A stretch of DNA of 64,000 bases, taken from contig CM049316.1 in NCBI GenBank assembly GCA_026874595.1, positions 53,639,676 to 53,703,675 of the forward strand, written 5' to 3'. The translations under genes and the position numbers were made by a program. Below, one piece after another: positions 1-64,000 of the stretch (the first letter of the stretch is position 1; the number at the start of each line of letters is the position of its first letter). A model generated the notes under the pieces. It had not been told where the DNA came from. It saw only the letters and a list, made by a program, of their open reading frames with translations, and ran no database searches. This DNA comes from Sipunculus nudus. Taxonomy: Eukaryota; Annelida; Sipuncula; Golfingiida; Sipunculidae.

Positions 1-694
1 TAATTTCTTGACTTATTTTTCTTGACGAGATATGTGTATGTGACTTCATTGACAAATATACCAAATGTGGGTTCTTCATAAACATATATAGATCAGCTAT
101 ATAGAACACTTAAATGAACCTATATTAAAAAAAAAATGAGGGTTCAACACCTAACAGGCTTCTACAGTTTAATTATGTGAATAATATATAGTAGCATTTT
201 ATAATTTAGAATATACAAAAATAAGCATCACTTCTTGACTTATTTTTCTGGACATCTTGCACAATGTCTTTGACTGCCATCAGAAATACCAAAAGTTAAT
301 TCACTTGGCACAGAATAAATGTGGGTTAATTCACAGACAGAAATGTTGAAGTCCGTAAAATTAAAAATGTGAGTCCCCATGTTGAGTGTCTATTATGCAT
401 TGATCTCACATTTTTCAGCATAAAAATTTGTGCAGTCAGTTTTTGAAGCCCCCAACAATGTGGGCCCTGTATAATACCCCAGTACCTATAACTCGGTTGC
501 CCAAAATAAAAGATGTGTGTCACATAGAATACCAGTAGAGAGTGAGTAGTGATTCCTTTGTTTGTATGTTGAGTTCTGACTCTGGATAGGCCTGTGTTTA
601 CAAGTGCACAAGAGCAGCATCATTAGATCTGGCGAACAATTTGAGAACATTGAAGCTCCCTCCAGACTGTATGCATTCAGCATTTACTTTTTAG
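1..694. other. Non-coding stretch upstream of first visible LRRCC1 exon
   Basis: AT-rich sequence with no exon I can support. It is most simply an intron of the plus-strand LRRCC1 gene, because the exon at 695 begins with an acceptor (ttttag) rather than a start codon. A short phrase, 'cttcttgacttatttttc', recurs in similar form near the start and around 230, suggesting a small local duplication. Confidence 0.5.
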
Positions 695-794
695 GAGAAA
701 ACAAAGCTCCAGTCTCAGGTGCAGGCTCAGGAGTCTGTGATTGAAGGACTCAAGTCTGAGCGCAAGTTATGGGGCCAGGAGCTGGCACAGCAAG
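695..794 (+). CDS. LRRCC1: LRRCC1 exon (first visible)
   Basis: The acceptor ttttag ends at 694 and the donor gtgagt begins at 795. Phase 0 to 1. It encodes a coiled-coil segment ending in the family landmark ERKLWGQELAQQ; the split Gly codon is completed by the next exon. Confidence 0.88.
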
Positions 795-3700
795 GTGAGT
801 ATTTATTGATGGTGAAGTAATTGATACTTGAGTTTGCCGGAGGAAAAGAATTGAATTAGAAAAGAGTATAGCAGCCAAGATAGGAAAGGTAGACAACAAA
901 TGTGCATTTAAGCCTTTGGCATCCCTTGATTGGTCAGTTTCATTCATGTATTACATTTTTTAGGCCAAGACAGTCATGGCAGCTCCTGATTGACAGCTGT
1001 TGGAGTCCAACACACTGTGTTTATGTTGACGCCTGTGATCGTGCCCGGTCCATCTGTTTAACACTCCTGTACAGGAGTAAGCCAGTAGTTTTAGGGCAGT
1101 ATTTTAGCAGGTGCCAAGACACTATTTCTTTTGTTTATTTAACATGTTTTATAGGTGTTTTTTAGGTCCCTTTAAATATGATTCTGTGGAGATGTCATTA
1201 TATGATTAATCAAACTGGAAGCACAACTGAAAAAAGTTAACTTTTTGCAAATAAAGAATATGGATGAAAATACAGTTTACATTTGATAAATAGTGATACA
1301 GTGGACACATGTACCACAGATAGCTATAGACATGATGACTTTGTTTGACATATTGGTTGTTACTGTGTCTGTACATTAAGGACAGCATGGCTTGATTGTC
1401 TGCAGCACATTGTAAAAGCTGTTACTTTATGTATATCCATGTATTTATATATGAACAGCATATTATCATAAATTTGTCATTTATTAGCCATATAGACAAT
1501 TATGAATTGTACATATATTTTTATTGTTGAGCCATTTACTTGGTCTCTGAGGAGATATGTACTCAGCCCCACTAAAAAAAGGAATCCTATATGGGTCTGG
1601 CTTTTGTTTTTACCAAGAACATATAAAGTCTATTATATTCTTATGTATGACATAAACAAGAACTGCCTAGAACAAGAACACATCTGGGACACTCATAGGG
1701 TGGGGTTTACAGTTATTGAATGTCTTTAGCTTTATGCATTGAGATTATCATTGTTTTAATAGGGGCCTCACTTGCTCAGGACAGGGGCAGACTTGAAGCG
1801 AAGATTGAGTCCTTCTCTACGGAGGTTGTGTCTCTGAAGAAACAGCTGGAGGTGATGTATATGTACACTGCATCCTTTGATGTAGCTGTAAAGAATTGGA
1901 CCTTAAGGGGCCGAGTCGTAACTGATGGAATCAAACCTGTCTGATTGAATAACTGACCTAGACATTGATTGGGATCAGTATGGTAAAACTGCAGTTATTG
2001 GTGTCAATCAGTACATATCGAAAACATGGATGAGCCATGCCAATGCTGCCTTCTGTTGGTGATTTTAAGTATTAAAGACTGAATATAATGAGACCTGCTC
2101 AATACATGGCCAGCAGTCAAGAACAATTATTTGTATCTCTTGACTTGCACTCATTGGAGTCATTACCATGTACTGTGTGACTAACCTTGACATTCAGTTG
2201 AATTAATTGATTATTCAAAAGTGGGTAAATGGATTACCCTGAGATTTGATATGACTGAAAACCTTGGTTAACTTTATGTTGTACTGAAGACTTGTAGCGT
2301 CACCTACACTCCATCTTTTGTTTTTTTCCCACAACCACCCCCCATCCCAATCCCCCACCCCCTGGCACCTGTAAATCCCATTTACAGGATACTTACTGTC
2401 ACTTAAACATAATATGACTGAGTGACTTCACACAAAAACCAAACTCCAGATTTATTTCAGGTCTTGCATGTGCATAGATTAGAGTGAGAGGATGGAGTTT
2501 TCTGTAAGTGTGGTTATGACCTTGACTGTTAGAGTCAGCTTTGACTTGAGTAGTTCCATATTTGCTGAAAATTATACTAAAAATTAGATATCTCAAGAAA
2601 GGATGGAAGCATTGTTTTGAAAATCAGTGTGACTGAAGATATTAGATAGCTTATTATCTTATATATATATAAGACTGGTGGTGCCATTTTCTGTTTTTGT
2701 TTGCCAGACGTTTCCAGTTATAATGTTTTGCTATGGAAAAAAATACAATACAAGCTGAAATGTATGATTATCTCTATTTTTAGCGAGAAGCAGATTCTGT
2801 GAGGATCAAGACAAAGATCATAGAAGACCAAACTGAGACCATCAGAAAACTGAAAGACGTAAGTAATTTTAGCTCAAATGACTTCAGCGATTGGTCTTTG
2901 TCCTAGGTCATGTATTGGCAAAAATTGATACCAAGTGCAAGGGTGTAAAGATGTATCAAATACCCAGTGCATTGGATCAGAACCCCTTGATTAAATTCTT
3001 ATTGATTCTTAGTTTCTGAATTGATTTATTTCAATTTTAATTTCTTTGCATAGACCACCCCAAAGGCCTGTGTGAGCTGTTAAATTTTACAGAGCACTCA
3101 AGACTATTTATGGTGTATGTGCCTTTTATCTAATTTTCAACACCCCCCTTTAGACCATTCCACTCACATAGGAAAAATTGGGGCAATAAACTAAGGTACA
3201 ACAACATTATTCCTTTACTGGCTCAAATTAAAAGGCCCATGAATAATCTCCTTGGAAACCTGAAATTAAGTCTGTGTTACCCATATCCTCCAAGCTGTTG
3301 GGCTTGTATATACCCTCCAGAATTATTAAAAACTTGATATAAATGATCCAAAGAATCGGTTGTCTGTAAACAGGGCAAAAAATTGTAACCATTCAACCAT
3401 GATTCTTCTAACTTGACATCCAGGGAGGTCCATGAAAAATCGGGTGTCATTCGGGCTGGACGACTTCGAGATGGACGACTTCGGGCGGGACGACATTCTG
3501 GATGGACGACCATTGGAATGGACGACTATTTAACTAAATACGTAATAAACGCTTGAAATGATGCTGATTGTGGGATTACTACCATGTAAGGATAACCTTG
3601 TGGCTATTTGGGTGTTGTTTTGATATTTTTATCGATTTTGTAACAGACGTGTGGCGAATATCACGGCCGCCTGCATGTCAGTGTCGTCCATATCATTTAT

Positions 3701-6700
3701 GTTTAGTATATCATTTATGTTTAATGTCACAGTATTGAACCTCGCAACAGGATGTCGCAAACAACATGGTAATGGACAAAATTAACAACATATTAATGAA
3801 ATCAATGACTTTAAAATATGAACAGGGTAAAGCGTTACTAATTATGTAATGATGTGGGTATAATTTTTTTTTAAATAAACAGAGTGAATTAGGTGTGTCG
3901 TCAAGAAACGTAAAGATTTACCAATGCAGATTTGTCACTTACAATAATTATGCGCAATGCATCGATCCGCAGTTAACTCACACAAACATACAGAGTGTAC
4001 ATAAAACATATATAATTGTAGAAGAATCTTTATTAGTATAATTTATAATTTTCCGTTATCGGCATCAACACTCCGTTAGGTCTAAAGCAGGACACCGGTC
4101 AGGCGTGTCGTCCCACCAGGTCGGCTAGGCTGCGAGTCAGATCGCAACTCGTGACTGGAATTGTTTGAACATAGCTGCAGTTTTGCAAAAAGATCACCCA
4201 AATAGCCACAAGGTTATCCTTGCATGGTAGTAATCCCACATTCAGCATCATTTCAAGCGTTTATTACGTATTAAGTTAAATAGTCGTCCATTCCGATGGT
4301 CGTCCATTCAGAATGTCGTCCCGCCCGAAGTCGTCCAGCCCGAAGTCGTCCAGCCCGAATGTAATCGAAAAATCTCCTTGGAAACCTGAAATTAGGTTAT
4401 AGTGACCTGTGATCTGCAAGATATGTGAAAGAACATGATGTGAGCATCTTACAGGACACATTTGCAGGATTAGTTAGTAGGACCTCACAACTTATAATTT
4501 GAATAAGATCAAGGGAGTTTCCTGCAAAAATTTCTTGGAAACCTGAAAGAATGTCACTGTGACCTATATTCTGCAAGCTGTGTGAAAGTACATGATTTTA
4601 ACACAATTTTTCAGATGAGCACAATTGGTGGTCACTGGATGTAGAATAAGTTCACTGTAGTCTGTATCTAAGGTCTATTAGCAAAATGCATGATTTTGAG
4701 CACTTATGGGAGTCATGTTTCCCATTTTTCAAGGTTCCTTGTTGTATTCACAAATCATAGCTGGCTAGGTATTATCAAGACACAAATTGTAACTGCTTGA
4801 CGTAGAAACTTGTTTTCGTACTATCCTGGCAATTCCTTGGTAAATCTCCTTGCTTACCAAAAAGCATTCCAGGCACATCCTCTTAGCTTTTCAAGTGTTA
4901 ATATATAAAAAACAAAAACAATAGAAATAAGTATATTTTGTATTTGCCAAAATTTTACACAGTTCAACTGACCCATGGGTCCCTTGTATTTCATATAGTC
5001 ATTTTAATTGCAAGAGTTATTTAACCCTGACAGACAGCTGAGCGCTGTGACCCATGGGTCCCTTGTTTTACAAATATTCCCATAATCCATTTCAGCTGAG
5101 TGCCGTCACCTAGAGTGTACAGGTCCCTCGTCTCAGGGATGTTGAAGAACATTTGCCACTGATCATGCTCCATCTAATCATAAATCACCGTCATCATTAT
5201 TTGTATGCTTAACAACCAAATCGGACTCAAACCAGTTCTTCAGAATGCCACCAGCAGTTGACATCTAGGCCTTATTTCATTACTGGTCCTCAGTTACACA
5301 TTGTTAATCAATGAGACAGTCAAACATTAAAAAAAAATGTTGATTTATATAATTATATTCAATAAATATATCAAAACAGGTTCCATGTATTAAGCATTAA
5401 AATTCTGAGACTTGTAGAAGACATGGGCCACAAATTGTCACAGTGGTGAACAAAAACACAAAACATGAATTATTGAACAAGGATGTGGTTAAAAAACTGA
5501 CATTTGCAGACTAGCTCAGCATGTAATTAACAAGTAAACGGTGGACCAGATCAATCTGTAAACATGTCCTGTCAATTAACCTCTGTGCCTAATTAGTTTT
5601 ACTCCAAAGTTTCCACAAGTTGTCCATTGAAAGCAATTGTGTTTGAGCTGATTGCTTGTTGACTGTTTTTTGTTCGCAGTTTTGTTTGGTTTAATGGTTT
5701 ACTGAATTTTCTTAGAAACCTTTATCATGTTCAGTGAATACATGTTAAATTAGTCTTAAATTTAATTCTCATGTATTTCTGGTGTTCTCTGTTCTCTTTA
5801 ACCAGCCTCTGATTAAATTATATTTTGTATGATCTTCTTAATTTTCTATTGAAAATCCTTAAACTGAATAAACTGTGGTTATACTATTTAAGTTCCATGA
5901 AATGTGAGATGTTAGACAAGGCAGATATTTCCTCTTTATTGTTAAATGATTTAAGACCTGTCAGACAAATTAGTGATAAAACCAGACAGAGCTTGAGGAA
6001 TTATTGTTTAACCAGAACCATAATTACTTTTAGAAGTTGAACGATCTTTGGAGGTTAGAAGCCGTGTTCATTGCTTCACAACATGTGGCCCTCGGGCTGT
6101 GGTTTGCACGATTAATTAGAGTAAATCCAGAGATGCTGTGGATATTTGCCAGAGAGGGGGCTTTATGCCAAATTGAGTATAATGCATTACATTCTAAATG
6201 ATGAATTAGCAGAGAAAAAGAACAGTGATCCGTCACGATGCCAGCCTGCTGCTTGCACTATTTAGGTTGTGATGGCAGCAGGACCACTTCTTCCACCATT
6301 GGTAATATACCATCTATTTTATTGTGATTTGTTCCTATCCTTGGAAGACCTGGATTATACTGGTCGTGATAAATGGGAGTAAAAATCACCATAAGTGTAG
6401 TGATTCAGTTTATTTCTTGATTGAATCCCCATAATTCACTTTCTAATTGATTTCTACAAATGTTTTAAAATCTTATATTTTACACTTTTAAATTGTTAGG
6501 ACAAAATTCAACATAAAATAACTCGAGTCTAAAAAGTAATAATAATTAATGTCAAAGAGGGCAGTATCTTAAGCTCATAAACTAATCAATGTTGTCATAA
6601 GACAAAATTATGTTACAACTGTTGTAACAGTTGTGTATCATGGGAAATTTACAGTTCAGAAAGAGATATTCCTGTCTGCTCTTGAGCTGAAGATATCAGC

Positions 6701-9700
6701 CCAGTTACTTTACATCCTTCTTATTTTTTGTGTCCTTTTTTGTCTTTGCTAAGGAGGTTATGTTTTCATCTGTTTGTTTGTCTGTGAGCAGAACAGATTT
6801 AAAGGTAAAGGTTTTCGTGTGAAATCAATGCCAATGCCAGACTCCTCTGACTTTACACTTTGCCTTCCTGGTCTTGGGGCCTGTTTATTATTGTAGCTTT
6901 TCTCAGCCCCTGGGGAGTATACAACTACTAGTAGATTATTTGTTCTACATTTGCCTGCCACAGGTGACCAGTACCCATTCACCCCTGGCCCCAAAGAGTG
7001 CACCCTTGTGTTAAAGACTTTGGCTAGGAGTCATAGCACAGCAGGCGGTTAGAACGGAATGCAAACCCTTGTGGTAACAAGTCCAGTGCCCTAAATATGG
7101 TGCCACCATGCTACGTTTCTTTGATATTTGATAGAATCCGAGCCAGTTTAAATGTTTCCATGTTATGGAAACAAGCTTTGCTCATATCTCATTTAGCTGT
7201 TTGGTTTAATCGAAGCACATGCTTGCTTCAGCAGGGTTAGAAAACTCAGCATTGTCCACCAGACTAAGGGTTTGAATCCCTGGTGAAGTGTTATAACAAG
7301 GGACCCATGGGTCACGGCGCTCAGCTGTTATATATGATAAAAAAAATTATAATTTGGGAATAAGGCACATGCTGGTTTTGTCTGGTAATAAATATAAGCT
7401 TTATCATGAGTTGTTGGTGCTTGGCTTATGTATGATTTTGATAGTATCTTTGGAGACAAGGAAGAGGATTGATTTCATTTATTTTATTAACAAATGGAGT
7501 GTTATTGTCACACAGATTTTGACTTGGCCATATAACTTATAAGCAGCACATATAATAAAAGAGTTTAACTATTTATTAAAATTTTATAACAAATATTGTG
7601 CCAATATTATTTTTATTAAAAATATTATAAGAAAATCATATGATTTTTTAAAATAAAATATAATGGAAATGATTATTAAAATAATATTATATAATATATT
7701 CATGAATGCATTCATGAATATATTTTGAAAGTATCTGCACTAGTATTCAAATACTTTCATTTTTACCTGAATTCCCATTCTTATGCAATAAAATTTTTTA
7801 ATGCAGTACATATTCATATTCATATTCAAATACATTTGCAAAGTATTCGCACCATGTCTAGTATTTATTCAGTTTTAGCCAAACAATGATGTTGAGAATC
7901 CAGAATATACAAAATTCACAAATTTAAATAATGATCATAAGTACCTGGTTTTATGGCTTTTATCTATATTAAAAAAAAAATAAATGTAATATATCCCCTT
8001 TGACTACTTTCACATCAATCTACACACTAGACACAGTAGGAATCTAGATTAATATTATCAACTGCATCTTTGTCTATCATGTATTTCCATCATATGATCC
8101 CTAATGATTAGTAATGAATAATATGATTTATTTTTTTATCATTAAAATTGAACTAAAAAATACCATAGGTGACTGCTTGGTGTTATTTGGAATAACACTG
8201 ACATTAACATTCTATCCATCCATACAAGATTCTTACATCATCAGTAACTGCAAGTTAATTTTCTGTTACTCATCAACTAACAAATTCCTTTCTATCAATT
8301 TTTCTTTAATTTGTTATTAAAAACCAATATAAATTTATTAATTTATTGTTTACTGTTATGTTGTTTTTCAAAACAACTATTAGATGAGTTGGGTTGGACA
8401 CCTTGATCAACTGTGGCTGGGCATTAGCTGCCTTGCCACCCCAGTGTATGTCTCGCCTCAAGCATGCATAATTTGATGAAAGGTCAACAAGGTCAACATA
8501 CAGGTGACTGAAGAGGGGCTAGCTAGCCTGGGTCTGACAGAGTCTCATTTAAACATTAATAAAAGCTACAATATTTTGCCAATTTCTTTTAACTTTCTAA
8601 ACTACAAAGATGAAATCATTATGTGTACATGATATGAAAATTATATCAACAGTGCTCTCAGGAAACAAACGTGTCATGGTCAAAATTGGGCAAAATTTAA
8701 GGTACTAATATTATATTTATACTAATAACTTACAAAATTTGAAAAATTCAGAACTAATTTTGGGTATTCAATTGAATCTTGATTAAATAATGTTACATCC
8801 CTGACAAAAAATCTCTAGCTTCAGCAATCCTCTAGTTAAGGGAGTAAATACATTTCTTGATTTTAAAAAAAGTGCATTATGTTTGGGCCCATAACTTAAA
8901 ACAATTAGGCAATACTGACATCATTTCTGGCATGTGCATAGCAAATGTATAGAAAAATATGTATATTATATATGATCAAAGTCAGATCAGTGGTTTTGAT
9001 ATTAGGCAGTCTTAAAGTGTAACAATGGGTTTTTAATGGAAAAATGCAGTTTTTCATTAATATCTCGAAGGAATTAAGTCCTTGTGACCAAATTCTTGGC
9101 ATGGTAGGGGGTTTTGGAGACATCTAACTGTATGCCAAATTTAAGGAACTTAGAGCTGAAGCTGGGGAGCTGAGCTCTAGCTGACTGCATAACACTAGCT
9201 TGATGTAAACAATATGTGACATGGTGCTTGAAAACTTGAATCAAATCTACAGTTTTTGATCAACTGGTTTCAAATTTTTGGTGTTAACAGTTGAAATGGA
9301 AATAAAAACATGCTTTGAAAATTAAATCCACAGCAGTTACAGGAAAAAAACGTGCCATGGTCAAACTTGGGCAAAATTTAAGGTACCAATTTTATATTTT
9401 TGCCAATATTTAAAAAAGTTTAACAGATTTTGATCTAATTTTTGGTATACAATTAAATTTTGATAAATTAAAGTTGTATTACTGAGAAAAAGTCCCTACC
9501 TTTCACACTTTTGGTCTTAAGTGACCAAATATCTTTCCTGATTTTTATGCCCCCGCCACAAAGTGGCCGGGGCATATAGTTTTACCCATGTCCGTCCTTC
9601 CATTCTTCCGTCATTCCGAAATCAAACAGTTGTACGGACTTTTTTTCGAAATGCCTGCAGATATTGGCCTGATTTTTGGTGTGTGGGCAGATATAGACCA

Positions 9701-12700
9701 GTTACAGATCAAGTTCGCGTTTCGTCCCGGTTGACCTACTTTTGACTGTTTTACGGCTCCTAAACTTGGAAAATTTCATGAAAAATAGAAATATTCATGA
9801 CAGATACACATGTACGGACTTTTTTTCGCAATGCCTGCAGATATTGGCCTGATTTTTGGTGTGTGAGCAGATATAGACCAGTTACAGATCGAGTTCGCGT
9901 TTCGTCCTGGTTGACCTACTTTTGACCGTTTTACGGCTCCTGAACATGGAAAATTTCATGAAAAATATGAAATTTCATGACAAATACACATGTACGGACT
10001 TTTTTCACGCAATGCCTGCAGATATTGGCCTAATTTTTGGTGTGTGGGCAGATAATAACCAGTTACAGATCAAGTTTGCGTTTCGTCCCGGTTGACCTAC
10101 TTTTGACCGTTTTACGGCTCCTAAACTTAGAAATTTTCATGAAAATTATAAATATTCATGACAGATACACATGTACAGACTTTTTTTCGCAATGCCTGCA
10201 GATATTGGCCTAATTTTTGGTGTGTGGGCAGATATAGACCAGTTACAGATCAAGTTCACGTTTCGTCCCGGTTGACCAACTTTTGACTGTTTTACGGCTC
10301 CTGAACATAGAAAATTTCATGAAAAATATGAAATTTCATGACAAATACTCATGTACGGACTTTTTTTCGCAATGCCTGCAGATATTGGCCTGATTTTTGG
10401 TGTGTCGGCAGATATTGACCAGTTACAGATGGAGCTCGCATTTCTGCCAGGTTGACCTACTTTTGACTGTTTTACAGCTCCTGAACATAGAAAATTTCAT
10501 GTAAAATATATATTTTCATGACAAATACACTTGTACAGACTTTTCTTCACAATACCTGCAGATATTGGCCTGATTTTTGGTGTGTGGGCAGATAATGACC
10601 AGTTACAGATCAAGTTCACGTTTTGTCCCAGTTGACCTATTTTTGACCGTTTGACGGTGCTCTAACATAGAAAATTTCATAAAAAGGTGCACATGTATGG
10701 ACTTTTTTTCGCAGTGCCTGCAGGTACAGGCCTGATTTTTGGTGTGTAGGCAGATAATGACCAGTTACACATCGAGTTCTTGTTTTGTCTCAGTTGACCT
10801 ACTTTTGACCATTTGACTGCTCCTGAACATAGAAAGTTTCATGAAAATTATAAATTTTCATAATGCATATGTACTGACTTTTTTTCCTCTATGCCTGCAG
10901 ATACCACCCTGATTTTTTTTGTGTGGGCAGATAATGACAGTTACAGATCGAGTTTGCGTTTCATCCCGGTTGACCTACTTTTGATTGTTTTACGGCTCCT
11001 AAACTTAGAAAATTTCATGAAAGACAGAAATTTTTATGGAAAATGCACATTTATGGACTTTTTTTCACAATGCCTGCATATACTGGCATGATTTTTGGTG
11101 TGTTGCTTGATAATGACCCGTTACAGATCGAGTTTGCATTTTGCCCTTGTTGACCTACTTTTGACCATACGACACCTCCTGAACTTAAAAAATTTTCCAA
11201 ATTTTACAATGTTTCTAATTTGCCCAAGGCGGGGGCATTCGTGTCGTTCCGACACATCTAGTTTTTACAAAGTTCATTATGTTTGGGCCTATAACTTTTT
11301 AAAATCAAATAATACAGACTTAATTTCTGGCATGTACATAGGAACTATATAGAAGAATATTTATGGTAAATATGAAGAAAACCAGATGACTGGTTATGAT
11401 ATTAGGCAGTCCTGAAGTGTGAAAATAGATTTCTAATAAAAAATTGAGGTTTTTCCTTAATATTTCAAAGGAATGAAGTCTTATTGACCAAATTTTCGGC
11501 ATGGTAGGAGATTTTGGGGACATCTAACTGTATGCTGAATTTCAGATTCGTAGGTCCAATGGTGTCGAAAAGTGCCAGTCTTACGGACGGACATCCGGAC
11601 GGACGACGGACAATGGACCATGACTATAGCTCAGATGACTTATAGTCAGCTGAGCTAAAAATTGTACTTTCTGCTAACCAGTGATAACAAATCATAGGAG
11701 TTTTGAAAGATCATTCTCGACTTGTGGTGAGAATAAAACATACCTATCAAAGGTGTCTTATTCTATTTTACTCCGCTAGAAAATCATGTATCTGACATAT
11801 TTGCTGTGACTTTTTAACTTGTATGCTAAAAATGAAACTTGGTGTATGACAGGATTATCGGCATTTACCATGAACTACACTGTTTTGAATGGCTATTTCA
11901 CCATTTTTAAAATTACTTTACAACTTTTGCACCATTTGGACAGGTAGATATGATGTCCACATGGACCTTTCATGTGTTGTGAATGCAGAAAATAAGGTTA
12001 TATTCATGTCGCGAGTGCAACACACTCATGGGAGGCTCTTTGAAATTTGAAATATTGAGACAGTTATAAAGACAGCATTAACACATCTGATTTTGCCATA
12101 TGATAAAAGGATACAGAAAAATAAAAGTATTTGTCATTAATTTTCCACACCAATCAGTGGATTGCTTGTAGAAGAGCTTGACTGGTTATCTCAAACTTAA
12201 CTGGTTCTATGGCTGTAGGATGTGTTACAATGTTATTCCTGTGTCGCAAAACTAGAAGAAAGTCTCAACTTAGTTTATATTATAAATTGGTCATTATGAT
12301 GGTGAGAGTTGTTGGATAATTGTTTGAATATTTGGCACAGGGCTTGATAGAAAGGGAAGAAGAGTTGAAGCGATCTAGGGATGAGACGCTGCGTATACAA
12401 GGGGAGTTAGAACAACAGTTATCAACAGAGAGTGCTGTGAACCAGGACCTTCAGGTAAGCTAGATTGATATCTAGTGATACTGGTAGAAACTATATCAAT
12501 TTACAAGAATATAGTTGGAAAATGTATCTTCTGCTTACAGATAGAAGTGATCTGAATCTGCACAGGTTTCATTTGGACCATGTAATGTAAACCTTTCTAC
12601 CCTTCCCCCATGCTCATCAAATAGATGTTTTACCAGATTTGAAATGGGAAAAGGTATTTCAACATGTCCTTCTATTTCCTCTGATAATCATTATAATATT

Positions 12701-14889
12701 TGGGCTTCCCTCCAATTTATTCTTTATCATATGATTTATTGTTTTTCATGTTCCAGGAAAAACTGGACAGAGCATCAGAAAGAAAAGAAGAACTGAAACA
12801 GCAGATCCTTGATTTGGAAGAGGAGTTAAAGGAGTCAAAGAAAGCACAGGGGTAAGATGACTTACATGATCACACTGAAATTGAAAAAAAGGTCTTAATG
12901 CAAAAAAAACCCAGTTATTAATATTTATGTAATTAATTAAAGAACTGAAACTTTGTGAACAAGGCTTCAATAATACAACTGAACAATGCTGACGTTTACG
13001 TGAATAATTAAAATATTTCTTTTGAAGCAGCATATGAGTTGAAATCTGCATTCATGTTAATTTGTTTCCTTTATAAAAGAATATTGAACAACAAATGGAA
13101 GGAGAAAACAGGGTTGATTGGCACTCTTGAGAAACAAGTCATGTCCATGAAGGGAACATGGGAAGGCAAGGAGAAACAGCTGACAGAGGAGCGAGACAAA
13201 GCCATACACGCAGCAAGGTCAGTGGAGGGATTCTACAGAAAGTGACATTCACAATTTGTATTAGGGAAACAGACACAAATTTGATTTAAAAAAAATACCT
13301 GAAATTCTCACATCATCACGTTTAACATTTTAATGCAATATAAGTATTGAAGCTTTAACTTTACAGTTTAGGCAAATTCACTTTCTTTATAGCAAGTCCT
13401 TTTTATTTGAAATTCATAATTTATGCTTGAGAGTAATCCATATTTAACACAGTACTGTAGACTGTAAATTCTTGTATATCCTCCGCCTGGGGTAATAGTT
13501 CCATTAAACTTACAAAGGCTGTAATTATACAATCACTGAAGATGTCTCTTATTATTCTCGTTTGACCTAAGTTTACAAATCTTCAGTATACATGTCTGTT
13601 GCAAGTCCAGTAGAAGACAGAAGTCAGTCCTTTAGTAATTAAATTTGTGTTGCAGTGACCTTGTTTAAATTTTCAAAACTTAATAAATTACTCTTAAAAA
13701 AAGGGCTGCTTATGAATGAAGATCTAATTTAAGGGTTATTTTCAATTTAATGTGCTTAATTGTATATTTGCTCTGCCCAGATTGTGACTTTATTTCCTGT
13801 GATATTTTTTCCGGTCACCAGTGGGATTCTAGTGACTTTTTTCCCTGCGACTTCATTTCCTACCCAAAGTCGCGACTTCATTTCTGTGACTTTTTTTCAC
13901 TAGTGGAAATGAGGGCACTGAAAAAATATGAACACACACTCACAGTGAGACACTGCCTGACATGATAAAAATATATCATCTATATGAGTTAAAGAAGGCA
14001 TGTCAGCAAGGTAAATTAGAAAATGATGACTGGCTTCTTTTAAGTGTTGGTATCGCAACACTTAAAACACTGTCATGTTCATAGAAAGGGATATCTAAAT
14101 TGAAATTTTTCCAATTTTACAACCGCGGCTTCATTCTTGTGGTTTAATGATGGAAGTCCTTTGTCAACGTTTCAGCTTGGCAGTAGAGAAGTTACGTTTG
14201 ATGGATGATTCCTTCCGCAAACAGCTGGAAGCTAAAGAAACCAACAGCCAGGTGGAGCTGAGGAAAGTCGCTCATGAGAAGCAGGCGGAGATTGACGCTG
14301 CCATGAGAAAAGTAAGTAGACCTCATGGCAAGTATGTCTGGTTGTTTGTTAGTCACAAAAATGATTTTATTAAATTTTAGATATCCTGCAGAGTTGAAAC
14401 AAGAGAAAAAACTATCCCCAGGGACAGAGTCTAAGTATAGTCCTTCTTTTTTAATTTTGAATATATCCCTGTACTTAAATATAAATGTAATCCTTTCTAC
14501 ACTTAATTCTAAAATGTATAGTGATAATAGTCCTAGTCTTGATTTATGTTAAATGATTAAATATCATTCCTACATTTAATTTATTTAATGATTGAATATT
14601 TATAACCAATTTTGTTCTTCTTTCACATTCATTTCCACTTAATTTCCTTTCCTTCCCATAGATGGCACCACCATGCTATATGCTTATGTTGGTCTAAGAA
14701 TATTTGAATGCCACCTTGTGGTATTTTGCCACCTGGTTCAAATGATGTGGTTTGGTGCAGGTTGCCGAGGTGGAAGAGGAGATGAGGCTGCTGCTACAAG
14801 AAACTCAGGCCAACAAGAGATCGATGGAAGATCGTGTGAAACAGCTGAATCAAGCCCTGGGCCAGCTACAGCAAGACCTGGTCCATTAA
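695..14889 (+). CDS. LRRCC1: LRRCC1-like centrosomal coiled-coil protein, C-terminal part (8 exons, 5' end outside window)
   Basis: Joined exons: 695-794, 1763-1851, 2784-2858, 12341-12454, 12757-12851, 13080-13217, 14176-14311, 14761-14889. All borders are GT-AG and codon phase is kept throughout, giving ~290 residues and a TAA stop. The product is an uninterrupted charged coiled coil. I recognise the family from landmarks in the same order as vertebrate LRRCC1: ERKLWGQELAQQG, SLAQDRGRLEAKIE, KIIEDQTETIRKLKD, an LNNKW segment, TEERDKAIHAA, and an ending of the type EEEMRLLLQETQANK then LQQDL. Known for the family: a leucine-rich-repeat plus coiled-coil protein of centrosomes/centrioles, needed for mitotic spindle organisation and linked to ciliogenesis. 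The leucine-rich repeats would be encoded upstream and are not visible. The gene is convergent with the Tudor gene whose stop lies ~18.9 kb away. Orthology rests on recognition, not on a computed alignment. Confidence 0.88.
795..1762 (+). other. LRRCC1 intron, no recognised element
   Basis: AT-rich intron between coding exons. I see no exon, transposon end or tandem repeat in it. Confidence 0.5.
1763..1851 (+). CDS. LRRCC1: LRRCC1 exon
   Basis: The acceptor ttttaatag precedes 1763 and the donor gtgatg starts at 1852. Phase 1 to 0. It encodes ASLAQDRGRLEAKIE followed by a short heptad-like segment ending in KKQLE; this is one of the most diagnostic LRRCC1 stretches. Confidence 0.88.
1852..2783 (+). 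other. LRRCC1 intron with pyrimidine-rich patch
   Basis: Intron without a recognised transposon. A C-rich low-complexity patch lies at about 2320-2370 (runs of C in ccacccc-type sequence). Nothing else stands out. Confidence 0.45.
2784..2858 (+). CDS. LRRCC1: LRRCC1 exon
   Basis: The acceptor ctatttttag precedes 2784 and a consensus donor gtaagt starts at 2859. It is 25 codons, phase 0 to 0, and encodes VRIKTKIIEDQTETIRKLKD, which closely resembles the corresponding vertebrate LRRCC1 segment. Confidence 0.9.
3240..4560 (-). repeat. Older palindromic-family repeat copy, split by an inserted element
   Basis: Read on the minus strand, the flanks of the 3442-4366 element match the internal unit seen many times at 23-32 kb: a 'gatatgggtaacagag...cctaatttcaggtttccaaggag' block, then a 'gtcaag...agattcta' block and 'gccctgtt'. 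The insertion separates 'ggagatttttc' from the downstream part, which dates this copy as older than the inserted element. Confidence 0.6.
3442..4366. mobile_element. Non-autonomous inverted-repeat DNA element (MITE-like) with 8-bp target duplication
   Basis: Two ~173-bp arms (3442-3614 and 4195-4366) are near-perfect inverted repeats. Each contains short repeated 'ggacgactt' blocks near its outer end and 'ggataaccttgtggctatttgggtg' type sequence at its inner end. The element is flanked by the same 8 bases, GAAAAATC, at 3434-3441 and 4367-4374, and removing the element restores the host repeat with one copy. Long inverted arms and an 8-bp duplication are usual for hAT-type elements; that class is inference. 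The ~580-bp centre has no transposase that I can read. Confidence 0.75.
4970..5145 (-). repeat. Three reversed, clustered repeat 5' ends (CCATGGGTC palindrome)
   Basis: Three copies of the palindromic head 'gacccatgggtcccttg', in reverse orientation, occur near 4973, 5050 and (degenerate) 5108. The last two are preceded by a 'cagctgag' box. They match the 5' head of the family seen complete at 23469-32462. No matching tail lies nearby, so these are stranded ends. Confidence 0.55.
6826..7114 (-). mobile_element. tRNA-derived SINE (minus orientation), diverged
   Basis: This matches the better-preserved copy at 35107-35450 along its length: the blocks 'ttgccttcctggtct', 'ggcctgtt', 'tgttctacatttgcc' and 'gaccagtacccattcac', then a tRNA-like head near 7030-7114. 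The head is degraded (its B-box counterpart has mutations), so the copy is probably inactive. It lies antisense within a LRRCC1 intron. Confidence 0.65.
7296..7330 (+). repeat. Solo repeat 5' head (GACCCATGGGTC palindrome)
   Basis: The sequence 'acaagggacccatgggtca' followed by 'gctcagctg' matches the 5' end of the family complete at 23469-25114. The sequence after it is AT-rich and lacks the family core, so this is a truncated copy or the head of a heavily diverged element. Confidence 0.5.
8630..11658 (+). repeat. Two-unit dispersed repeat with CTAA-type 3' end, split by an inserted element
   Basis: Two diverged tandem units of roughly 0.6 kb start near 8650 and 9325; each has 'catggtcaaa.ttgggcaaaatttaagg', 'cattatgtttgggcc.ataact' and 'atattaggcagtc' blocks. 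The second unit is interrupted by the 9547-11261 element. The 3' end has 'ggacggacg', then 'tagctcagatgact', 'agtcagctgagctaa', an imperfect terminal hairpin shared with the elements ending at 25114, 28407, 32462 and 44273. The left border is uncertain. Confidence 0.6.
9547..11261 (+). mobile_element. Helentron-like non-autonomous element with ~180-bp tandem core
   Basis: The left end is ATGCCCCCGCC at 9547. Its inverse, GGCGGGGGCAT, lies at 11228-11238, not at the very end but just inside it. The 3' end has a perfect hairpin (GTGTCG TTC CGACAC, 11241-11255) and finishes CATCTAG before a T run. This asymmetric inverted repeat, terminal hairpin and CTRR-type end match descriptions of Helentron-associated elements (family assignment inferred). 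The core is about nine tandem units of ~180 bp, each with 'tgtacggactttttttcgc', 'gcctgcagatattggcc' and 'gttgacctacttttgac'. It interrupts an older repeat at a T-rich site. No replication or helicase gene is present. Confidence 0.68.
12341..12454 (+). CDS. LRRCC1: LRRCC1 exon
   Basis: The acceptor tttggcacag precedes 12341 and the donor gtaagc starts at 12455. It is 38 codons, phase 0 to 0, a Glu/Arg/Gln-rich coiled-coil segment starting GLIEREEELKRS and ending AVNQDLQ. Confidence 0.87.
12757..12851 (+). CDS. LRRCC1: LRRCC1 exon
   Basis: The acceptor gttccag precedes 12757 and the donor gtaaga starts at 12852. Phase 0 to 2. It encodes EKLDRASERKEELKQQ and a following Glu/Lys-rich heptad segment; 'ERKEELKQQ' is close to the family's ERKEKLKQQ. 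Confidence 0.88.
13080..13217 (+). CDS. LRRCC1: LRRCC1 exon
   Basis: The acceptor ataaaag precedes 13080 and the donor gtcagt starts at 13218. Phase 2 to 2. It encodes ILNNKWKEKTGLIGTLEKQV and later KEKQLTEERDKAIHAA, matching LRRCC1 landmarks. The acceptor has a modest pyrimidine tract but is the only one that keeps the frame. Confidence 0.86.
13218..14175 (+). other. LRRCC1 intron with short CGACTTCATTTCC-like repeats
   Basis: AT-rich intron. At about 13785-13895 a short phrase of the type 'gygacttyatttcc' recurs around five times at irregular spacing. No transposon end or exon is seen. Confidence 0.45.
14176..14311 (+). CDS. LRRCC1: LRRCC1 exon
   Basis: The acceptor caacgtttcag precedes 14176 and the consensus donor gtaagt starts at 14312. 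Phase 2 to 0. It encodes EKLRLMDDSFRKQLEA and later HEKQAEIDAAMRK, corresponding to the family's segment around 'MDDAFKRQ'. Confidence 0.9.
14312..14760 (+). other. Last LRRCC1 intron
   Basis: AT-rich intron of ~450 bp. It shows nothing recognisable beyond splice signals at its ends. Confidence 0.5.
14761..14889 (+). CDS. LRRCC1: LRRCC1 terminal coding exon with stop
   Basis: The acceptor ggtgcag ends at 14760. 42 codons plus TAA (14887-14889). It encodes EEEMRLLLQETQANKRSM and then a C-terminus ending LQQDLVH, equivalent to the vertebrate LRRCC1 C-terminus. The following ~340 bp is presumably 3' UTR; I find no AATAAA close to the stop. Confidence 0.9.
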   Translation, partial: VAEVEEEMRLLLQETQANKRSMEDRVKQLNQALGQLQQDLVH

Positions 14890-15226
14890 CACGTGTACGA
14901 TTTACTCCTAAATACCAAATTCTTTTATTGTACCCCATTGTCATCAACTGATTTCTATTGGGAGACTTTGGTTCATGACATCTTGTGGTGATCTGCTGGG
15001 AAGAAAAGGAAGAAAGATAGGCTGGTTATTTAGTTTTACTGGAGCATGACAGAGCTGTTAATATTTATTCATCAGTAAGAAAGCCATGTGAAAGGGCTTT
15101 TCAGTTGGATGTGATGGAGCACACTATTACATTTTTCATCAGTTGAAGCATCTTTCGATTGTTATGTGATTAATGCATTAACAGATGATTCATGAAGATC
15201 ATGTTTCATGCCACAAGCTCTCTAGA
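14890..15226 (+). other. Probable LRRCC1 3' UTR / flank
   Basis: Unique-looking AT-rich sequence between the LRRCC1 stop and a dispersed repeat starting at 15227. No canonical poly(A) signal is visible, so the transcript may end inside the repeat or use a variant signal. Confidence 0.35.
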
Positions 15227-16583
15227 TTTTTAGCGAACCTGTGAGCTTATGCGATGGTGTGGCGTCGTCCGGCGTCTGTACTTTAACCCATACTAACTTG
15301 AAAACGGCAAGAGTTAGCATCACAAAATTTTATGCATAAAATTAGTCATCTGAAAAACTTTGCTTATTTTTGGCTAACTGCATTTTCTTAGATTTTATAG
15401 GGAAAAAGCTAAAAAAGCTTTAAAAATCTTCTTCTCCGAAACTGTTCAGCCAAATTGTCCAGTATTTCACAAAAATGATCCCTACAACAATCTCTCTCAA
15501 GTTTGTTCAAATGATTTAAGTTCGGTGATTTTTGGCTGAGTTACAGCTAGTTGAACTTAGTCATCTGTCCAAAAAGGCATACTAAAATTACAAACTTAGA
15601 AACGGCTGGAGCTATCATCACCAAATTTTATGCCAATGTTGGTCACATGAGTCATATCTGAAATTGAGGTATTGGTGGCGCCACCTGCATCGGCCTTTTT
15701 TGTACAGGGGTCATCAGTGCCCGTATCATACTGACAGCTACAAATAACTTCTACTCTGAAACGATATGGGCGAATTGTTTAATATCGCACAGAAATGATC
15801 CTAGGGTAGTGCTTTCTGAAGTTTGTTCAAATGGTCTCAGTTCAGTGACGTTTGGCTAAGTTATGGGAAGCTGAATTTAGTCATATACCATAACAGCCCA
15901 TTTTAGCTAAGTGGCAACAAAAATCTTCTTCTCAAAAACCACTGGGCCAAAGTCTTAAATCTCACACATTAATTATCCTTAGATGTTGATAATTCAAGTT
16001 TGTTCAAATGGTTTTGGTTCAGTGATTTTTGGCTGAGTTATGGGTAGCTTAACTTAGCCATTTTGCTGTATTTTCCCATATGAGTTATAAACCTGCAAAA
16101 CATTTTTAGACTGACACCACTGAGGCCAATTTGTTTAATATTTTACAAGAATAGTCCCCTGAATAATTCTTATAATGATTATCTTTTATGGTTCCAAAGA
16201 ATGAATTATGGCTGAATTATAAAGATTGAATTAAGTCATTTTACCATATATGGTAGCTGTGTAAAGCAGATTCATCTAACCTAGCACCAGTTTATCAGCA
16301 TCCCTTACATCATGCCTCTAGACCTTCAGATTTCAGGTTATCTACGGTTAATATTGACAAGAATGTTTTTTAAAAGCTTTTAAAAAAATGTAGATTTATG
16401 ATTTTAGATATACTTCATACCAGGCAATGTTAACAATCACAGGTATACAGCTCTCTGTGGGTATATAAAGACGGCTATACATAGATTATAAATAATTGGT
16501 ATCCATACTAACTTAATTCAAGATTTTGCCATCAGTGAGATGTATCTGTATTATAATTTTGCATTCAATATGCATCTTTAGTA
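15227..16583 (+). repeat. Dispersed repeat 'TTTTTAGCGAACCTGTGAGC', copy 1
   Basis: It starts 'tttttagcgaacctgtgagc' and matches 19022-20385 along ~1.35 kb, with the same order of internal ~200-bp subunits (each with 'caagtttgttcaaatgg' and 'ttggctgagttatgg'). It contains one exact GGTGGCGCCACC. No coding capacity is seen; probably a non-autonomous transposon. Confidence 0.7.
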
Positions 16584-16900
16584 ATTTTTAGTGAGCCTGT
16601 GAGCTAATTTGATGTTGTGGCGGCGTCCATAGTCCATCTTCTGTAAGTTAACCCATACTATTCGAAAATGACTGGAGCTAGCATCATGAAATGTAATGTA
16701 AAAAATTAGCCATCTGAAAAACTTTGCATTTTCTTAGATTTTAATGAGAAAAAATTTAAAAACCTATAAAAATCTTCTCTGAAGAAATGGTCAAGCCAAA
16801 TTGTTCAGTAATTCACAGAAATAATCTTTTATATCATATCTTACAAGTTTGTTCGAAAGGTTCAAGTATGATATAAAAGATTAAAAAGTATTTTAGCCAA
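16584..16900 (+). repeat. Partial copy of the same dispersed repeat, abutting copy 1
   Basis: Begins 'tttagtgagcctgtgagcta' directly after copy 1 and repeats its first ~280 bp in diverged form ('gaaaatgactggagctagcatca', 'agccaaattgttcag'). It is then lost in other sequence. Head-to-tail arrangement. Confidence 0.6.
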
Positions 16901-16969
16901 AGTCTTTCAGTATGTGTTAACAGATTTACCAACAGGCCAAGATTGTGTCTGTAATTTTAAATAGGTTGA

Positions 16970-17570
16970 GAAACTGCCAACTGTTTCAGATTTGGCAAAA
17001 GATCAAGAGTTCATTCAGTGCAGCCAGATATAGGTCAAGAGTTCAATCAGTGCAGCCAAGCACAAGGCATGTGATCACCTCATGGGTGACATGTGAACAC
17101 CTCATGGGCACCATGTGATAACCTCATAGGTAGCATGTGATCAACTCATGAGTATCATGTGATCACCTCGTGTTTCTTGCCCCTCAGGGCTGCATGTGGA
17201 GCCAATCTGAGAGCTCTTGCAATAGTGTGGCTACTATTTCAGATTAGGCAACAGGTCAAGAGTTCACTCAGTGCAGCCAGGTACAGGTCAGGAGTTCACT
17301 CTGTGCAGTAGCTGCATTCTATTTATAGCAGTGGTAGACTGCCCACTGCATCAGATTTGGCACCAAAGTTCAGCCTGGATCTATTTATAGCTTTGGCAGA
17401 CTGCCAACTGTGTCAGATTATGCAACAGGTCAAGAGTTCAATCAGTGCAGCCAGGTACAGGTCAAAAGTTTACTCAGTCTAGCCAGGTGCAGGTCATGAG
17501 TTCACTCAGTGCAGTAGCCTGAGCAAGCAATTTGTCACAGTTCACTCGGGGCAACTGCCTTTCTCACCTA
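16970..17570 (+). repeat. Imperfect short tandem repeats (two interleaved motifs)
   Basis: Motif one, of the type 'catgtgatcacctcatgggt', occurs about five times at ~25-bp spacing (17065-17175). Motif two, of the type 'aggtcaagagttcactcagt' followed by 'gcagccagg', occurs at least six times around it (16995-17510). Copies differ at several positions, so this is an old array. Confidence 0.6.
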
Positions 17571-17619
17571 AGCCTGGTCAGCCCCATGCATCAGACTCAA
17601 GGTAAGTTTGATGTATTGG

Positions 17620-17940
17620 CCTAATATAATGACCTTTCTATGTGTCTTTGATGGCTTTCTCGCTCACAAGACAGGTGTAGCCACCTACAATGACTTTTGC
17701 ACAGTTTGTGTCCCTGCGTTTTCTCAGGAGGGGTTTGATATATCAGTCTGAAATTGGGCATATGTATATATCTCCGATAGCTTTGTTGTATACAAGACTG
17801 GTGGTGCCAGCTACAATCATTTTTGTGTTGTGTGCACCCATGCCAGAATTTCAGCAGTGATCTTTGTGTAATTGTTTCATATTCAAAATAGTTAGTACTT
17901 GCATTGTTCATATACATGAAAAGTAATGGTCCAGCATTGA
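17620..17940 (-). repeat. Diverged GGTGGCGCC-family tandem repeat, reverse orientation
   Basis: Two ~140-bp units, read on the minus strand, carry a 'ggtggc.cca'-like box, then 'gtcttgt.ta.aacaa', 'gctat', 'atat.catatgcccaattt' and 'cag.ctgatatatcaaa'. They match the units at 63500-64000 in the other orientation. Confidence 0.5.
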
Positions 17941-18451
17941 AGCATTATACCTGGTGTATTTCCCAATGCACAGGTTCGCATTAGGCCTGTAGGCCTTGTT
18001 TATATCATGTAACCATGTTAAATAAACAAGATAAAGTACATGTAAGATCAAATGTGTGAACTTTTATGCAGGTCGAACTTGCTAAAAAAGTTGTTAAATT
18101 TGTACAATTCTACATGGTAAGCCAATTTGACATTTTGTTATATAGCTGAAACAGAATGGTGGCTTAACATATGGCAGACTTTTACCTCGGACCAGTAATA
18201 TTTATTTTATTGGTATCATCCCTTTCAAAATTTATCCTGGTATATTTGTGATCCAGCTGGAATGTAACTTTTAATAGTTTTTCAGACAAGACAGGATAAT
18301 GAATATTGTTTATTGGGAAAGTATGTATATATTTCCAATAAAGTACTTTATTTTATAAATTTTAGTTGGATTTTTCTGTGTGATTGTGATTGAGTGGCTA
18401 TGGTACACATTAAGTCATTTAAACTAATTTGTTACAAGCAAAGTCGTGGAA

Positions 18452-18545
18452 TTAATACTGTGGTTGGCTTTATATTAACAGGGCTCAATTTTCACGCTCA
18501 AGCAATTTTTCATAGTTTCACAGGGTTCCATTTTCGCGATTGGGC
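18452..18545 (+). repeat. Fragment: left end of an inverted-repeat element (ATACTGTGGTTG)
   Basis: 'atactgtggttggctttata' followed by 'gggctcaattttc' and 'gtttcacagggttcc' matches the left end of the element at 49780-51027. No right end was found in this region. The sequence from 18560 to 19020 appears unique. Confidence 0.5.
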
Positions 18546-19021
18546 ATATTAATTTTTAAATAACCACAAAAATAGGTATGAATTCTCTACTTATGTTAAT
18601 CTAAGTTATGTTTTGCTCAAACAACAAAGTCAGTCACTGCCAGAATGTGGCGATTCCGCTTCAAAGGGACATTGGTTTCACAGCTTTGTCATATCATATC
18701 AATTTAAGTATGGCCCTCCACTCTACCTTGATCATATCATGTTCGGATTACGTAATAGAAACATCGTTCAGTGGAAATAACAAATCGGTTACGAAGAGGC
18801 CATATCCTTGAAGAGAACGCGCAAGGAAGGTCTTCCAGTTCACCGTGAGTGTGAAAAAGAAGAAAGAGCAGAATCACTCTGAGCGGTGATAAGATCAGAT
18901 CGACCGACAGCCGACAAAGCGTAAGCACTCAGAGTTCAAGCAGTTCGACCAAGAAAAACGGCTTGCAATTGCAATTTAATAAATAAAATCAGACATGGAG
19001 AACTGCAAGTCAGAACCAAGC

Positions 19022-20385
19022 ATTTTTTAGCGAACCTGTGAGCTTATGCAATGGTGTGGCGTGGTCCGTCGTGCGTTGTCTGTACGTTAACCATAGCTAT
19101 CTCAAAAACGGCAGGAGCTAGCATCACCAAATTTTTGCAAATAATCAGTCATCCAAAAAACTATATCGGATTTTGTTTATTTTTTTTCTTACTGAATTTT
19201 CTTAGATTTTATAGGGAAAAAGCTAAAAAAACTTAAAAACTCATTCTCCGCAATTGTCCAGCCAAATTGTCCAATTACAGGAATGATCCCTGGACCAATC
19301 TTTCTCAAGTTTGTTCGAATGGTTCTAGTTTGGAGATTTTTGGCCGAGTTACAGGAGGTTGAACTTTGTTAACTGTGCAAAAAAGCATATTAAAATTTAA
19401 ATCTCAGAAATGGCTGGAGCTATCATCACCAAAATTTATGCCAATGTTGGTCACATAGGTCATATCTGAAATTGAGGTATTGGTGGCGCCACCTGCATCG
19501 GCCTTTTTTGTCCGGGGTCATCAGTGCCTGTATCACACTGAGGGCTACAAAAAACTTCTTCTCTGAAACTATATGGCCAAAATGTTTAATATCGCACAGA
19601 AATGATCCTAGGGTAGTGCTTTCTGAAGTTTGTTCAAATGGTCTCTTTTCAATGACTTTTGGCTAAGTTATGGGAAGCTGAATTTAGTTATATGCCATAA
19701 CAGCCCATTTTAGCTCAGTGGCTACAAAGATCTTCTTCTCAAAAACCACTGGGCCAAATTCTTAAATCTCCCACATTAATTATCCTTAGATGTTGATAAT
19801 TCAAGTTTGTTCAAATGGTTTTGGTTCAGTGCTTTTTGGCTGAGTTACAGGAAGCTGAACTTAGCTAGTTTGCTGTATCTTCCTATGAGTTATAAACCTG
19901 TGAAACGTTTTTCGACTGATGCCAATGAAGCCAGTTTGTTAAATATTTTACAAGAATAATCCCTACAATAATTCTTATAATAATTGTCATTAATGGTTCC
20001 ACATGAATGATTTTTGGAGATTGAATTGAGTCATTTTACCATATATGTTAGCTGTATGATGCTGTTACATCTAGCCTGGCACCAGTTTATCAGCATCTAT
20101 TACATCATGCCACTAGACATTTAGATTTCAGGTTATCTTTGGTTAATATTGACAAGAAAGTTTTTTAAAAGCTTTTAAAAAAATGTAGATTTATGATTTA
20201 AGTTATTCATCATACCAGACAATGTTACAATCATGGATATATAGCTCTCTGTGGCTATATAAAGACAACTGTATGTGGATTATAAATTATTGGTATCCCT
20301 ACTCAACTTAATTCAAGAATTTGCCATCAATAAGATATATCTGTATTTTAATTTTGCATTCAGTATGCATCAGTAATAATTTTAC
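19022..20385 (+). repeat. Dispersed repeat 'TTTTTAGCGAACCTGTGAGC', copy 2
   Basis: Matches 15227-16583 in the same orientation along its whole length, with many long shared blocks (for example 'attggtggcgccacctgc' and 'tgatcctagggtagtgcttt'). Both copies end in the same place, near 'attttgcattcagtatgcat'. Confidence 0.72.
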
Positions 20386-20469
20386 ATATATTCCTGATTG
20401 CTTTTTTATAAAAAGTCAGCTGAAAAGCATTTTGTATTGGGGAAAATAAATTTCCAAGTTATTTCAAGT

Positions 20470-20905
20470 GGGGACCACTTTTGTGTACAGATGGCAGCAC
20501 TTGGTTTACCATTGGCAGATAATGTTGGCCATTAGCCAAGATGTCAGCTCTACAAATAGTTTTGGAAGATTTTTGGTTGACCTCTGACCTTTACTCTTTG
20601 CCCAGCGTCTATTTGTACGTCTGTTTCCACACATTAACCTACATATTTCGGGAACCGTTTGACCAATAAAGCTAAAGATTCTGCACAAATGCCCTTGGAA
20701 AGCTTTATAACATACACTAAAAATGGTGGCGCCACCTGCAACCATTCTTTCACAGCGTCCATCTGTTCATCTGCCTTGGGATAAAAAAACACACATATCT
20801 CCGCAGTGGTTTGACATATCCACCTGATATTTTGCATGTTTATACATCCTTGACAGCCTTGACATCTGCAGTTGAACATAAAAACTAAAACACAGAGAAA
20901 TTGGA
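20470..20905 (-). repeat. GGTGGCGCCACC-family repeat, reverse orientation
   Basis: Its reverse complement matches the units at 29700-30350: a 'cagatggacgctgtg' block, 'ggttgcaggtggcgccacc' around 20725-20736, 'ggtcaaacggttccc' and 'aggtcagaggtcaa'. It is a partial copy of that family. Confidence 0.55.
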
Positions 20906-21686
20906 TCAAAATTTGATAATTTTGTTTTGAGCTGGAGAGAATAATTTTTCAGATAGATATTCCAAAACCAATCCTAACCAAGGTATGCAAGAGAGCAATC
21001 ACTGACCTGAATTTGAATGAAATCTGATAATATTTAGGAAAGTTATCACATGGAAACCAACCTGACAGAATAGACAGAAAGACAGAGGGATTGACAGAAA
21101 AGCCCAAATCAATGTCGCCCCCTTGCGGGAACTGGGTCAATAAATGAACAAGGATGTACCTTCCCTTGGTATCATTATATATGTTGAAGAAAATTAACCA
21201 AAGTATCCTAAACCTGCCTCTGATGGGAGTATATCTTTAGCTGCTGTTGGAGTGAGCACACACTACAGTCAACAAAGATCAGTATTATGTGCACGGATTA
21301 TTGAATTAAAATCTGCTTTTAGATTTTGATTTACGCGTTACATTTAATGAAAATCTGGTTTATAACTCCATACAATATAATTACAAGGCCAACACATATA
21401 CCCTGAAAAAATATTTATCCCTCAATAACAGAGGCAATCATTTATAGCTAGATATTTAACAGAAAACCATGGTAACAGAGAAAAGACACAATGAAAATAA
21501 AATATAGATAATTTAATCATTTAGAACACATTTTTTGTAAAATCAAAATCTGGCAATGACAAATGAATTCTGTTGGTTACAAAATATACTCCATGTTTTT
21601 ATTTTCAACAAAAAGCATCAAATACAAGAAGTCCAGACTACTTCTGGAGCATATTAAATAAAGCTAACCTGATGGAAGGCTTCTGG

Positions 21687-21815
21687 AAAACAATGAAACC
21701 ACAAACTCTCCTTTTTAAACGAATGCACTTAATTAAAGAAACTAATGTTGAAAACAATGAAACCACAAACTCTCCTTTTTAAACGAATGCACTTAATTAA
21801 AGAAACTAATGGTGT
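21687..21815 (+). repeat. Exact tandem duplication, 64-bp unit, two copies
   Basis: A 64-bp unit beginning 'aaaacaatgaaaccacaaac' is repeated once, in tandem, with almost no differences. This indicates a recent duplication. Confidence 0.8.
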
Positions 21816-22603
21816 GGCCTCATGGTAATTAAATTTGAGGCAATGTGGTTGATCTATTTGCATATCAGAGAGCTTAAAATAAAATTTATTAATATTTATA
21901 TATTCAGTGATAATACCCCAGTAAATGAAAATTGCATATGAAATAATGAAGAATGCCTATAACAAAAATCTGCTTGGTCTGCTCAAATACAATGAGCCTC
22001 TCTGATTTCACTTAACAAAAGACTTAAACAAAGAAGGGTACTGCAATAAATGGGGATATAGATGAAAGATCTGATCTGATTCACAGCCAAAATGGTTTAT
22101 TTGTTGATAATGCTAAGTGAAGGTATTTCAATCAGATATGTATGGATTTACATCTTTATGAACCTTTACCTTGAAATATAGTGTTTTTTAACAAGGTAGG
22201 TCTCTTCAATATATTGGTGTTTCTCAGGCGTGGATCCAGATTTAGGAAAAGGAGGCGTCAAACCCAGGAGGATTAATGACAACACCTAAAAAAGGTCCCC
22301 AGGTTGAGACGAGGAAGGATCCAGGCCACAAAAAAACCAACTGCTTCTGTTCCTAAAAGACCATTCAGATCTGGAAGACAGATTTTGGATTTCTAAGTTA
22401 AAAAAAAATATTGAATTGATTCACTCTCACTCCCCAGATGGCAGCAGCAGGATGAGAGTTAGCAGTCTCTGACTGTCTCAGGGTGAATTTAGCAGTGTTT
22501 CAGGAATAACTGTATTTAACTTGCTAATTTAGCCTGCATCTTACCATTAATCAGGCCCCAGTGACCACATTCGTCAGAAACAGAATGATTAAAGTTGACT
22601 TTA

Positions 22604-22893
22604 CAGTCATGCTGAGCTACAGAAGTAGGTTCTGTGGGTATTCAGTCATGCTGAGCTACAGAAGTAGGTTCTGTGGGTATTCAGTCATGCTGAGCTACAG
22701 AAGTAGGTTCTGTGGGTATTCAGTCATGCTGAGCTACAGAAGTAGGTTCTGTGGGTATTCAGTCATGCTGAGCTACAGAAGTAGGTTCTGTGGGTATTCA
22801 GTCATGCTGAGCTACAGAAGTAGGTTCTGTGGGTATTCAGTCATGCTGAGCTACAGAAGTAGGTTCTGTGGGTATTCAGTCATGCTGAGCTAT
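22604..22893 (+). repeat. 39-bp minisatellite, 7 full copies plus a partial
   Basis: The unit starts 'cagtcatgctgagctacaga' and is 39 bp. Copies start at 22604, 22643, 22682, 22721, 22760, 22799, 22838, and a partial at 22877 diverges after 'gagcta'. The full copies look identical. The period is a multiple of three, so one frame stays open across it; I see no other sign that this is coding. Confidence 0.9.
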
Positions 22894-23468
22894 AGCAGTC
22901 ATTGCCCACCTGTCTGTCAAAAGAGCTAGATCTTACTTATTTGAAATTCAAACAGGTCTAGGTAAGACTATACTCTATTCCAACTTCCCCATCTGTTTTT
23001 TTTTTTGATGATTTTAATACAATGCTTTAACACTATCTTTTATTCACCTCAGCAGTATGTCAGACAATGCTGCGATTAACTAACAGAAAAATAATACTTT
23101 CCCATGTATGGATTCCATAAAATTCAGAAAGAAATATGACTAAAGAGATGTACGGTCAGTGACGACCTAAGCTGACAATCTTAAACTACATACATTTGAC
23201 AATTTGTAGTGATGATGTCACACTGGTATAGTTACATCCAACATTACATGAATAAACAGACATTGCCACTTGAATTCATGCAGCTCTTTCTAGACAGGTC
23301 ACCCTCCTGGTATTGCAAAGTAAATATATTTATTTTTATGCTTGTTTCAATCATCATAAACTGCCACAATACCTCCTTTGAAAAATAGCTTATTTGAAGT
23401 GGCAAACAAAATATATTTGAAAGATACATCACAAAAAAATAGGCAGACAGGTATTAGAACAGAGTATA

Positions 23469-25114
23469 ACAAGTGACCCATGGGTCATGACACTCAGCTG
23501 ACTATAGGAAGATATTCAGAAAAAAAAATTTATGATCTGAATGACAAATTATTTGGGGGGGGGGTTAATTATAAGTCCAATAGTTTGGACAATATGGGTA
23601 ACAGAGACCTAATTTCAGGTTTCCAAGGAGACTTTTCATGGGCCTACCTGTATGTCAAGAGAGAAGATTCTAAGTGTAATAATTACGATTTGTGCCTAGT
23701 TAACAGATGACTGCATATTTTAAGGTCTCAAAACAGAGAAAAAAATGCATAACCTTTCGAAAAAATACAGGTGGCTCCACCTGAGTCTGCAGAAACTGAT
23801 GAAACACTATATGATCAATATCCATGCAAAGAATCATGTTGATTAATGCATTAGTTATTCAGATACTTGAGCTTTATGTATCAAATTTTCAATTATTTTT
23901 GGGGGTACTTCAGAGCCCCATGGCCAAAGGATATGAGTAACAGAGACCTAATTTCAGGTTTCCATGGAGATGTTTCAAGGGCGTCCCTGTGTGTCAAGAA
24001 AGAAGATTCTAGGTCCAGTTGTTACCATTTGTGCCCTGTTAACAGAAGCATCCTTAAAATTGTCAAAATAGAGAAAAAAAATTGTACAAAAATAGAAAAA
24101 AATACAGATGACGCCACTAGTCTGCAGAAACTGATCAAACATCCAATGATCAATATCCATGCAAAGAATCATGGTGATCAATGCGTTAGTTATTCAGATA
24201 CTTGAGCTTTTGTATCAAATTTTCCATTATTCTAGAGGGTACTTTGGAGCCCCATAGCTCAAAGGATATGGGTAACAGAGACCTAATTTCAGAATTCAGA
24301 TTTTTCATGGGCCTCCCTGCATGTCAAGAACAAAGATTCTAGGTCCAGTGGTTACGATTTGTGCCCTGTTAACAGATGACTTCATCTTTAAAGATTTCAA
24401 AAATAGAAAATGCGTGAAAAAACCCCGAACATATACAGGTGGCGCCACCAGTCTGCAAAAACTGATGAAACACTCCATAATCAATATCCATGCAAACAAT
24501 CATGGTGATCACTGCATTAGTTGTTCAGATACTTCAGCTTTGGTATCAACTTTTACATTATGCTGAGGGGTACTTTGGAGCCCCAAAGCTCAAAGGATAT
24601 GGGTAACAGAGACCTAATATTCGGTTTCCATGGAGACTTTTCATGGGTCTCCCTATGTGTCAAGAATGAAGATTCTAGGTCCAGTTGTTAAGATTTGTAC
24701 CCTGTTGACAGATAACCTCATCTTTAAAGTTCTCAAAAATAGGGGAAAAAATTTTAAAAATCTGAAAAAAATAGAGGTGGCGCACCCAGTCTGCAGAAAC
24801 TGATGGAACACCTCATGATCAATATGTGTGCCAAAAATCATGACGATAAGTGTTGTGGTTAATGAGATATTGAACTTTTTGTATGAAATTTTTGACAATT
24901 CTGGGGGGTACTTTGGGGCCCAATGGCTCGAAAGATATGGGTAACAGAGACCTAATTTCTCGTTTCCAAGGAGATTTTTCATGGAACTCCCAGAGTGTCA
25001 AGTAACAAGATTCTAGGTTCAGCGGTTTACGATTTGTGCCTGGTTGAAAGACAGACGGACGACAGACAAAGAGTGATCACTATAGCTCAGATGACTTACA
25101 GTCAGCTGAGCTAA
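23469..25114 (+). mobile_element. Palindrome-headed repeat element, copy 1 (HINE-like)
   Basis: The 5' head is 'acaagtgacccatgggtcat' followed by 'ctcagctgac'; TGACCCATGGGTCA (23474-23487) is a perfect 14-bp palindrome. The core has about five units of ~335 bp, each with a GGTGGCGCCACC-like box, 'agtctgcagaaactgatg', 'ggatatgggtaacagagacc' and 'gaagattctaggtccag'. The tail is a 'gacggacgacagac' tract, then 'tagctcagatgact'/'agtcagctgagcta' (imperfect hairpin), ending CTAA at 25114. Head ctcagctgac and tail gtcagctgag are inverted. No coding capacity. Helentron-associated identity is inferred from the asymmetric inverted repeat, hairpin, CTRR-type end and tandem core. Confidence 0.68.
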
Positions 25115-25982
25115 TAAAACATGAGCTCACTTTGACCCAATTAATACAAACAGAAGGCACAAAAAACCATGATATTCATGCACAAATCATCTGTAAATAC
25201 ATGAACAGTTAAAAATAAGTTGCACTTAGTTCACCACCCAGACAGAAACATCAAAATGTGTAACCCTCATAGTGCATACTTGCGATGTATCTGAGTTTAA
25301 AGTACCTTTCAAATATTTGCATTATTGTGATATATGTTGGAATGCCAGTGAAGCAGCTAGAACAAACTGAGCTGAGCATCAATGCCCCTTCTTGCACTAT
25401 CTGAACTGTGAAAATTTTCATAAATCCATTACTAAAGACCTTCATTCTAATTTGTGTTTGATAATGGAAGGAATTCTGATATGATAAAAAATTCTGAAAA
25501 ATTAGTGAAGTCTGCTCAGAGAAAGAACACATCAACCTGCATATTCCAGATTATGCATTGAACAAAACCAAACCAGGAATTTATAAAAATCTTACACAAG
25601 GTAAATAAATAATGTCAAATGGGTCATCTGACTATATCTAAATTATCCAAACAAAAGAAAGTTATGCTACAGAGTTCTTTGTAAAACTAACTGGTGCTCA
25701 TTTATAAATGAACATGACATCACTTCAGTAAAGAAAATTTCACAAATTATTCCACTTGGAAATCCCTTATCTTAATCTATAAAGATCCCTGTTTTAAACA
25801 CTTTCACCAAATGTCCCTTACGAGCCTTACCTCTCTTAAGTACAAAATATCTATAAAAAGAGTTAAACTTTAAACTTTATTTGTTTTACATGGATTGTAT
25901 AAATAGTTATAATAACTAATACTAGGAACTCTCCATTGCTCAGGTATTGGCTTTTGGCAGTGTATAGAGGTGGAGGAAAATA
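25115..25982. other. Spacer between two repeat elements
   Basis: AT-rich sequence with no gene, repeat end or tandem repeat that I recognise. Confidence 0.4.
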
Positions 25983-28407
25983 ACAAGTGACCCATGGGTC
26001 ATGACGCTCAGCTGACTGAGAAGAGATTTGCAAAAGGAAATTTTATCATCTGAATGGTAGTATATACCCATTCAACTGAAGCATCAAACAGATTAACCAA
26101 CAGGCCAAGATTGTGTCTGTATTTATATATCTCAAAAATAGAGAAAAAATGCGTGAAAAATACAAGTGGCTCCACCAGTCTGCAGAAACTAATAAAAAGA
26201 CTTAATGGTCAATATGCATGCAAAGAATCATGGTGATCTCTTGCATGACAAGAATGAAGATTCTAGGTCCAGTTGTTATGATTTGTACCCTGTTAACAGA
26301 TAACCACATCTTTAAAGGTCTCAAAAATAGAGAAAATATTCGTAAAAATTTGAATAAATAGAGGTGGCGCACCCAGTCTGCAGAAACTGATGGAACACCT
26401 CATGATCAATATGTATGCCAAAAATCATGACCATCAGTGTTGTAGTTACTGAGATACTGCAGTTTTTGTATCAAATTTTTCATTATTCTTATGGGTATTT
26501 TGGAGCCATACAGCTTAAAGGATATGGGTAACAAAGACCTAATTTCAGTTTTTCATGGAGACTTTTCATGGGTCTCCCTGTGTGTCAAGAATGAAGATTC
26601 TAGGTCCAGTCTATACAATTTGTGCCCTGTTAACAGATGTTCATATCTTTAAAGGTCACAAAAGTAGAGAAAAAAATTCGTAAAAAAAAAAACGAACAAA
26701 TATACGTGGTGCCATCAGTCTGCAGAAACTGATGGAACAGTCCATGATCAATATCCATGCAAACAATTATGGTGATCTCTGCATTAGTTGTTCAGATACT
26801 TCAGCTTTTGTATCAACTTTTCCATTATTCCGAGCTGTACTTTGGAGTGCCATTGCTCAAAGGATATGGGTAACAGAGACCTAATTTCAGGTTTCCATGG
26901 AGACTTTTCATGGATCTCCCTGTGTGTCAAGAATGAAGATTCTAGGTCCAGTCGTTACAATTTGTACCCTGTTGACAGATAACTACATCCTTAAAGATCT
27001 CATAAATAGAGAAAAAAAATTGTAAACATTTGAAAAAATACAGGTGGTGCCACCAGTCTGCAGGAACTGATGGAACACTTCTTGATCAATATGTATGCCA
27101 AAAATCATGACCATCAGTGTTGCAGTTATTGAGATTTTGCAGTTTTTTTTATCAACTTTTCCATTATTCTGGGGGGTAATTGGGAGCCCCACAGCTCAAA
27201 GGATATGGGTAACAGAGACCTAATTTCAGGTTTCCATGGAGACTTTTCATGGATCTCCCTGTGTGTCAAGAATGAAGATTCTAGGTCCAGTCGTTACAAT
27301 TTGTACCCTGTTGACAGATAACTACATCCTTAAAGGTCTCATAAATAGAGAAAAAAAATTGTAAAAATTTGAAAAAATACAGGTGGTGCCACCAGTCTGC
27401 AGGAACTGATGGAACACTTCTTGATCAATATGTATGCCAAAAATCATGACCATCAGTGTTGCAGTTATTGAGATGTTGCAGTTTTTTTTTATCAACTTTT
27501 CCATTATTCTGGGGGGTAATTGGGAGCCCCACAGCTCAAAGGATATGGGTAACAGAGACCTAATTTCAGGTTTCCATGGAGACTTTTCATGGGTCTCCCT
27601 GTATGTCAAGAATGAAGATTCTAGGTCCAGTCTTTACGATTTGTGCCCTGTTAACAGATGTTCACATTTTTAAAGGTCTAAAAATAGAGAAAACAATTCG
27701 TAAAATATAAAAAAAATACAGGTGGCGCCACCAGTCTGCAGAAACTGATGAAACATCTCATGATCAATATGTATGCCAAAAATCATGACCATCAGTGATG
27801 CAGTTAATGAGATTTTGAAGTTTTTTTATGAAATATTTGAAAATTCTGGGGGGTACTTTGGGGCCCCATAGCTCAAAGGATTTGGGTAACGGAGACCTAA
27901 TTTCTGGTTTCCATGGAGACTTTTCATAGGTCTCTCACTGTGTCAAGAATGAAGATTCTAGGTCCCGTCTTTACGATCTGTGCCCTGTTAACAGATGTTC
28001 ACATTTTTAAAGGTCTCGAAAATAGAGAAAAAAATACGTAATAAATCGAAAAATACAGGTGGCGCCACCAGTCTGCAGGAACTGATGGAACATCTCATGA
28101 TCAATATGTATGCCAAAATCATGACCATCAGTGATGCAGTTAATGAGATATTGAAGTTTTTGTATGAAATTTTTTACTATACTGGGGGGTACTTTTGGGC
28201 CCAATAGCTCGAAGGATATGGGTATTTCTGGTTTCCAAGGAGATTTTTCATCGACCTCTCAGAATGTCAAGTAACAAGATTTTAAGTCCAGCGGTTACGA
28301 TTTGTGCCAGGTTAACGGACAGACGAACAGACAGACAGATGGACAGACGGACGACGGACCAAGAGTGATCGCTATAGCTCAGCATGACTGAAAGTCAGCT
28401 GAGCTAA
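25983..28407 (+). mobile_element. Palindrome-headed repeat element, copy 2 (HINE-like)
   Basis: Same head (palindrome at 25988-26001) and same CTAA tail (28404-28407) as the element ending at 25114. About seven core units; neighbouring units near 27041 and 27380 are ~339 bp apart and almost identical, so the array has expanded recently. The tail includes a 'gacagacagatggacagacgg' type simple tract. Confidence 0.68.
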
Positions 28408-28540
28408 AAAAGGTTACAACTGGATTGTGTCCATGATAGTTCTTGGTATAAATTGGGTTCATTTTCTAAATATGGTTTATTTTATAACATATATTTAACT
28501 TTGAAATAATTGCATGGGCATAATAATAAAAGTTAACAGA

Positions 28541-28755
28541 AGCGGATCCAGGGGAAGGGGAGGGGGGTCAAGGGGGGGTCTTGACCTCACACTCTTTTTT
28601 AACTTTTTTAACCCTTTTTAAGGTTTTCAGACCAATTTTTGCAGCCTGGACCTCCCCCCCCCCCCCCCCTTTCAGGACCTGGGGACCTATTTCATTAGTC
28701 CTCCTATTTTAGACCCCTCCCCCCCCTTTTCCAAAATCGTGGACCTGCCCCTGAT
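28541..28755. repeat. G-tract/C-tract inverted-repeat element (MITE-like)
   Basis: A left arm 'gcggatccaggggaagggg' with G runs faces a right arm with C runs ending 'ggacctgcccctgat'. The arms are imperfectly complementary and enclose ~100 bp. Long homopolymer G and C tracts make the exact borders uncertain, and these may also be error-prone in assembly. Confidence 0.5.
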
Positions 28756-29152
28756 TAATACCTAGGGGACATTACCTGTTTAAAAGAAATATGTCAGGAA
28801 TGTAATGGAGACCCCAGGTGATAAGTGCCCCCTGGTAGCAATTGACTTAAATATTCAAAAATAATTTTATGGCCAATTTTTATGCCATTTTTAAAAACTT
28901 CTCTGCATAATCATAATATCAGATTTAAGAAAACCCTGATGTACACAAATGAAAATAATAAGGACTAAACAGTATGAAATTAATTACACTTCACCTTGTT
29001 AACAAATGAAAAAAGGGCCCGAGGTGCCCCAATGTTCACCAGTGCACATTTTCCATAAGGCCACATGTGGTGGAAAAAGCAACCTGTGAACTTACAAGAT
29101 GAGCCAGCATCTGCCATCCACATTCTATTACTATATATCTCAACAAGTGACC

Positions 29153-32100
29153 CATGGGTCATGACGCTCAGCTGACTGGGAAGAGATTGGCAAAAGGAAA
29201 TTTTATCATTAGAATGGTAGTATATACCCATTCAACTGAAGCATCAAACAGATTAACCAACAGGCCAAGATTTAGTCTGTATTTATATATCTCAAAAATA
29301 GAGAAAAATGTGTAAACTTTTAAAACTAGAATACGGGTAACCGACAAGTGACTACATGTATCTGCCAAAATCGGATAGTGAGGCATGGATTGAGTGGCAA
29401 GGGGAAATAGAGTGAGGTATGTTGCATATTAGCATGGATGTCTGCAGCCTAAATGTGTATGTAGGTTGTGCCACCTACCACAAATCCAGAAAGCTGTCCA
29501 AGTTGTATACACCTGCAAAATTTTAGGCAGAAAAGTCAAACCACTACATGTATATTAGCGATTTTTGCCCATGGCAGACAAACAGACAAACACTGTGCAA
29601 AAATCTTTGCAGGTAACCCTTCCAGTTTTGTGTATGATAAAGACCTATGTGAGATCTAAACACATGCACAATTTTGGCCCAATCGGTCAAATGGTTCCTG
29701 AGATATGAGCTTGGATGTGTGCAGCGTTAACTAGAATGTAGGTGGCGCCACCTGTCATAAAATCAAGAAAGCTGTCCACGATGTATAAACCTGCAAAATT
29801 TTAGGCAGTTGTGTCGAACCACTACAGAGAAATGAGTGATTTTAGGCCACGGCAGACTAACAGACAGACGCTGTGCAAACATTGTTACAGGTGGCGCCAC
29901 CATTTTTTGTGTATGTTACAGAGCTATCAAAGGGCTACATTTGTATAAATTTTATTTCCTGATCGGTCAAACGGTTCCCAAGATATAAGCTTGGATGTCA
30001 TCAGCGTGAACGTGAACGTATGTGGCGCCACCTGTCATAAAATCAAGAAAGCTATCCTGGATGTATACGCATGACGAATTTCAGGTGAATTAGTCAATTC
30101 ACTGCAGAGATATGAGTGATTTTAACCCAAGGCAGATGAACAGATGGACACTGTGCAAACATGGTTACAGGTGGTGCCACCATTTTTTGTGTATGTTATA
30201 AAGCAATCCAAGGGCTACATTTGTATCAATTTTATTTCCTGATCAGTCAAACGGTTCCCGAGATATGAGGGTTTATGAGTGGAAACAGACCCACAAATGG
30301 ACACTGGATAGAGAGGAAAGGTCAGAGGTCAACGCAAATTGGTTAGGCACCAGTTCACATGTGACCCGATAATAGGTGTAAGTTTGGGAAAAATCGGTCC
30401 ATTAGTCTTCGAGGAGCTCTCTGGAAACGAACGCCACCGCGGTGGAGGAACCCGGTAAAAAACATAGTATCCGCAAAACACTTAATGGTCAATATCCATG
30501 CAAAAAATCATGGTGATCTCTGCATTAGTTGTTCAGATACTTCAGTTTTTGTATCAAATTGTCCATTATTCTGAGGGATACTTCGGAGTCCTATAGCTTG
30601 AAGGATATGGGTAACAGAGACCTAATTTCAAGTTTCCACAGGCACCTTTCATGGGCCTCCTTGCATGACAAGAATGAAGATTCTAGGTCCAGTTGTTGCG
30701 ATTTGTACCCTGTTGACAGATAACCACATCTTTAAAGGTCTCAAAAAAAAGAAAAAAATTCGTAAAAATTTGAAAAAAAATAGAGGTGGCACACCCAGTC
30801 TGCAGAAACTGATGGAACAGCTCATGATCAATATGTATGCCGAAAATCATGACCATCAGTGTTGTAGTTATTGAAATACTGCAGTTTTTGTATCAAATTT
30901 TCCATTATTCTGGGGGGGGGGGGGGTATTTTGGACCCATACAGCTTAAAGAATATGGGTAACAGAGACCTTATTTCAAGTTTTCATGGGTCTCCCTGTGT
31001 GTCAAGAATGAAGATTCTTGGTCCAGTTTTTATGATTTGTGCCCTGTTAACAGATGTTCATATCTTTAAAGGTCTCAAAAATACAGAAAAATTTCGTAAA
31101 AAAAACTGAACAAATACAGGTGGTGCCACCAGTCTGCAGAGACTTATGAAACACTCCATGATCAATATCCATGCAAACAATTATGGTTATCTCTGCATTA
31201 GTTGTTCAGATACTTTAGCTTTTGTATCAAATTTTCCATTATTCTGAGCTGTACTTTGGAGTGCCATAGCACAAAGGATATGGGTAACAGAGACCAAATT
31301 TCAGGTTTCCATGGAGACTTATCATGGGTCTCCCTGTGTGTCAAGAACGAAGATTCTAGGTCCAGTCGTTACGATTTGTACCCTGTTGACAGATAACTAC
31401 ATCTTTAAAGGTCTCAAAAATGGAGAAAACAATTCGTGAACATTGAAAAATACAGGTGGCGCAAACTGATGAAACATCTCATGATCAATATGTATGTTGA
31501 AAATCATGACCATCAGTGATGTAGTTAATGAGATATTGAAGTTTTTGTATGAAATTTTTGACTATTCTAGGGGGTAATTTTGGGCCCCATAGCTCGAAGG
31601 ATATGGGTAACAGAGACCTAATTTCTGGTTTCCATGGAGACTTTTCATAGGTCTCTCAGTGTGTCGAAAATGAAGATTCTAGGTCCAGTCGTGACGATTT
31701 GTGCCACGCTAACAGATGACAGCATCCTCAAAGGTCTCAAAAATAGAGGAAAAAATCGTATAAAATCAAACAGTACAGGTGGCGCCACCAGTCTGCAGGA
31801 ACTGATCAAACATCTCATGATCAATATGTATGCCAAAAATGAAGACCATCAGTGATGTAGTTATTGAAATATTGAAGTTTTTGTATGAAATTTTTTACTA
31901 TTCTGGGGGGTACTTTGGGGCCCCATAGCTCGAAGGATATGGGTAACAGAGACCTAATTTCTGGTTTCCAAGGAGATTTTTCATGGACCACTCAGTGTGT
32001 CAAGAATTAAGATTCTAAGTCCAGTCTTTATGATTTGTGCCTTGTTAACAGATGTTCACATTTTTAAAGGTCTCAAAAATAGAGAAAAAAATTCGTAAAA

Positions 32101-32462
32101 TCAAAAAATACAGGTGGCGCCACCAGTCTGCATGAAGTGATGTAACATCTCATGATCAATATGTATGCCAAAAATCATGACCATCAGTCAAGTAGTTAAT
32201 GAGATATTGAAGTTTTTGTATGAAATTTTTGACTTTTCTGGGGGGTACTTTGGGGCCACATAGCTCGAAGGATATGGGTAACAGAGACCTAATTTCTGGT
32301 TTCCAAGGAGATTTTTTATGGACCTCTCAGAATCCCAAGTTACAAGGTTCTAGGTCCAGTGGTTACAATTTGTGCCTGGTTAACGGACGGACAGACGGAC
32401 AGACGGACAACGGACAAAGAGTGATCGCTATAGCTCAGATGACTTTCAGTCAGCTGAGCTAA
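29153..32462 (+). mobile_element. Palindrome-headed repeat element, copy 3, with nested insertion
   Basis: The head palindrome lies at 29158-29171 and the CTAA tail at 32459-32462. The core is interrupted at ~29326-30475 by a different repeat and then resumes with six or so ~335-bp units. The first ~170 bp after the head is nearly identical to that of the copy starting at 25983 (the shared 'cattcaactgaagcatcaaa' block), implying close descent. Confidence 0.66.
29326..30475 (+). mobile_element. GGTGGCGCCACC-family element nested in copy 3
   Basis: Starts 'ctagaatacgggtaaccgac' and holds ~150-bp units, each with a GGTGGCGCCACC box (exact at 29741 and 29890), 'aaatcaagaaagctgtcc' and 'gatatgag' blocks. 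Its start matches the element at 38512, where it forms a perfect hairpin (GTAGTCG ACAAG CGACTAC). It ends near a second palindrome, CCACCGCGGTGG (30434-30445). No coding sequence. Confidence 0.6.
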
Positions 32463-33774
32463 AAACTGCTGCAGCTATAATCATGACATTCTGTAGACAT
32501 ACTGATCATTTGATGAAGAGCCAGAGAAATTAAAGAATGCACTGAGGTTAATTTTTTTTTTATGTATTCATGAGACTTTGCTCATTTTGGTTCACTTTCA
32601 GCACTTAGAAATAGTCATGAAAGTGTATTAAAGCCTAATACACCAATCACCTTTAACTATATTATAAAGTAAAAGAATATGCATCATCCTATCACAATAC
32701 TATTTTCAGTTTACACTGATGCTAGAATAGTAGAAGTAAAAGTCTTCACTATAGCTTTGTGTTCCCCTCGGGAATGAAGAGAGAGAGACTACTTTAACAA
32801 TTGTATTAAGTATCTCCTCACTGTATCATTTAATAAGTCATATCTCATGATTAAACTGAATCACACTCTGCCAGAATGACCAATCACTATGCAGCTGGAC
32901 CATTGGGAGGTACAGGTTGCAGTGTAACATTTACCCTCCTCAAACAGCCAATGAAAAATGTTTCAAACCATTTTAGGTACAATTTGAGCATTCACACAGC
33001 AAGCAAAAGTGTTTCCTGATTCTTTCTCAGGGGGTGGTTTGAAACTGTTTCCATTGTGAATTAAAATATTCCCTTAAACATAATGCATCTGATCCAATTT
33101 AAACCTAATATTTAAGCAAGAACAGGGTAAAATTCCAAACAAGAATGCTTAGGTCAGCAAGTTACTACATTTTTTTACCTTTACATGTACATAGGTGCTT
33201 GAAGCCTGTGTGAAAGAATGAAATCTTCGAAACAGAATTTTATTCATCTACATTGTCCAGTATAGTTTAAAACCATATGGTGTGTGAAAAGGGTATTACA
33301 CAGGTATCATTCATAAACAAGTGTTGAATAAATATGATGGAACGCAAGCAGCCAAGCTGTAATTCAGTAAACTTGACTGGTTGTGAATAAGCTTCAATAA
33401 ACCAAAAACTGGATAATATAAAAATCAAATTATTTTTTTTTATTTAAGTGAGTTATTGTTTATCAACCGATAAGATTTCTTAACAATTATCCTAAATGTT
33501 AAATAAGAAAACTGTTATTTAATGTCATCAACTTCACTTGAGCATCAGGTTGTCTGTTCATTGTTCCTGTATAGCCTTATGTATGATTAATGATTAACCA
33601 TTACCACACAGGCTTTGTCAGCCAATTAAAAATGCTCAAAACACTGTGGCTCCACTTATGATGATGTTGTTGTTAGTTACTTAATGCTGCACCACCTTTG
33701 TGAAACTAGTTAACTTTTAACATAAGTCTAACCTGCCTTAGAAGATGAATATATATGTGATTAGTGGAAGGACA
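32463..33774. other. Flank / probable 3' UTR of the minus-strand Tudor gene
   Basis: AT-rich sequence without a recognisable repeat family. The part next to 33775 is probably 3' UTR of the minus-strand gene; candidate poly(A) signals on that strand lie at 33439-33444 and 33239-33244. Confidence 0.4.
33439..33444 (-). terminator. Candidate poly(A) signal for the Tudor gene
   Basis: AATAAA on the minus strand, ~330 nt after the stop codon. It sits in an A/T-rich run, where such hexamers occur by chance, so support is weak. Confidence 0.3.
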
Positions 33775-33923
33775 TTATAAATTAAAATATTCGCTGTCCC
33801 ATGTTTCTCCCTCAGGGTTTTCATCTGATGATGATGAACTTCCATCTAAATCAGGGCCCCCATCTTTCACCAGAGAAGGTTCCTTGGAAACTGTAAATGG
33901 AGTGTAACGAAGGATATTCTTCC
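33775..33923 (-). CDS. Tudor/CS gene, terminal coding exon
   Basis: On the minus strand the acceptor ttttccag precedes 33923 and TAA is at 33777-33775. 48 residues plus stop: a basic start, RYTPFTVSKEPS, then DGSSSSSDE and a short acidic/aromatic end. The acidic low-complexity tail resembles those that follow p23-type CS domains. Confidence 0.85.
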
Positions 33924-36900
33924 CTGGAAAAGATCAAAATTATTGTCATACATATATGAAAATCAGTATCAAAAGTGATGTAACCACCCTGCACACATGA
34001 ACAGGGCTTGCTACCTGGGTTGTATAAATCCCTTTCATTAAGATATCTTAATAAATATTGTTTTAAAATAATTTCTTTTATGTTTGAAAAGAAACAAGAT
34101 TGTGACCAAACAATGTAATTATAATAAAAGGCAAAAGTACTATAACAAAACATGGGTGTAAACCTTGGCTATAAGAGGTTTTATTCTAGTTCAAAATTTT
34201 ATGGCATCACTAAAACACGATGGTGAACTAATTTAGATTCACATTAATCACATTCTGGCCAGCCAAACTGTTAAATGTTTCATTAAGGTTATACAAGAAG
34301 TTCTAAACATTTCAGCTTGTAAATAAACCAACAAGTATGAAACACATTGGACAATTATATGATGATATATATGTAGCTTACTTTTCTTCAAAACGAACGG
34401 TGAGACCTCTTCATTCTCATAATCCGAGTCATCTGATGATGAGTCAATGTAGTTTTCACAGTCTACCTGCACGAAGTGTGGCTGAAAGCAGACATTATAG
34501 TGATTACTGGCACACTCAAACAAGTTATATGATCATCATGTGATAACTGGCACACTCATACAAGTTATGTTATCACCATGTGATTATTTGCACACTCAAA
34601 CTATTTATATGATCATCATGTCATTACTGGCACACTCAAGATCACATGATATAGATCTTGTATATATACATGTTCTATGACATGTGTCATTTAGCAGTAT
34701 ATTCACAACAAAAGATAAAAAGAAAACAAATGACCACTGGCTCAGGACAATCAGCAGTGTAGTTTGGCCAATGAGTGAGAAGGCTACTTTGTAACCACAG
34801 AAGCCCGGTTATTAGATACTGGAAAGGATGGGCAAAGGGAATAAGACAGCTGTCTTGTGTGACTGATAAATCTACCAATCATCAAAACAATCCATGTATC
34901 ATTAACTGAGAAACTGGCTTTATTGTATGAATTTTTACTAAAAACTGGGAGTTCAAAATCAGGTTTGTGTAGAAACTGTAGAAACTACTGACTGGAAATA
35001 CAACCAACTGTAAAACTAGAAATTACTAACGGGAAATACAACCAACTGTTAAACTGTATCTTGATGCTTCTTTAGAGATTTCTCTTTGAACTCTGGAATC
35101 ATAACATTTTTTTTTATTTTTTTTTTTTTAATAGTCTGATATCACCGACGATGTCAGTCTCATCCGACTTTGCCTTCCTGGTCTTTCGGGGCCTGTTCAT
35201 TCTTGTAGCTTTTCTCGGCTCCCTTGGGAGCATACAACCCGAGCTGCCATATCAGGCGCAAGAGGGTTATTCGTTCTACATTTGCCAACTCCCATGACCA
35301 GTACCCATTCACTCCTGGGTCGAGAGAGCGCACCCTTGTGGTAAAGACTTTGCCTAAGAGTCTTAGCGTAGACGGCGGTCAGAACGGGACGCGAACCCAA
35401 GACCCTGCGGTCACAAGTCCAGCGCCCTATCCATTACGCCACCACGCTCCACATTACTGACAATGATCTACTAATCTTAATAAAGGACCTTGCAGTGGAC
35501 ACTGACCTTGACCTTCTGTTTGACAAGCCGTGGCCATCTACTTCGCTCCTCCTTCTGCAGGGCTACTAAAACTTCATTTGCTCGAACTTCAACACAACTT
35601 TTCTCAGGATCCACAAGTTCATACAGTTGTAGTTGGAATGTGTATTCTTTGTAATCTACAGTCGCTCTACAAAAGCACTTGAGTTGATCAGTTTCATTAT
35701 GAAACAAATATGTCAGAAACTGGATTTTCTCTAATATAAAACACAGATGAAAACGTGTACCTCCAAGATATACAAGCAAGTGACCAATGGGTCATGACAC
35801 TCAACAACTGGTGTTACATCTTAATAAGTTACATTTGAATACATTTTGACAGCCAAGCACACAGTTGTCAGACACTGGATTGGAAGGGCAAGGGGGAGGA
35901 GAAATAGCTATGGGTAATGATTATATAAACCTACTGTCAAACCATAAACTTTACAGATTGTTCACAAAGCCAAGTTTGCAATGATGGATAGGTTTCCAAT
36001 TTGGGTGTTTGTTTATTATAGACCTTAAAAGAAAAGGCTACATATATAGACAATGTGAATTTTATGATCCAATTCAAAACATACAGTTGCACATCATTAG
36101 CCTCCTATAATCATAAAAGGTTTCCAAGATCAACAAGCAAAGCAAATTTGACTGCAATTCTTCCATTAACTGAGATCTTAAGAGTTGTTTTTATGAAATT
36201 TTCTGAAAATGGACAAACCATTTTGAAATTTCCAAACTGTTAGGGACATTTCTGATGAAGATTTTGGCAGATGTTGTTGATCCTTTGCATGATGACAAAG
36301 ATAATGGTGTAAATGAAGCATATTAACAGAAGTACAGAATACCCTGCCTCATTAGAATACACACCCTGTCTTTGCCCAGAATGTTTACTCACTGGTGCAC
36401 ACATATTACTTCTGCTAAAGTCCGTAACAGAAAAGGCACCAAAATTAAGCTCAAAACTGTCACCAACTGCTACCTTTACAATAAAAATTGTCCAAAATCT
36501 TAGATTAACATGTATTCATGTACAACAAACAAATACTCATAATGCTGTATTCGTTTTACAAATCATTCAGCACAATGATAAATGATACAATGTCTAGCGA
36601 TGTGCCCGTTGCCGGCACATGACTGGAAAGAGTCAATGCCCAAATGGAAATTATTTTTTAGCCATGAAAAAATATCTTGCATGAAGGTATATCTTGTGGT
36701 GTTTTACCTGTATTACTAATCGTGACCCCTATCTGATATTTCTAAAGTGTATGTGTGCCAAGCTGAAAGACATCCAGTGGGGCTTAAAATGTATATTTAA
36801 TAGGAGGTATTCATTCCCAATGTGCCTTATTAAGTAATGATATTTTATTAAATTTGCTACTGAAAGTAGTGAATGTAGCCCCAAGAGTATAACAGACTTA

Positions 36901-39900
36901 TGCTGATGTGCCTACACAAATGAAGATGTGACTAGCAATACGTGATTGGCAAATTCACCAATTTGTTGATAAAATTACTCATATATAAAATGCATATTCA
37001 TATGAGAACTTTACAGTATTTCAAGTTCATGATCTGGCTCCAGGAAAATTATCAAGGAATATTTACAAATGCAAAGTCAATTATGCATGAATGAACCTGG
37101 GAATATGGCCATAATAAGTAAATGGCTGAGGCTTGCATTCATCAGAATGCAGATTTCTAGTATTTGACTGCTCTCACCTGAAGCTCAGGGCATCTCTGGC
37201 AATCTGAACGACCTGTGAAGGATCCTGAGTGACCCCAGTGATGTTAACACTCAGTCGAAGCTTCCACACATTCTGAGCCCACAGTACATTTGGTGTCACC
37301 TTTCTGTTTAATAAAGAAAATACATAAGATCATATTTGTTTTCTTACTACTTTTTCTCAGATAATTACAAAGATATTATTTCATCAGTTAATCTTTTCAT
37401 TAATAAACAGCACGTTAATTATCAAGGGAGCAATCTCACTGAATACTAGATCTGTTGTTTTTGTACATATGCCACCTTTGAATAAAAAAAGCCTATCTGA
37501 TACTCACTGGATTTCTTTTTCTAGGGCAGGCATGTCCTTGAACAGCTGCATACACTTGATCTTTTCCTTAGGAGGCTTGACTTTTTCTTCCTTCACATCA
37601 GTATCAGGTCTGCAGCAAGATGTACACAATATACAGAACATAATCATGGTGATCCACAGAAAAGCTCACATGTACCCATGTGTAGCAGAGGTACAACCAA
37701 ACATCCAAATCACAGTAATGATAGTCAAAGACTTTTATATTCCCAAACAAAGGCCAAGTAATCTGCTTTGTTCTGGATTGATGTTCCTTGATGCCTCAGG
37801 CAAAATATTTCAGCAAATAGTAATTGATATTGTTCATATTCTTGATATAATTCTTTTTGCCAAGGAAAGGTAGCATCATACAGGAGAACCCCACAACTAT
37901 GACCACCCTGGGGAATTAGCAAAGTGGTTGTAATTTGGGGGTGGTCGTATTTGTGAAATTCTTACCTTGGTCGAATTATTGGGCTTGCATATAACACGCC
38001 GATGTTAAATGAGAATCAGTGTGTCAATTGTATATCTTTAATGTGTATAATAACAAAATGTTTTACTTTGCAGAGGACCCTTATTATGAATGTTTGTGGT
38101 GTATAGTTGAAAAAAGCAAAGTTGTTTTAAATTATTCATGACAAAAATAAATATACATGTACACATACATAATGCCTGACTACTAACAGATAATTACATT
38201 AGAGGCAAAACGAAAACAACTTACTGAATACATATTGAACATAATACATGGCAGAATATGTGCATGTGGAACTTGCAGTGTTGAAAGCGCTGTGTACAGA
38301 ATATCAGTGGATGTTAATTCTTCAAAGAAAATGTGTGGGATTTGTCCCTGTGCCAGTTTTATAAATACATTTTACTGACAGCTCAAATCTCGATGTAAGG
38401 TATGAGCACGTTAAGGATTAACCAGGTTGTTAATTGGACCAATAAGGATTGAACAATATGTGATGAGTAGAAATACTAATGGTAGCTGTAATACAAGCGA
38501 TTACTGTAGAACAACTAGAATACTGGTAGTCGACAAGCGACTACGTGTATCCGCCTAAATCAGAGTGGAACGGGTGAAGTGAGGCATGGATTAAGTGGCA
38601 AGGGGAAATAGAGTGAAGTGTTGCATATTAGCATGGATGTCTGCAGCCAAATTGTGTATGTAGGTTGCCCCCCCTACCACAAAATCCAGAAAACAGTCCA
38701 AGTTGTATACATATGCAAAATTTAAGGCAGATAAGTCAAAACACTGCATGTATATGAGTGATTTTAGCCAGTGGCAGACAAACAGATGGACGCTGAGCAA
38801 AAATGGTTGCAGGTGACGCCACCAGTTTTGCGTATGATAAAGAGCTATGTGAGAACTATACACATGCAAAACTTTGGCCCAATCGGTCAAACGGTTCCCA
38901 AGATATGAGCTTGGATGTCTGCCGCATAAACTAGAATGCAGGTGGCGCCACCTGTCATAAAATCAAGAGAGCTGTCGGGGATGTATAAACCTGCAAAATT
39001 TTAGCCAGATATGTCAAACCACTGCCGAGATATGAGTGATTTTATCCCATGGCAGACAAACAGACAGGAGCTGTGCAAAAATGGCTGCAGGTGGCGCACC
39101 AGTTTTGCGTATGATAAAGAGCTTTGTGGTCCTCTTTGATCAACCATTAAGGTGGCTGTGATAAGGCGCAGCCATTAACTTGTGACAAATATTATTGCAG
39201 TACTTTTTGGCAGTGAAAGATAATTATATATGTGATTATAGAGGAAAAAACATAAGATATGAGCCGGCTCCCCAACTATGAATATTTTACAATTAATTTC
39301 TTGAAAGTCATTCCTGCTTCAAGAAGATAATATCCTCAGAAGTGAAGTCATCTAAAAACATGATAAAGTGAAGCATACACTTCATTTTATATACAATATA
39401 TACATCATCCTTTGGTTTCCTTCTTTGTCAAAATTCCATCAACTATCATTTTTATGCAGATGATACACAGTTATATGTAGCATTCAAATCTAGTAAACTT
39501 GTCAGTACCATTCACCAGATGGAATTGAGTGTTTCAACTGTACAAAAGTGGATGAGCCAGCATCAATTGAAAATGAATGATGAAAAAACAGAAGCCATAT
39601 TAATTGCACATAAACATTTGTTAAGAGAAAATATTAAAAATATTTTAAAATATTATATATTAAAAATACAGTGAAACCTGTCTAAAGCGGACAGTCAAGG
39701 GACTCCATCATTTTGTCCTTAATAGTGAGGTGTCCTTAATAGTCAGGTTGGCCTTGGTTGATAACTGAGGGATTATAAATAAAGACAACGAACAGCTGCA
39801 AGAATGTGTTTATTGTATTATATCAGGTTTCATGTACAAGTACAACATATTCATGCACACATCATGCATTCAACAGTCATATACAAACTGTGATTATTTT

Positions 39901-42900
39901 TTCTTGTCTCAAGTAGTAAACATTATGAGGAGAAAGGTCTATGAAATCATCCGTAAAAACAACGTTCATAAATTCTTCTGCAAGTGCGCGTACACTCATT
40001 TTCGCAGATTCACTTAGTCCAATAAGCTCGACTTTTTCAATTAGCGTAAGCTCCCGACTGAAGTACGGGTGGTGCCACCTGGCGGCATTGTCTAAACTAT
40101 TCTGTTCAGCTGCCAAAAGGCGATAATCTCAAAGATAAGGACGACGTTGATAATGCTAAGATTGTAATGGCTTCGAACCTCGGAACATTTGTTTTTTAAA
40201 GGTGAATGTAGCTTTAGCCTTAAATAAACTTTTTTTGATGATGGTTGTTTGGTTTGCATTGCTTTAATGTTGATGGCACCCGAGATTAAATGAACACCGA
40301 GGAGCTTGTGCACGGCGCCACGATACGCTTAAATACGGAGCGAGCACATGGTTGACACTAAGCAGATCAGTTTGAGATATATTGAGCAAAACTAATTAAT
40401 TCATATCAAACAGCCTGCTACAACAAAGTGGCTAGTTTACAGTTAGATATTGCATGGTGAAATCAGGGACGCATGAGTAATCGGCAGCCGTTTAATAATT
40501 AATGACCCCGTGGTCAAGCGAATAATATGCAGCTTCGCAAGGTGTGAATGATCTACCGTGAAAAAAGTGACAGGAAGTTTACCGCTTCATCCGTGCAGTG
40601 TTTATCCTATGAGCACATCACACCGTGACATAAACACCTACACGCATTAAGATAACAACTGGGGATTGCTAAATCCTTTGTGTTCAAGTCCCGGGAACAA
40701 CAGTAACGGGACCCTTTGATGTTGTCCGGGGCGAGTGATCAGTGTCGGCCGGAGATGGCGTATCGTGTCCGTATTTGTCAGGTTCATTTACTCTTAGAAT
40801 GTTAGTTTGAGTTGAAATCCGCTGTCCGTTGTCCACAGTAGTGAGCTGTCCGCCTTATAGAGGTTCCGCTTATACATAACATATAGCGAATTTTGAAGGG
40901 ACTTCACTATATTGTCCGTTATAGCCAGTTGTCCGTCTAAGTGAGGTGTCCGTTAGACCAGTTTTCACTGTATTAATTCTTATGTATAAGGCAATAAATA
41001 ATTTAGCTCCTCTTTACCTGCAAGAGCTTATTCACAGTTCTACTGCATTAAGAAGCCTTCGGTCAGCAGCAAAAAACTTACTGGGTGTGCCTTTTACCAA
41101 ATCTTCCTGTGTACAAAATCGGGCATTCAGTGTTGTTGGCCCGAAACTGTGGAATGACCTACCAGATACTCTAAGAGAAGCCCAGTCTCTCAGAATTTAA
41201 AAGTAAATTAAAAACATATTTGTTCATGGAATATTTTTATGCCTAGCCATTTTGTACGATATTTTATACTATTGATAGTGAAATGTTTGAACATTTTAGT
41301 GGAATTATGGAAGTTTTAACAGATAATTGAACTATTGACTTTTATATATCTTATTCAATACTGTAAGCTTCTGAAATTAATATTTTAGTCAATTGGACTT
41401 TAATTTCATATTCTTACAATAGTATGTTTAATGATTGATGATTGTATTCTAGTTAAGTAATAGCGTTTTAGAGCATGTATCATCATGGATTTTACACTTT
41501 ATAGAATAAATTATTATTATTATAAAACAAAAAAAAGACACACAAACATTAATATCACTAAAAACACACAAACACTAATAACATTAAAAGTGTGGAGATT
41601 TTCTGAATAATGTTATGGTCTTTAAGACAGGAACCTCAGCTGCTTATTGCACACTAAAGTAAAAATAAAACATTTTTTATAAATCTTTAGACTACTTTAA
41701 GATAAAAATCACATATTAGAAATTCATGTACACTTGCCTTCAATAAAAAAACTTACTTTTTACCAAACAGTCTATCAGCAACAGAGGGCTGATGGGCCCT
41801 GGCTGGACTCTTGACTGTAACTGGAGGTTTGATGATTGGGTCCTTCACCATCAGACTATGTAATGTCTCACATTTGGTTTTCAGTTGTGTGCTCATGTTC
41901 TCACCACTAATTAACCTGTCAAGTAGTAATTAATGTGCTATTTAAAGAGCACTCCAACTGTATCAACTCCAAGTATCCTAAAACAACAGTTATACAAGAA
42001 TATGCCCCAGCAAACAAGGCAGATGAGGAAGAGAATGAAGAATGTGTAATCATCCCCATTGCTGGGGAATATCACCAAGGAACCTCCCAAAGATGCACTT
42101 GTTCGTGAGTGACAAACGGCTGTGGGGAACAGCCTTCCCAGTAACCTGCAGAGCTCTCACCCTGAGTTGGGGCCATCCATGAAAAATCTGAGCGCTCCTT
42201 GGCTGAGATTTTAACTCACGACCTCCCAGTTTCCAGTCCTTTCCTCTATCCCTGAGCCACAGAAGCCAGCACTGTACTACATGAATCATTCAGGATGTGT
42301 AGGGACGAAGAGAAGGTACCAATCACTAGGCTTGAGAAGCAGTCCAATAGAGGAATTACTAAAGAAAGGTTATTTCACCAGATGTGGACATACCTAAACA
42401 GAGGTAGGGAAAATCCTAGGATGCATCATCATCAAAGAGCTGAGGACGGTAGTGAAGAGAAGCTGAGGAAAGAACAAGCAGGATAAAGAGGGCGAAGCAG
42501 AACCACAGAACCCATATTTGTGTAAGAAATATCATTGGACAAGTAGAAGAATGGAACTGCAGCCTGGATGCACCTAAGCTTTGTTATCTTTGAGAAAACA
42601 TTCAACAGGGTGCACAGAGAACCCCTTTGGGATATTGTTAAAAGCTATGATTTTCCACACAAGCTGGTAATTATGATAAAAGCAATGTATGGAAACTACA
42701 GATGTGCAGTATAATGTGAGAGTGGACCAACTGAATGGCTCTACATTGCATCCAGAATGAAAAATAGTTGTGCCATGTCGGGCTTTCGCTTTCTGTTAGT
42801 CACAGATTGGGTGCTGAGAACCACAGAAGAAGGAAAATGAGGAATCAGATGGAAATTAATAACAACACTGGAAGACATTCCGTTGTCAAGCAGACAAGAA

Positions 42901-45900
42901 CATATGATACTGAAGTTCATGTGCACTTGGCCATCTATGCTTGCAGGTGACTGTTAGTACGTCTGTGATACATCAACTCCATTCTGATCCATTTGTTGAT
43001 ACAGCAAGGGGAAACCCTTTGTTATAAATTATGTAACAAAATCTATATCTAAATCTGATTTTACAACAATGAATTCAAACAAATACAAAGCACTGTATTG
43101 TTCTTTATTGAGTGTATGTTACCAGAGTATGGACATAATCACTGATATTCACAACTGATGGTTCAACCCACATAGTGATGCTTGTTTCTGTAAATCATTC
43201 CTGGTGGCCCTCAAGTTACTGAAAAATGTGCTCTCTTGTATTAGACAGAGCCCGTACTTGGCCTAATAATTTTGGGATAAAATTGTTCACCTTTTATACA
43301 AACAGTAAGTGCAGTAACAGCTAATCTGTCAACACTGATTATTCAGATTTATACCTGAGAAAAAACAATGAATATTTTGCTGAAGGTACATTACTTACAT
43401 ATCTACACTTACAGATGAATGCAGACATTAAGACTTACTCTTCTAGTTCTTTTGGTGTGTTCTTTGGGATGAAGACTTTGTTATCTTCTGTCTGTAAGAG
43501 GTTGATGAGGATTCTGACACACAGGTGAAGCTCCTGGAAAAGATTCAATCAAATACTGAACATTAGTTAAAAGAATTTAAGGAAATTTTGTTGAATATCT
43601 TGACTGTATCATCAGAGGGTAGAACTAATATTGGGCAGTGCCCTGTTTTCTGATCAATACAATTACAAGGAATATTATACAAATACTTCTCAATACCAAC
43701 AGCAAAAATGTACCATGGTAAAAAAAAAGGGAAATTTTAAAGTTGTGATTTTTACATTTAGGCTAAAAAAATTTAAAAATTTGACCCAATCCTGATCTAA
43801 TTTCTGGTATACACTCAAATGTAAATTAAATACAAGTACTTTCAGAGGGAAATAATCTAGCATCAACAGTTCATACATTGAGTAAATTTCCTTCCTGCTT
43901 TATAACCAAGTACATTATGTCCCAGTCTGTAACTCCTATAAATTTACCTTATTCCCCATATGTACACAGAAAACATACTGAAGAGCCTTTATAATAACTA
44001 TTAAAGTTATAACATCTGTGATTTTGATATCAGGCCATCCAAAGTGTTAAGTATGTCTTCCATAGAAAACAGAGGCTTGCTTAATCTCTCAAAGAATGAG
44101 GTAACACTGACCAGGTAGGGTAATGTTTTTGCGACCAACTGACAGTTTGCCCAGTTTCAGGTCTAAAACTTTAATGGTTTTTATTTGTGCCCTGTTAATG
44201 GACATCTAAACGACCAGACAATGGACAAAGAGCTTTCACTACATTTCAATTGACTTACAGTCAGCCGAGCTAAAAATGATGGATTATCAATGTATCTATA
44301 CCTATAATTTAAGGAAACGAAACATACTTATAAGAATTTTACCTTTTCTTTGTAGGACACAAGTTTTTGGCACAGAAGCTTGAGCAAAAAGTTGCGCTGG
44401 AACCGTTCATGTAGACTGCAAAATAAGCTCATATGTTAAACAAGGAAATATTTTTATATGCGCATTCAACAAGATATAAAAACGATGTTTCATGATATTG
44501 TGGTTACATTCACTCAGAATTGAAAAAAAAAATGCCATACCATGTTACCAAAAAACAAGTGACCAAGGGTCATGACACTCAGCTGATCTCTGACAGTGAG
44601 ATATTCTATCTGAGATATTCCATCAACTTAGATTGCCGTAAATTTAGTAATTTTGCTTGTGCCTGTGGCAGTTGTGAAGAATTTATCAAATGGATTTATT
44701 TCAAATTTTTCATGGTGATAGATACATCAGTGTAAATGATGAATTATCTTTTGATTTGTACATACAATGTATAGAATAAGTTTGCTGGGTTTGTATTGAA
44801 ACATGTCAACCCTGATTTACAAGATTAAAAAAATTCTATTAAAAATTAAAATGCACAAATATAAAGAAAATACAGGTTGCACCATCAATACCAAATTTCA
44901 GAATGATCCATGCAATCATTGCTGAGATATCTTATCTAAAGTAGGAATTTCACAAATCAAATAAAAAAACTGAAAATGTTGCAATTGTGTCTAGAACAGT
45001 TCTGGCCCTGGCTGGGCTGATATTCTTCATGTTTTACATGGTAACAGAGTTATATGTGCAGATTTGGGTTGAATACAAAAATTTGTTTTGCAGGCCAGAA
45101 CACTGATTCAAGTCTGATTTTCTAGGTGCTAAAAAACACCAAAAAATATGCAAATCTTGTAGAACTCAGGTTACAGTGACTGAATTTTTGGTAAACAAGT
45201 GTATTTACCTCTAACACTATAGAACTTGTTAGGTCAAATTTTAAAAATGGCTGGATGGGGGACAAAAAGTGAAAACTTTAGCTCGGATGACTTATGGTTA
45301 GCTAAGCTAAAGTTCACTGTCTGAAGATCATTTCTTGCTAATGTGGTATCTAATTTTCACAACTTAATATTTGAAGTCTTTTCAAATAATTTAATTTTCA
45401 GCTGTAAAGTTGGAAGAAAACAGTCTCACCTAGGTAATAAACTCAGCTGCAGCAGGAGCTGCAGGCACAGAAGCTGGAGCTGTTGAGTTGTATCGTCACT
45501 CTTTAACAGGTCATGCATTAGAGACAGACAGTCTGTCTTCACTACCTCTTCACAGCTGTAACACACAACATTACAGTTCCCACAGACATTGCTTTTACTT
45601 TCCACTTTCAGGTAATCCAAAAGCAGAACCTATTCTTTGGATATGTACTTAAACAAATGACCCATAGGTCATGTTGCTCAGCTGCTATGCACAACTGGTG
45701 ACATGGATGCCTAACACCAACAGGGTATACTGGAGAATATTACAATGTTAACAAATTTCATAAATTACAACTGTGTTCATTATATCATGTGACTAGGTCT
45801 CTTATATTTCTTGTACACCAGGTGTATCCAGGATATGCATGTGTTATAGTGTAACACTGACCTAATACCTTGTTTGAAGATATGAATTAACAGCCAGAGG

Positions 45901-48900
45901 TGCATAGATCTTGAATACCATTTAGCTTTGTCTTTTCTGCTGGCTTTACAAAAGGCGTCAAACTCAGATCTATAATAACTATAGGTTTCCATGGTGATTT
46001 CATCATCATTATGAACACATACCAAAGTAGATGGACTCATTCCTTCATTCAAGTTTTAATAATAAAATTTGATATCTGTTCATATTAAAAAAAAAAAACA
46101 GAGTCACAGTGACATATTTCCTGGAATGACAAGATAACTTTCTCATAACCAACTGTGTGCCAAACTGCCAATGGTAGTATACAGTTTTATCATTAGCTTG
46201 AAAGCTTATGAAAAGTGAATGCACACTTTAGCTCAATTTACTTTTTACTTGATAAGCAATTAATCATACAAAATATATTAGAGTTTCAATGAAGTAATGG
46301 TAGTTTTATCTTGATATTTTTAAAATGTTAACTCATAGTGTTAAAACTGTTCTTACCTACGATGGTCCTTGAACAGAGTCTGCAGGACCTGGGCACAGGT
46401 TTGTTGAATCTGTTAACAGTACATTATTAAGTAACAGTAAGGTCAAATATAACCATCAGGAAAGTCAATAGGAAGAAGTATCTTGTTTCATGAAGTAATT
46501 TTGTAAATTTGTTAATGACTTTATCTTAATATAATACGCATATTCTTTTGAGATTTTTACAGTAAATATTGTTCTGCAATGCAGTCATGAAAACAACCTA
46601 GCTCCTTTATCATAAGAGCTGTCCATGTGATACAACAGGTCATGCGTCAAACAGCCAGTCACTTGATTAGATGAAATGATACTGACAAATATTGCAAAAC
46701 AGTATCTTATATACCTGAAACAAACCCAATGGTTTTTCATATCAAAGAAATTTATCATGTTATAGTTATGATGAATTAAACCTTTTTTAAGAGTATTCTC
46801 TATAGATACATTTAGAGCAAAGTCTTAAATTTATCATTAAATATTTAATACAGCTTACTCCGTTTTATATACTTGAACAATAAATGTAATTGTACAAGTA
46901 CCTCTGTGACCTTGGTCTCTGCCATGACCTTGAGGAGTGTTTTTATTGCATCCACATGATACAGATTATCACAGACTCTGAAACATTTTATCAGACAAAT
47001 CAATTTATCCACTGCCAACTGTATCTATAACCTATATAGTAATCCATCAGGCCTTATAAGTGTCAAAGTGAAATGTCAAGGACCAAAATTATACCAAATC
47101 ATAATTTATGTTACCTATTAACTAGATATTTCTTGGCACCGCAGGTGCCATAGTATTCCCAGACAATTAATCCCCCCCCCCTTTAAGAATAGGCCCCCCA
47201 TCTTCAGCAACAATTAATATCAGACCACACTAATAGAAAAGGTCATTCTCATAGAAAAGGTCATGATCCAAATTTCAATATACATCATCCCCTAACCCAT
47301 GTCTATGTATATGCAAGAAATCTGTCCATTAGTTTTTGACTTATAATGCTCACAATACTGTTAAGTGGCAATGATGGGGTATTAAACGGCACAAAACAAG
47401 TAAAAGAATAACAGGTGGCGCCACCTGTTTCCGGAACATGACAATACTTTCCAAGATCTTCGAACATGTTGATTTTTGGACCAATGCATGCATCCCTTAT
47501 TGAGATATTAATGATTTTGTGTAATTTTCACCATATATGGCAATTTTTCAAGGTCAAGGCCACTCTAATAGGAAAGGTCATGACCCCAATTTATATATAC
47601 ATCATCCCATAACCCATGTCTATGTATATGCATAATATGAAAGAAATCTGTCCATTAGTTTTTGACTTATAATGCTCACAGGTTATAAATGTACTGTTAA
47701 GTGGCAATGATGGGGTATTAAACGGCACGAAAACAAGTAAAAGAATAACAGGTGGCGCCACCTGTTTCTGGTACATGACATTACTATCCAAGATCTTTGG
47801 TCAAGTTGATTTTTGGACCAATGCATGCATCCCTTATTGAGAAATTAATGATTTTGTGTGATTTTCACCATATATGGCAATATTCAAGGTCAAGGCTACT
47901 CACTGGAAAGGTCATGACCCCTATTCAAATAAACATTATCCTATAACCCATATCCATGTATATGCATAATATGAAAGAAATTTGTCCATTAGTTTTTGAC
48001 TTATAATGCTCACAGTACTGATAAATGGCAATGATGGGGTATTAAACGGCACAAAACAAGTAAAAGAATAACAGGTGGCGCCACCTGTTTCCGGTACATG
48101 ACAAAACTTTCCAAGATCTTCGAACATGTTGATTTTTGGACCAATGCATGCATCCCTTATTGAGATATTAATGATTTTGTGTAATTTTCACCATATATGG
48201 CAATATTCAAGGTCAAGGCCACTCTAATAGGAAAGGTCATGACCCCAATTTATATATACATCATCCCATAATCCATGTCTATGTATATGCATAATATGAA
48301 AGAAATCTGTCCATTAGTTTTTGACTTATAATGCTCACAGTACTGTCAAGTAGCAATTTTGGGGATATTAAACGGCATGAAAACAAGTAAAGAATAATAG
48401 GTGGCGCCCCCAGTTTCTGGAACATGACAACCCTATCCATGATCTTCGATCAACTTGATTTTGGGATCAATCCATGCAAGTTTTCTTGAGATATTTAAGA
48501 ATTTGTGTGATTTTCCCCAAAACTGAACCTATTCAAGGTCAAGGTCACTCTCCTAGTTGAGGTCATGACCTCATTTTAAATAGGCGTTGTCCTCTCACCC
48601 ATATCTATACATATACCAAGTTTGGTAAAGATCCGTGAAATATTTTTTGAGTTATTGTGTCCAAAAGAAATCTCTGCGGTGGCGGCGGCTGCGGCGGCGC
48701 GACTGTGCCTAAACCATAGTATCTCCAGACTATGTCTGGCGATACAATTAAAGCTAATTTATGTCTGATGCCCACTGCTGTGTTTTGTGATGTATTTAAT
48801 GCTGTCTGTTTGAATACTAAGTTATGTTATAATGCCCACTGCAGTGTTTTGTGGTGTATTTAATGCTGTCTGTCTGAATACTAAGTTATATTAAAATGCC

Positions 48901-51900
48901 CACTGCAGTGTTTTGTGGTGTATTTAATGCTGTCTGTCTGAATACTAAGTTATGTTATAATGTCTGCTGCTGTGTTTTGTGGTGTATTTAATGCTGTCTG
49001 TCTGAATACTAAGTTATGTTATAATGTCTGCTGCTGTGTTTTGTGGTGTATTTAATGCTGTCTGTCTGAATACTAAGTTATATTAAAATGCCTGCTGCTG
49101 TGTTTTGTGGTGTATTTAATGCTGTCTGTCTGAATACTAAGTTATTTCTTATGCTCGGTGCTGTGTTTTGTGGTGTATTGTCTGTATAGCATAAATACCT
49201 TGGGTTTGTTGTCAGCTTCTGTATTGTATACACTAGATATTCCTGCAGTTTCTCATCTTCACTCTGTCAATAAAAGTAAGTCAAACATGTCACAAAGTAG
49301 CTCACAAACAGTAAATCTGTTCCTCAATATATAATGCAATTAAGTAAAAAAATACAATTAACAAATTTTGCAATATGAATGAATTGAGTAAGATTATGTC
49401 TCCACAGTATAAAATATTACCTGATGACAGCATGATCCTAAGTATGTAAGGGTATAATAATGCAAAGGTCAACACTGGCATTTTCACATGAATCATGCAT
49501 TAATGTATATAAATAATGGGGATATGTTTATGGTCAAAACCTGTTTCAGTGATCTATTGTATATATATCAAGTAACGGTATGTCATGGTAAACAAGTGAA
49601 AACAACAAATGAATTATAGGATTTATGCTATCAAGTTTTGTTTTTTTTTAAATAAAAATTGAACAGATAAAGGAAGCTTTTAAGCAATTGCAGTATGAAA
49701 ACATGCTCTGATTTCTTATCAGAGTAAAGAAAAATGTTTTTTGTCATTCTAACAAGAAAAGTAACTTAATCTAACCAGAATACTGTGGTTGCCTTTATAT
49801 TGGCGGGGCTGAATTTTCGTGGTTTTTATATTTTTAAAAGTTTCACGGGGTTCCTTTTTCGCGCTCTATCATTGGTCTAGTAGTATATTTCATTATCAAA
49901 AATAGTTTCATTTACCGGTGATTTCACTATTATCTAGGTCTCCTATTTCTCTGTCCGGATATCGCATGTTCGAACATTCACAGACGGCTGAGCCGACGCC
50001 TGCGGGAAGCATTGACCCCGCTGGCTGTAATTAGTTCAGGGCCGAGGCTCATTAAAAACAACTCAAATGTTATTACAGTGTGTCGAGAAACCAACCTGTA
50101 ACTACAAAACGGTATATTAAGTTTGTTTAGGAAAACTGTCTTGATAAGGGTATCTTACTCCTGTTAATTAAAAGTCGAGTCGTAATCACCTGCTCAACCA
50201 ACAAGGGACGCCTATAGGTAGCCCCCTTGTTTCAGGATCAAAGGCATGGATGTGCCCAGAATAATTTGAATGCCGTTTATATATGTTGCTAATTACTTCC
50301 ATATAGGTGGAAGAAGGAACCGTATTCAGTTTCTCACAGTTAAAATCTGAAGCAAAACATAATATTCCACTGTTTTAAGGCACTTTGGCCCCAAAATGAA
50401 CTGCAACCTTTCAAATATATTCAAAACTCACGTCATCACTAGCCAATCATACATCGTTTGGGGCGTCATGATTTCACAGTCTTTTATACAGTTACAGGGT
50501 GGCGCAACCCTAGCAGCTATGTTCACTACTTTAGTGGCAAATTTATTCATTAACATGACTAAATACGGCACAATGTGAAAGAGTACCTTCTACTCAATAT
50601 TCATTTTTAAGCGGCACTGGATGTCATCTAACTTGGCACACATACATGTAATTTTTAAATATTACTGCCCAGCGGGCATTGACACTTTCCAGTCATGTGC
50701 CGGGGGAAAGGAATAACTGCCGGGCGCGTCCGCCGGAGTTAGCACGCACCTGCAAAGGGTCCCGGTTTTTTGCATCAAAGCCAACCGATATTATTTAAAA
50801 TGGGCCCAGCATTCTCCCTGAATCATTTATCGTATATGCACCAGGCTCGATGGACAATCACTACGTAGCTGAAGATAAATATCAACTGTCGCAAACTATC
50901 GGCAGCTTTGAAATTAATGATTATGGTCTGGTATATGTGCATTCAAAACTTTCATTTTCGCGGTCAGGGAGCGACCGCGAATATTGCGAATTTGAAACCA
51001 CCGCAAATAAGAAGACAACCACAGTATCAGCAGTAGCTGACAAGAGCCCTCAGCCTAAAAAAATGATTGGTGGTAACAGTAACATCTGTACTCACATTGA
51101 TGTATATCTGTACAGATTACACAAGTAACAAGTTAGTCTTAGATAGAACAGAGGGCAAAATGTGAAATGGAGCTAAATGATCTATTAGTTCTTCAAATGA
51201 AGGTCACTTGCTTTGTGGTAAAAGTAGTATATATCATGGAAATCTAGATACACTATGACCTTGAATTGTATGTCAAGGTCACTCATTTTCAAACTGGATT
51301 TTGAACTGGATTTTTTTAGTATAAATCTGTCCTGATGAAGTGAAGCAACTATGTTTCTTTTTAAGGTTCTCATGCAAAAATGACCATGTAAACGATAAAC
51401 ACTTGTAAAAATGAAGATACTGTGGATGGCGCAAACAGACTGCTAGAGCAGTTACAGATCATCAATAACCCCCACCATATTTCATAACAATCCATCAAGT
51501 GGTTCCAGAGAAAAAAGCAGACAAGTTTTTTCTATAAATAGATCTGTGACCTTGAAAAATATGTCAAGGTCACCCATGTTTGAACTAGAAAAGATTTTGT
51601 TGGTATACATCTGCCCTGAACAAATGAAGCTGCTTTGTTAAAGTCTTTTTGAGATATCCTGCTCTCAATGTAAATCTAAATTAATGCCTAGACACCTAGT
51701 AGATGCCGACGGATGGACAGCATGGGTGATGACAATAGCCAACCAGCCTATATAGGCTGATGGCTACAAAAGGTGGAGCTTATTTTTAGTTAAACTGAAC
51801 TTGAACATGAAGTTTGTAGTATCACAAATTATAATTTTACCTTCCTCGAGCCTTTGGCTGTGACAGTGTGCTACAAGTATGGTAATAATACAAGGGTGCT

Positions 51901-54900
51901 TAAATTAGGAATAATGACAGTAAACTATAGGATAAAACCAAGGATCAACAGGCATACCAACATTTCTATAATGAACTACCAACAGAGTTGGCAATTATAT
52001 TGCAATTATATATTTAAGATTATCCAAAACTGCCCCTTCAGCACCATCTGGTGCACATTCTCTTAACCAAGGCACAGTTTTGGTGATGTTAAGAACTGAA
52101 ATTCTTGCCTGAAGAAATGATACATGGAATACAAAGGCAGAGACTAATATTTATACTGATAAGAGCACAGTAAGAAAAAGATCATTGTGTGAACTTGTGT
52201 GACAAGTACATGTACATAGCAAGTACTACAAATTTTGAACCTGAGTACAAGTACCAATTACACAACCATGTATTTGACCCAAACCTGATGCAGTGATATC
52301 AGACAACTAAAACATTCTCATTTATCTGAAAGGTCTAACACCTCTTCTCCATACACAGAGGCACTGCCACATTTAGGTCAACAAGTGCAGATTCAACACC
52401 ATATTGTTTGCAGATAGCTATAGAGAAATCCCAGGTCTTTACTTTACTTGTGAAATCCTGAACTTCCACAGAGTTTAATGATAAGCCCACATTTTACATT
52501 TGCATTGACTAATTTGCACTGACTAGTTTATAAAGGTGTCTATCTAAATTTGAAAGATTTGTTAAGGAAAGAATGAGCCATGAGAATCCTAAAACAGAAA
52601 ATCAAGTGGTTACCATGTACAGTCTTCCAACAAGAGCTTGTATTGCTCCCTCATTGCACACCATGTCAGAGTTCCTGCAGAAATAAGATGCAAATAAAAT
52701 AAAAATAAAATAAAAGTGTAATACCATTCAATGTTAACATTCTAAAATGTAGAACTTCTCCTATTTCACACAGCCTCTCATCTAATTCTTACACTTTGTG
52801 ATTGGAAAATCAGCTACAGTGTTGTCTTTTTATTATTTTTTCTTCTAGGTAATATTTGTTAATCATTTATTTATTCACAAGCTTAGTATATTTAATCAAT
52901 TTTTTAAAATAAATTACATGTCTTAAGGCTAATCACTAATAAAACAACACTTACCTTGAATTGTTGAGGGTTAAATAGATGATACAATAAGCCAGAGCCT
53001 CTAGGACATTGACGGAGGAGGTCAGTTTAACAGCCTGACAGACGGCCTGAACCCCACCAACATCCCTTATTGCATCTCTGAAACTAAACAGCACCACAAA
53101 TCAGTCACTACCGCCACCATCTTTGATCATATGGTGGATACAGATGACTCATATTTTACCACAAATTCCAGGATACTATGGAATATTTGACAGACATATG
53201 GATCAAAAGGGATAAAGCCTAATTCAAAGTTATATCACAGCCAAATGACACTGAAATTTTATTCACCATGAAAAACGTTTAAAATTTTAGTTTTAATCTT
53301 TTGACAATGTGTAGTTTGAGATGCATTATATTTTATGACCACACTTACCCAGCATGCTTTGCGATGATGTTCTGGATACTCTCAGCCAATGTCTGCTGCT
53401 CCTCAGGATCCTGTTCAAACAAATTAAACAACAAAATATGCCAGCAGTCAAAGCAAGAGTTTAACCACGGAATTACTGGTACAAACACTGACAGAAATTA
53501 ATTAAGGATCACAGTGTTCACATTTAAGCTGGAAGATACATAACCAAACAATGACTCCACACATGTTCTGATGTTTTCTATTTTATTTCATCGATTTCTG
53601 ATGAGGGCAGCTCTAAATTTAAAGACATTGTATTCTTAGGTTAGTAGACACATTTCTGAGATTCTGTAGAACACAAGACTCTAAACCAGAGAAACAAATG
53701 GTCTTTTTTCACACTGTAATTGTAAGACTACTTTTGTATTACTACAGCAATAGGACAGCTTTTCATATGAAAGCATCTGGAACTGGCATTGCAAACATTT
53801 TGTACTGAACATACTTTCAACTGGCCCAACAAACAGGTCTGCATATTTTATTTTTTAATGGAAATCTGAAAATGGTGGCAACAGAGTGACTAACATCTTT
53901 AACACTGTCGCTTTATCATACCAAAAGTAGTGCATTCCATTTCTTTTTACTTTTAACAGAAATATCCTGGCACTGGTTGATATAGTACTAAATGTATTTC
54001 TGAATACCAGGGCATCTACATAAGTCTATTTAATGTACTCACTGTACTTCTGACTAGAGTGGCACATAAACTTGGTATCTGTACATATTCCTGTGCTCCC
54101 CTGCAAACTGCCTCCATATCTACTGGTATGAGATTCTGAAGCAGAAACAAACTCATTAATATTAATGATCCTTAGCTCTGATGTCCTGTCATATGGGATG
54201 CAGGTTTAATGTATGCATACTGATGGGTTTAATTATATTTTAATTTGTTAAATTATTTAAAAGAAAATTGATTTCTTTAACAAGTGGCCCATGGGCCATG
54301 ATGCTCAGCTAAATTTGACTGGGTGCTCATTTCCTTTATTAATGATATATATTGTCTGTATGTGAATAGCCTAGGGCTAATGTAACTATGTCAATAAGTG
54401 GACAGAAATTAAAATTTTAGGATTCATAGGAGACCTACCCAGGACCCCCCTGGATTTCACAATAAAGGGTTCTAAAGAAAATGGATACAATTTGTACCAT
54501 GTCTGTCTGGGTGCTCAAAATCATGTTTCTGGTCCATAGCTCACAAAATATAGGTCACCATGACTGAATTTCAGGTTTACAAGGAGAATTGCCAAGGACT
54601 TCCCTGAATGTCATGTTAAAAGAGTCTAGGGCTAATGGATACAATTTTTGCCCTGTCTGACTGCTCAAAATAATGCTTCTGGCCAGTAGCTTGCAGAATA
54701 TAGGTCACCATGACCTACATTTAAATTTCAAAGGAGATTTGCCCAGGACCTAGGCCTAGTGCATACAACTTGTACCCATCTGACGTTAAAGGTACTCAGA
54801 TCATGTTTTGGCCTGTCACATGCAGGTTTCCAGTGGGATTTGCCAAGATCTCCCTGGATGTTGTGTTGGAAGATTTTAGGGCTTAATGATACAATTTATG

Positions 54901-57900
54901 CCCTATCTGAATGTATTTGACATGTTTTATAAGAATTAAGTTACCTAATTTCAAGATTCGTAGAAGACTTGCCAAAGACCTCCATAGACTTTTCAATACA
55001 AGGTACAAAGGAAAATAGATACAATTTGTACCTTGTCTGTCTGAATGCTCTAATTCATACTTTTTTTTTGGCTCATAGCCTGTGAACGATGACATAATTT
55101 CTGGTTTCCAAAGACATTTGCCTAGAAACTCCCAGGATATTGTGTGAGAAGATTCTAGGCCCAACAGATACAATTTGTGCCCATATGACATTCAGGGTGT
55201 TCATATGACATCTTTTCCCTGTAGGTCACAGAATATAGGTCACAGTGACCTAATTTCAGATTTCCAAGGACATTTGCCGAGGACCTCTTTAAATGTCTTG
55301 TTAGGGGATTCTAGGCCTAAAAGATACAATTTGTGCCCCGTCTGACTGACTGGAAGCTCAAAATCATGTTTTTGGTCCGTAGGTCACAAAATATAGGTCA
55401 CCATGACCTAATTTCAGGTTTCCAACGAGTTTTGCCTAGGACCTCCCTGGATGTTCAGTTAGAAGTTTCTAGGTCTTACGGTTATGAATTGTGCCATGTT
55501 AATGGCCGGATGGCTGGACAACCAGATAGATTCTGGACAAAGGGTGATGGCTATAGCACAGATGACTCACAGTCGGCCGAGCTAAAATTGTTACATTACC
55601 ACAACATGGCATCTTCTGGATTACTCCTCGAATTACTACTTAATAAAGGTTTTGTATATTGGAGCAGAAACAGCATTACAATTGAGGAAATACAGTTCAA
55701 ACAAAAACAATTACTGCATAAAACTTAGTAGATGGGGGGGGGGCTGTTATGAGAATAACTGTATGCCTTTAACAGCAGATGATCTCCCCCTGTGACCAAT
55801 TACAAATCAGGTACCTGGCATAGCAGACTTCCAGTGACCAGAAGTGGGCTGCCTGCAGCGTAACCATGCATGTGAGTACAAAAAAGCTTCATAGAAAGAA
55901 TTTAATACCTAGCCTAATTTTTTAGCATTTACCCTTTCAAATTTCAGATTTGGAAAGATAAAATACTCACATGTACATGCTGTAAAAATTAAATCAACAG
56001 TACTTACAGTAAAAACGTGCCTTGGTTAATACTGACCAGTACAAAGTCCATTAATAGGTCAGGCATGACCAGCTGAAACCAGTTAATGTGATATATCTAT
56101 GTCAAACTTGTGTGAAGTGTCATACAGTCTGATGGTATACTGACCTGTACATAGTCCTCTGTAGGTCAGGCATGACCATCTGCCACCAGTTCATTTGATA
56201 TATCTATGTCAAACTTGTGTGAAGTGTCATACAGTCTGATGGTACACTGACCTGTATATAGTCCTCTGTAGGTCGGGCGTGACCAGCTGCCATCAGTTCA
56301 TGTGATATATCTATGTCAAACTTGTGTGAAGTGTCATACAGTCTGATAGTATAGTGACCCGACAAAGTCCTCTGTAGGTTGGGCGTGACCAGCCGCCACC
56401 TGTTCATGTGATATATCTATGTAAAACTTGTGTGAAGTGTCATACAGTCTGATGGTATACTGACCTGTACATAGTCCTCTGTAGGTCAGGCGTGACCAGC
56501 TGCCACCAGTTCATGTGATATATCTAAATCAAACTTGTGTGAAGTGTCATACAGTCTGATGGTATACTGACCTGTACATAGTCCTTTGTAGGTCGAGCAT
56601 GACCAGCTGCCACCAGTTCATGTGATATATCTATGTCAAACTTGTGTGAGGTGTCGTACAGTCTGATGGTATACTGACCTGTACATAGTCCTCTGTAGGT
56701 TGAGCATGACCAGCTGCCACCAGTTCATGTGATATATCTATGTCAAACTTGTGTGAGGTGTCGTACAGTCTGATGGTATACTGACCTGTACATAGTCCTC
56801 TGTAGGTCGAGCATGACCAGCTGCCACCAGTTCATGTGATATATCTATGTCAAACTTGTGTGAAGTGTCATACAGTCTGATGGTATACTGACCTGTACAT
56901 AGTCCTCTGTAGGTCGAGCATGACCAGCTGCCACCAGTTCATGTGATATATCTATATCTAACTTGTGTGAAGTGTCAAACAGTCTGATGGTAAACTGACC
57001 TGTACATAGTCCTTTGCGGTTGGGCATGACCAGCTGCCACCAGTTCATGTGATATATCTATGTCAAACTTGTGCGAGGCGTCGTACAGTCTGATGGTATA
57101 CTGACCTGTACATAGTCCTCTGTAGGTCGGGCATGACCAGCTGCCACCAGTTCATGTGATATATCTAAATCAAACTTGTGTGAAGTGTCATACAGTCTGA
57201 TGGTAGACTGACCTGTACATAGTCCTTTGTAGGTCGGGCATGACCAGCTGCCACAAGTTCATGTGATATATCTATGTCAAACTTGTGTGAGGCGTCGTAC
57301 AGTCTGATGGTATACTGACCTGTACATAGTCCTCTGTAGGTTGGGCGTGACCAGCTGCCACCAGTTCATGTGATATATCTATGTCAAACTTGTGTGAGGC
57401 GTCGTACAGTCTGATGGTATACTGACCTGTACATAGTCCTCTGTAGGTCGGGCATGACCAGCTGCCACCAGTTCATGTGATATATCTATGTCAAACTTGT
57501 GTGAGGTGTCATACAGTCTGATGGTACACTGACCTGTACATAGTCCTCTGTAGGTCGAGCATGACCAGCTGCCACCAGTTCATGTGATATATCTATGTCA
57601 AACTTGTGTGAGGTGTCGTACAGTCTGATGGTATACTGACCTGTACATAGTCCTCTGTAGGTCGAGCATGACCAGCTGCCACCAGTTCATGTGATATATC
57701 TATGTCAAACTTGTGTGAGGTGTCGTACAGTCTGATGGTATACTTGTGTGAGGTGTCGTACAGTCTGATGGTATACTGACCTGTACATAGTCCTTTGTAG
57801 GTCGGGCATGACCAGCTGCCACCAGTTCATGTGATATATCTATGTCAAACTTGTGTGAAGTGTCGTACAGTCTGATGGTATACTGACCTGTACATAGTCC

Positions 57901-60900
57901 TCTGTAGGTTGAGCATGACCAGCTGCCACCAGTTCATGTGATATATCTATGTCAAACTTGTGTGAGGTGTCGTACAGTCTGATGGTATACTGACCTGTAC
58001 ATAGTCCTCTGTAGGTCGAGCATGACCAGCTGCCACCAGTTCATGTGATATATCTAAATCAAACTTGTGTGAAGTGTCATACAGTCTGATGGTATACTGA
58101 CCTGTACATAGTCCTTTGTAGGTTGGGCATGACCAGCTGCCACCAGTTCATGTGATATATCTATGTCAAACTTGTGTGAAGTGTCGTACAGTCTGATGGT
58201 ATACTGACCTGTACATAGTCCTCTGTAGGTTGAGCATGACCAGCTGCCACCAGTTCATGTGATATATCTATGTCAAACTTGTGTGAGGTGTCGTACAGTC
58301 TGATGGTATAATGACCTGTATATAGTCCTCTGTAGGTCGAGCATGACCAGCTGCCACCAGTTCATGTGATATATCTATGTCAAACTTGTGTGAGGTGTCG
58401 TACAGTCTGATGGTATACTGACCTGTACATAGTCCTCTGTAGGTCGAGCATGACCAGCTGCCACCAGTTCATGTGATATATCTATGTCAAACTTGTGTGA
58501 GGTGTCATACAGTCTGATAGTATACTGACCTGTACATAGTCCTCTGTAGGTCGGGCATGACCAGCTGCCACCAGTTCATGTGATATATCTATGTCAAACT
58601 TGTGTGAGGTGTCATACAGTCTGATGGTATACTGACCTGTACATAGTCCTCTGTAGGTCCGGCATGACCAGCTGCCACCAGATCATGTGATATATCTATG
58701 TCAAACTTGTGTGAGGTGTCATACAGTCTGATGGTATACTGACCTGTACATAGTCCTTTGTAGGTCGAGCATGACCAGCTGCCACCAGTTCATGTGATAT
58801 ATCTATGTCAAACTTGTGTGAAGTGTCATACAGTCTGATGGTACACTGACCTGTACATAGTCCTCTGTAGGTCGAGCATGACCAGCTGCCACCAGTTCAT
58901 GTGATATATCTATGTCAAACTTGTGTGAGGTGTCATACAGTCTGATAGTATACTGACCTGTACATAGTCCTCTGTAGGTTGGGCGTGACCAGCTGCCACC
59001 AGTTCATGTGATATATCTATGTCAAACTTGTGTGAAGTGTCGTACAGTCTGATGGTATACTGACCTGTACATAGTCCTCTGTAGGTCGAGCATGACCAGC
59101 TGCCACCAGTTCATGTGATATATCTATGTCAAACTTGTGTGAGGTGTCATACAGTCTGATGGTACACTGACCTGTACATAGTCCTCTGTAGGTCGGGCAT
59201 GACCAGCTGCCACCAGTTCATGTGATATATCTATGTCAAACTTGTGTGAAGTGTCATACAGTCTGATGGTATACTGACCTGTACATAGTCCTCTGTAGGT
59301 CGAGCATGACCAGCTGCCACCAGTTCATGTGATTTATCTATGTCAAACTTGTGTGAGGTGTTGTACAGTCTGTGGGTATACTGACCTGTACATAGTCCTC
59401 TGTAGGTCGGGCATGACCAGCTGCCACCAGATCATTTGATATATCTATGCCAATTTGTGTGAGGTGTCGACAGTCTGATGGTATACTGACCTGTACATAG
59501 TCCTCTGTAGGTCGGGCATGACCAGCTGCCACCAGTTCATGTGATATATCTATGTCAAACTTGTGTGAGGTGTCGTACAGTCTGATGGTACACTGACCTG
59601 TACATAGTCCTCTGTAGGTCGGGCATGACCAGCTGCCACCAGTTCATGTGATATATCTAAATCAAACTTGTGTGAAGTGTCATACAGTCTGATGGTATAC
59701 TGACCTGTACATAGTCCTTTGTAGGTCGGGCATGATCAGCTGCCACCAGTTCATGTGATATATCTATGTCAAACTTGTGTGAGGTGTCGTACAGTCTGAT
59801 GGTATACTGACCTGTACATAGTCCTCTGTAGGTTGGGCGTGACCAGCTGCCACCAGTTCATGTGATATATCTAAATCAAACTTGTGTGAAGTGTCATACA
59901 GTCTGATGGTATACTGACCTGTACATAGTCCTCTGTAGGTCGGGCATGACCAGCTGCCACCAGTTCATGTGATATATCTAAATCAAACTTGTGTGAAGTG
60001 TCATACAGTCTGATGGTATACTGACCTGTACATAGTCCTTTGTAGGTCGGGCATGACCAGCTGCCACCAGTTCATGTGATATATCTATGTCAAACTTGTG
60101 TGAGGTGTCGTACAGTCTGATGGTATACTGACCTGTACATAGTCCTCTGTAGGTCGGGCATGACCAGCTGCCACAAGTTCATGTGATATATCTAAATCAA
60201 ACTTGTGTGAGGTGTCGTACAGTCTGATGGTATACTGACCTGTACATAGTCCTCTGTAGGTTGAGCATGACCAGCTGCCACCAGTTCATGTGATATATCT
60301 ATGTCAAACTTGTGTGAGGTGTCATACAGTCTGATGGTATACTGACCTGTACATAGTCCTCTGTAGGTCGGGCATGACCAGCTGCCACCAGTTCATGTGA
60401 TATATCTAAATCAAACTTGTGTGAAGTGTCATACAGTCTGATGGTATACTGACCTGTACATAGTCCTCTGTAGGTCGAGCATGACCAGCTGCCACCAGTT
60501 CATGTGATATATCTAAATCAAACTTGTGTGAAGTGTCATACAGTCTGATGGTATACTGACCTGTACATAGTCCTCTGTAGGTCGGGCATGACCAGCTGCC
60601 ACCAGTTCATGTGATATATCTATGTCAAACTTGTGTGAGGTGTCGACAGTCTGATGGTATACTGACCTGTACATAGTCCTCTGTAGGTTGGGCGTGACCA
60701 GCTGCCACCAGTTCATGTGATATATCTATGTCAAACTTGTGTGAGGTGTTGTACAGTCTGATGGTATACTGAGGTGACGCTCGGTCCTCAGAAGCTTCTT
60801 TACACATCACCTAAAATTAATATCAAACTCAAAAGTTTATATCAATATTCATAAGGGGTCATACCTGAGAAAGATTACTCCAGGGTGAGACTCGTGGACC

Positions 60901-63217
60901 AAGTTAGCTTTAGAGCCTGACCTTAAGAGGAAAATTCCTGTAAAAATAATGCTCTATAAAACCAGTTGGTTTGTCATTTCTCAAAGAGTTCTCAAGCAAT
61001 TTGTGTTGATTCAGATCTTTGCAAATCTTTATATCAGATCTGTATATTAGTTTGAACTTGTGCTGGTATCTGGCAGATTTCATTGATACTATTATGAGAG
61101 ATTGGTCTTAAATATGTTTTAATTAAGTTTGGGAGGTGTCTGATTCAATGACGGTGGTGGTATTTACTCTTCCAGTTAGATCAGCCACAATATTTTAATA
61201 TCATATTAATGAACTGAGTGAACGAGCTGTGAGATGATTAAAGTGAGGTGATGAGTATTACATGTAGCATCTTACCTGAGCCATGAGGAACCGTCTGAAG
61301 CCATCAGCACCCTGTGTAAGCTCCCACAGCTTATCTCCTGACTCTGGGGACCAGCTGTCACCTACAAGGTCACAAGATAATTAGATTTCAATGATAAAAC
61401 ACAGCAAAAATAATGTCACACAGTGTAACACATGTTCTATCAGTCCATGTATACTGATATACCATACACACACACTGGTTCCATCCAGGTGTTATATAAA
61501 TGAAGATTCAACTCAGCCATTCCAGCCATTCCTAATTACAGTTAAGATGCATCAAGCCAAATAACCCTACTGCGCACTAATTGTACCATGGCGTAGGCAC
61601 AGACCGGGCACGGCCTTTGATAGAGCGTGGTTGATGGATGTTACTGATGCAGTCCACTTAAGCTCATCAGGACAAATGAAATCTGGCTTATCAGTGGCAT
61701 CTATGTGTGCCTTTGTCCAGCAAGTTTTATGACCCCCATCAGCAACATTTGACACAGACAGACCCAGAGTTGTATCTCCATTTATATGAACTCCTTAGTA
61801 CCATGCGCCGTTAAAAATTACCCGTTCTTATGTTGGGAACTTGGGACAGGTCCCTGAAACTTCAGCCGGGTTCATCTGGGAAAGGTTTTCCATGAGCCTA
61901 GTTCATCTGCTAGATAAACTGGCATAGTTTCTGATAAATGGTGCTGCAACAGACCTTTCGGAAAATTTCCTAAATAATATCAGAGTCCTCAGGTTTCATG
62001 AGAAATATAGAAAATACCCTTTAGAACACATCTGGCAGCACTTCTGACACTATCAAGACCAAAAACAGGCATTTCCAAGGCGTGGCCACAGAGGAATTTT
62101 GTGTCAAGGATTTAGTGCCACTGCTAATTATAAAATATATGAGGTGTCCTGACAACTTGTTATTCTATTAATCAACTACGCCTTCTATACATCACTTACC
62201 TGCTGGCTCCACATTTGCCAATTTGCACTTAATTGCTTGAAATGGGAGTTCAAAGAACTGTACAGGCATGGGATGAATGCTGCGTACATCCACACGCTCA
62301 GTGTCCCCATAGTCCACAAAGAACACCTCACAGCTGCCATCAGCATTCACTGACAGTACCTGGCCTCTGTACCACCTGTACGAGGGAAACAATTATTGCA
62401 TCTGAATGCCCAGTGCTCAACCACAGTATAAAATATAAGTAACAACTCTACCCACCTAACAGCAAGTGACACCTGTGTCATGGTGCTCAGTCAGTTTGAT
62501 GTAAAACAAGAAAGATCATGAACGCCAAGTCACATATGGACCAGTAACACTCCTTATGCAGAGATTTCATTTCATTCACACTGCTTCATTTCATTCAAAT
62601 TCTGCTTTGGGGGGGGGGGGGGAGGGGAGAGTATTACAAAGATTACAACCAGGCACAGGGAAAAGATTCTTAGGCCGTTGGTTTTGACTAATGAGAGCAG
62701 TACATTCCTGGCTTGAATGCTTGGCAAGGTGCCAATAATACATTGCTAGCCTGATGGCATTCTACAGCCAAAGTTCTCCATACAAGCAGTGGCTGAATGA
62801 AATTGATAAGTAGGAATGGATTGAGCATACTGCTACGGGAGTGTATGGATTATAATGCCCAAAAGAAGATCACTATATACCTAATATCTTAAAGGTGAGA
62901 AAACAACTTCACAGCCTGCTCTTTGCTATTATGTTTTTATTTTCAAAAGGATTATGCTAACCTTTAAAATTTACTTGCTTTCTCATATGTCTTAAACAAA
63001 TATGACTATGTTTACCTTGTTTGAATCAAGGTGCTTGCATGGTAAAGGGCCCTAAGACACTATGTCTTTGCTGTCTTACACTTACTTCTGATCGAGTGGG
63101 AACTGTGCCAGCACCAGTGTTCCTGTATCTAAAGTGAGATCTTCAGGCTCCTCATCCTCATCCCTGTGTATCCGATGTCTGATGTGCATGTCAATGTCCA
63201 CCATCAGGGTCTCTAGC
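33775..63217 (-). CDS. Tudor - ARM-like - CS/p23 multidomain protein (20 exons, 5' end outside window)
   Basis: Exons in transcript order: 63217-63086, 62375-62200, 61361-61276, 60810-60667, 54135-54043, 53410-53349, 53077-52955, 52674-52614, 49263-49199, 46977-46902, 46409-46357, 45555-45430, 44415-44343, 43533-43439, 41915-41757, 37609-37508, 37303-37178, 35666-35507, 34481-34382, 33923-33775. Every junction is GT-AG and phase is continuous, giving ~719 residues. Extended Tudor domain at residues ~30-175 (KWYRGQV, VFFVDYGDTE, LPFQAIKC, then LYNTS and DIDISHELVAAGHA). Leu-rich armadillo/HEAT-like helices at ~180-455 (AIRDVGGVQAVCQAV, NEGAIQALVGRL). CS domain at ~545-645 (PNVLWAQNVWKLRLSV to RWPRL). 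Ser/Asp/Glu-rich tail like that of p23. Tudor domains bind methylarginine/lysine partners and CS domains often contact Hsp90; a germline granule or piRNA role is inference. No helicase motifs are visible, so it is not simply TDRD12. Confidence 0.85.
33924..34381 (-). other. Intron of Tudor gene
   Basis: AT-rich intron with no recognised element. Confidence 0.5.
34382..34481 (-). CDS. Tudor/CS gene exon: end of CS domain and acidic tail
   Basis: The acceptor ctgctttcag precedes 34481 and the donor gtaagc follows 34382. Phase 0 to 1. It encodes PHFVQVDCENYIDSSSDDSD, aligned by eye with the 'LNWLSVDFNNW ... DDSDED' region that follows WPRL in p23. Confidence 0.85.
34482..35506 (-). other. Intron of Tudor gene with short repeats and a SINE
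   Basis: At about 34490-34640 a phrase of the type 'tgattactggcacactcaaa' followed by 'atatgatcatcatg' recurs four times. The SINE at 35107-35450 is annotated separately. The remainder is AT-rich. Confidence 0.5.
35107..35450 (-). mobile_element. tRNA-derived SINE with poly(A) tail (minus orientation)
   Basis: On the minus strand it opens with a tRNA-like head: TGGCGTAATGGATAG resembles a pol III A box and GGTTCGCGTCC a B box. A ~200-bp body follows, then an A-rich tail (the T run at 35107-35129 on the plus strand). It transcribes in the same direction as the host gene. A diverged sister copy lies at 6826-7114. The intact promoter boxes suggest a fairly recent insertion. Confidence 0.82.
35507..35666 (-). 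CDS. Tudor/CS gene exon: core of CS/p23 domain
   Basis: The acceptor cttttgtag precedes 35666 and the donor gtcagt follows 35507. Phase 2 to 0. It encodes EYTFQLQLYELVDPEKS, VRANEVLVALQKEE and RWPRLVKQKVK: the beta-strand pattern and WPRL signature of p23-like CS domains. An alternative donor six bases earlier (gtcaag) would drop the last two residues; the chosen one aligns better with p23. Confidence 0.87.
35667..37177 (-). other. Intron of Tudor gene
   Basis: Contains a degenerate repeat head at ~35774-35810 (gaccaatgggtcatgacact) and, at 36590-36800, a fragment homologous in reverse complement to 50590-50700 (shared 'ccagtcatgtgccgg' and 'gacatccagtg'). Otherwise AT-rich. Confidence 0.5.
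37178..37303 (-). CDS. Tudor/CS gene exon: start of CS domain
   Basis: The acceptor attaaacag precedes 37303 and the donor gtgaga follows 37178. Phase 2 to 2. It encodes TPNVLWAQNVWKLRLSVNI, the 'P.V.W.Q....L.V.I' start typical of CS domains, then a short helix-like segment. Confidence 0.86.
37508..37609 (-). CDS. Tudor/CS gene exon: charged linker
   Basis: The acceptor ttgctgcag precedes 37609 and the donor gtgagt follows 37508. Phase 2 to 2. A Lys/Glu/Pro-rich linker (DVKEEKVKPPKEK) and FKDMPALEKEIQ between the helical region and the CS domain. Confidence 0.82.
38512..39135 (+). mobile_element. GGTGGCGCCACC-family element
   Basis: Starts 'ctagaatactggtagtcgac', where GTAGTCG ACAAG CGACTAC forms a perfect 7-bp hairpin. 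It shares its start and ~150-bp units with the nested element at 29326-30475, including an exact GGTGGCGCCACC at 38941. The right end is not clear. Confidence 0.6.
39400..41240 (+). pseudogene. Degenerate non-LTR retrotransposon (RT and C-terminal fragments), split by a DNA transposon
   Basis: At 39429-39660 one frame reads INYHFYADDTQLYVAF with the reverse transcriptase YADD motif at 39453-39464, then QKWMSQHQLKMNDEKTEA. At 40976-41240 a second fragment reads MYKAINNLAPLYLQELI, RSLRSAAKNLLGVP and FSVVGPKLWNDLP, the usual C-terminal region of CR1/L2/Jockey-type ORF2. A one-base frameshift near 41193 breaks the end, and another lies before 39430. The 39669-40970 element sits between the two pieces. 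Inactive. Antisense to the host gene. Clade is inferred by eye. Confidence 0.78.
39669..40970 (-). mobile_element. pogo/Tigger-like DNA transposon, internally degraded, inserted in the LINE
   Basis: Inverted ends: CAGTGAAACCTGTCTAAAGC on the left and its near-complement 'tagaccagttttcactg' on the right, flanked by TA at 39667-39668 and 40971-40972. TA targets and this end sequence fit the pogo/Tigger group. On the minus strand a fragment around 39960-40050 reads ELTLIEKVELIGLSESAKMS and VRALAEEF, like the first helices of a CENP-B/pogo DNA-binding domain. No DDE catalytic region is seen, so it is a deletion derivative. Confidence 0.72.
41757..41915 (-). CDS. Tudor/CS gene exon
   Basis: The acceptor acttgacag precedes 41915 and the consensus donor gtaagt follows 41757. 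Phase 2 to 2. It encodes ENMSTQLKTKCETLHSLMV followed by a Pro-rich linker with KPPVTVKSPARAHQPS and ADRLFGKK. It links the helical region to the charged linker. Confidence 0.84.
42046..42275 (-). mobile_element. Probable tRNA-derived SINE, second family
   Basis: On the minus strand it begins near 'gtggctcagggatagagg', resembling a tRNA A-box region, followed by 'ctgggaggtcgtgagtt', resembling the anticodon-arm to B-box region of a tRNA pseudogene. It is unlike the SINE at 35107. The B box is degraded and no clear A-rich tail is seen. Confidence 0.5.
42300..42925 (+). pseudogene. LINE reverse-transcriptase remnant
   Basis: At 42583-42713 one frame reads FEKTFNRVHREPLWDIVKSY, then KAMYGNYRCAV, the conserved RT block usually written 'DFEKAFD.V.R..LW..L..YG'. 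Past a stop, at ~42745-42870, other frames read CAMSGFRFLLVTDWVL and GIRWKLITTLED, corresponding to the next RT block (normally G-C-V-M-S). Stops and frame changes show it is dead. It resembles a different LINE group from that at 39400. Confidence 0.68.
43439..43533 (-). CDS. Tudor/CS gene exon: ARM-like helices
   Basis: The acceptor tcttttccag precedes 43533 and the donor gtaagt follows 43439. Phase 0 to 2. It encodes ELHLCVRILINLLQTEDNK, a Leu/Ile-rich helix of armadillo/HEAT character, then PKNTPKELEE. Confidence 0.85.
43685..44273 (+). repeat. CTAA-ended repeat, sister of the 8.6-11.7 kb copy
   Basis: Shares 'gtaccatggtaaa', 'acattatgtcccagtctgtaact' type blocks and 'gatatcaggc' with 8650-9170 and 11266-11560. 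It ends with 'gacttacagtcagccgag' and CTAA at 44270-44273. The left border is approximate. Confidence 0.55.
44343..44415 (-). CDS. Tudor/CS gene exon: ARM-like helix
   Basis: The acceptor attttgcag precedes 44415 and the donor gtaaaa follows 44343. Phase 2 to 0. It encodes RFQRNFLLKLLCQKLVSYKE, an amphipathic helical segment. Confidence 0.84.
44555..45310 (+). mobile_element. Palindrome-headed repeat element, diverged short copy
   Basis: The head 'acaagtgaccaagggtcatg' is followed by 'actcagctga'; the tail 'ttagctcggatgact' is followed by 'ggttagctaagctaa'. Both match the elements at 23-32 kb with mutations (the head palindrome is broken). The core holds about one unit. It sits in the intron between exons 44343-44415 and 45430-45555. 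Confidence 0.6.
45430..45555 (-). CDS. Tudor/CS gene exon: Leu-rich helical repeat
   Basis: The acceptor ttgtgttacag precedes 45555 and the donor gtgaga follows 45430. Phase 2 to 2. It encodes DCLSLMHDLLKSDDTTQQ and a strongly Leu/Gln-rich helix, typical of armadillo/HEAT helical hairpins. Confidence 0.86.
45556..46356 (-). other. Intron of Tudor gene with a solo repeat head
   Basis: A degenerate palindrome head 'acaaatgacccataggtcat' followed by 'gctcagctg' lies near 45653. No family core or tail follows. Otherwise AT-rich. Confidence 0.45.
46357..46409 (-). CDS. Tudor/CS gene exon: ARM-like helix
   Basis: The acceptor ctgttaacag precedes 46409 and the donor gtaaga follows 46357. 53 bp, phase 0 to 2. 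It encodes IQQTCAQVLQTLFKDHR. Confidence 0.82.
46902..46977 (-). CDS. Tudor/CS gene exon: ARM-like helix
   Basis: The acceptor aatgtttcag precedes 46977 and the donor gtactt follows 46902. Phase 2 to 0. It encodes NLYHVDAIKTLLKVMAETKV, a typical armadillo helix ('..AI..LL..'). Confidence 0.84.
47133..48750 (+). mobile_element. Tandem-unit element with GGTGGCGCCACC boxes and terminal hairpin
   Basis: About four units of 322-338 bp with GGTGGCGCCACC at 47414, 47751, 48074 and a mutated one at 48401. Each unit has 'tctgtccattagtttttgac', 'ggtattaaacggcac' and 'tcaaggtcaaggccact' blocks. Near the left end is 'ccatagtattcccagac' and near the right 'ccatagtatctccagac', in the same orientation; the right end also has a perfect hairpin (CCAGAC TAT GTCTGG, 48725-48739) after a 'ggcggcggctgcggcgg' tract. 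No coding sequence. Confidence 0.62.
48765..49185 (+). repeat. 64-bp minisatellite, about 6.5 copies
   Basis: The unit includes 'tgttttgtggtgtatttaat' and 'tgctgtctgtctgaatacta'; anchors at 48791, 48855, 48919, 48983, 49047 and 49111 are exactly 64 bp apart, the last at 49174. It stops ~14 bp from the donor of the exon 49199-49263. Confidence 0.9.
49199..49263 (-). CDS. Tudor/CS gene exon: ARM-like helix
   Basis: The acceptor ttattgacag precedes 49263 and the donor gtattt follows 49199. Phase 0 to 2. It encodes DEKLQEYLVYTIQKLTTNP. Confidence 0.83.
49780..51027. mobile_element. Non-autonomous inverted-repeat element (ATACTGTGGTTG ends)
   Basis: The left end ATACTGTGGTTGCCTTTATA faces the right end '...aagacaaccacagtat'. 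Subterminal blocks (cgaattttcg / gaaaattcgcg types) are also inverted. ~1.25 kb, no transposase. I could not see a clear target duplication. An internal fragment has a relative at 36590-36800, and a left-end fragment at 18452. Confidence 0.58.
51130..51775 (+). repeat. Dispersed repeat with 'atgtcaaggtcac' units
   Basis: Two diverged ~270-bp units share 'gaccttgaa..tatgtcaagg', 'tcac.catttt', 'ctgtcctga' and 'aaatgaagc'. It ends with 'ccgacggatggacag', 'gatgacaatagcc' and a small palindrome 'gcctatataggc'. Its end style (ACGGACGGA tract and a terminal palindrome) resembles the other families here. Confidence 0.5.
51841..51870 (-). CDS. Candidate 30-bp micro-exon of Tudor gene
   Basis: On the minus strand 'cttgtag' precedes 51870 and gtaaaa follows 51841. 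Ten codons, phase 0 to 0 (HTVTAKGSRK), so it fits between exons 52674-52614 and 49263-49199 without disturbing phase. The pyrimidine tract is poor and the transcript reads equally well without it. Confidence 0.3.
51871..52613 (-). other. Intron of Tudor gene
   Basis: AT-rich sequence. 'aagtacatgtacatagcaagtac' type sequence at 52204-52260 has a near relative around 63430-63490 (shared 'ttttgaacctgagtaca'), so a small dispersed fragment is present. Nothing else recognised. Confidence 0.45.
52614..52674 (-). CDS. Tudor/CS gene exon: ARM-like helix
   Basis: The acceptor tatttctgcag precedes 52674 and the donor gtaacc follows 52614. Phase 2 to 0. It encodes NSDMVCNEGAIQALVGRLYM, an armadillo-type 'EGAI..LV..L' motif. 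Confidence 0.86.
52955..53077 (-). CDS. Tudor/CS gene exon: armadillo-like repeat
   Basis: The acceptor gtttagtttcag precedes 53077 and the consensus donor gtaagt follows 52955. Phase 2 to 2. It encodes DAIRDVGGVQAVCQAVKLT and VLEALAYCIIYLTLNNS: the 'I...GG...V...' then 'VLE.A...I..L..N' pattern of one armadillo repeat. Confidence 0.88.
53349..53410 (-). CDS. Tudor/CS gene exon
   Basis: The acceptor tttgaacag precedes 53410 and the donor gtaagt follows 53349. 62 bp, phase 0 to 2. It encodes DPEEQQTLAESIQNIIAKHA, a helix leading into the armadillo-like repeat of the next exon. Confidence 0.85.
53411..54042 (-). other. Intron of Tudor gene
   Basis: AT-rich intron with no recognised repeat or exon. 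Confidence 0.5.
54043..54135 (-). CDS. Tudor/CS gene exon after the minisatellite intron
   Basis: The acceptor ctgcttcag precedes 54135 and the consensus donor gtgagt follows 54043. 31 codons, phase 0 to 0, joining directly to the exon at 60667. It encodes NLIPVDMEAVCRGAQEYVQI and then PSLCATLVRST, the link between Tudor domain and helical region. Confidence 0.84.
54280..55585 (+). mobile_element. Palindrome-headed repeat element, diverged copy
   Basis: The head 'acaagtggcccatgggccat' contains the compensated palindrome TGGCCCATGGGCCA, followed by 'gctcagct'. About seven shorter units (~120-190 bp) with 'aggtcaccatgacctaattt' and 'ttgcc.aggacctccctgg' blocks. The tail 'tagcacagatgactcacagt' is followed by 'cggccgag' and CTAA (55582-55585). 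A shorter-unit subfamily of the 23-32 kb elements. Confidence 0.62.
56030..60666 (-). repeat. 107-bp tandem array derived from a Tudor exon (about 43 copies)
   Basis: Period 107 bp (for example unit starts at 57781, 57888, 57995). On the minus strand each unit begins CAGTATACCATCAGACTG and ends CTATGTACAGGT: exactly the last 105 bp (35 codons) of the adjacent exon (60667-60771) plus the GT of its donor. Most units therefore still read TIRLYDTSHKFDIDISHELV and AGHARPTEDYVQ with a good CAG|GTCAGT donor, but no acceptor comes with the unit. Since 107 is not a multiple of three, reading through shifts frame and meets a stop. One ~30-bp partial duplication lies near 57740-57775. The outermost copy (56037-56144) is diverged with a stop. 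Copies are highly similar, suggesting recent expansion or homogenisation. Confidence 0.93.
60667..60810 (-). CDS. Tudor gene exon: C-terminal half of extended Tudor domain; seed of the array
   Basis: The acceptor aattttag precedes 60810 and the donor gtcagt follows 60667. 48 codons, phase 0 to 0: VMCKEASEDRASPQ, unique to this exon, then a 34-residue part shared with the array (TIRLYNTSHKFDIDISHELV, AGHAQPTEDYVQ). The LYxTS..FDIDI.xELV..GHA pattern is the end of an extended Tudor domain. This copy has Asn where array copies have Asp in LY(D/N)TS. Confidence 0.88.
60811..61275 (-). other. Intron of Tudor gene
   Basis: AT-rich intron with no recognised element. Confidence 0.5.
61276..61361 (-). 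CDS. Tudor gene exon: middle of extended Tudor domain
   Basis: The acceptor accttgtag precedes 61361 and the donor gtaaga follows 61276. Phase 1 to 0. It encodes DSWSPESGDKLWELTQGADG and FRRFLMAQ, the helical/SN-like part linking the Tudor barrel to its last strands. Confidence 0.87.
61362..62199 (-). other. Intron of Tudor gene
   Basis: No repeat or exon recognised. The 61570-61760 part is less AT-rich than its surroundings and may be an old element fragment. Confidence 0.45.
62200..62375 (-). CDS. Tudor gene exon: Tudor barrel core
   Basis: The acceptor ccctcgtacag precedes 62375 and the consensus donor gtaagt follows 62200. Phase 2 to 1. It encodes WYRGQVLSVNADGSCEVFFV, DYGDTERVDVRSIHP and LPFQAIKCKLANVEP. 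The W-Y-R-G, F-V-D-Y-G and P-F-Q-A-I-K-C signatures are those of germline-type Tudor domains; the aromatic W/Y and F-V-D-Y residues would line the methylarginine pocket. Confidence 0.95.
62376..63085 (-). other. Intron of Tudor gene with solo repeat head and G tract
   Basis: A degenerate repeat head 'gcaagtgacacctgtgtcat' followed by 'ggtgctcag' lies near 62462, and a long G run at about 62610-62625. No core or tail of the element follows. Confidence 0.45.
63086..63217 (-). CDS. Tudor gene exon (most 5' visible)
   Basis: The acceptor cacttgacag precedes 63217 and the consensus donor gtaagt follows 63086. Phase 2 to 2. It encodes an acidic segment with HRDEDEEPEDLTL, then GTLVLAQFPLDQK, the first strand of the Tudor barrel. 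Upstream exons must lie beyond the window, as this begins mid-codon. Confidence 0.87.
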
Positions 63218-63499
63218 CTGTCAAGTGATAAAATGTACACCTAAACAAGCCTCCATGACCCGGCACATAAATCAGCGACCATCAAAGTCAGAGATTTAGA
63301 CATGGAAAGACAAGGCCTGCAGGCCTAATGCAATCCTGTGCAATGGGATATACTTCAGGAATAATGCTTCTATGATAACATGTTTGACCATTATTTAAAA
63401 AAATACTTGATATCTTTTTAAATACATGCGAAATGTACATGTACAAGGCAAATACTATATATTTTGAACCTGAGTACATGCACCAATTACTTAAATGTT

Positions 63500-64000
63500 A
63501 CTCTTGAAATACTGGCATGGATGGACACACAAAAATGATTGCAGGTTGTGCCACTATACTTGTGTGTGAGATAGCCATTAAAGAGGTATGGACATGCAAA
63601 ATTTCAGGCAGATACTTCAAACTACTCTTGTGCTATGTGCACAGATGCTTGAAACCAAAAACAAATGTAGGTGGCACCACAAGTCTTGTATACAACAAAA
63701 CTAGCCAAGATGAATGGACATGTACAATTTCAGGCTGATATATCAAATCCCTCCTGAGAAATAAGCACGGACACAGACTTTCCAAAAATTATTGTAGGTG
63801 GCCCCACCAGTCTTGTGTAGACCAAGCTATCTGGGATGTATAGATATACACAATTTCAGGCTGATATATCATATCCCTCCTGTAAAATAAGCAGGACATA
63901 CTGTGCAAAAAATATTGTAGGTGGTGCCACCAGTCTAATATACCATGAAGCTATCCGAGACATATAGATATGCGCAATATCAGGCTGATATAGCAAATCA
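63500..64000 (+). repeat. Tandem ~130-bp units of the GGTGGCGCC family
   Basis: At least four diverged units, each with 'gtaggtggc.ccac.agtctt' (or 'gcaggttgtgccac'), 'aagctat', 'atagatat.c.caatttcagg' and 'tgatatatcaaatccc'. They run off the right end of the window. The same units occur reversed at 17620-17940. Confidence 0.6.

Follow-up and report, generated by a model that had tools for sequence, protein, structure and literature searches.

The array lies in a Tudor-domain gene

The window analysed, a 64-kb stretch of Sipunculus nudus DNA, carries on its minus strand a gene whose structure was assembled by hand, with the phase joins read by eye. Exon D (60810-60667, minus strand, 144 nt) encodes VMCKEASEDRASPQYTIRLYNTSHKFDIDISHELVAAGHAQPTEDYVQ, and GTCAGT comes next; its boundaries are provisional, having been placed by sequence and reading frame. 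When exons B, C and D were joined, the product matched Pfam TUDOR (1.4e-16) within exon B. The same product matched the extended Tudor structures of TDRKH (E 1.5e-16) over residues 5-132 of 139, and this second match extends into exon D. Phases agree from exon A through G and again between H and I. They disagree between G and H and between I and J, and exons are therefore missing at both places.

A further partial Tudor domain was recovered upstream from two joined pieces (2.9e-5), and a CS-like piece lies downstream at about 35.5 kb (p23-family chain, E 4.7e-6; Pfam CS, 0.0059, under the cut-off). The armadillo-repeat match of exon G is weak (0.048, below threshold), and helicase-like pieces upstream were also weak (best E 0.051, no Pfam match). 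TDRD12, an example of the piRNA-pathway proteins, is defined by Tudor domains, a helicase and a CS domain. Judged from these matches, the host gene may be TDRD12-like, although we leave it unassigned. A protein search for orthologues with exons A-D returned 412 candidates, none of them at or below 1e-5.

A 107-bp tandem array is present in the intron predicted to follow exon D (Table 1), where the original prediction had placed it. Tandem Repeats Finder detected the 107-bp period at 56029-57744 (16.0 copies) and at 57742-60772 (28.4 copies). Wrap-around alignment to the cyclic unit resolved 44 units, unit 0 being the exon copy and units 1-43 being intronic, in agreement with the roughly 43 tandem copies of half a Tudor exon, each with its donor, that had been proposed. 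The unit consists of the donor GT and the last 35 codons of exon D. Since its start lies 38 nt into exon D, the acceptor of that exon was left uncopied, and the claim that the copies include no acceptor stands. A search of the 1.43-Gb assembly (153 contigs), which skips very common words, found and scored one candidate stretch, the array locus itself, and all 44 matches lay there. An exact 32-mer had no match in viral or prokaryotic contigs.

Table 1. Features of the exon D region and of the second array, with coordinates in the window
Feature	Position	Strand	Basis
Source exon D (VMCKEASED...EDYVQ, 48 codons, both ends in phase 0), forming the C-terminal part of an extended Tudor domain	60667..60810	-	reading frame, GTCAGT donor
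Predicted exon E (NLIPVDMEAV...LVRST, 31 codons), both ends in phase 0, with TTTCTGCTTCAG as acceptor and GTGAGT as donor	54043..54135	-	visual choice from 15 candidate acceptors
Predicted intron D-E, 6531 bp, 4630 bp of it array	54136..60666	-	inference
Unit 0, the exon's own 107-bp copy, including the G of its donor	60666..60772	-	wrap-around alignment
Array, 43 intronic head-to-tail 107-bp copies	56036..60665	-	Tandem Repeats Finder, alignment, genome search
33-bp partial duplication inside one unit (making a 140-bp unit)	57742..57774 (about)	-	Tandem Repeats Finder, alignment
Four degenerate far-edge units, 40-43	56036..56463	-	site of 14 of the 30 private mutations
Presumed relic of the original intron start (GTCAGTATTAACC); TCAGTAT common to the exon interior	56024..56036	-	interpretation inferred
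Second donor-anchored array, same gene, 64-bp units	48754..49198	-	Tandem Repeats Finder, first-unit comparison

Nearly all units carry the same donor

With exon D's own donor counted in, the exact nonamer CAGGTCAGT is present at 41 of the 44 donor sites. The remaining three read CTGGTCAGT, CAGGTCATT and CGGGTCACT, and GT is present at all 44. Besides its 41 occurrences in the array, the nonamer has a single one in the rest of the window; shuffling the window gave a mean of 0.52 occurrences and a maximum of 3. The intron thus contains the many equivalent donors that had been predicted for it. The further claim that CAG|GTCAGT is rebuilt in nearly every unit is borne out by the 41 exact sites, but the far-end units 40-43 are degenerate.

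Candidate acceptors were ranked with a crude home-made score. Among the 333 in-array AG sites scored, 45 lay above 0 and the best reached 1.1; on the same scale the acceptors of the gene ranged from 0.5 to 4.9 (seven of the nine named acceptors were scorable, those of A and I were not). The acceptor of exon D was the lowest scorer at 0.5, and some in-array AG sites exceeded it on this crude measure. Internal acceptors that would create pseudo-exons within the array are not supported, although weak ones may exist.

All downstream donors meet the same early stop

Read-through past the exon D donor adds 13 codons and then meets a TGA in unit 1, ending 42 nt beyond the exon. Use of the next three donors would give exons of 250, 357 and 464 nt, with the stop 64, 171 and 278 nt before the junction. 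Later donors are still farther from that TGA, and the stop is common to every downstream donor. Therefore, 43 of the 44 donors would yield the same truncated product. The original prediction had expected the frame to shift by 2 nt with each unit; since the early stop is the same for all downstream donors, this shift is irrelevant. The usual rule for the stop-to-junction distance in decay is 50-55 nt, and mRNAs made from the downstream donors are probably decay-prone.

In the accessible part of a survey of alternative donors, when strengths are similar the donor closest across the exon is the one favoured under exon definition, intron definition does the opposite, and shorter exons are preferred (PMC9225289). 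By analogy, and given the 6.5-kb downstream intron, use of the exon-proximal donor would be expected here. Two points count against this reading: the preference is modest, with the upstream donor taken in 60% of the survey's near-equal-strength events (PMC9225289), and the intron upstream of exon D is just ~465 bp long. The exon-proximal donor closely matches its competitors over ~105 nt on the upstream side and over kilobases on the downstream side; it is distinguished by its distance from the acceptor and by the order of transcription. Because the donors are otherwise alike, the locus constitutes a natural test of proximity rules.

The intronic copies evolve as non-coding DNA

Units 1-43 contain 45 variant events, which fall on codon positions 1, 2 and 3 in the proportion 15, 16 and 14. 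These changes comprise 10 synonymous, 33 missense and 2 stop, where 11.2, 31.6 and 2.2 would be expected given the observed transition bias. The dN/dS-like ratio is 1.16. Since both sets of counts are near expectation, the array has no sign of coding constraint, and the intronic copies evolve as non-coding DNA. The idea that the units are coding exons was rejected on the absent codon-position bias together with the stops met in read-through.

Mean divergence was 4.4% among units 1-39 and 8.6% when units 40-43 were compared with units 1-39. Private mutations number 30 in total, with 14 in units 40-43 and none in the exon copy; the excess in units 40-43 was significant by permutation (p 0.0015, units 27 and 28 omitted). 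Across units 1-43, private mutations increase with distance from the exon (rho 0.38, p 0.016). However, a gradient is absent within units 1-39 (p 0.45), so the distance effect is that of the far edge alone, and a gradient with young units near the exon was ruled out. Degeneracy is found at one edge of the array, in units 40-43, and the other edge is the exon.

A lag test showed that neighbouring units are no more similar to each other than to distant units, and a run test found no block duplications; the array is therefore well mixed. Higher-order repeats were rejected on these tests, lags 8 and 15 giving uncorrected p values of 0.02 and 0.04 among 20 lags. The 44 units comprise 38 distinct sequences, and 16 of 39 units lie at the same or a greater distance from the consensus than the exon copy. 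Each difference between the exon copy and the consensus is also found in at least one array unit, with just one unit sharing that in column 22. The unit's three CpG sites each read TG or CA in some of the copies, and part of the mosaic may therefore be recurrent mutation. The Asn codon of exon D is itself one CpG-type change, Asp being kept in 42 of the 44 units. Among the non-CpG column pairs, 13 of 28 show all four combinations when the adjacent columns 42 and 43 are counted apart.

Relation to known boundary repeats

Human IFI6 (G1P3, 6-16) reportedly contains a minisatellite with multiple splice donor sites, described by Turri in 1995. Both the array and the unit of IFI6 are shorter than those of the 107-bp, 43-copy array. 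Tandem donor-bearing units are common to the two loci; in the accessible part of PMC4526556, downstream repeat units act as donors in IFI6 transcripts, whereas those of the array described here are candidate donors.

In amphioxus, minisatellite-like duplications of exon-intron boundaries that include splice signals were termed 'mirages' in Adh3 and globin genes (PMC3087553), and troponin C and PGBD5 were added to them (PMC3902484). In BflGb9, the 3' boundary of exon 2 is duplicated (157 bp). The accessible text of the former report describes regular splicing as undisturbed, length as unstable and edge units as lying outside homogenisation (PMC3087553). Like the mirages of Adh3, BflGb6, BflGb9, troponin C and PGBD5, the present array is a boundary repeat with splice signals in many units (exact at 41 of 44 donors), and its homogenised interior and divergent edge resemble their concerted evolution with edge units left out, here at one edge. 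The decay at its far edge, where 14 of the 30 private mutations lie, is in line with the loss of homogenisation at the edges of mirages, as described in that text (PMC3087553). The 43 intronic copies found here, in a 1.43-Gb genome, compare with 6 and 3 copies in two BflGb6 haplotypes of amphioxus.

In human segmental duplications, internal tandem repeats found at exon-intron boundaries average 30-bp units in 4 copies, and the accessible part of the report ties some of them to novel introns (PMC2812944). A minisatellite has expanded across the boundary there as it has here, but the human units are smaller and fewer. Intron gain of the Rogers type, through tandem duplication of AGGT, likewise copies splice-site sequence (PMC4974935, in part). 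However, it makes both ends of a new intron, whereas the present copies seem to lie within a pre-existing intron that has its own predicted downstream acceptor. The original prediction knew of no described case of such a form; as far as the accessible portions of these papers show, the amphioxus mirages (PMC3087553, PMC3902484), the human boundary repeats (PMC2812944) and IFI6 (PMC4526556) precede it. Boundary minisatellites are thus a kind already described, of which the present array is a long example, extending them to 43 copies. An array of similar copy number made from an exon end and its donor was not encountered in our searches, which covered open-licence papers.

Origin of the array and weighing of possible functions

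Altogether, the array is very probably a mirage-type minisatellite that expanded neutrally and is removed in splicing from the exon-proximal donor, and it is most likely inert. The exon interior reads CACC-TCAGTATACC and the intron past the last unit reads G-TCAGTATTAACC, TCAGTAT being present in both. We infer a tandem duplication between these two TCAGTAT copies, of which the first is exonic and the second occupies intron positions +2 to +8; it would have carried along the exon's 3' end and the adjoining donor. With positions +2 to +8 of the intron provided by the coding TCAGTAT, every new joint would read CAG|GTCAGT. Unequal exchange, gene conversion or both could then have enlarged the array to 43 intronic units and intermixed them. 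The 144 nt between the acceptor of exon D and the closest donor would be recognised as the exon by the splicing machinery, and the array would leave with an intron whose far boundary is predicted at exon E. TCAGTAT has 10 further occurrences on the same strand of the window, and as a seed it is therefore suggestive only. A further point against this reading is that neighbours are no closer and block copies are lacking, contrary to what plain local slippage predicts; long mixing or recurrent CpG mutation is required. The in-array AG sites that score as well as the acceptor of exon D also count against it.

Some transcripts might instead take downstream donors, meet the premature stop and decay, so that array length would tune the amount of productive mRNA. 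In favour of this are the identical nonamers at 41 of the 44 donors, the distance of the stop from the new junctions, which is beyond the usual limit, and the use of donors from downstream repeat units in IFI6 (PMC4526556, in its accessible part). The donor columns are also less variable than the whole unit (2 of 9 vs 40 of 107), although these are too few to mean much. However, regular splicing is reported to be undisturbed by amphioxus mirages in the accessible text of two papers (PMC3087553, PMC3902484), and we consider such tuning unlikely. It is quite improbable that the array is a copy-number-tuned brake in which a single productive donor has to compete against 43 near-identical donors, each leading to that early stop; if this were true, expansion or contraction of the array would set the level of a germline Tudor protein. 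A gene-conversion reservoir had also been suggested, and it would serve to repair or diversify the exon. Our data would allow exchange between the exon and the array, given that the exon's variants all recur in the array, that the exon copy lacks all 30 private mutations and that 13 of the 28 non-CpG column pairs show all four combinations. But the units descend from the exon, and shared variants are also expected by descent; recurrent mutation at the three CpG sites may account for part of the mosaic; and units with missense and stop variants could harm the exon by conversion as well as mend it. A reservoir function is without support, and we hold it to be very unlikely.

That the array yields small RNAs or double-stranded RNA against its own gene is brought to mind by the Tudor domains and the CS-like piece, which recall piRNA-pathway proteins such as TDRD12, but all units share one orientation and we find the idea highly improbable. 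Long arrays are often mis-sized in assemblies, which would favour an artefactual copy number. Against this, the 44 units comprise 38 distinct sequences, one edge of the array is degenerate, indels are present, and the array lies inside a 79-Mb contig, so that we give an assembly artefact almost no credence.

The Tudor gene holds another donor-anchored array

The 64-bp units of the second array each start with GTATT, and a degenerate first unit starts at, or close to, the opening base (GTATT) of the intron that follows exon H (49199-49263). When this first unit was compared with the consensus, none of 1000 shuffles did as well. The donor context is weaker, with A preceding GT. As a genomic background, we sampled 20 random 10-kb stretches of contig C11, out of 60 drawn. 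These contained 97 arrays covering 25,129 bases, or about 12.6% (small overlaps left in), and one stretch supplied 9,289 of these bases as a single array. A period of at least 50 with at least 10 copies was seen in 2 of the 97 arrays. Since long arrays are common in this genome, it is no great surprise that some lie on exon boundaries, and the finding of two donor-anchored arrays in one gene hints at a possible recurrence of the type elsewhere in the genome.

Other tandem arrays in and around the Tudor gene

Tandem repeats in the window and the upstream Tudor domain
Feature	Position	Strand	Copies	Remarks
Further partial Tudor domain	L009 5285-5957	minus		upstream of window
39-bp tandem array	22604-22899			99% identical
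Several tandem blocks	23592-32384			periods 336-339 bp
40-bp tandem array	34500-34639		3.5	predicted minus-strand acceptor nearby
64-bp tandem array	48754-49198		6.7	TRF

Because its units each begin with GTATT, the 64-bp array looks like a second donor-anchored array of the Tudor gene. Its start lies on or close to the first base of the intron that follows predicted exon H, in the same gene as the main 107-bp array. The partial Tudor domain in L009, a stretch upstream of the window, probably belongs to this gene as well.

A minus-strand acceptor is predicted ~20 nt past the end of the 40-bp array (exon from about 34481). The 39-bp array lies within a plus-strand 133-aa open reading frame, and arrays with periods of 333–339 bp, similar to those of the tandem blocks, also occur in stretches drawn at random from the same contig.
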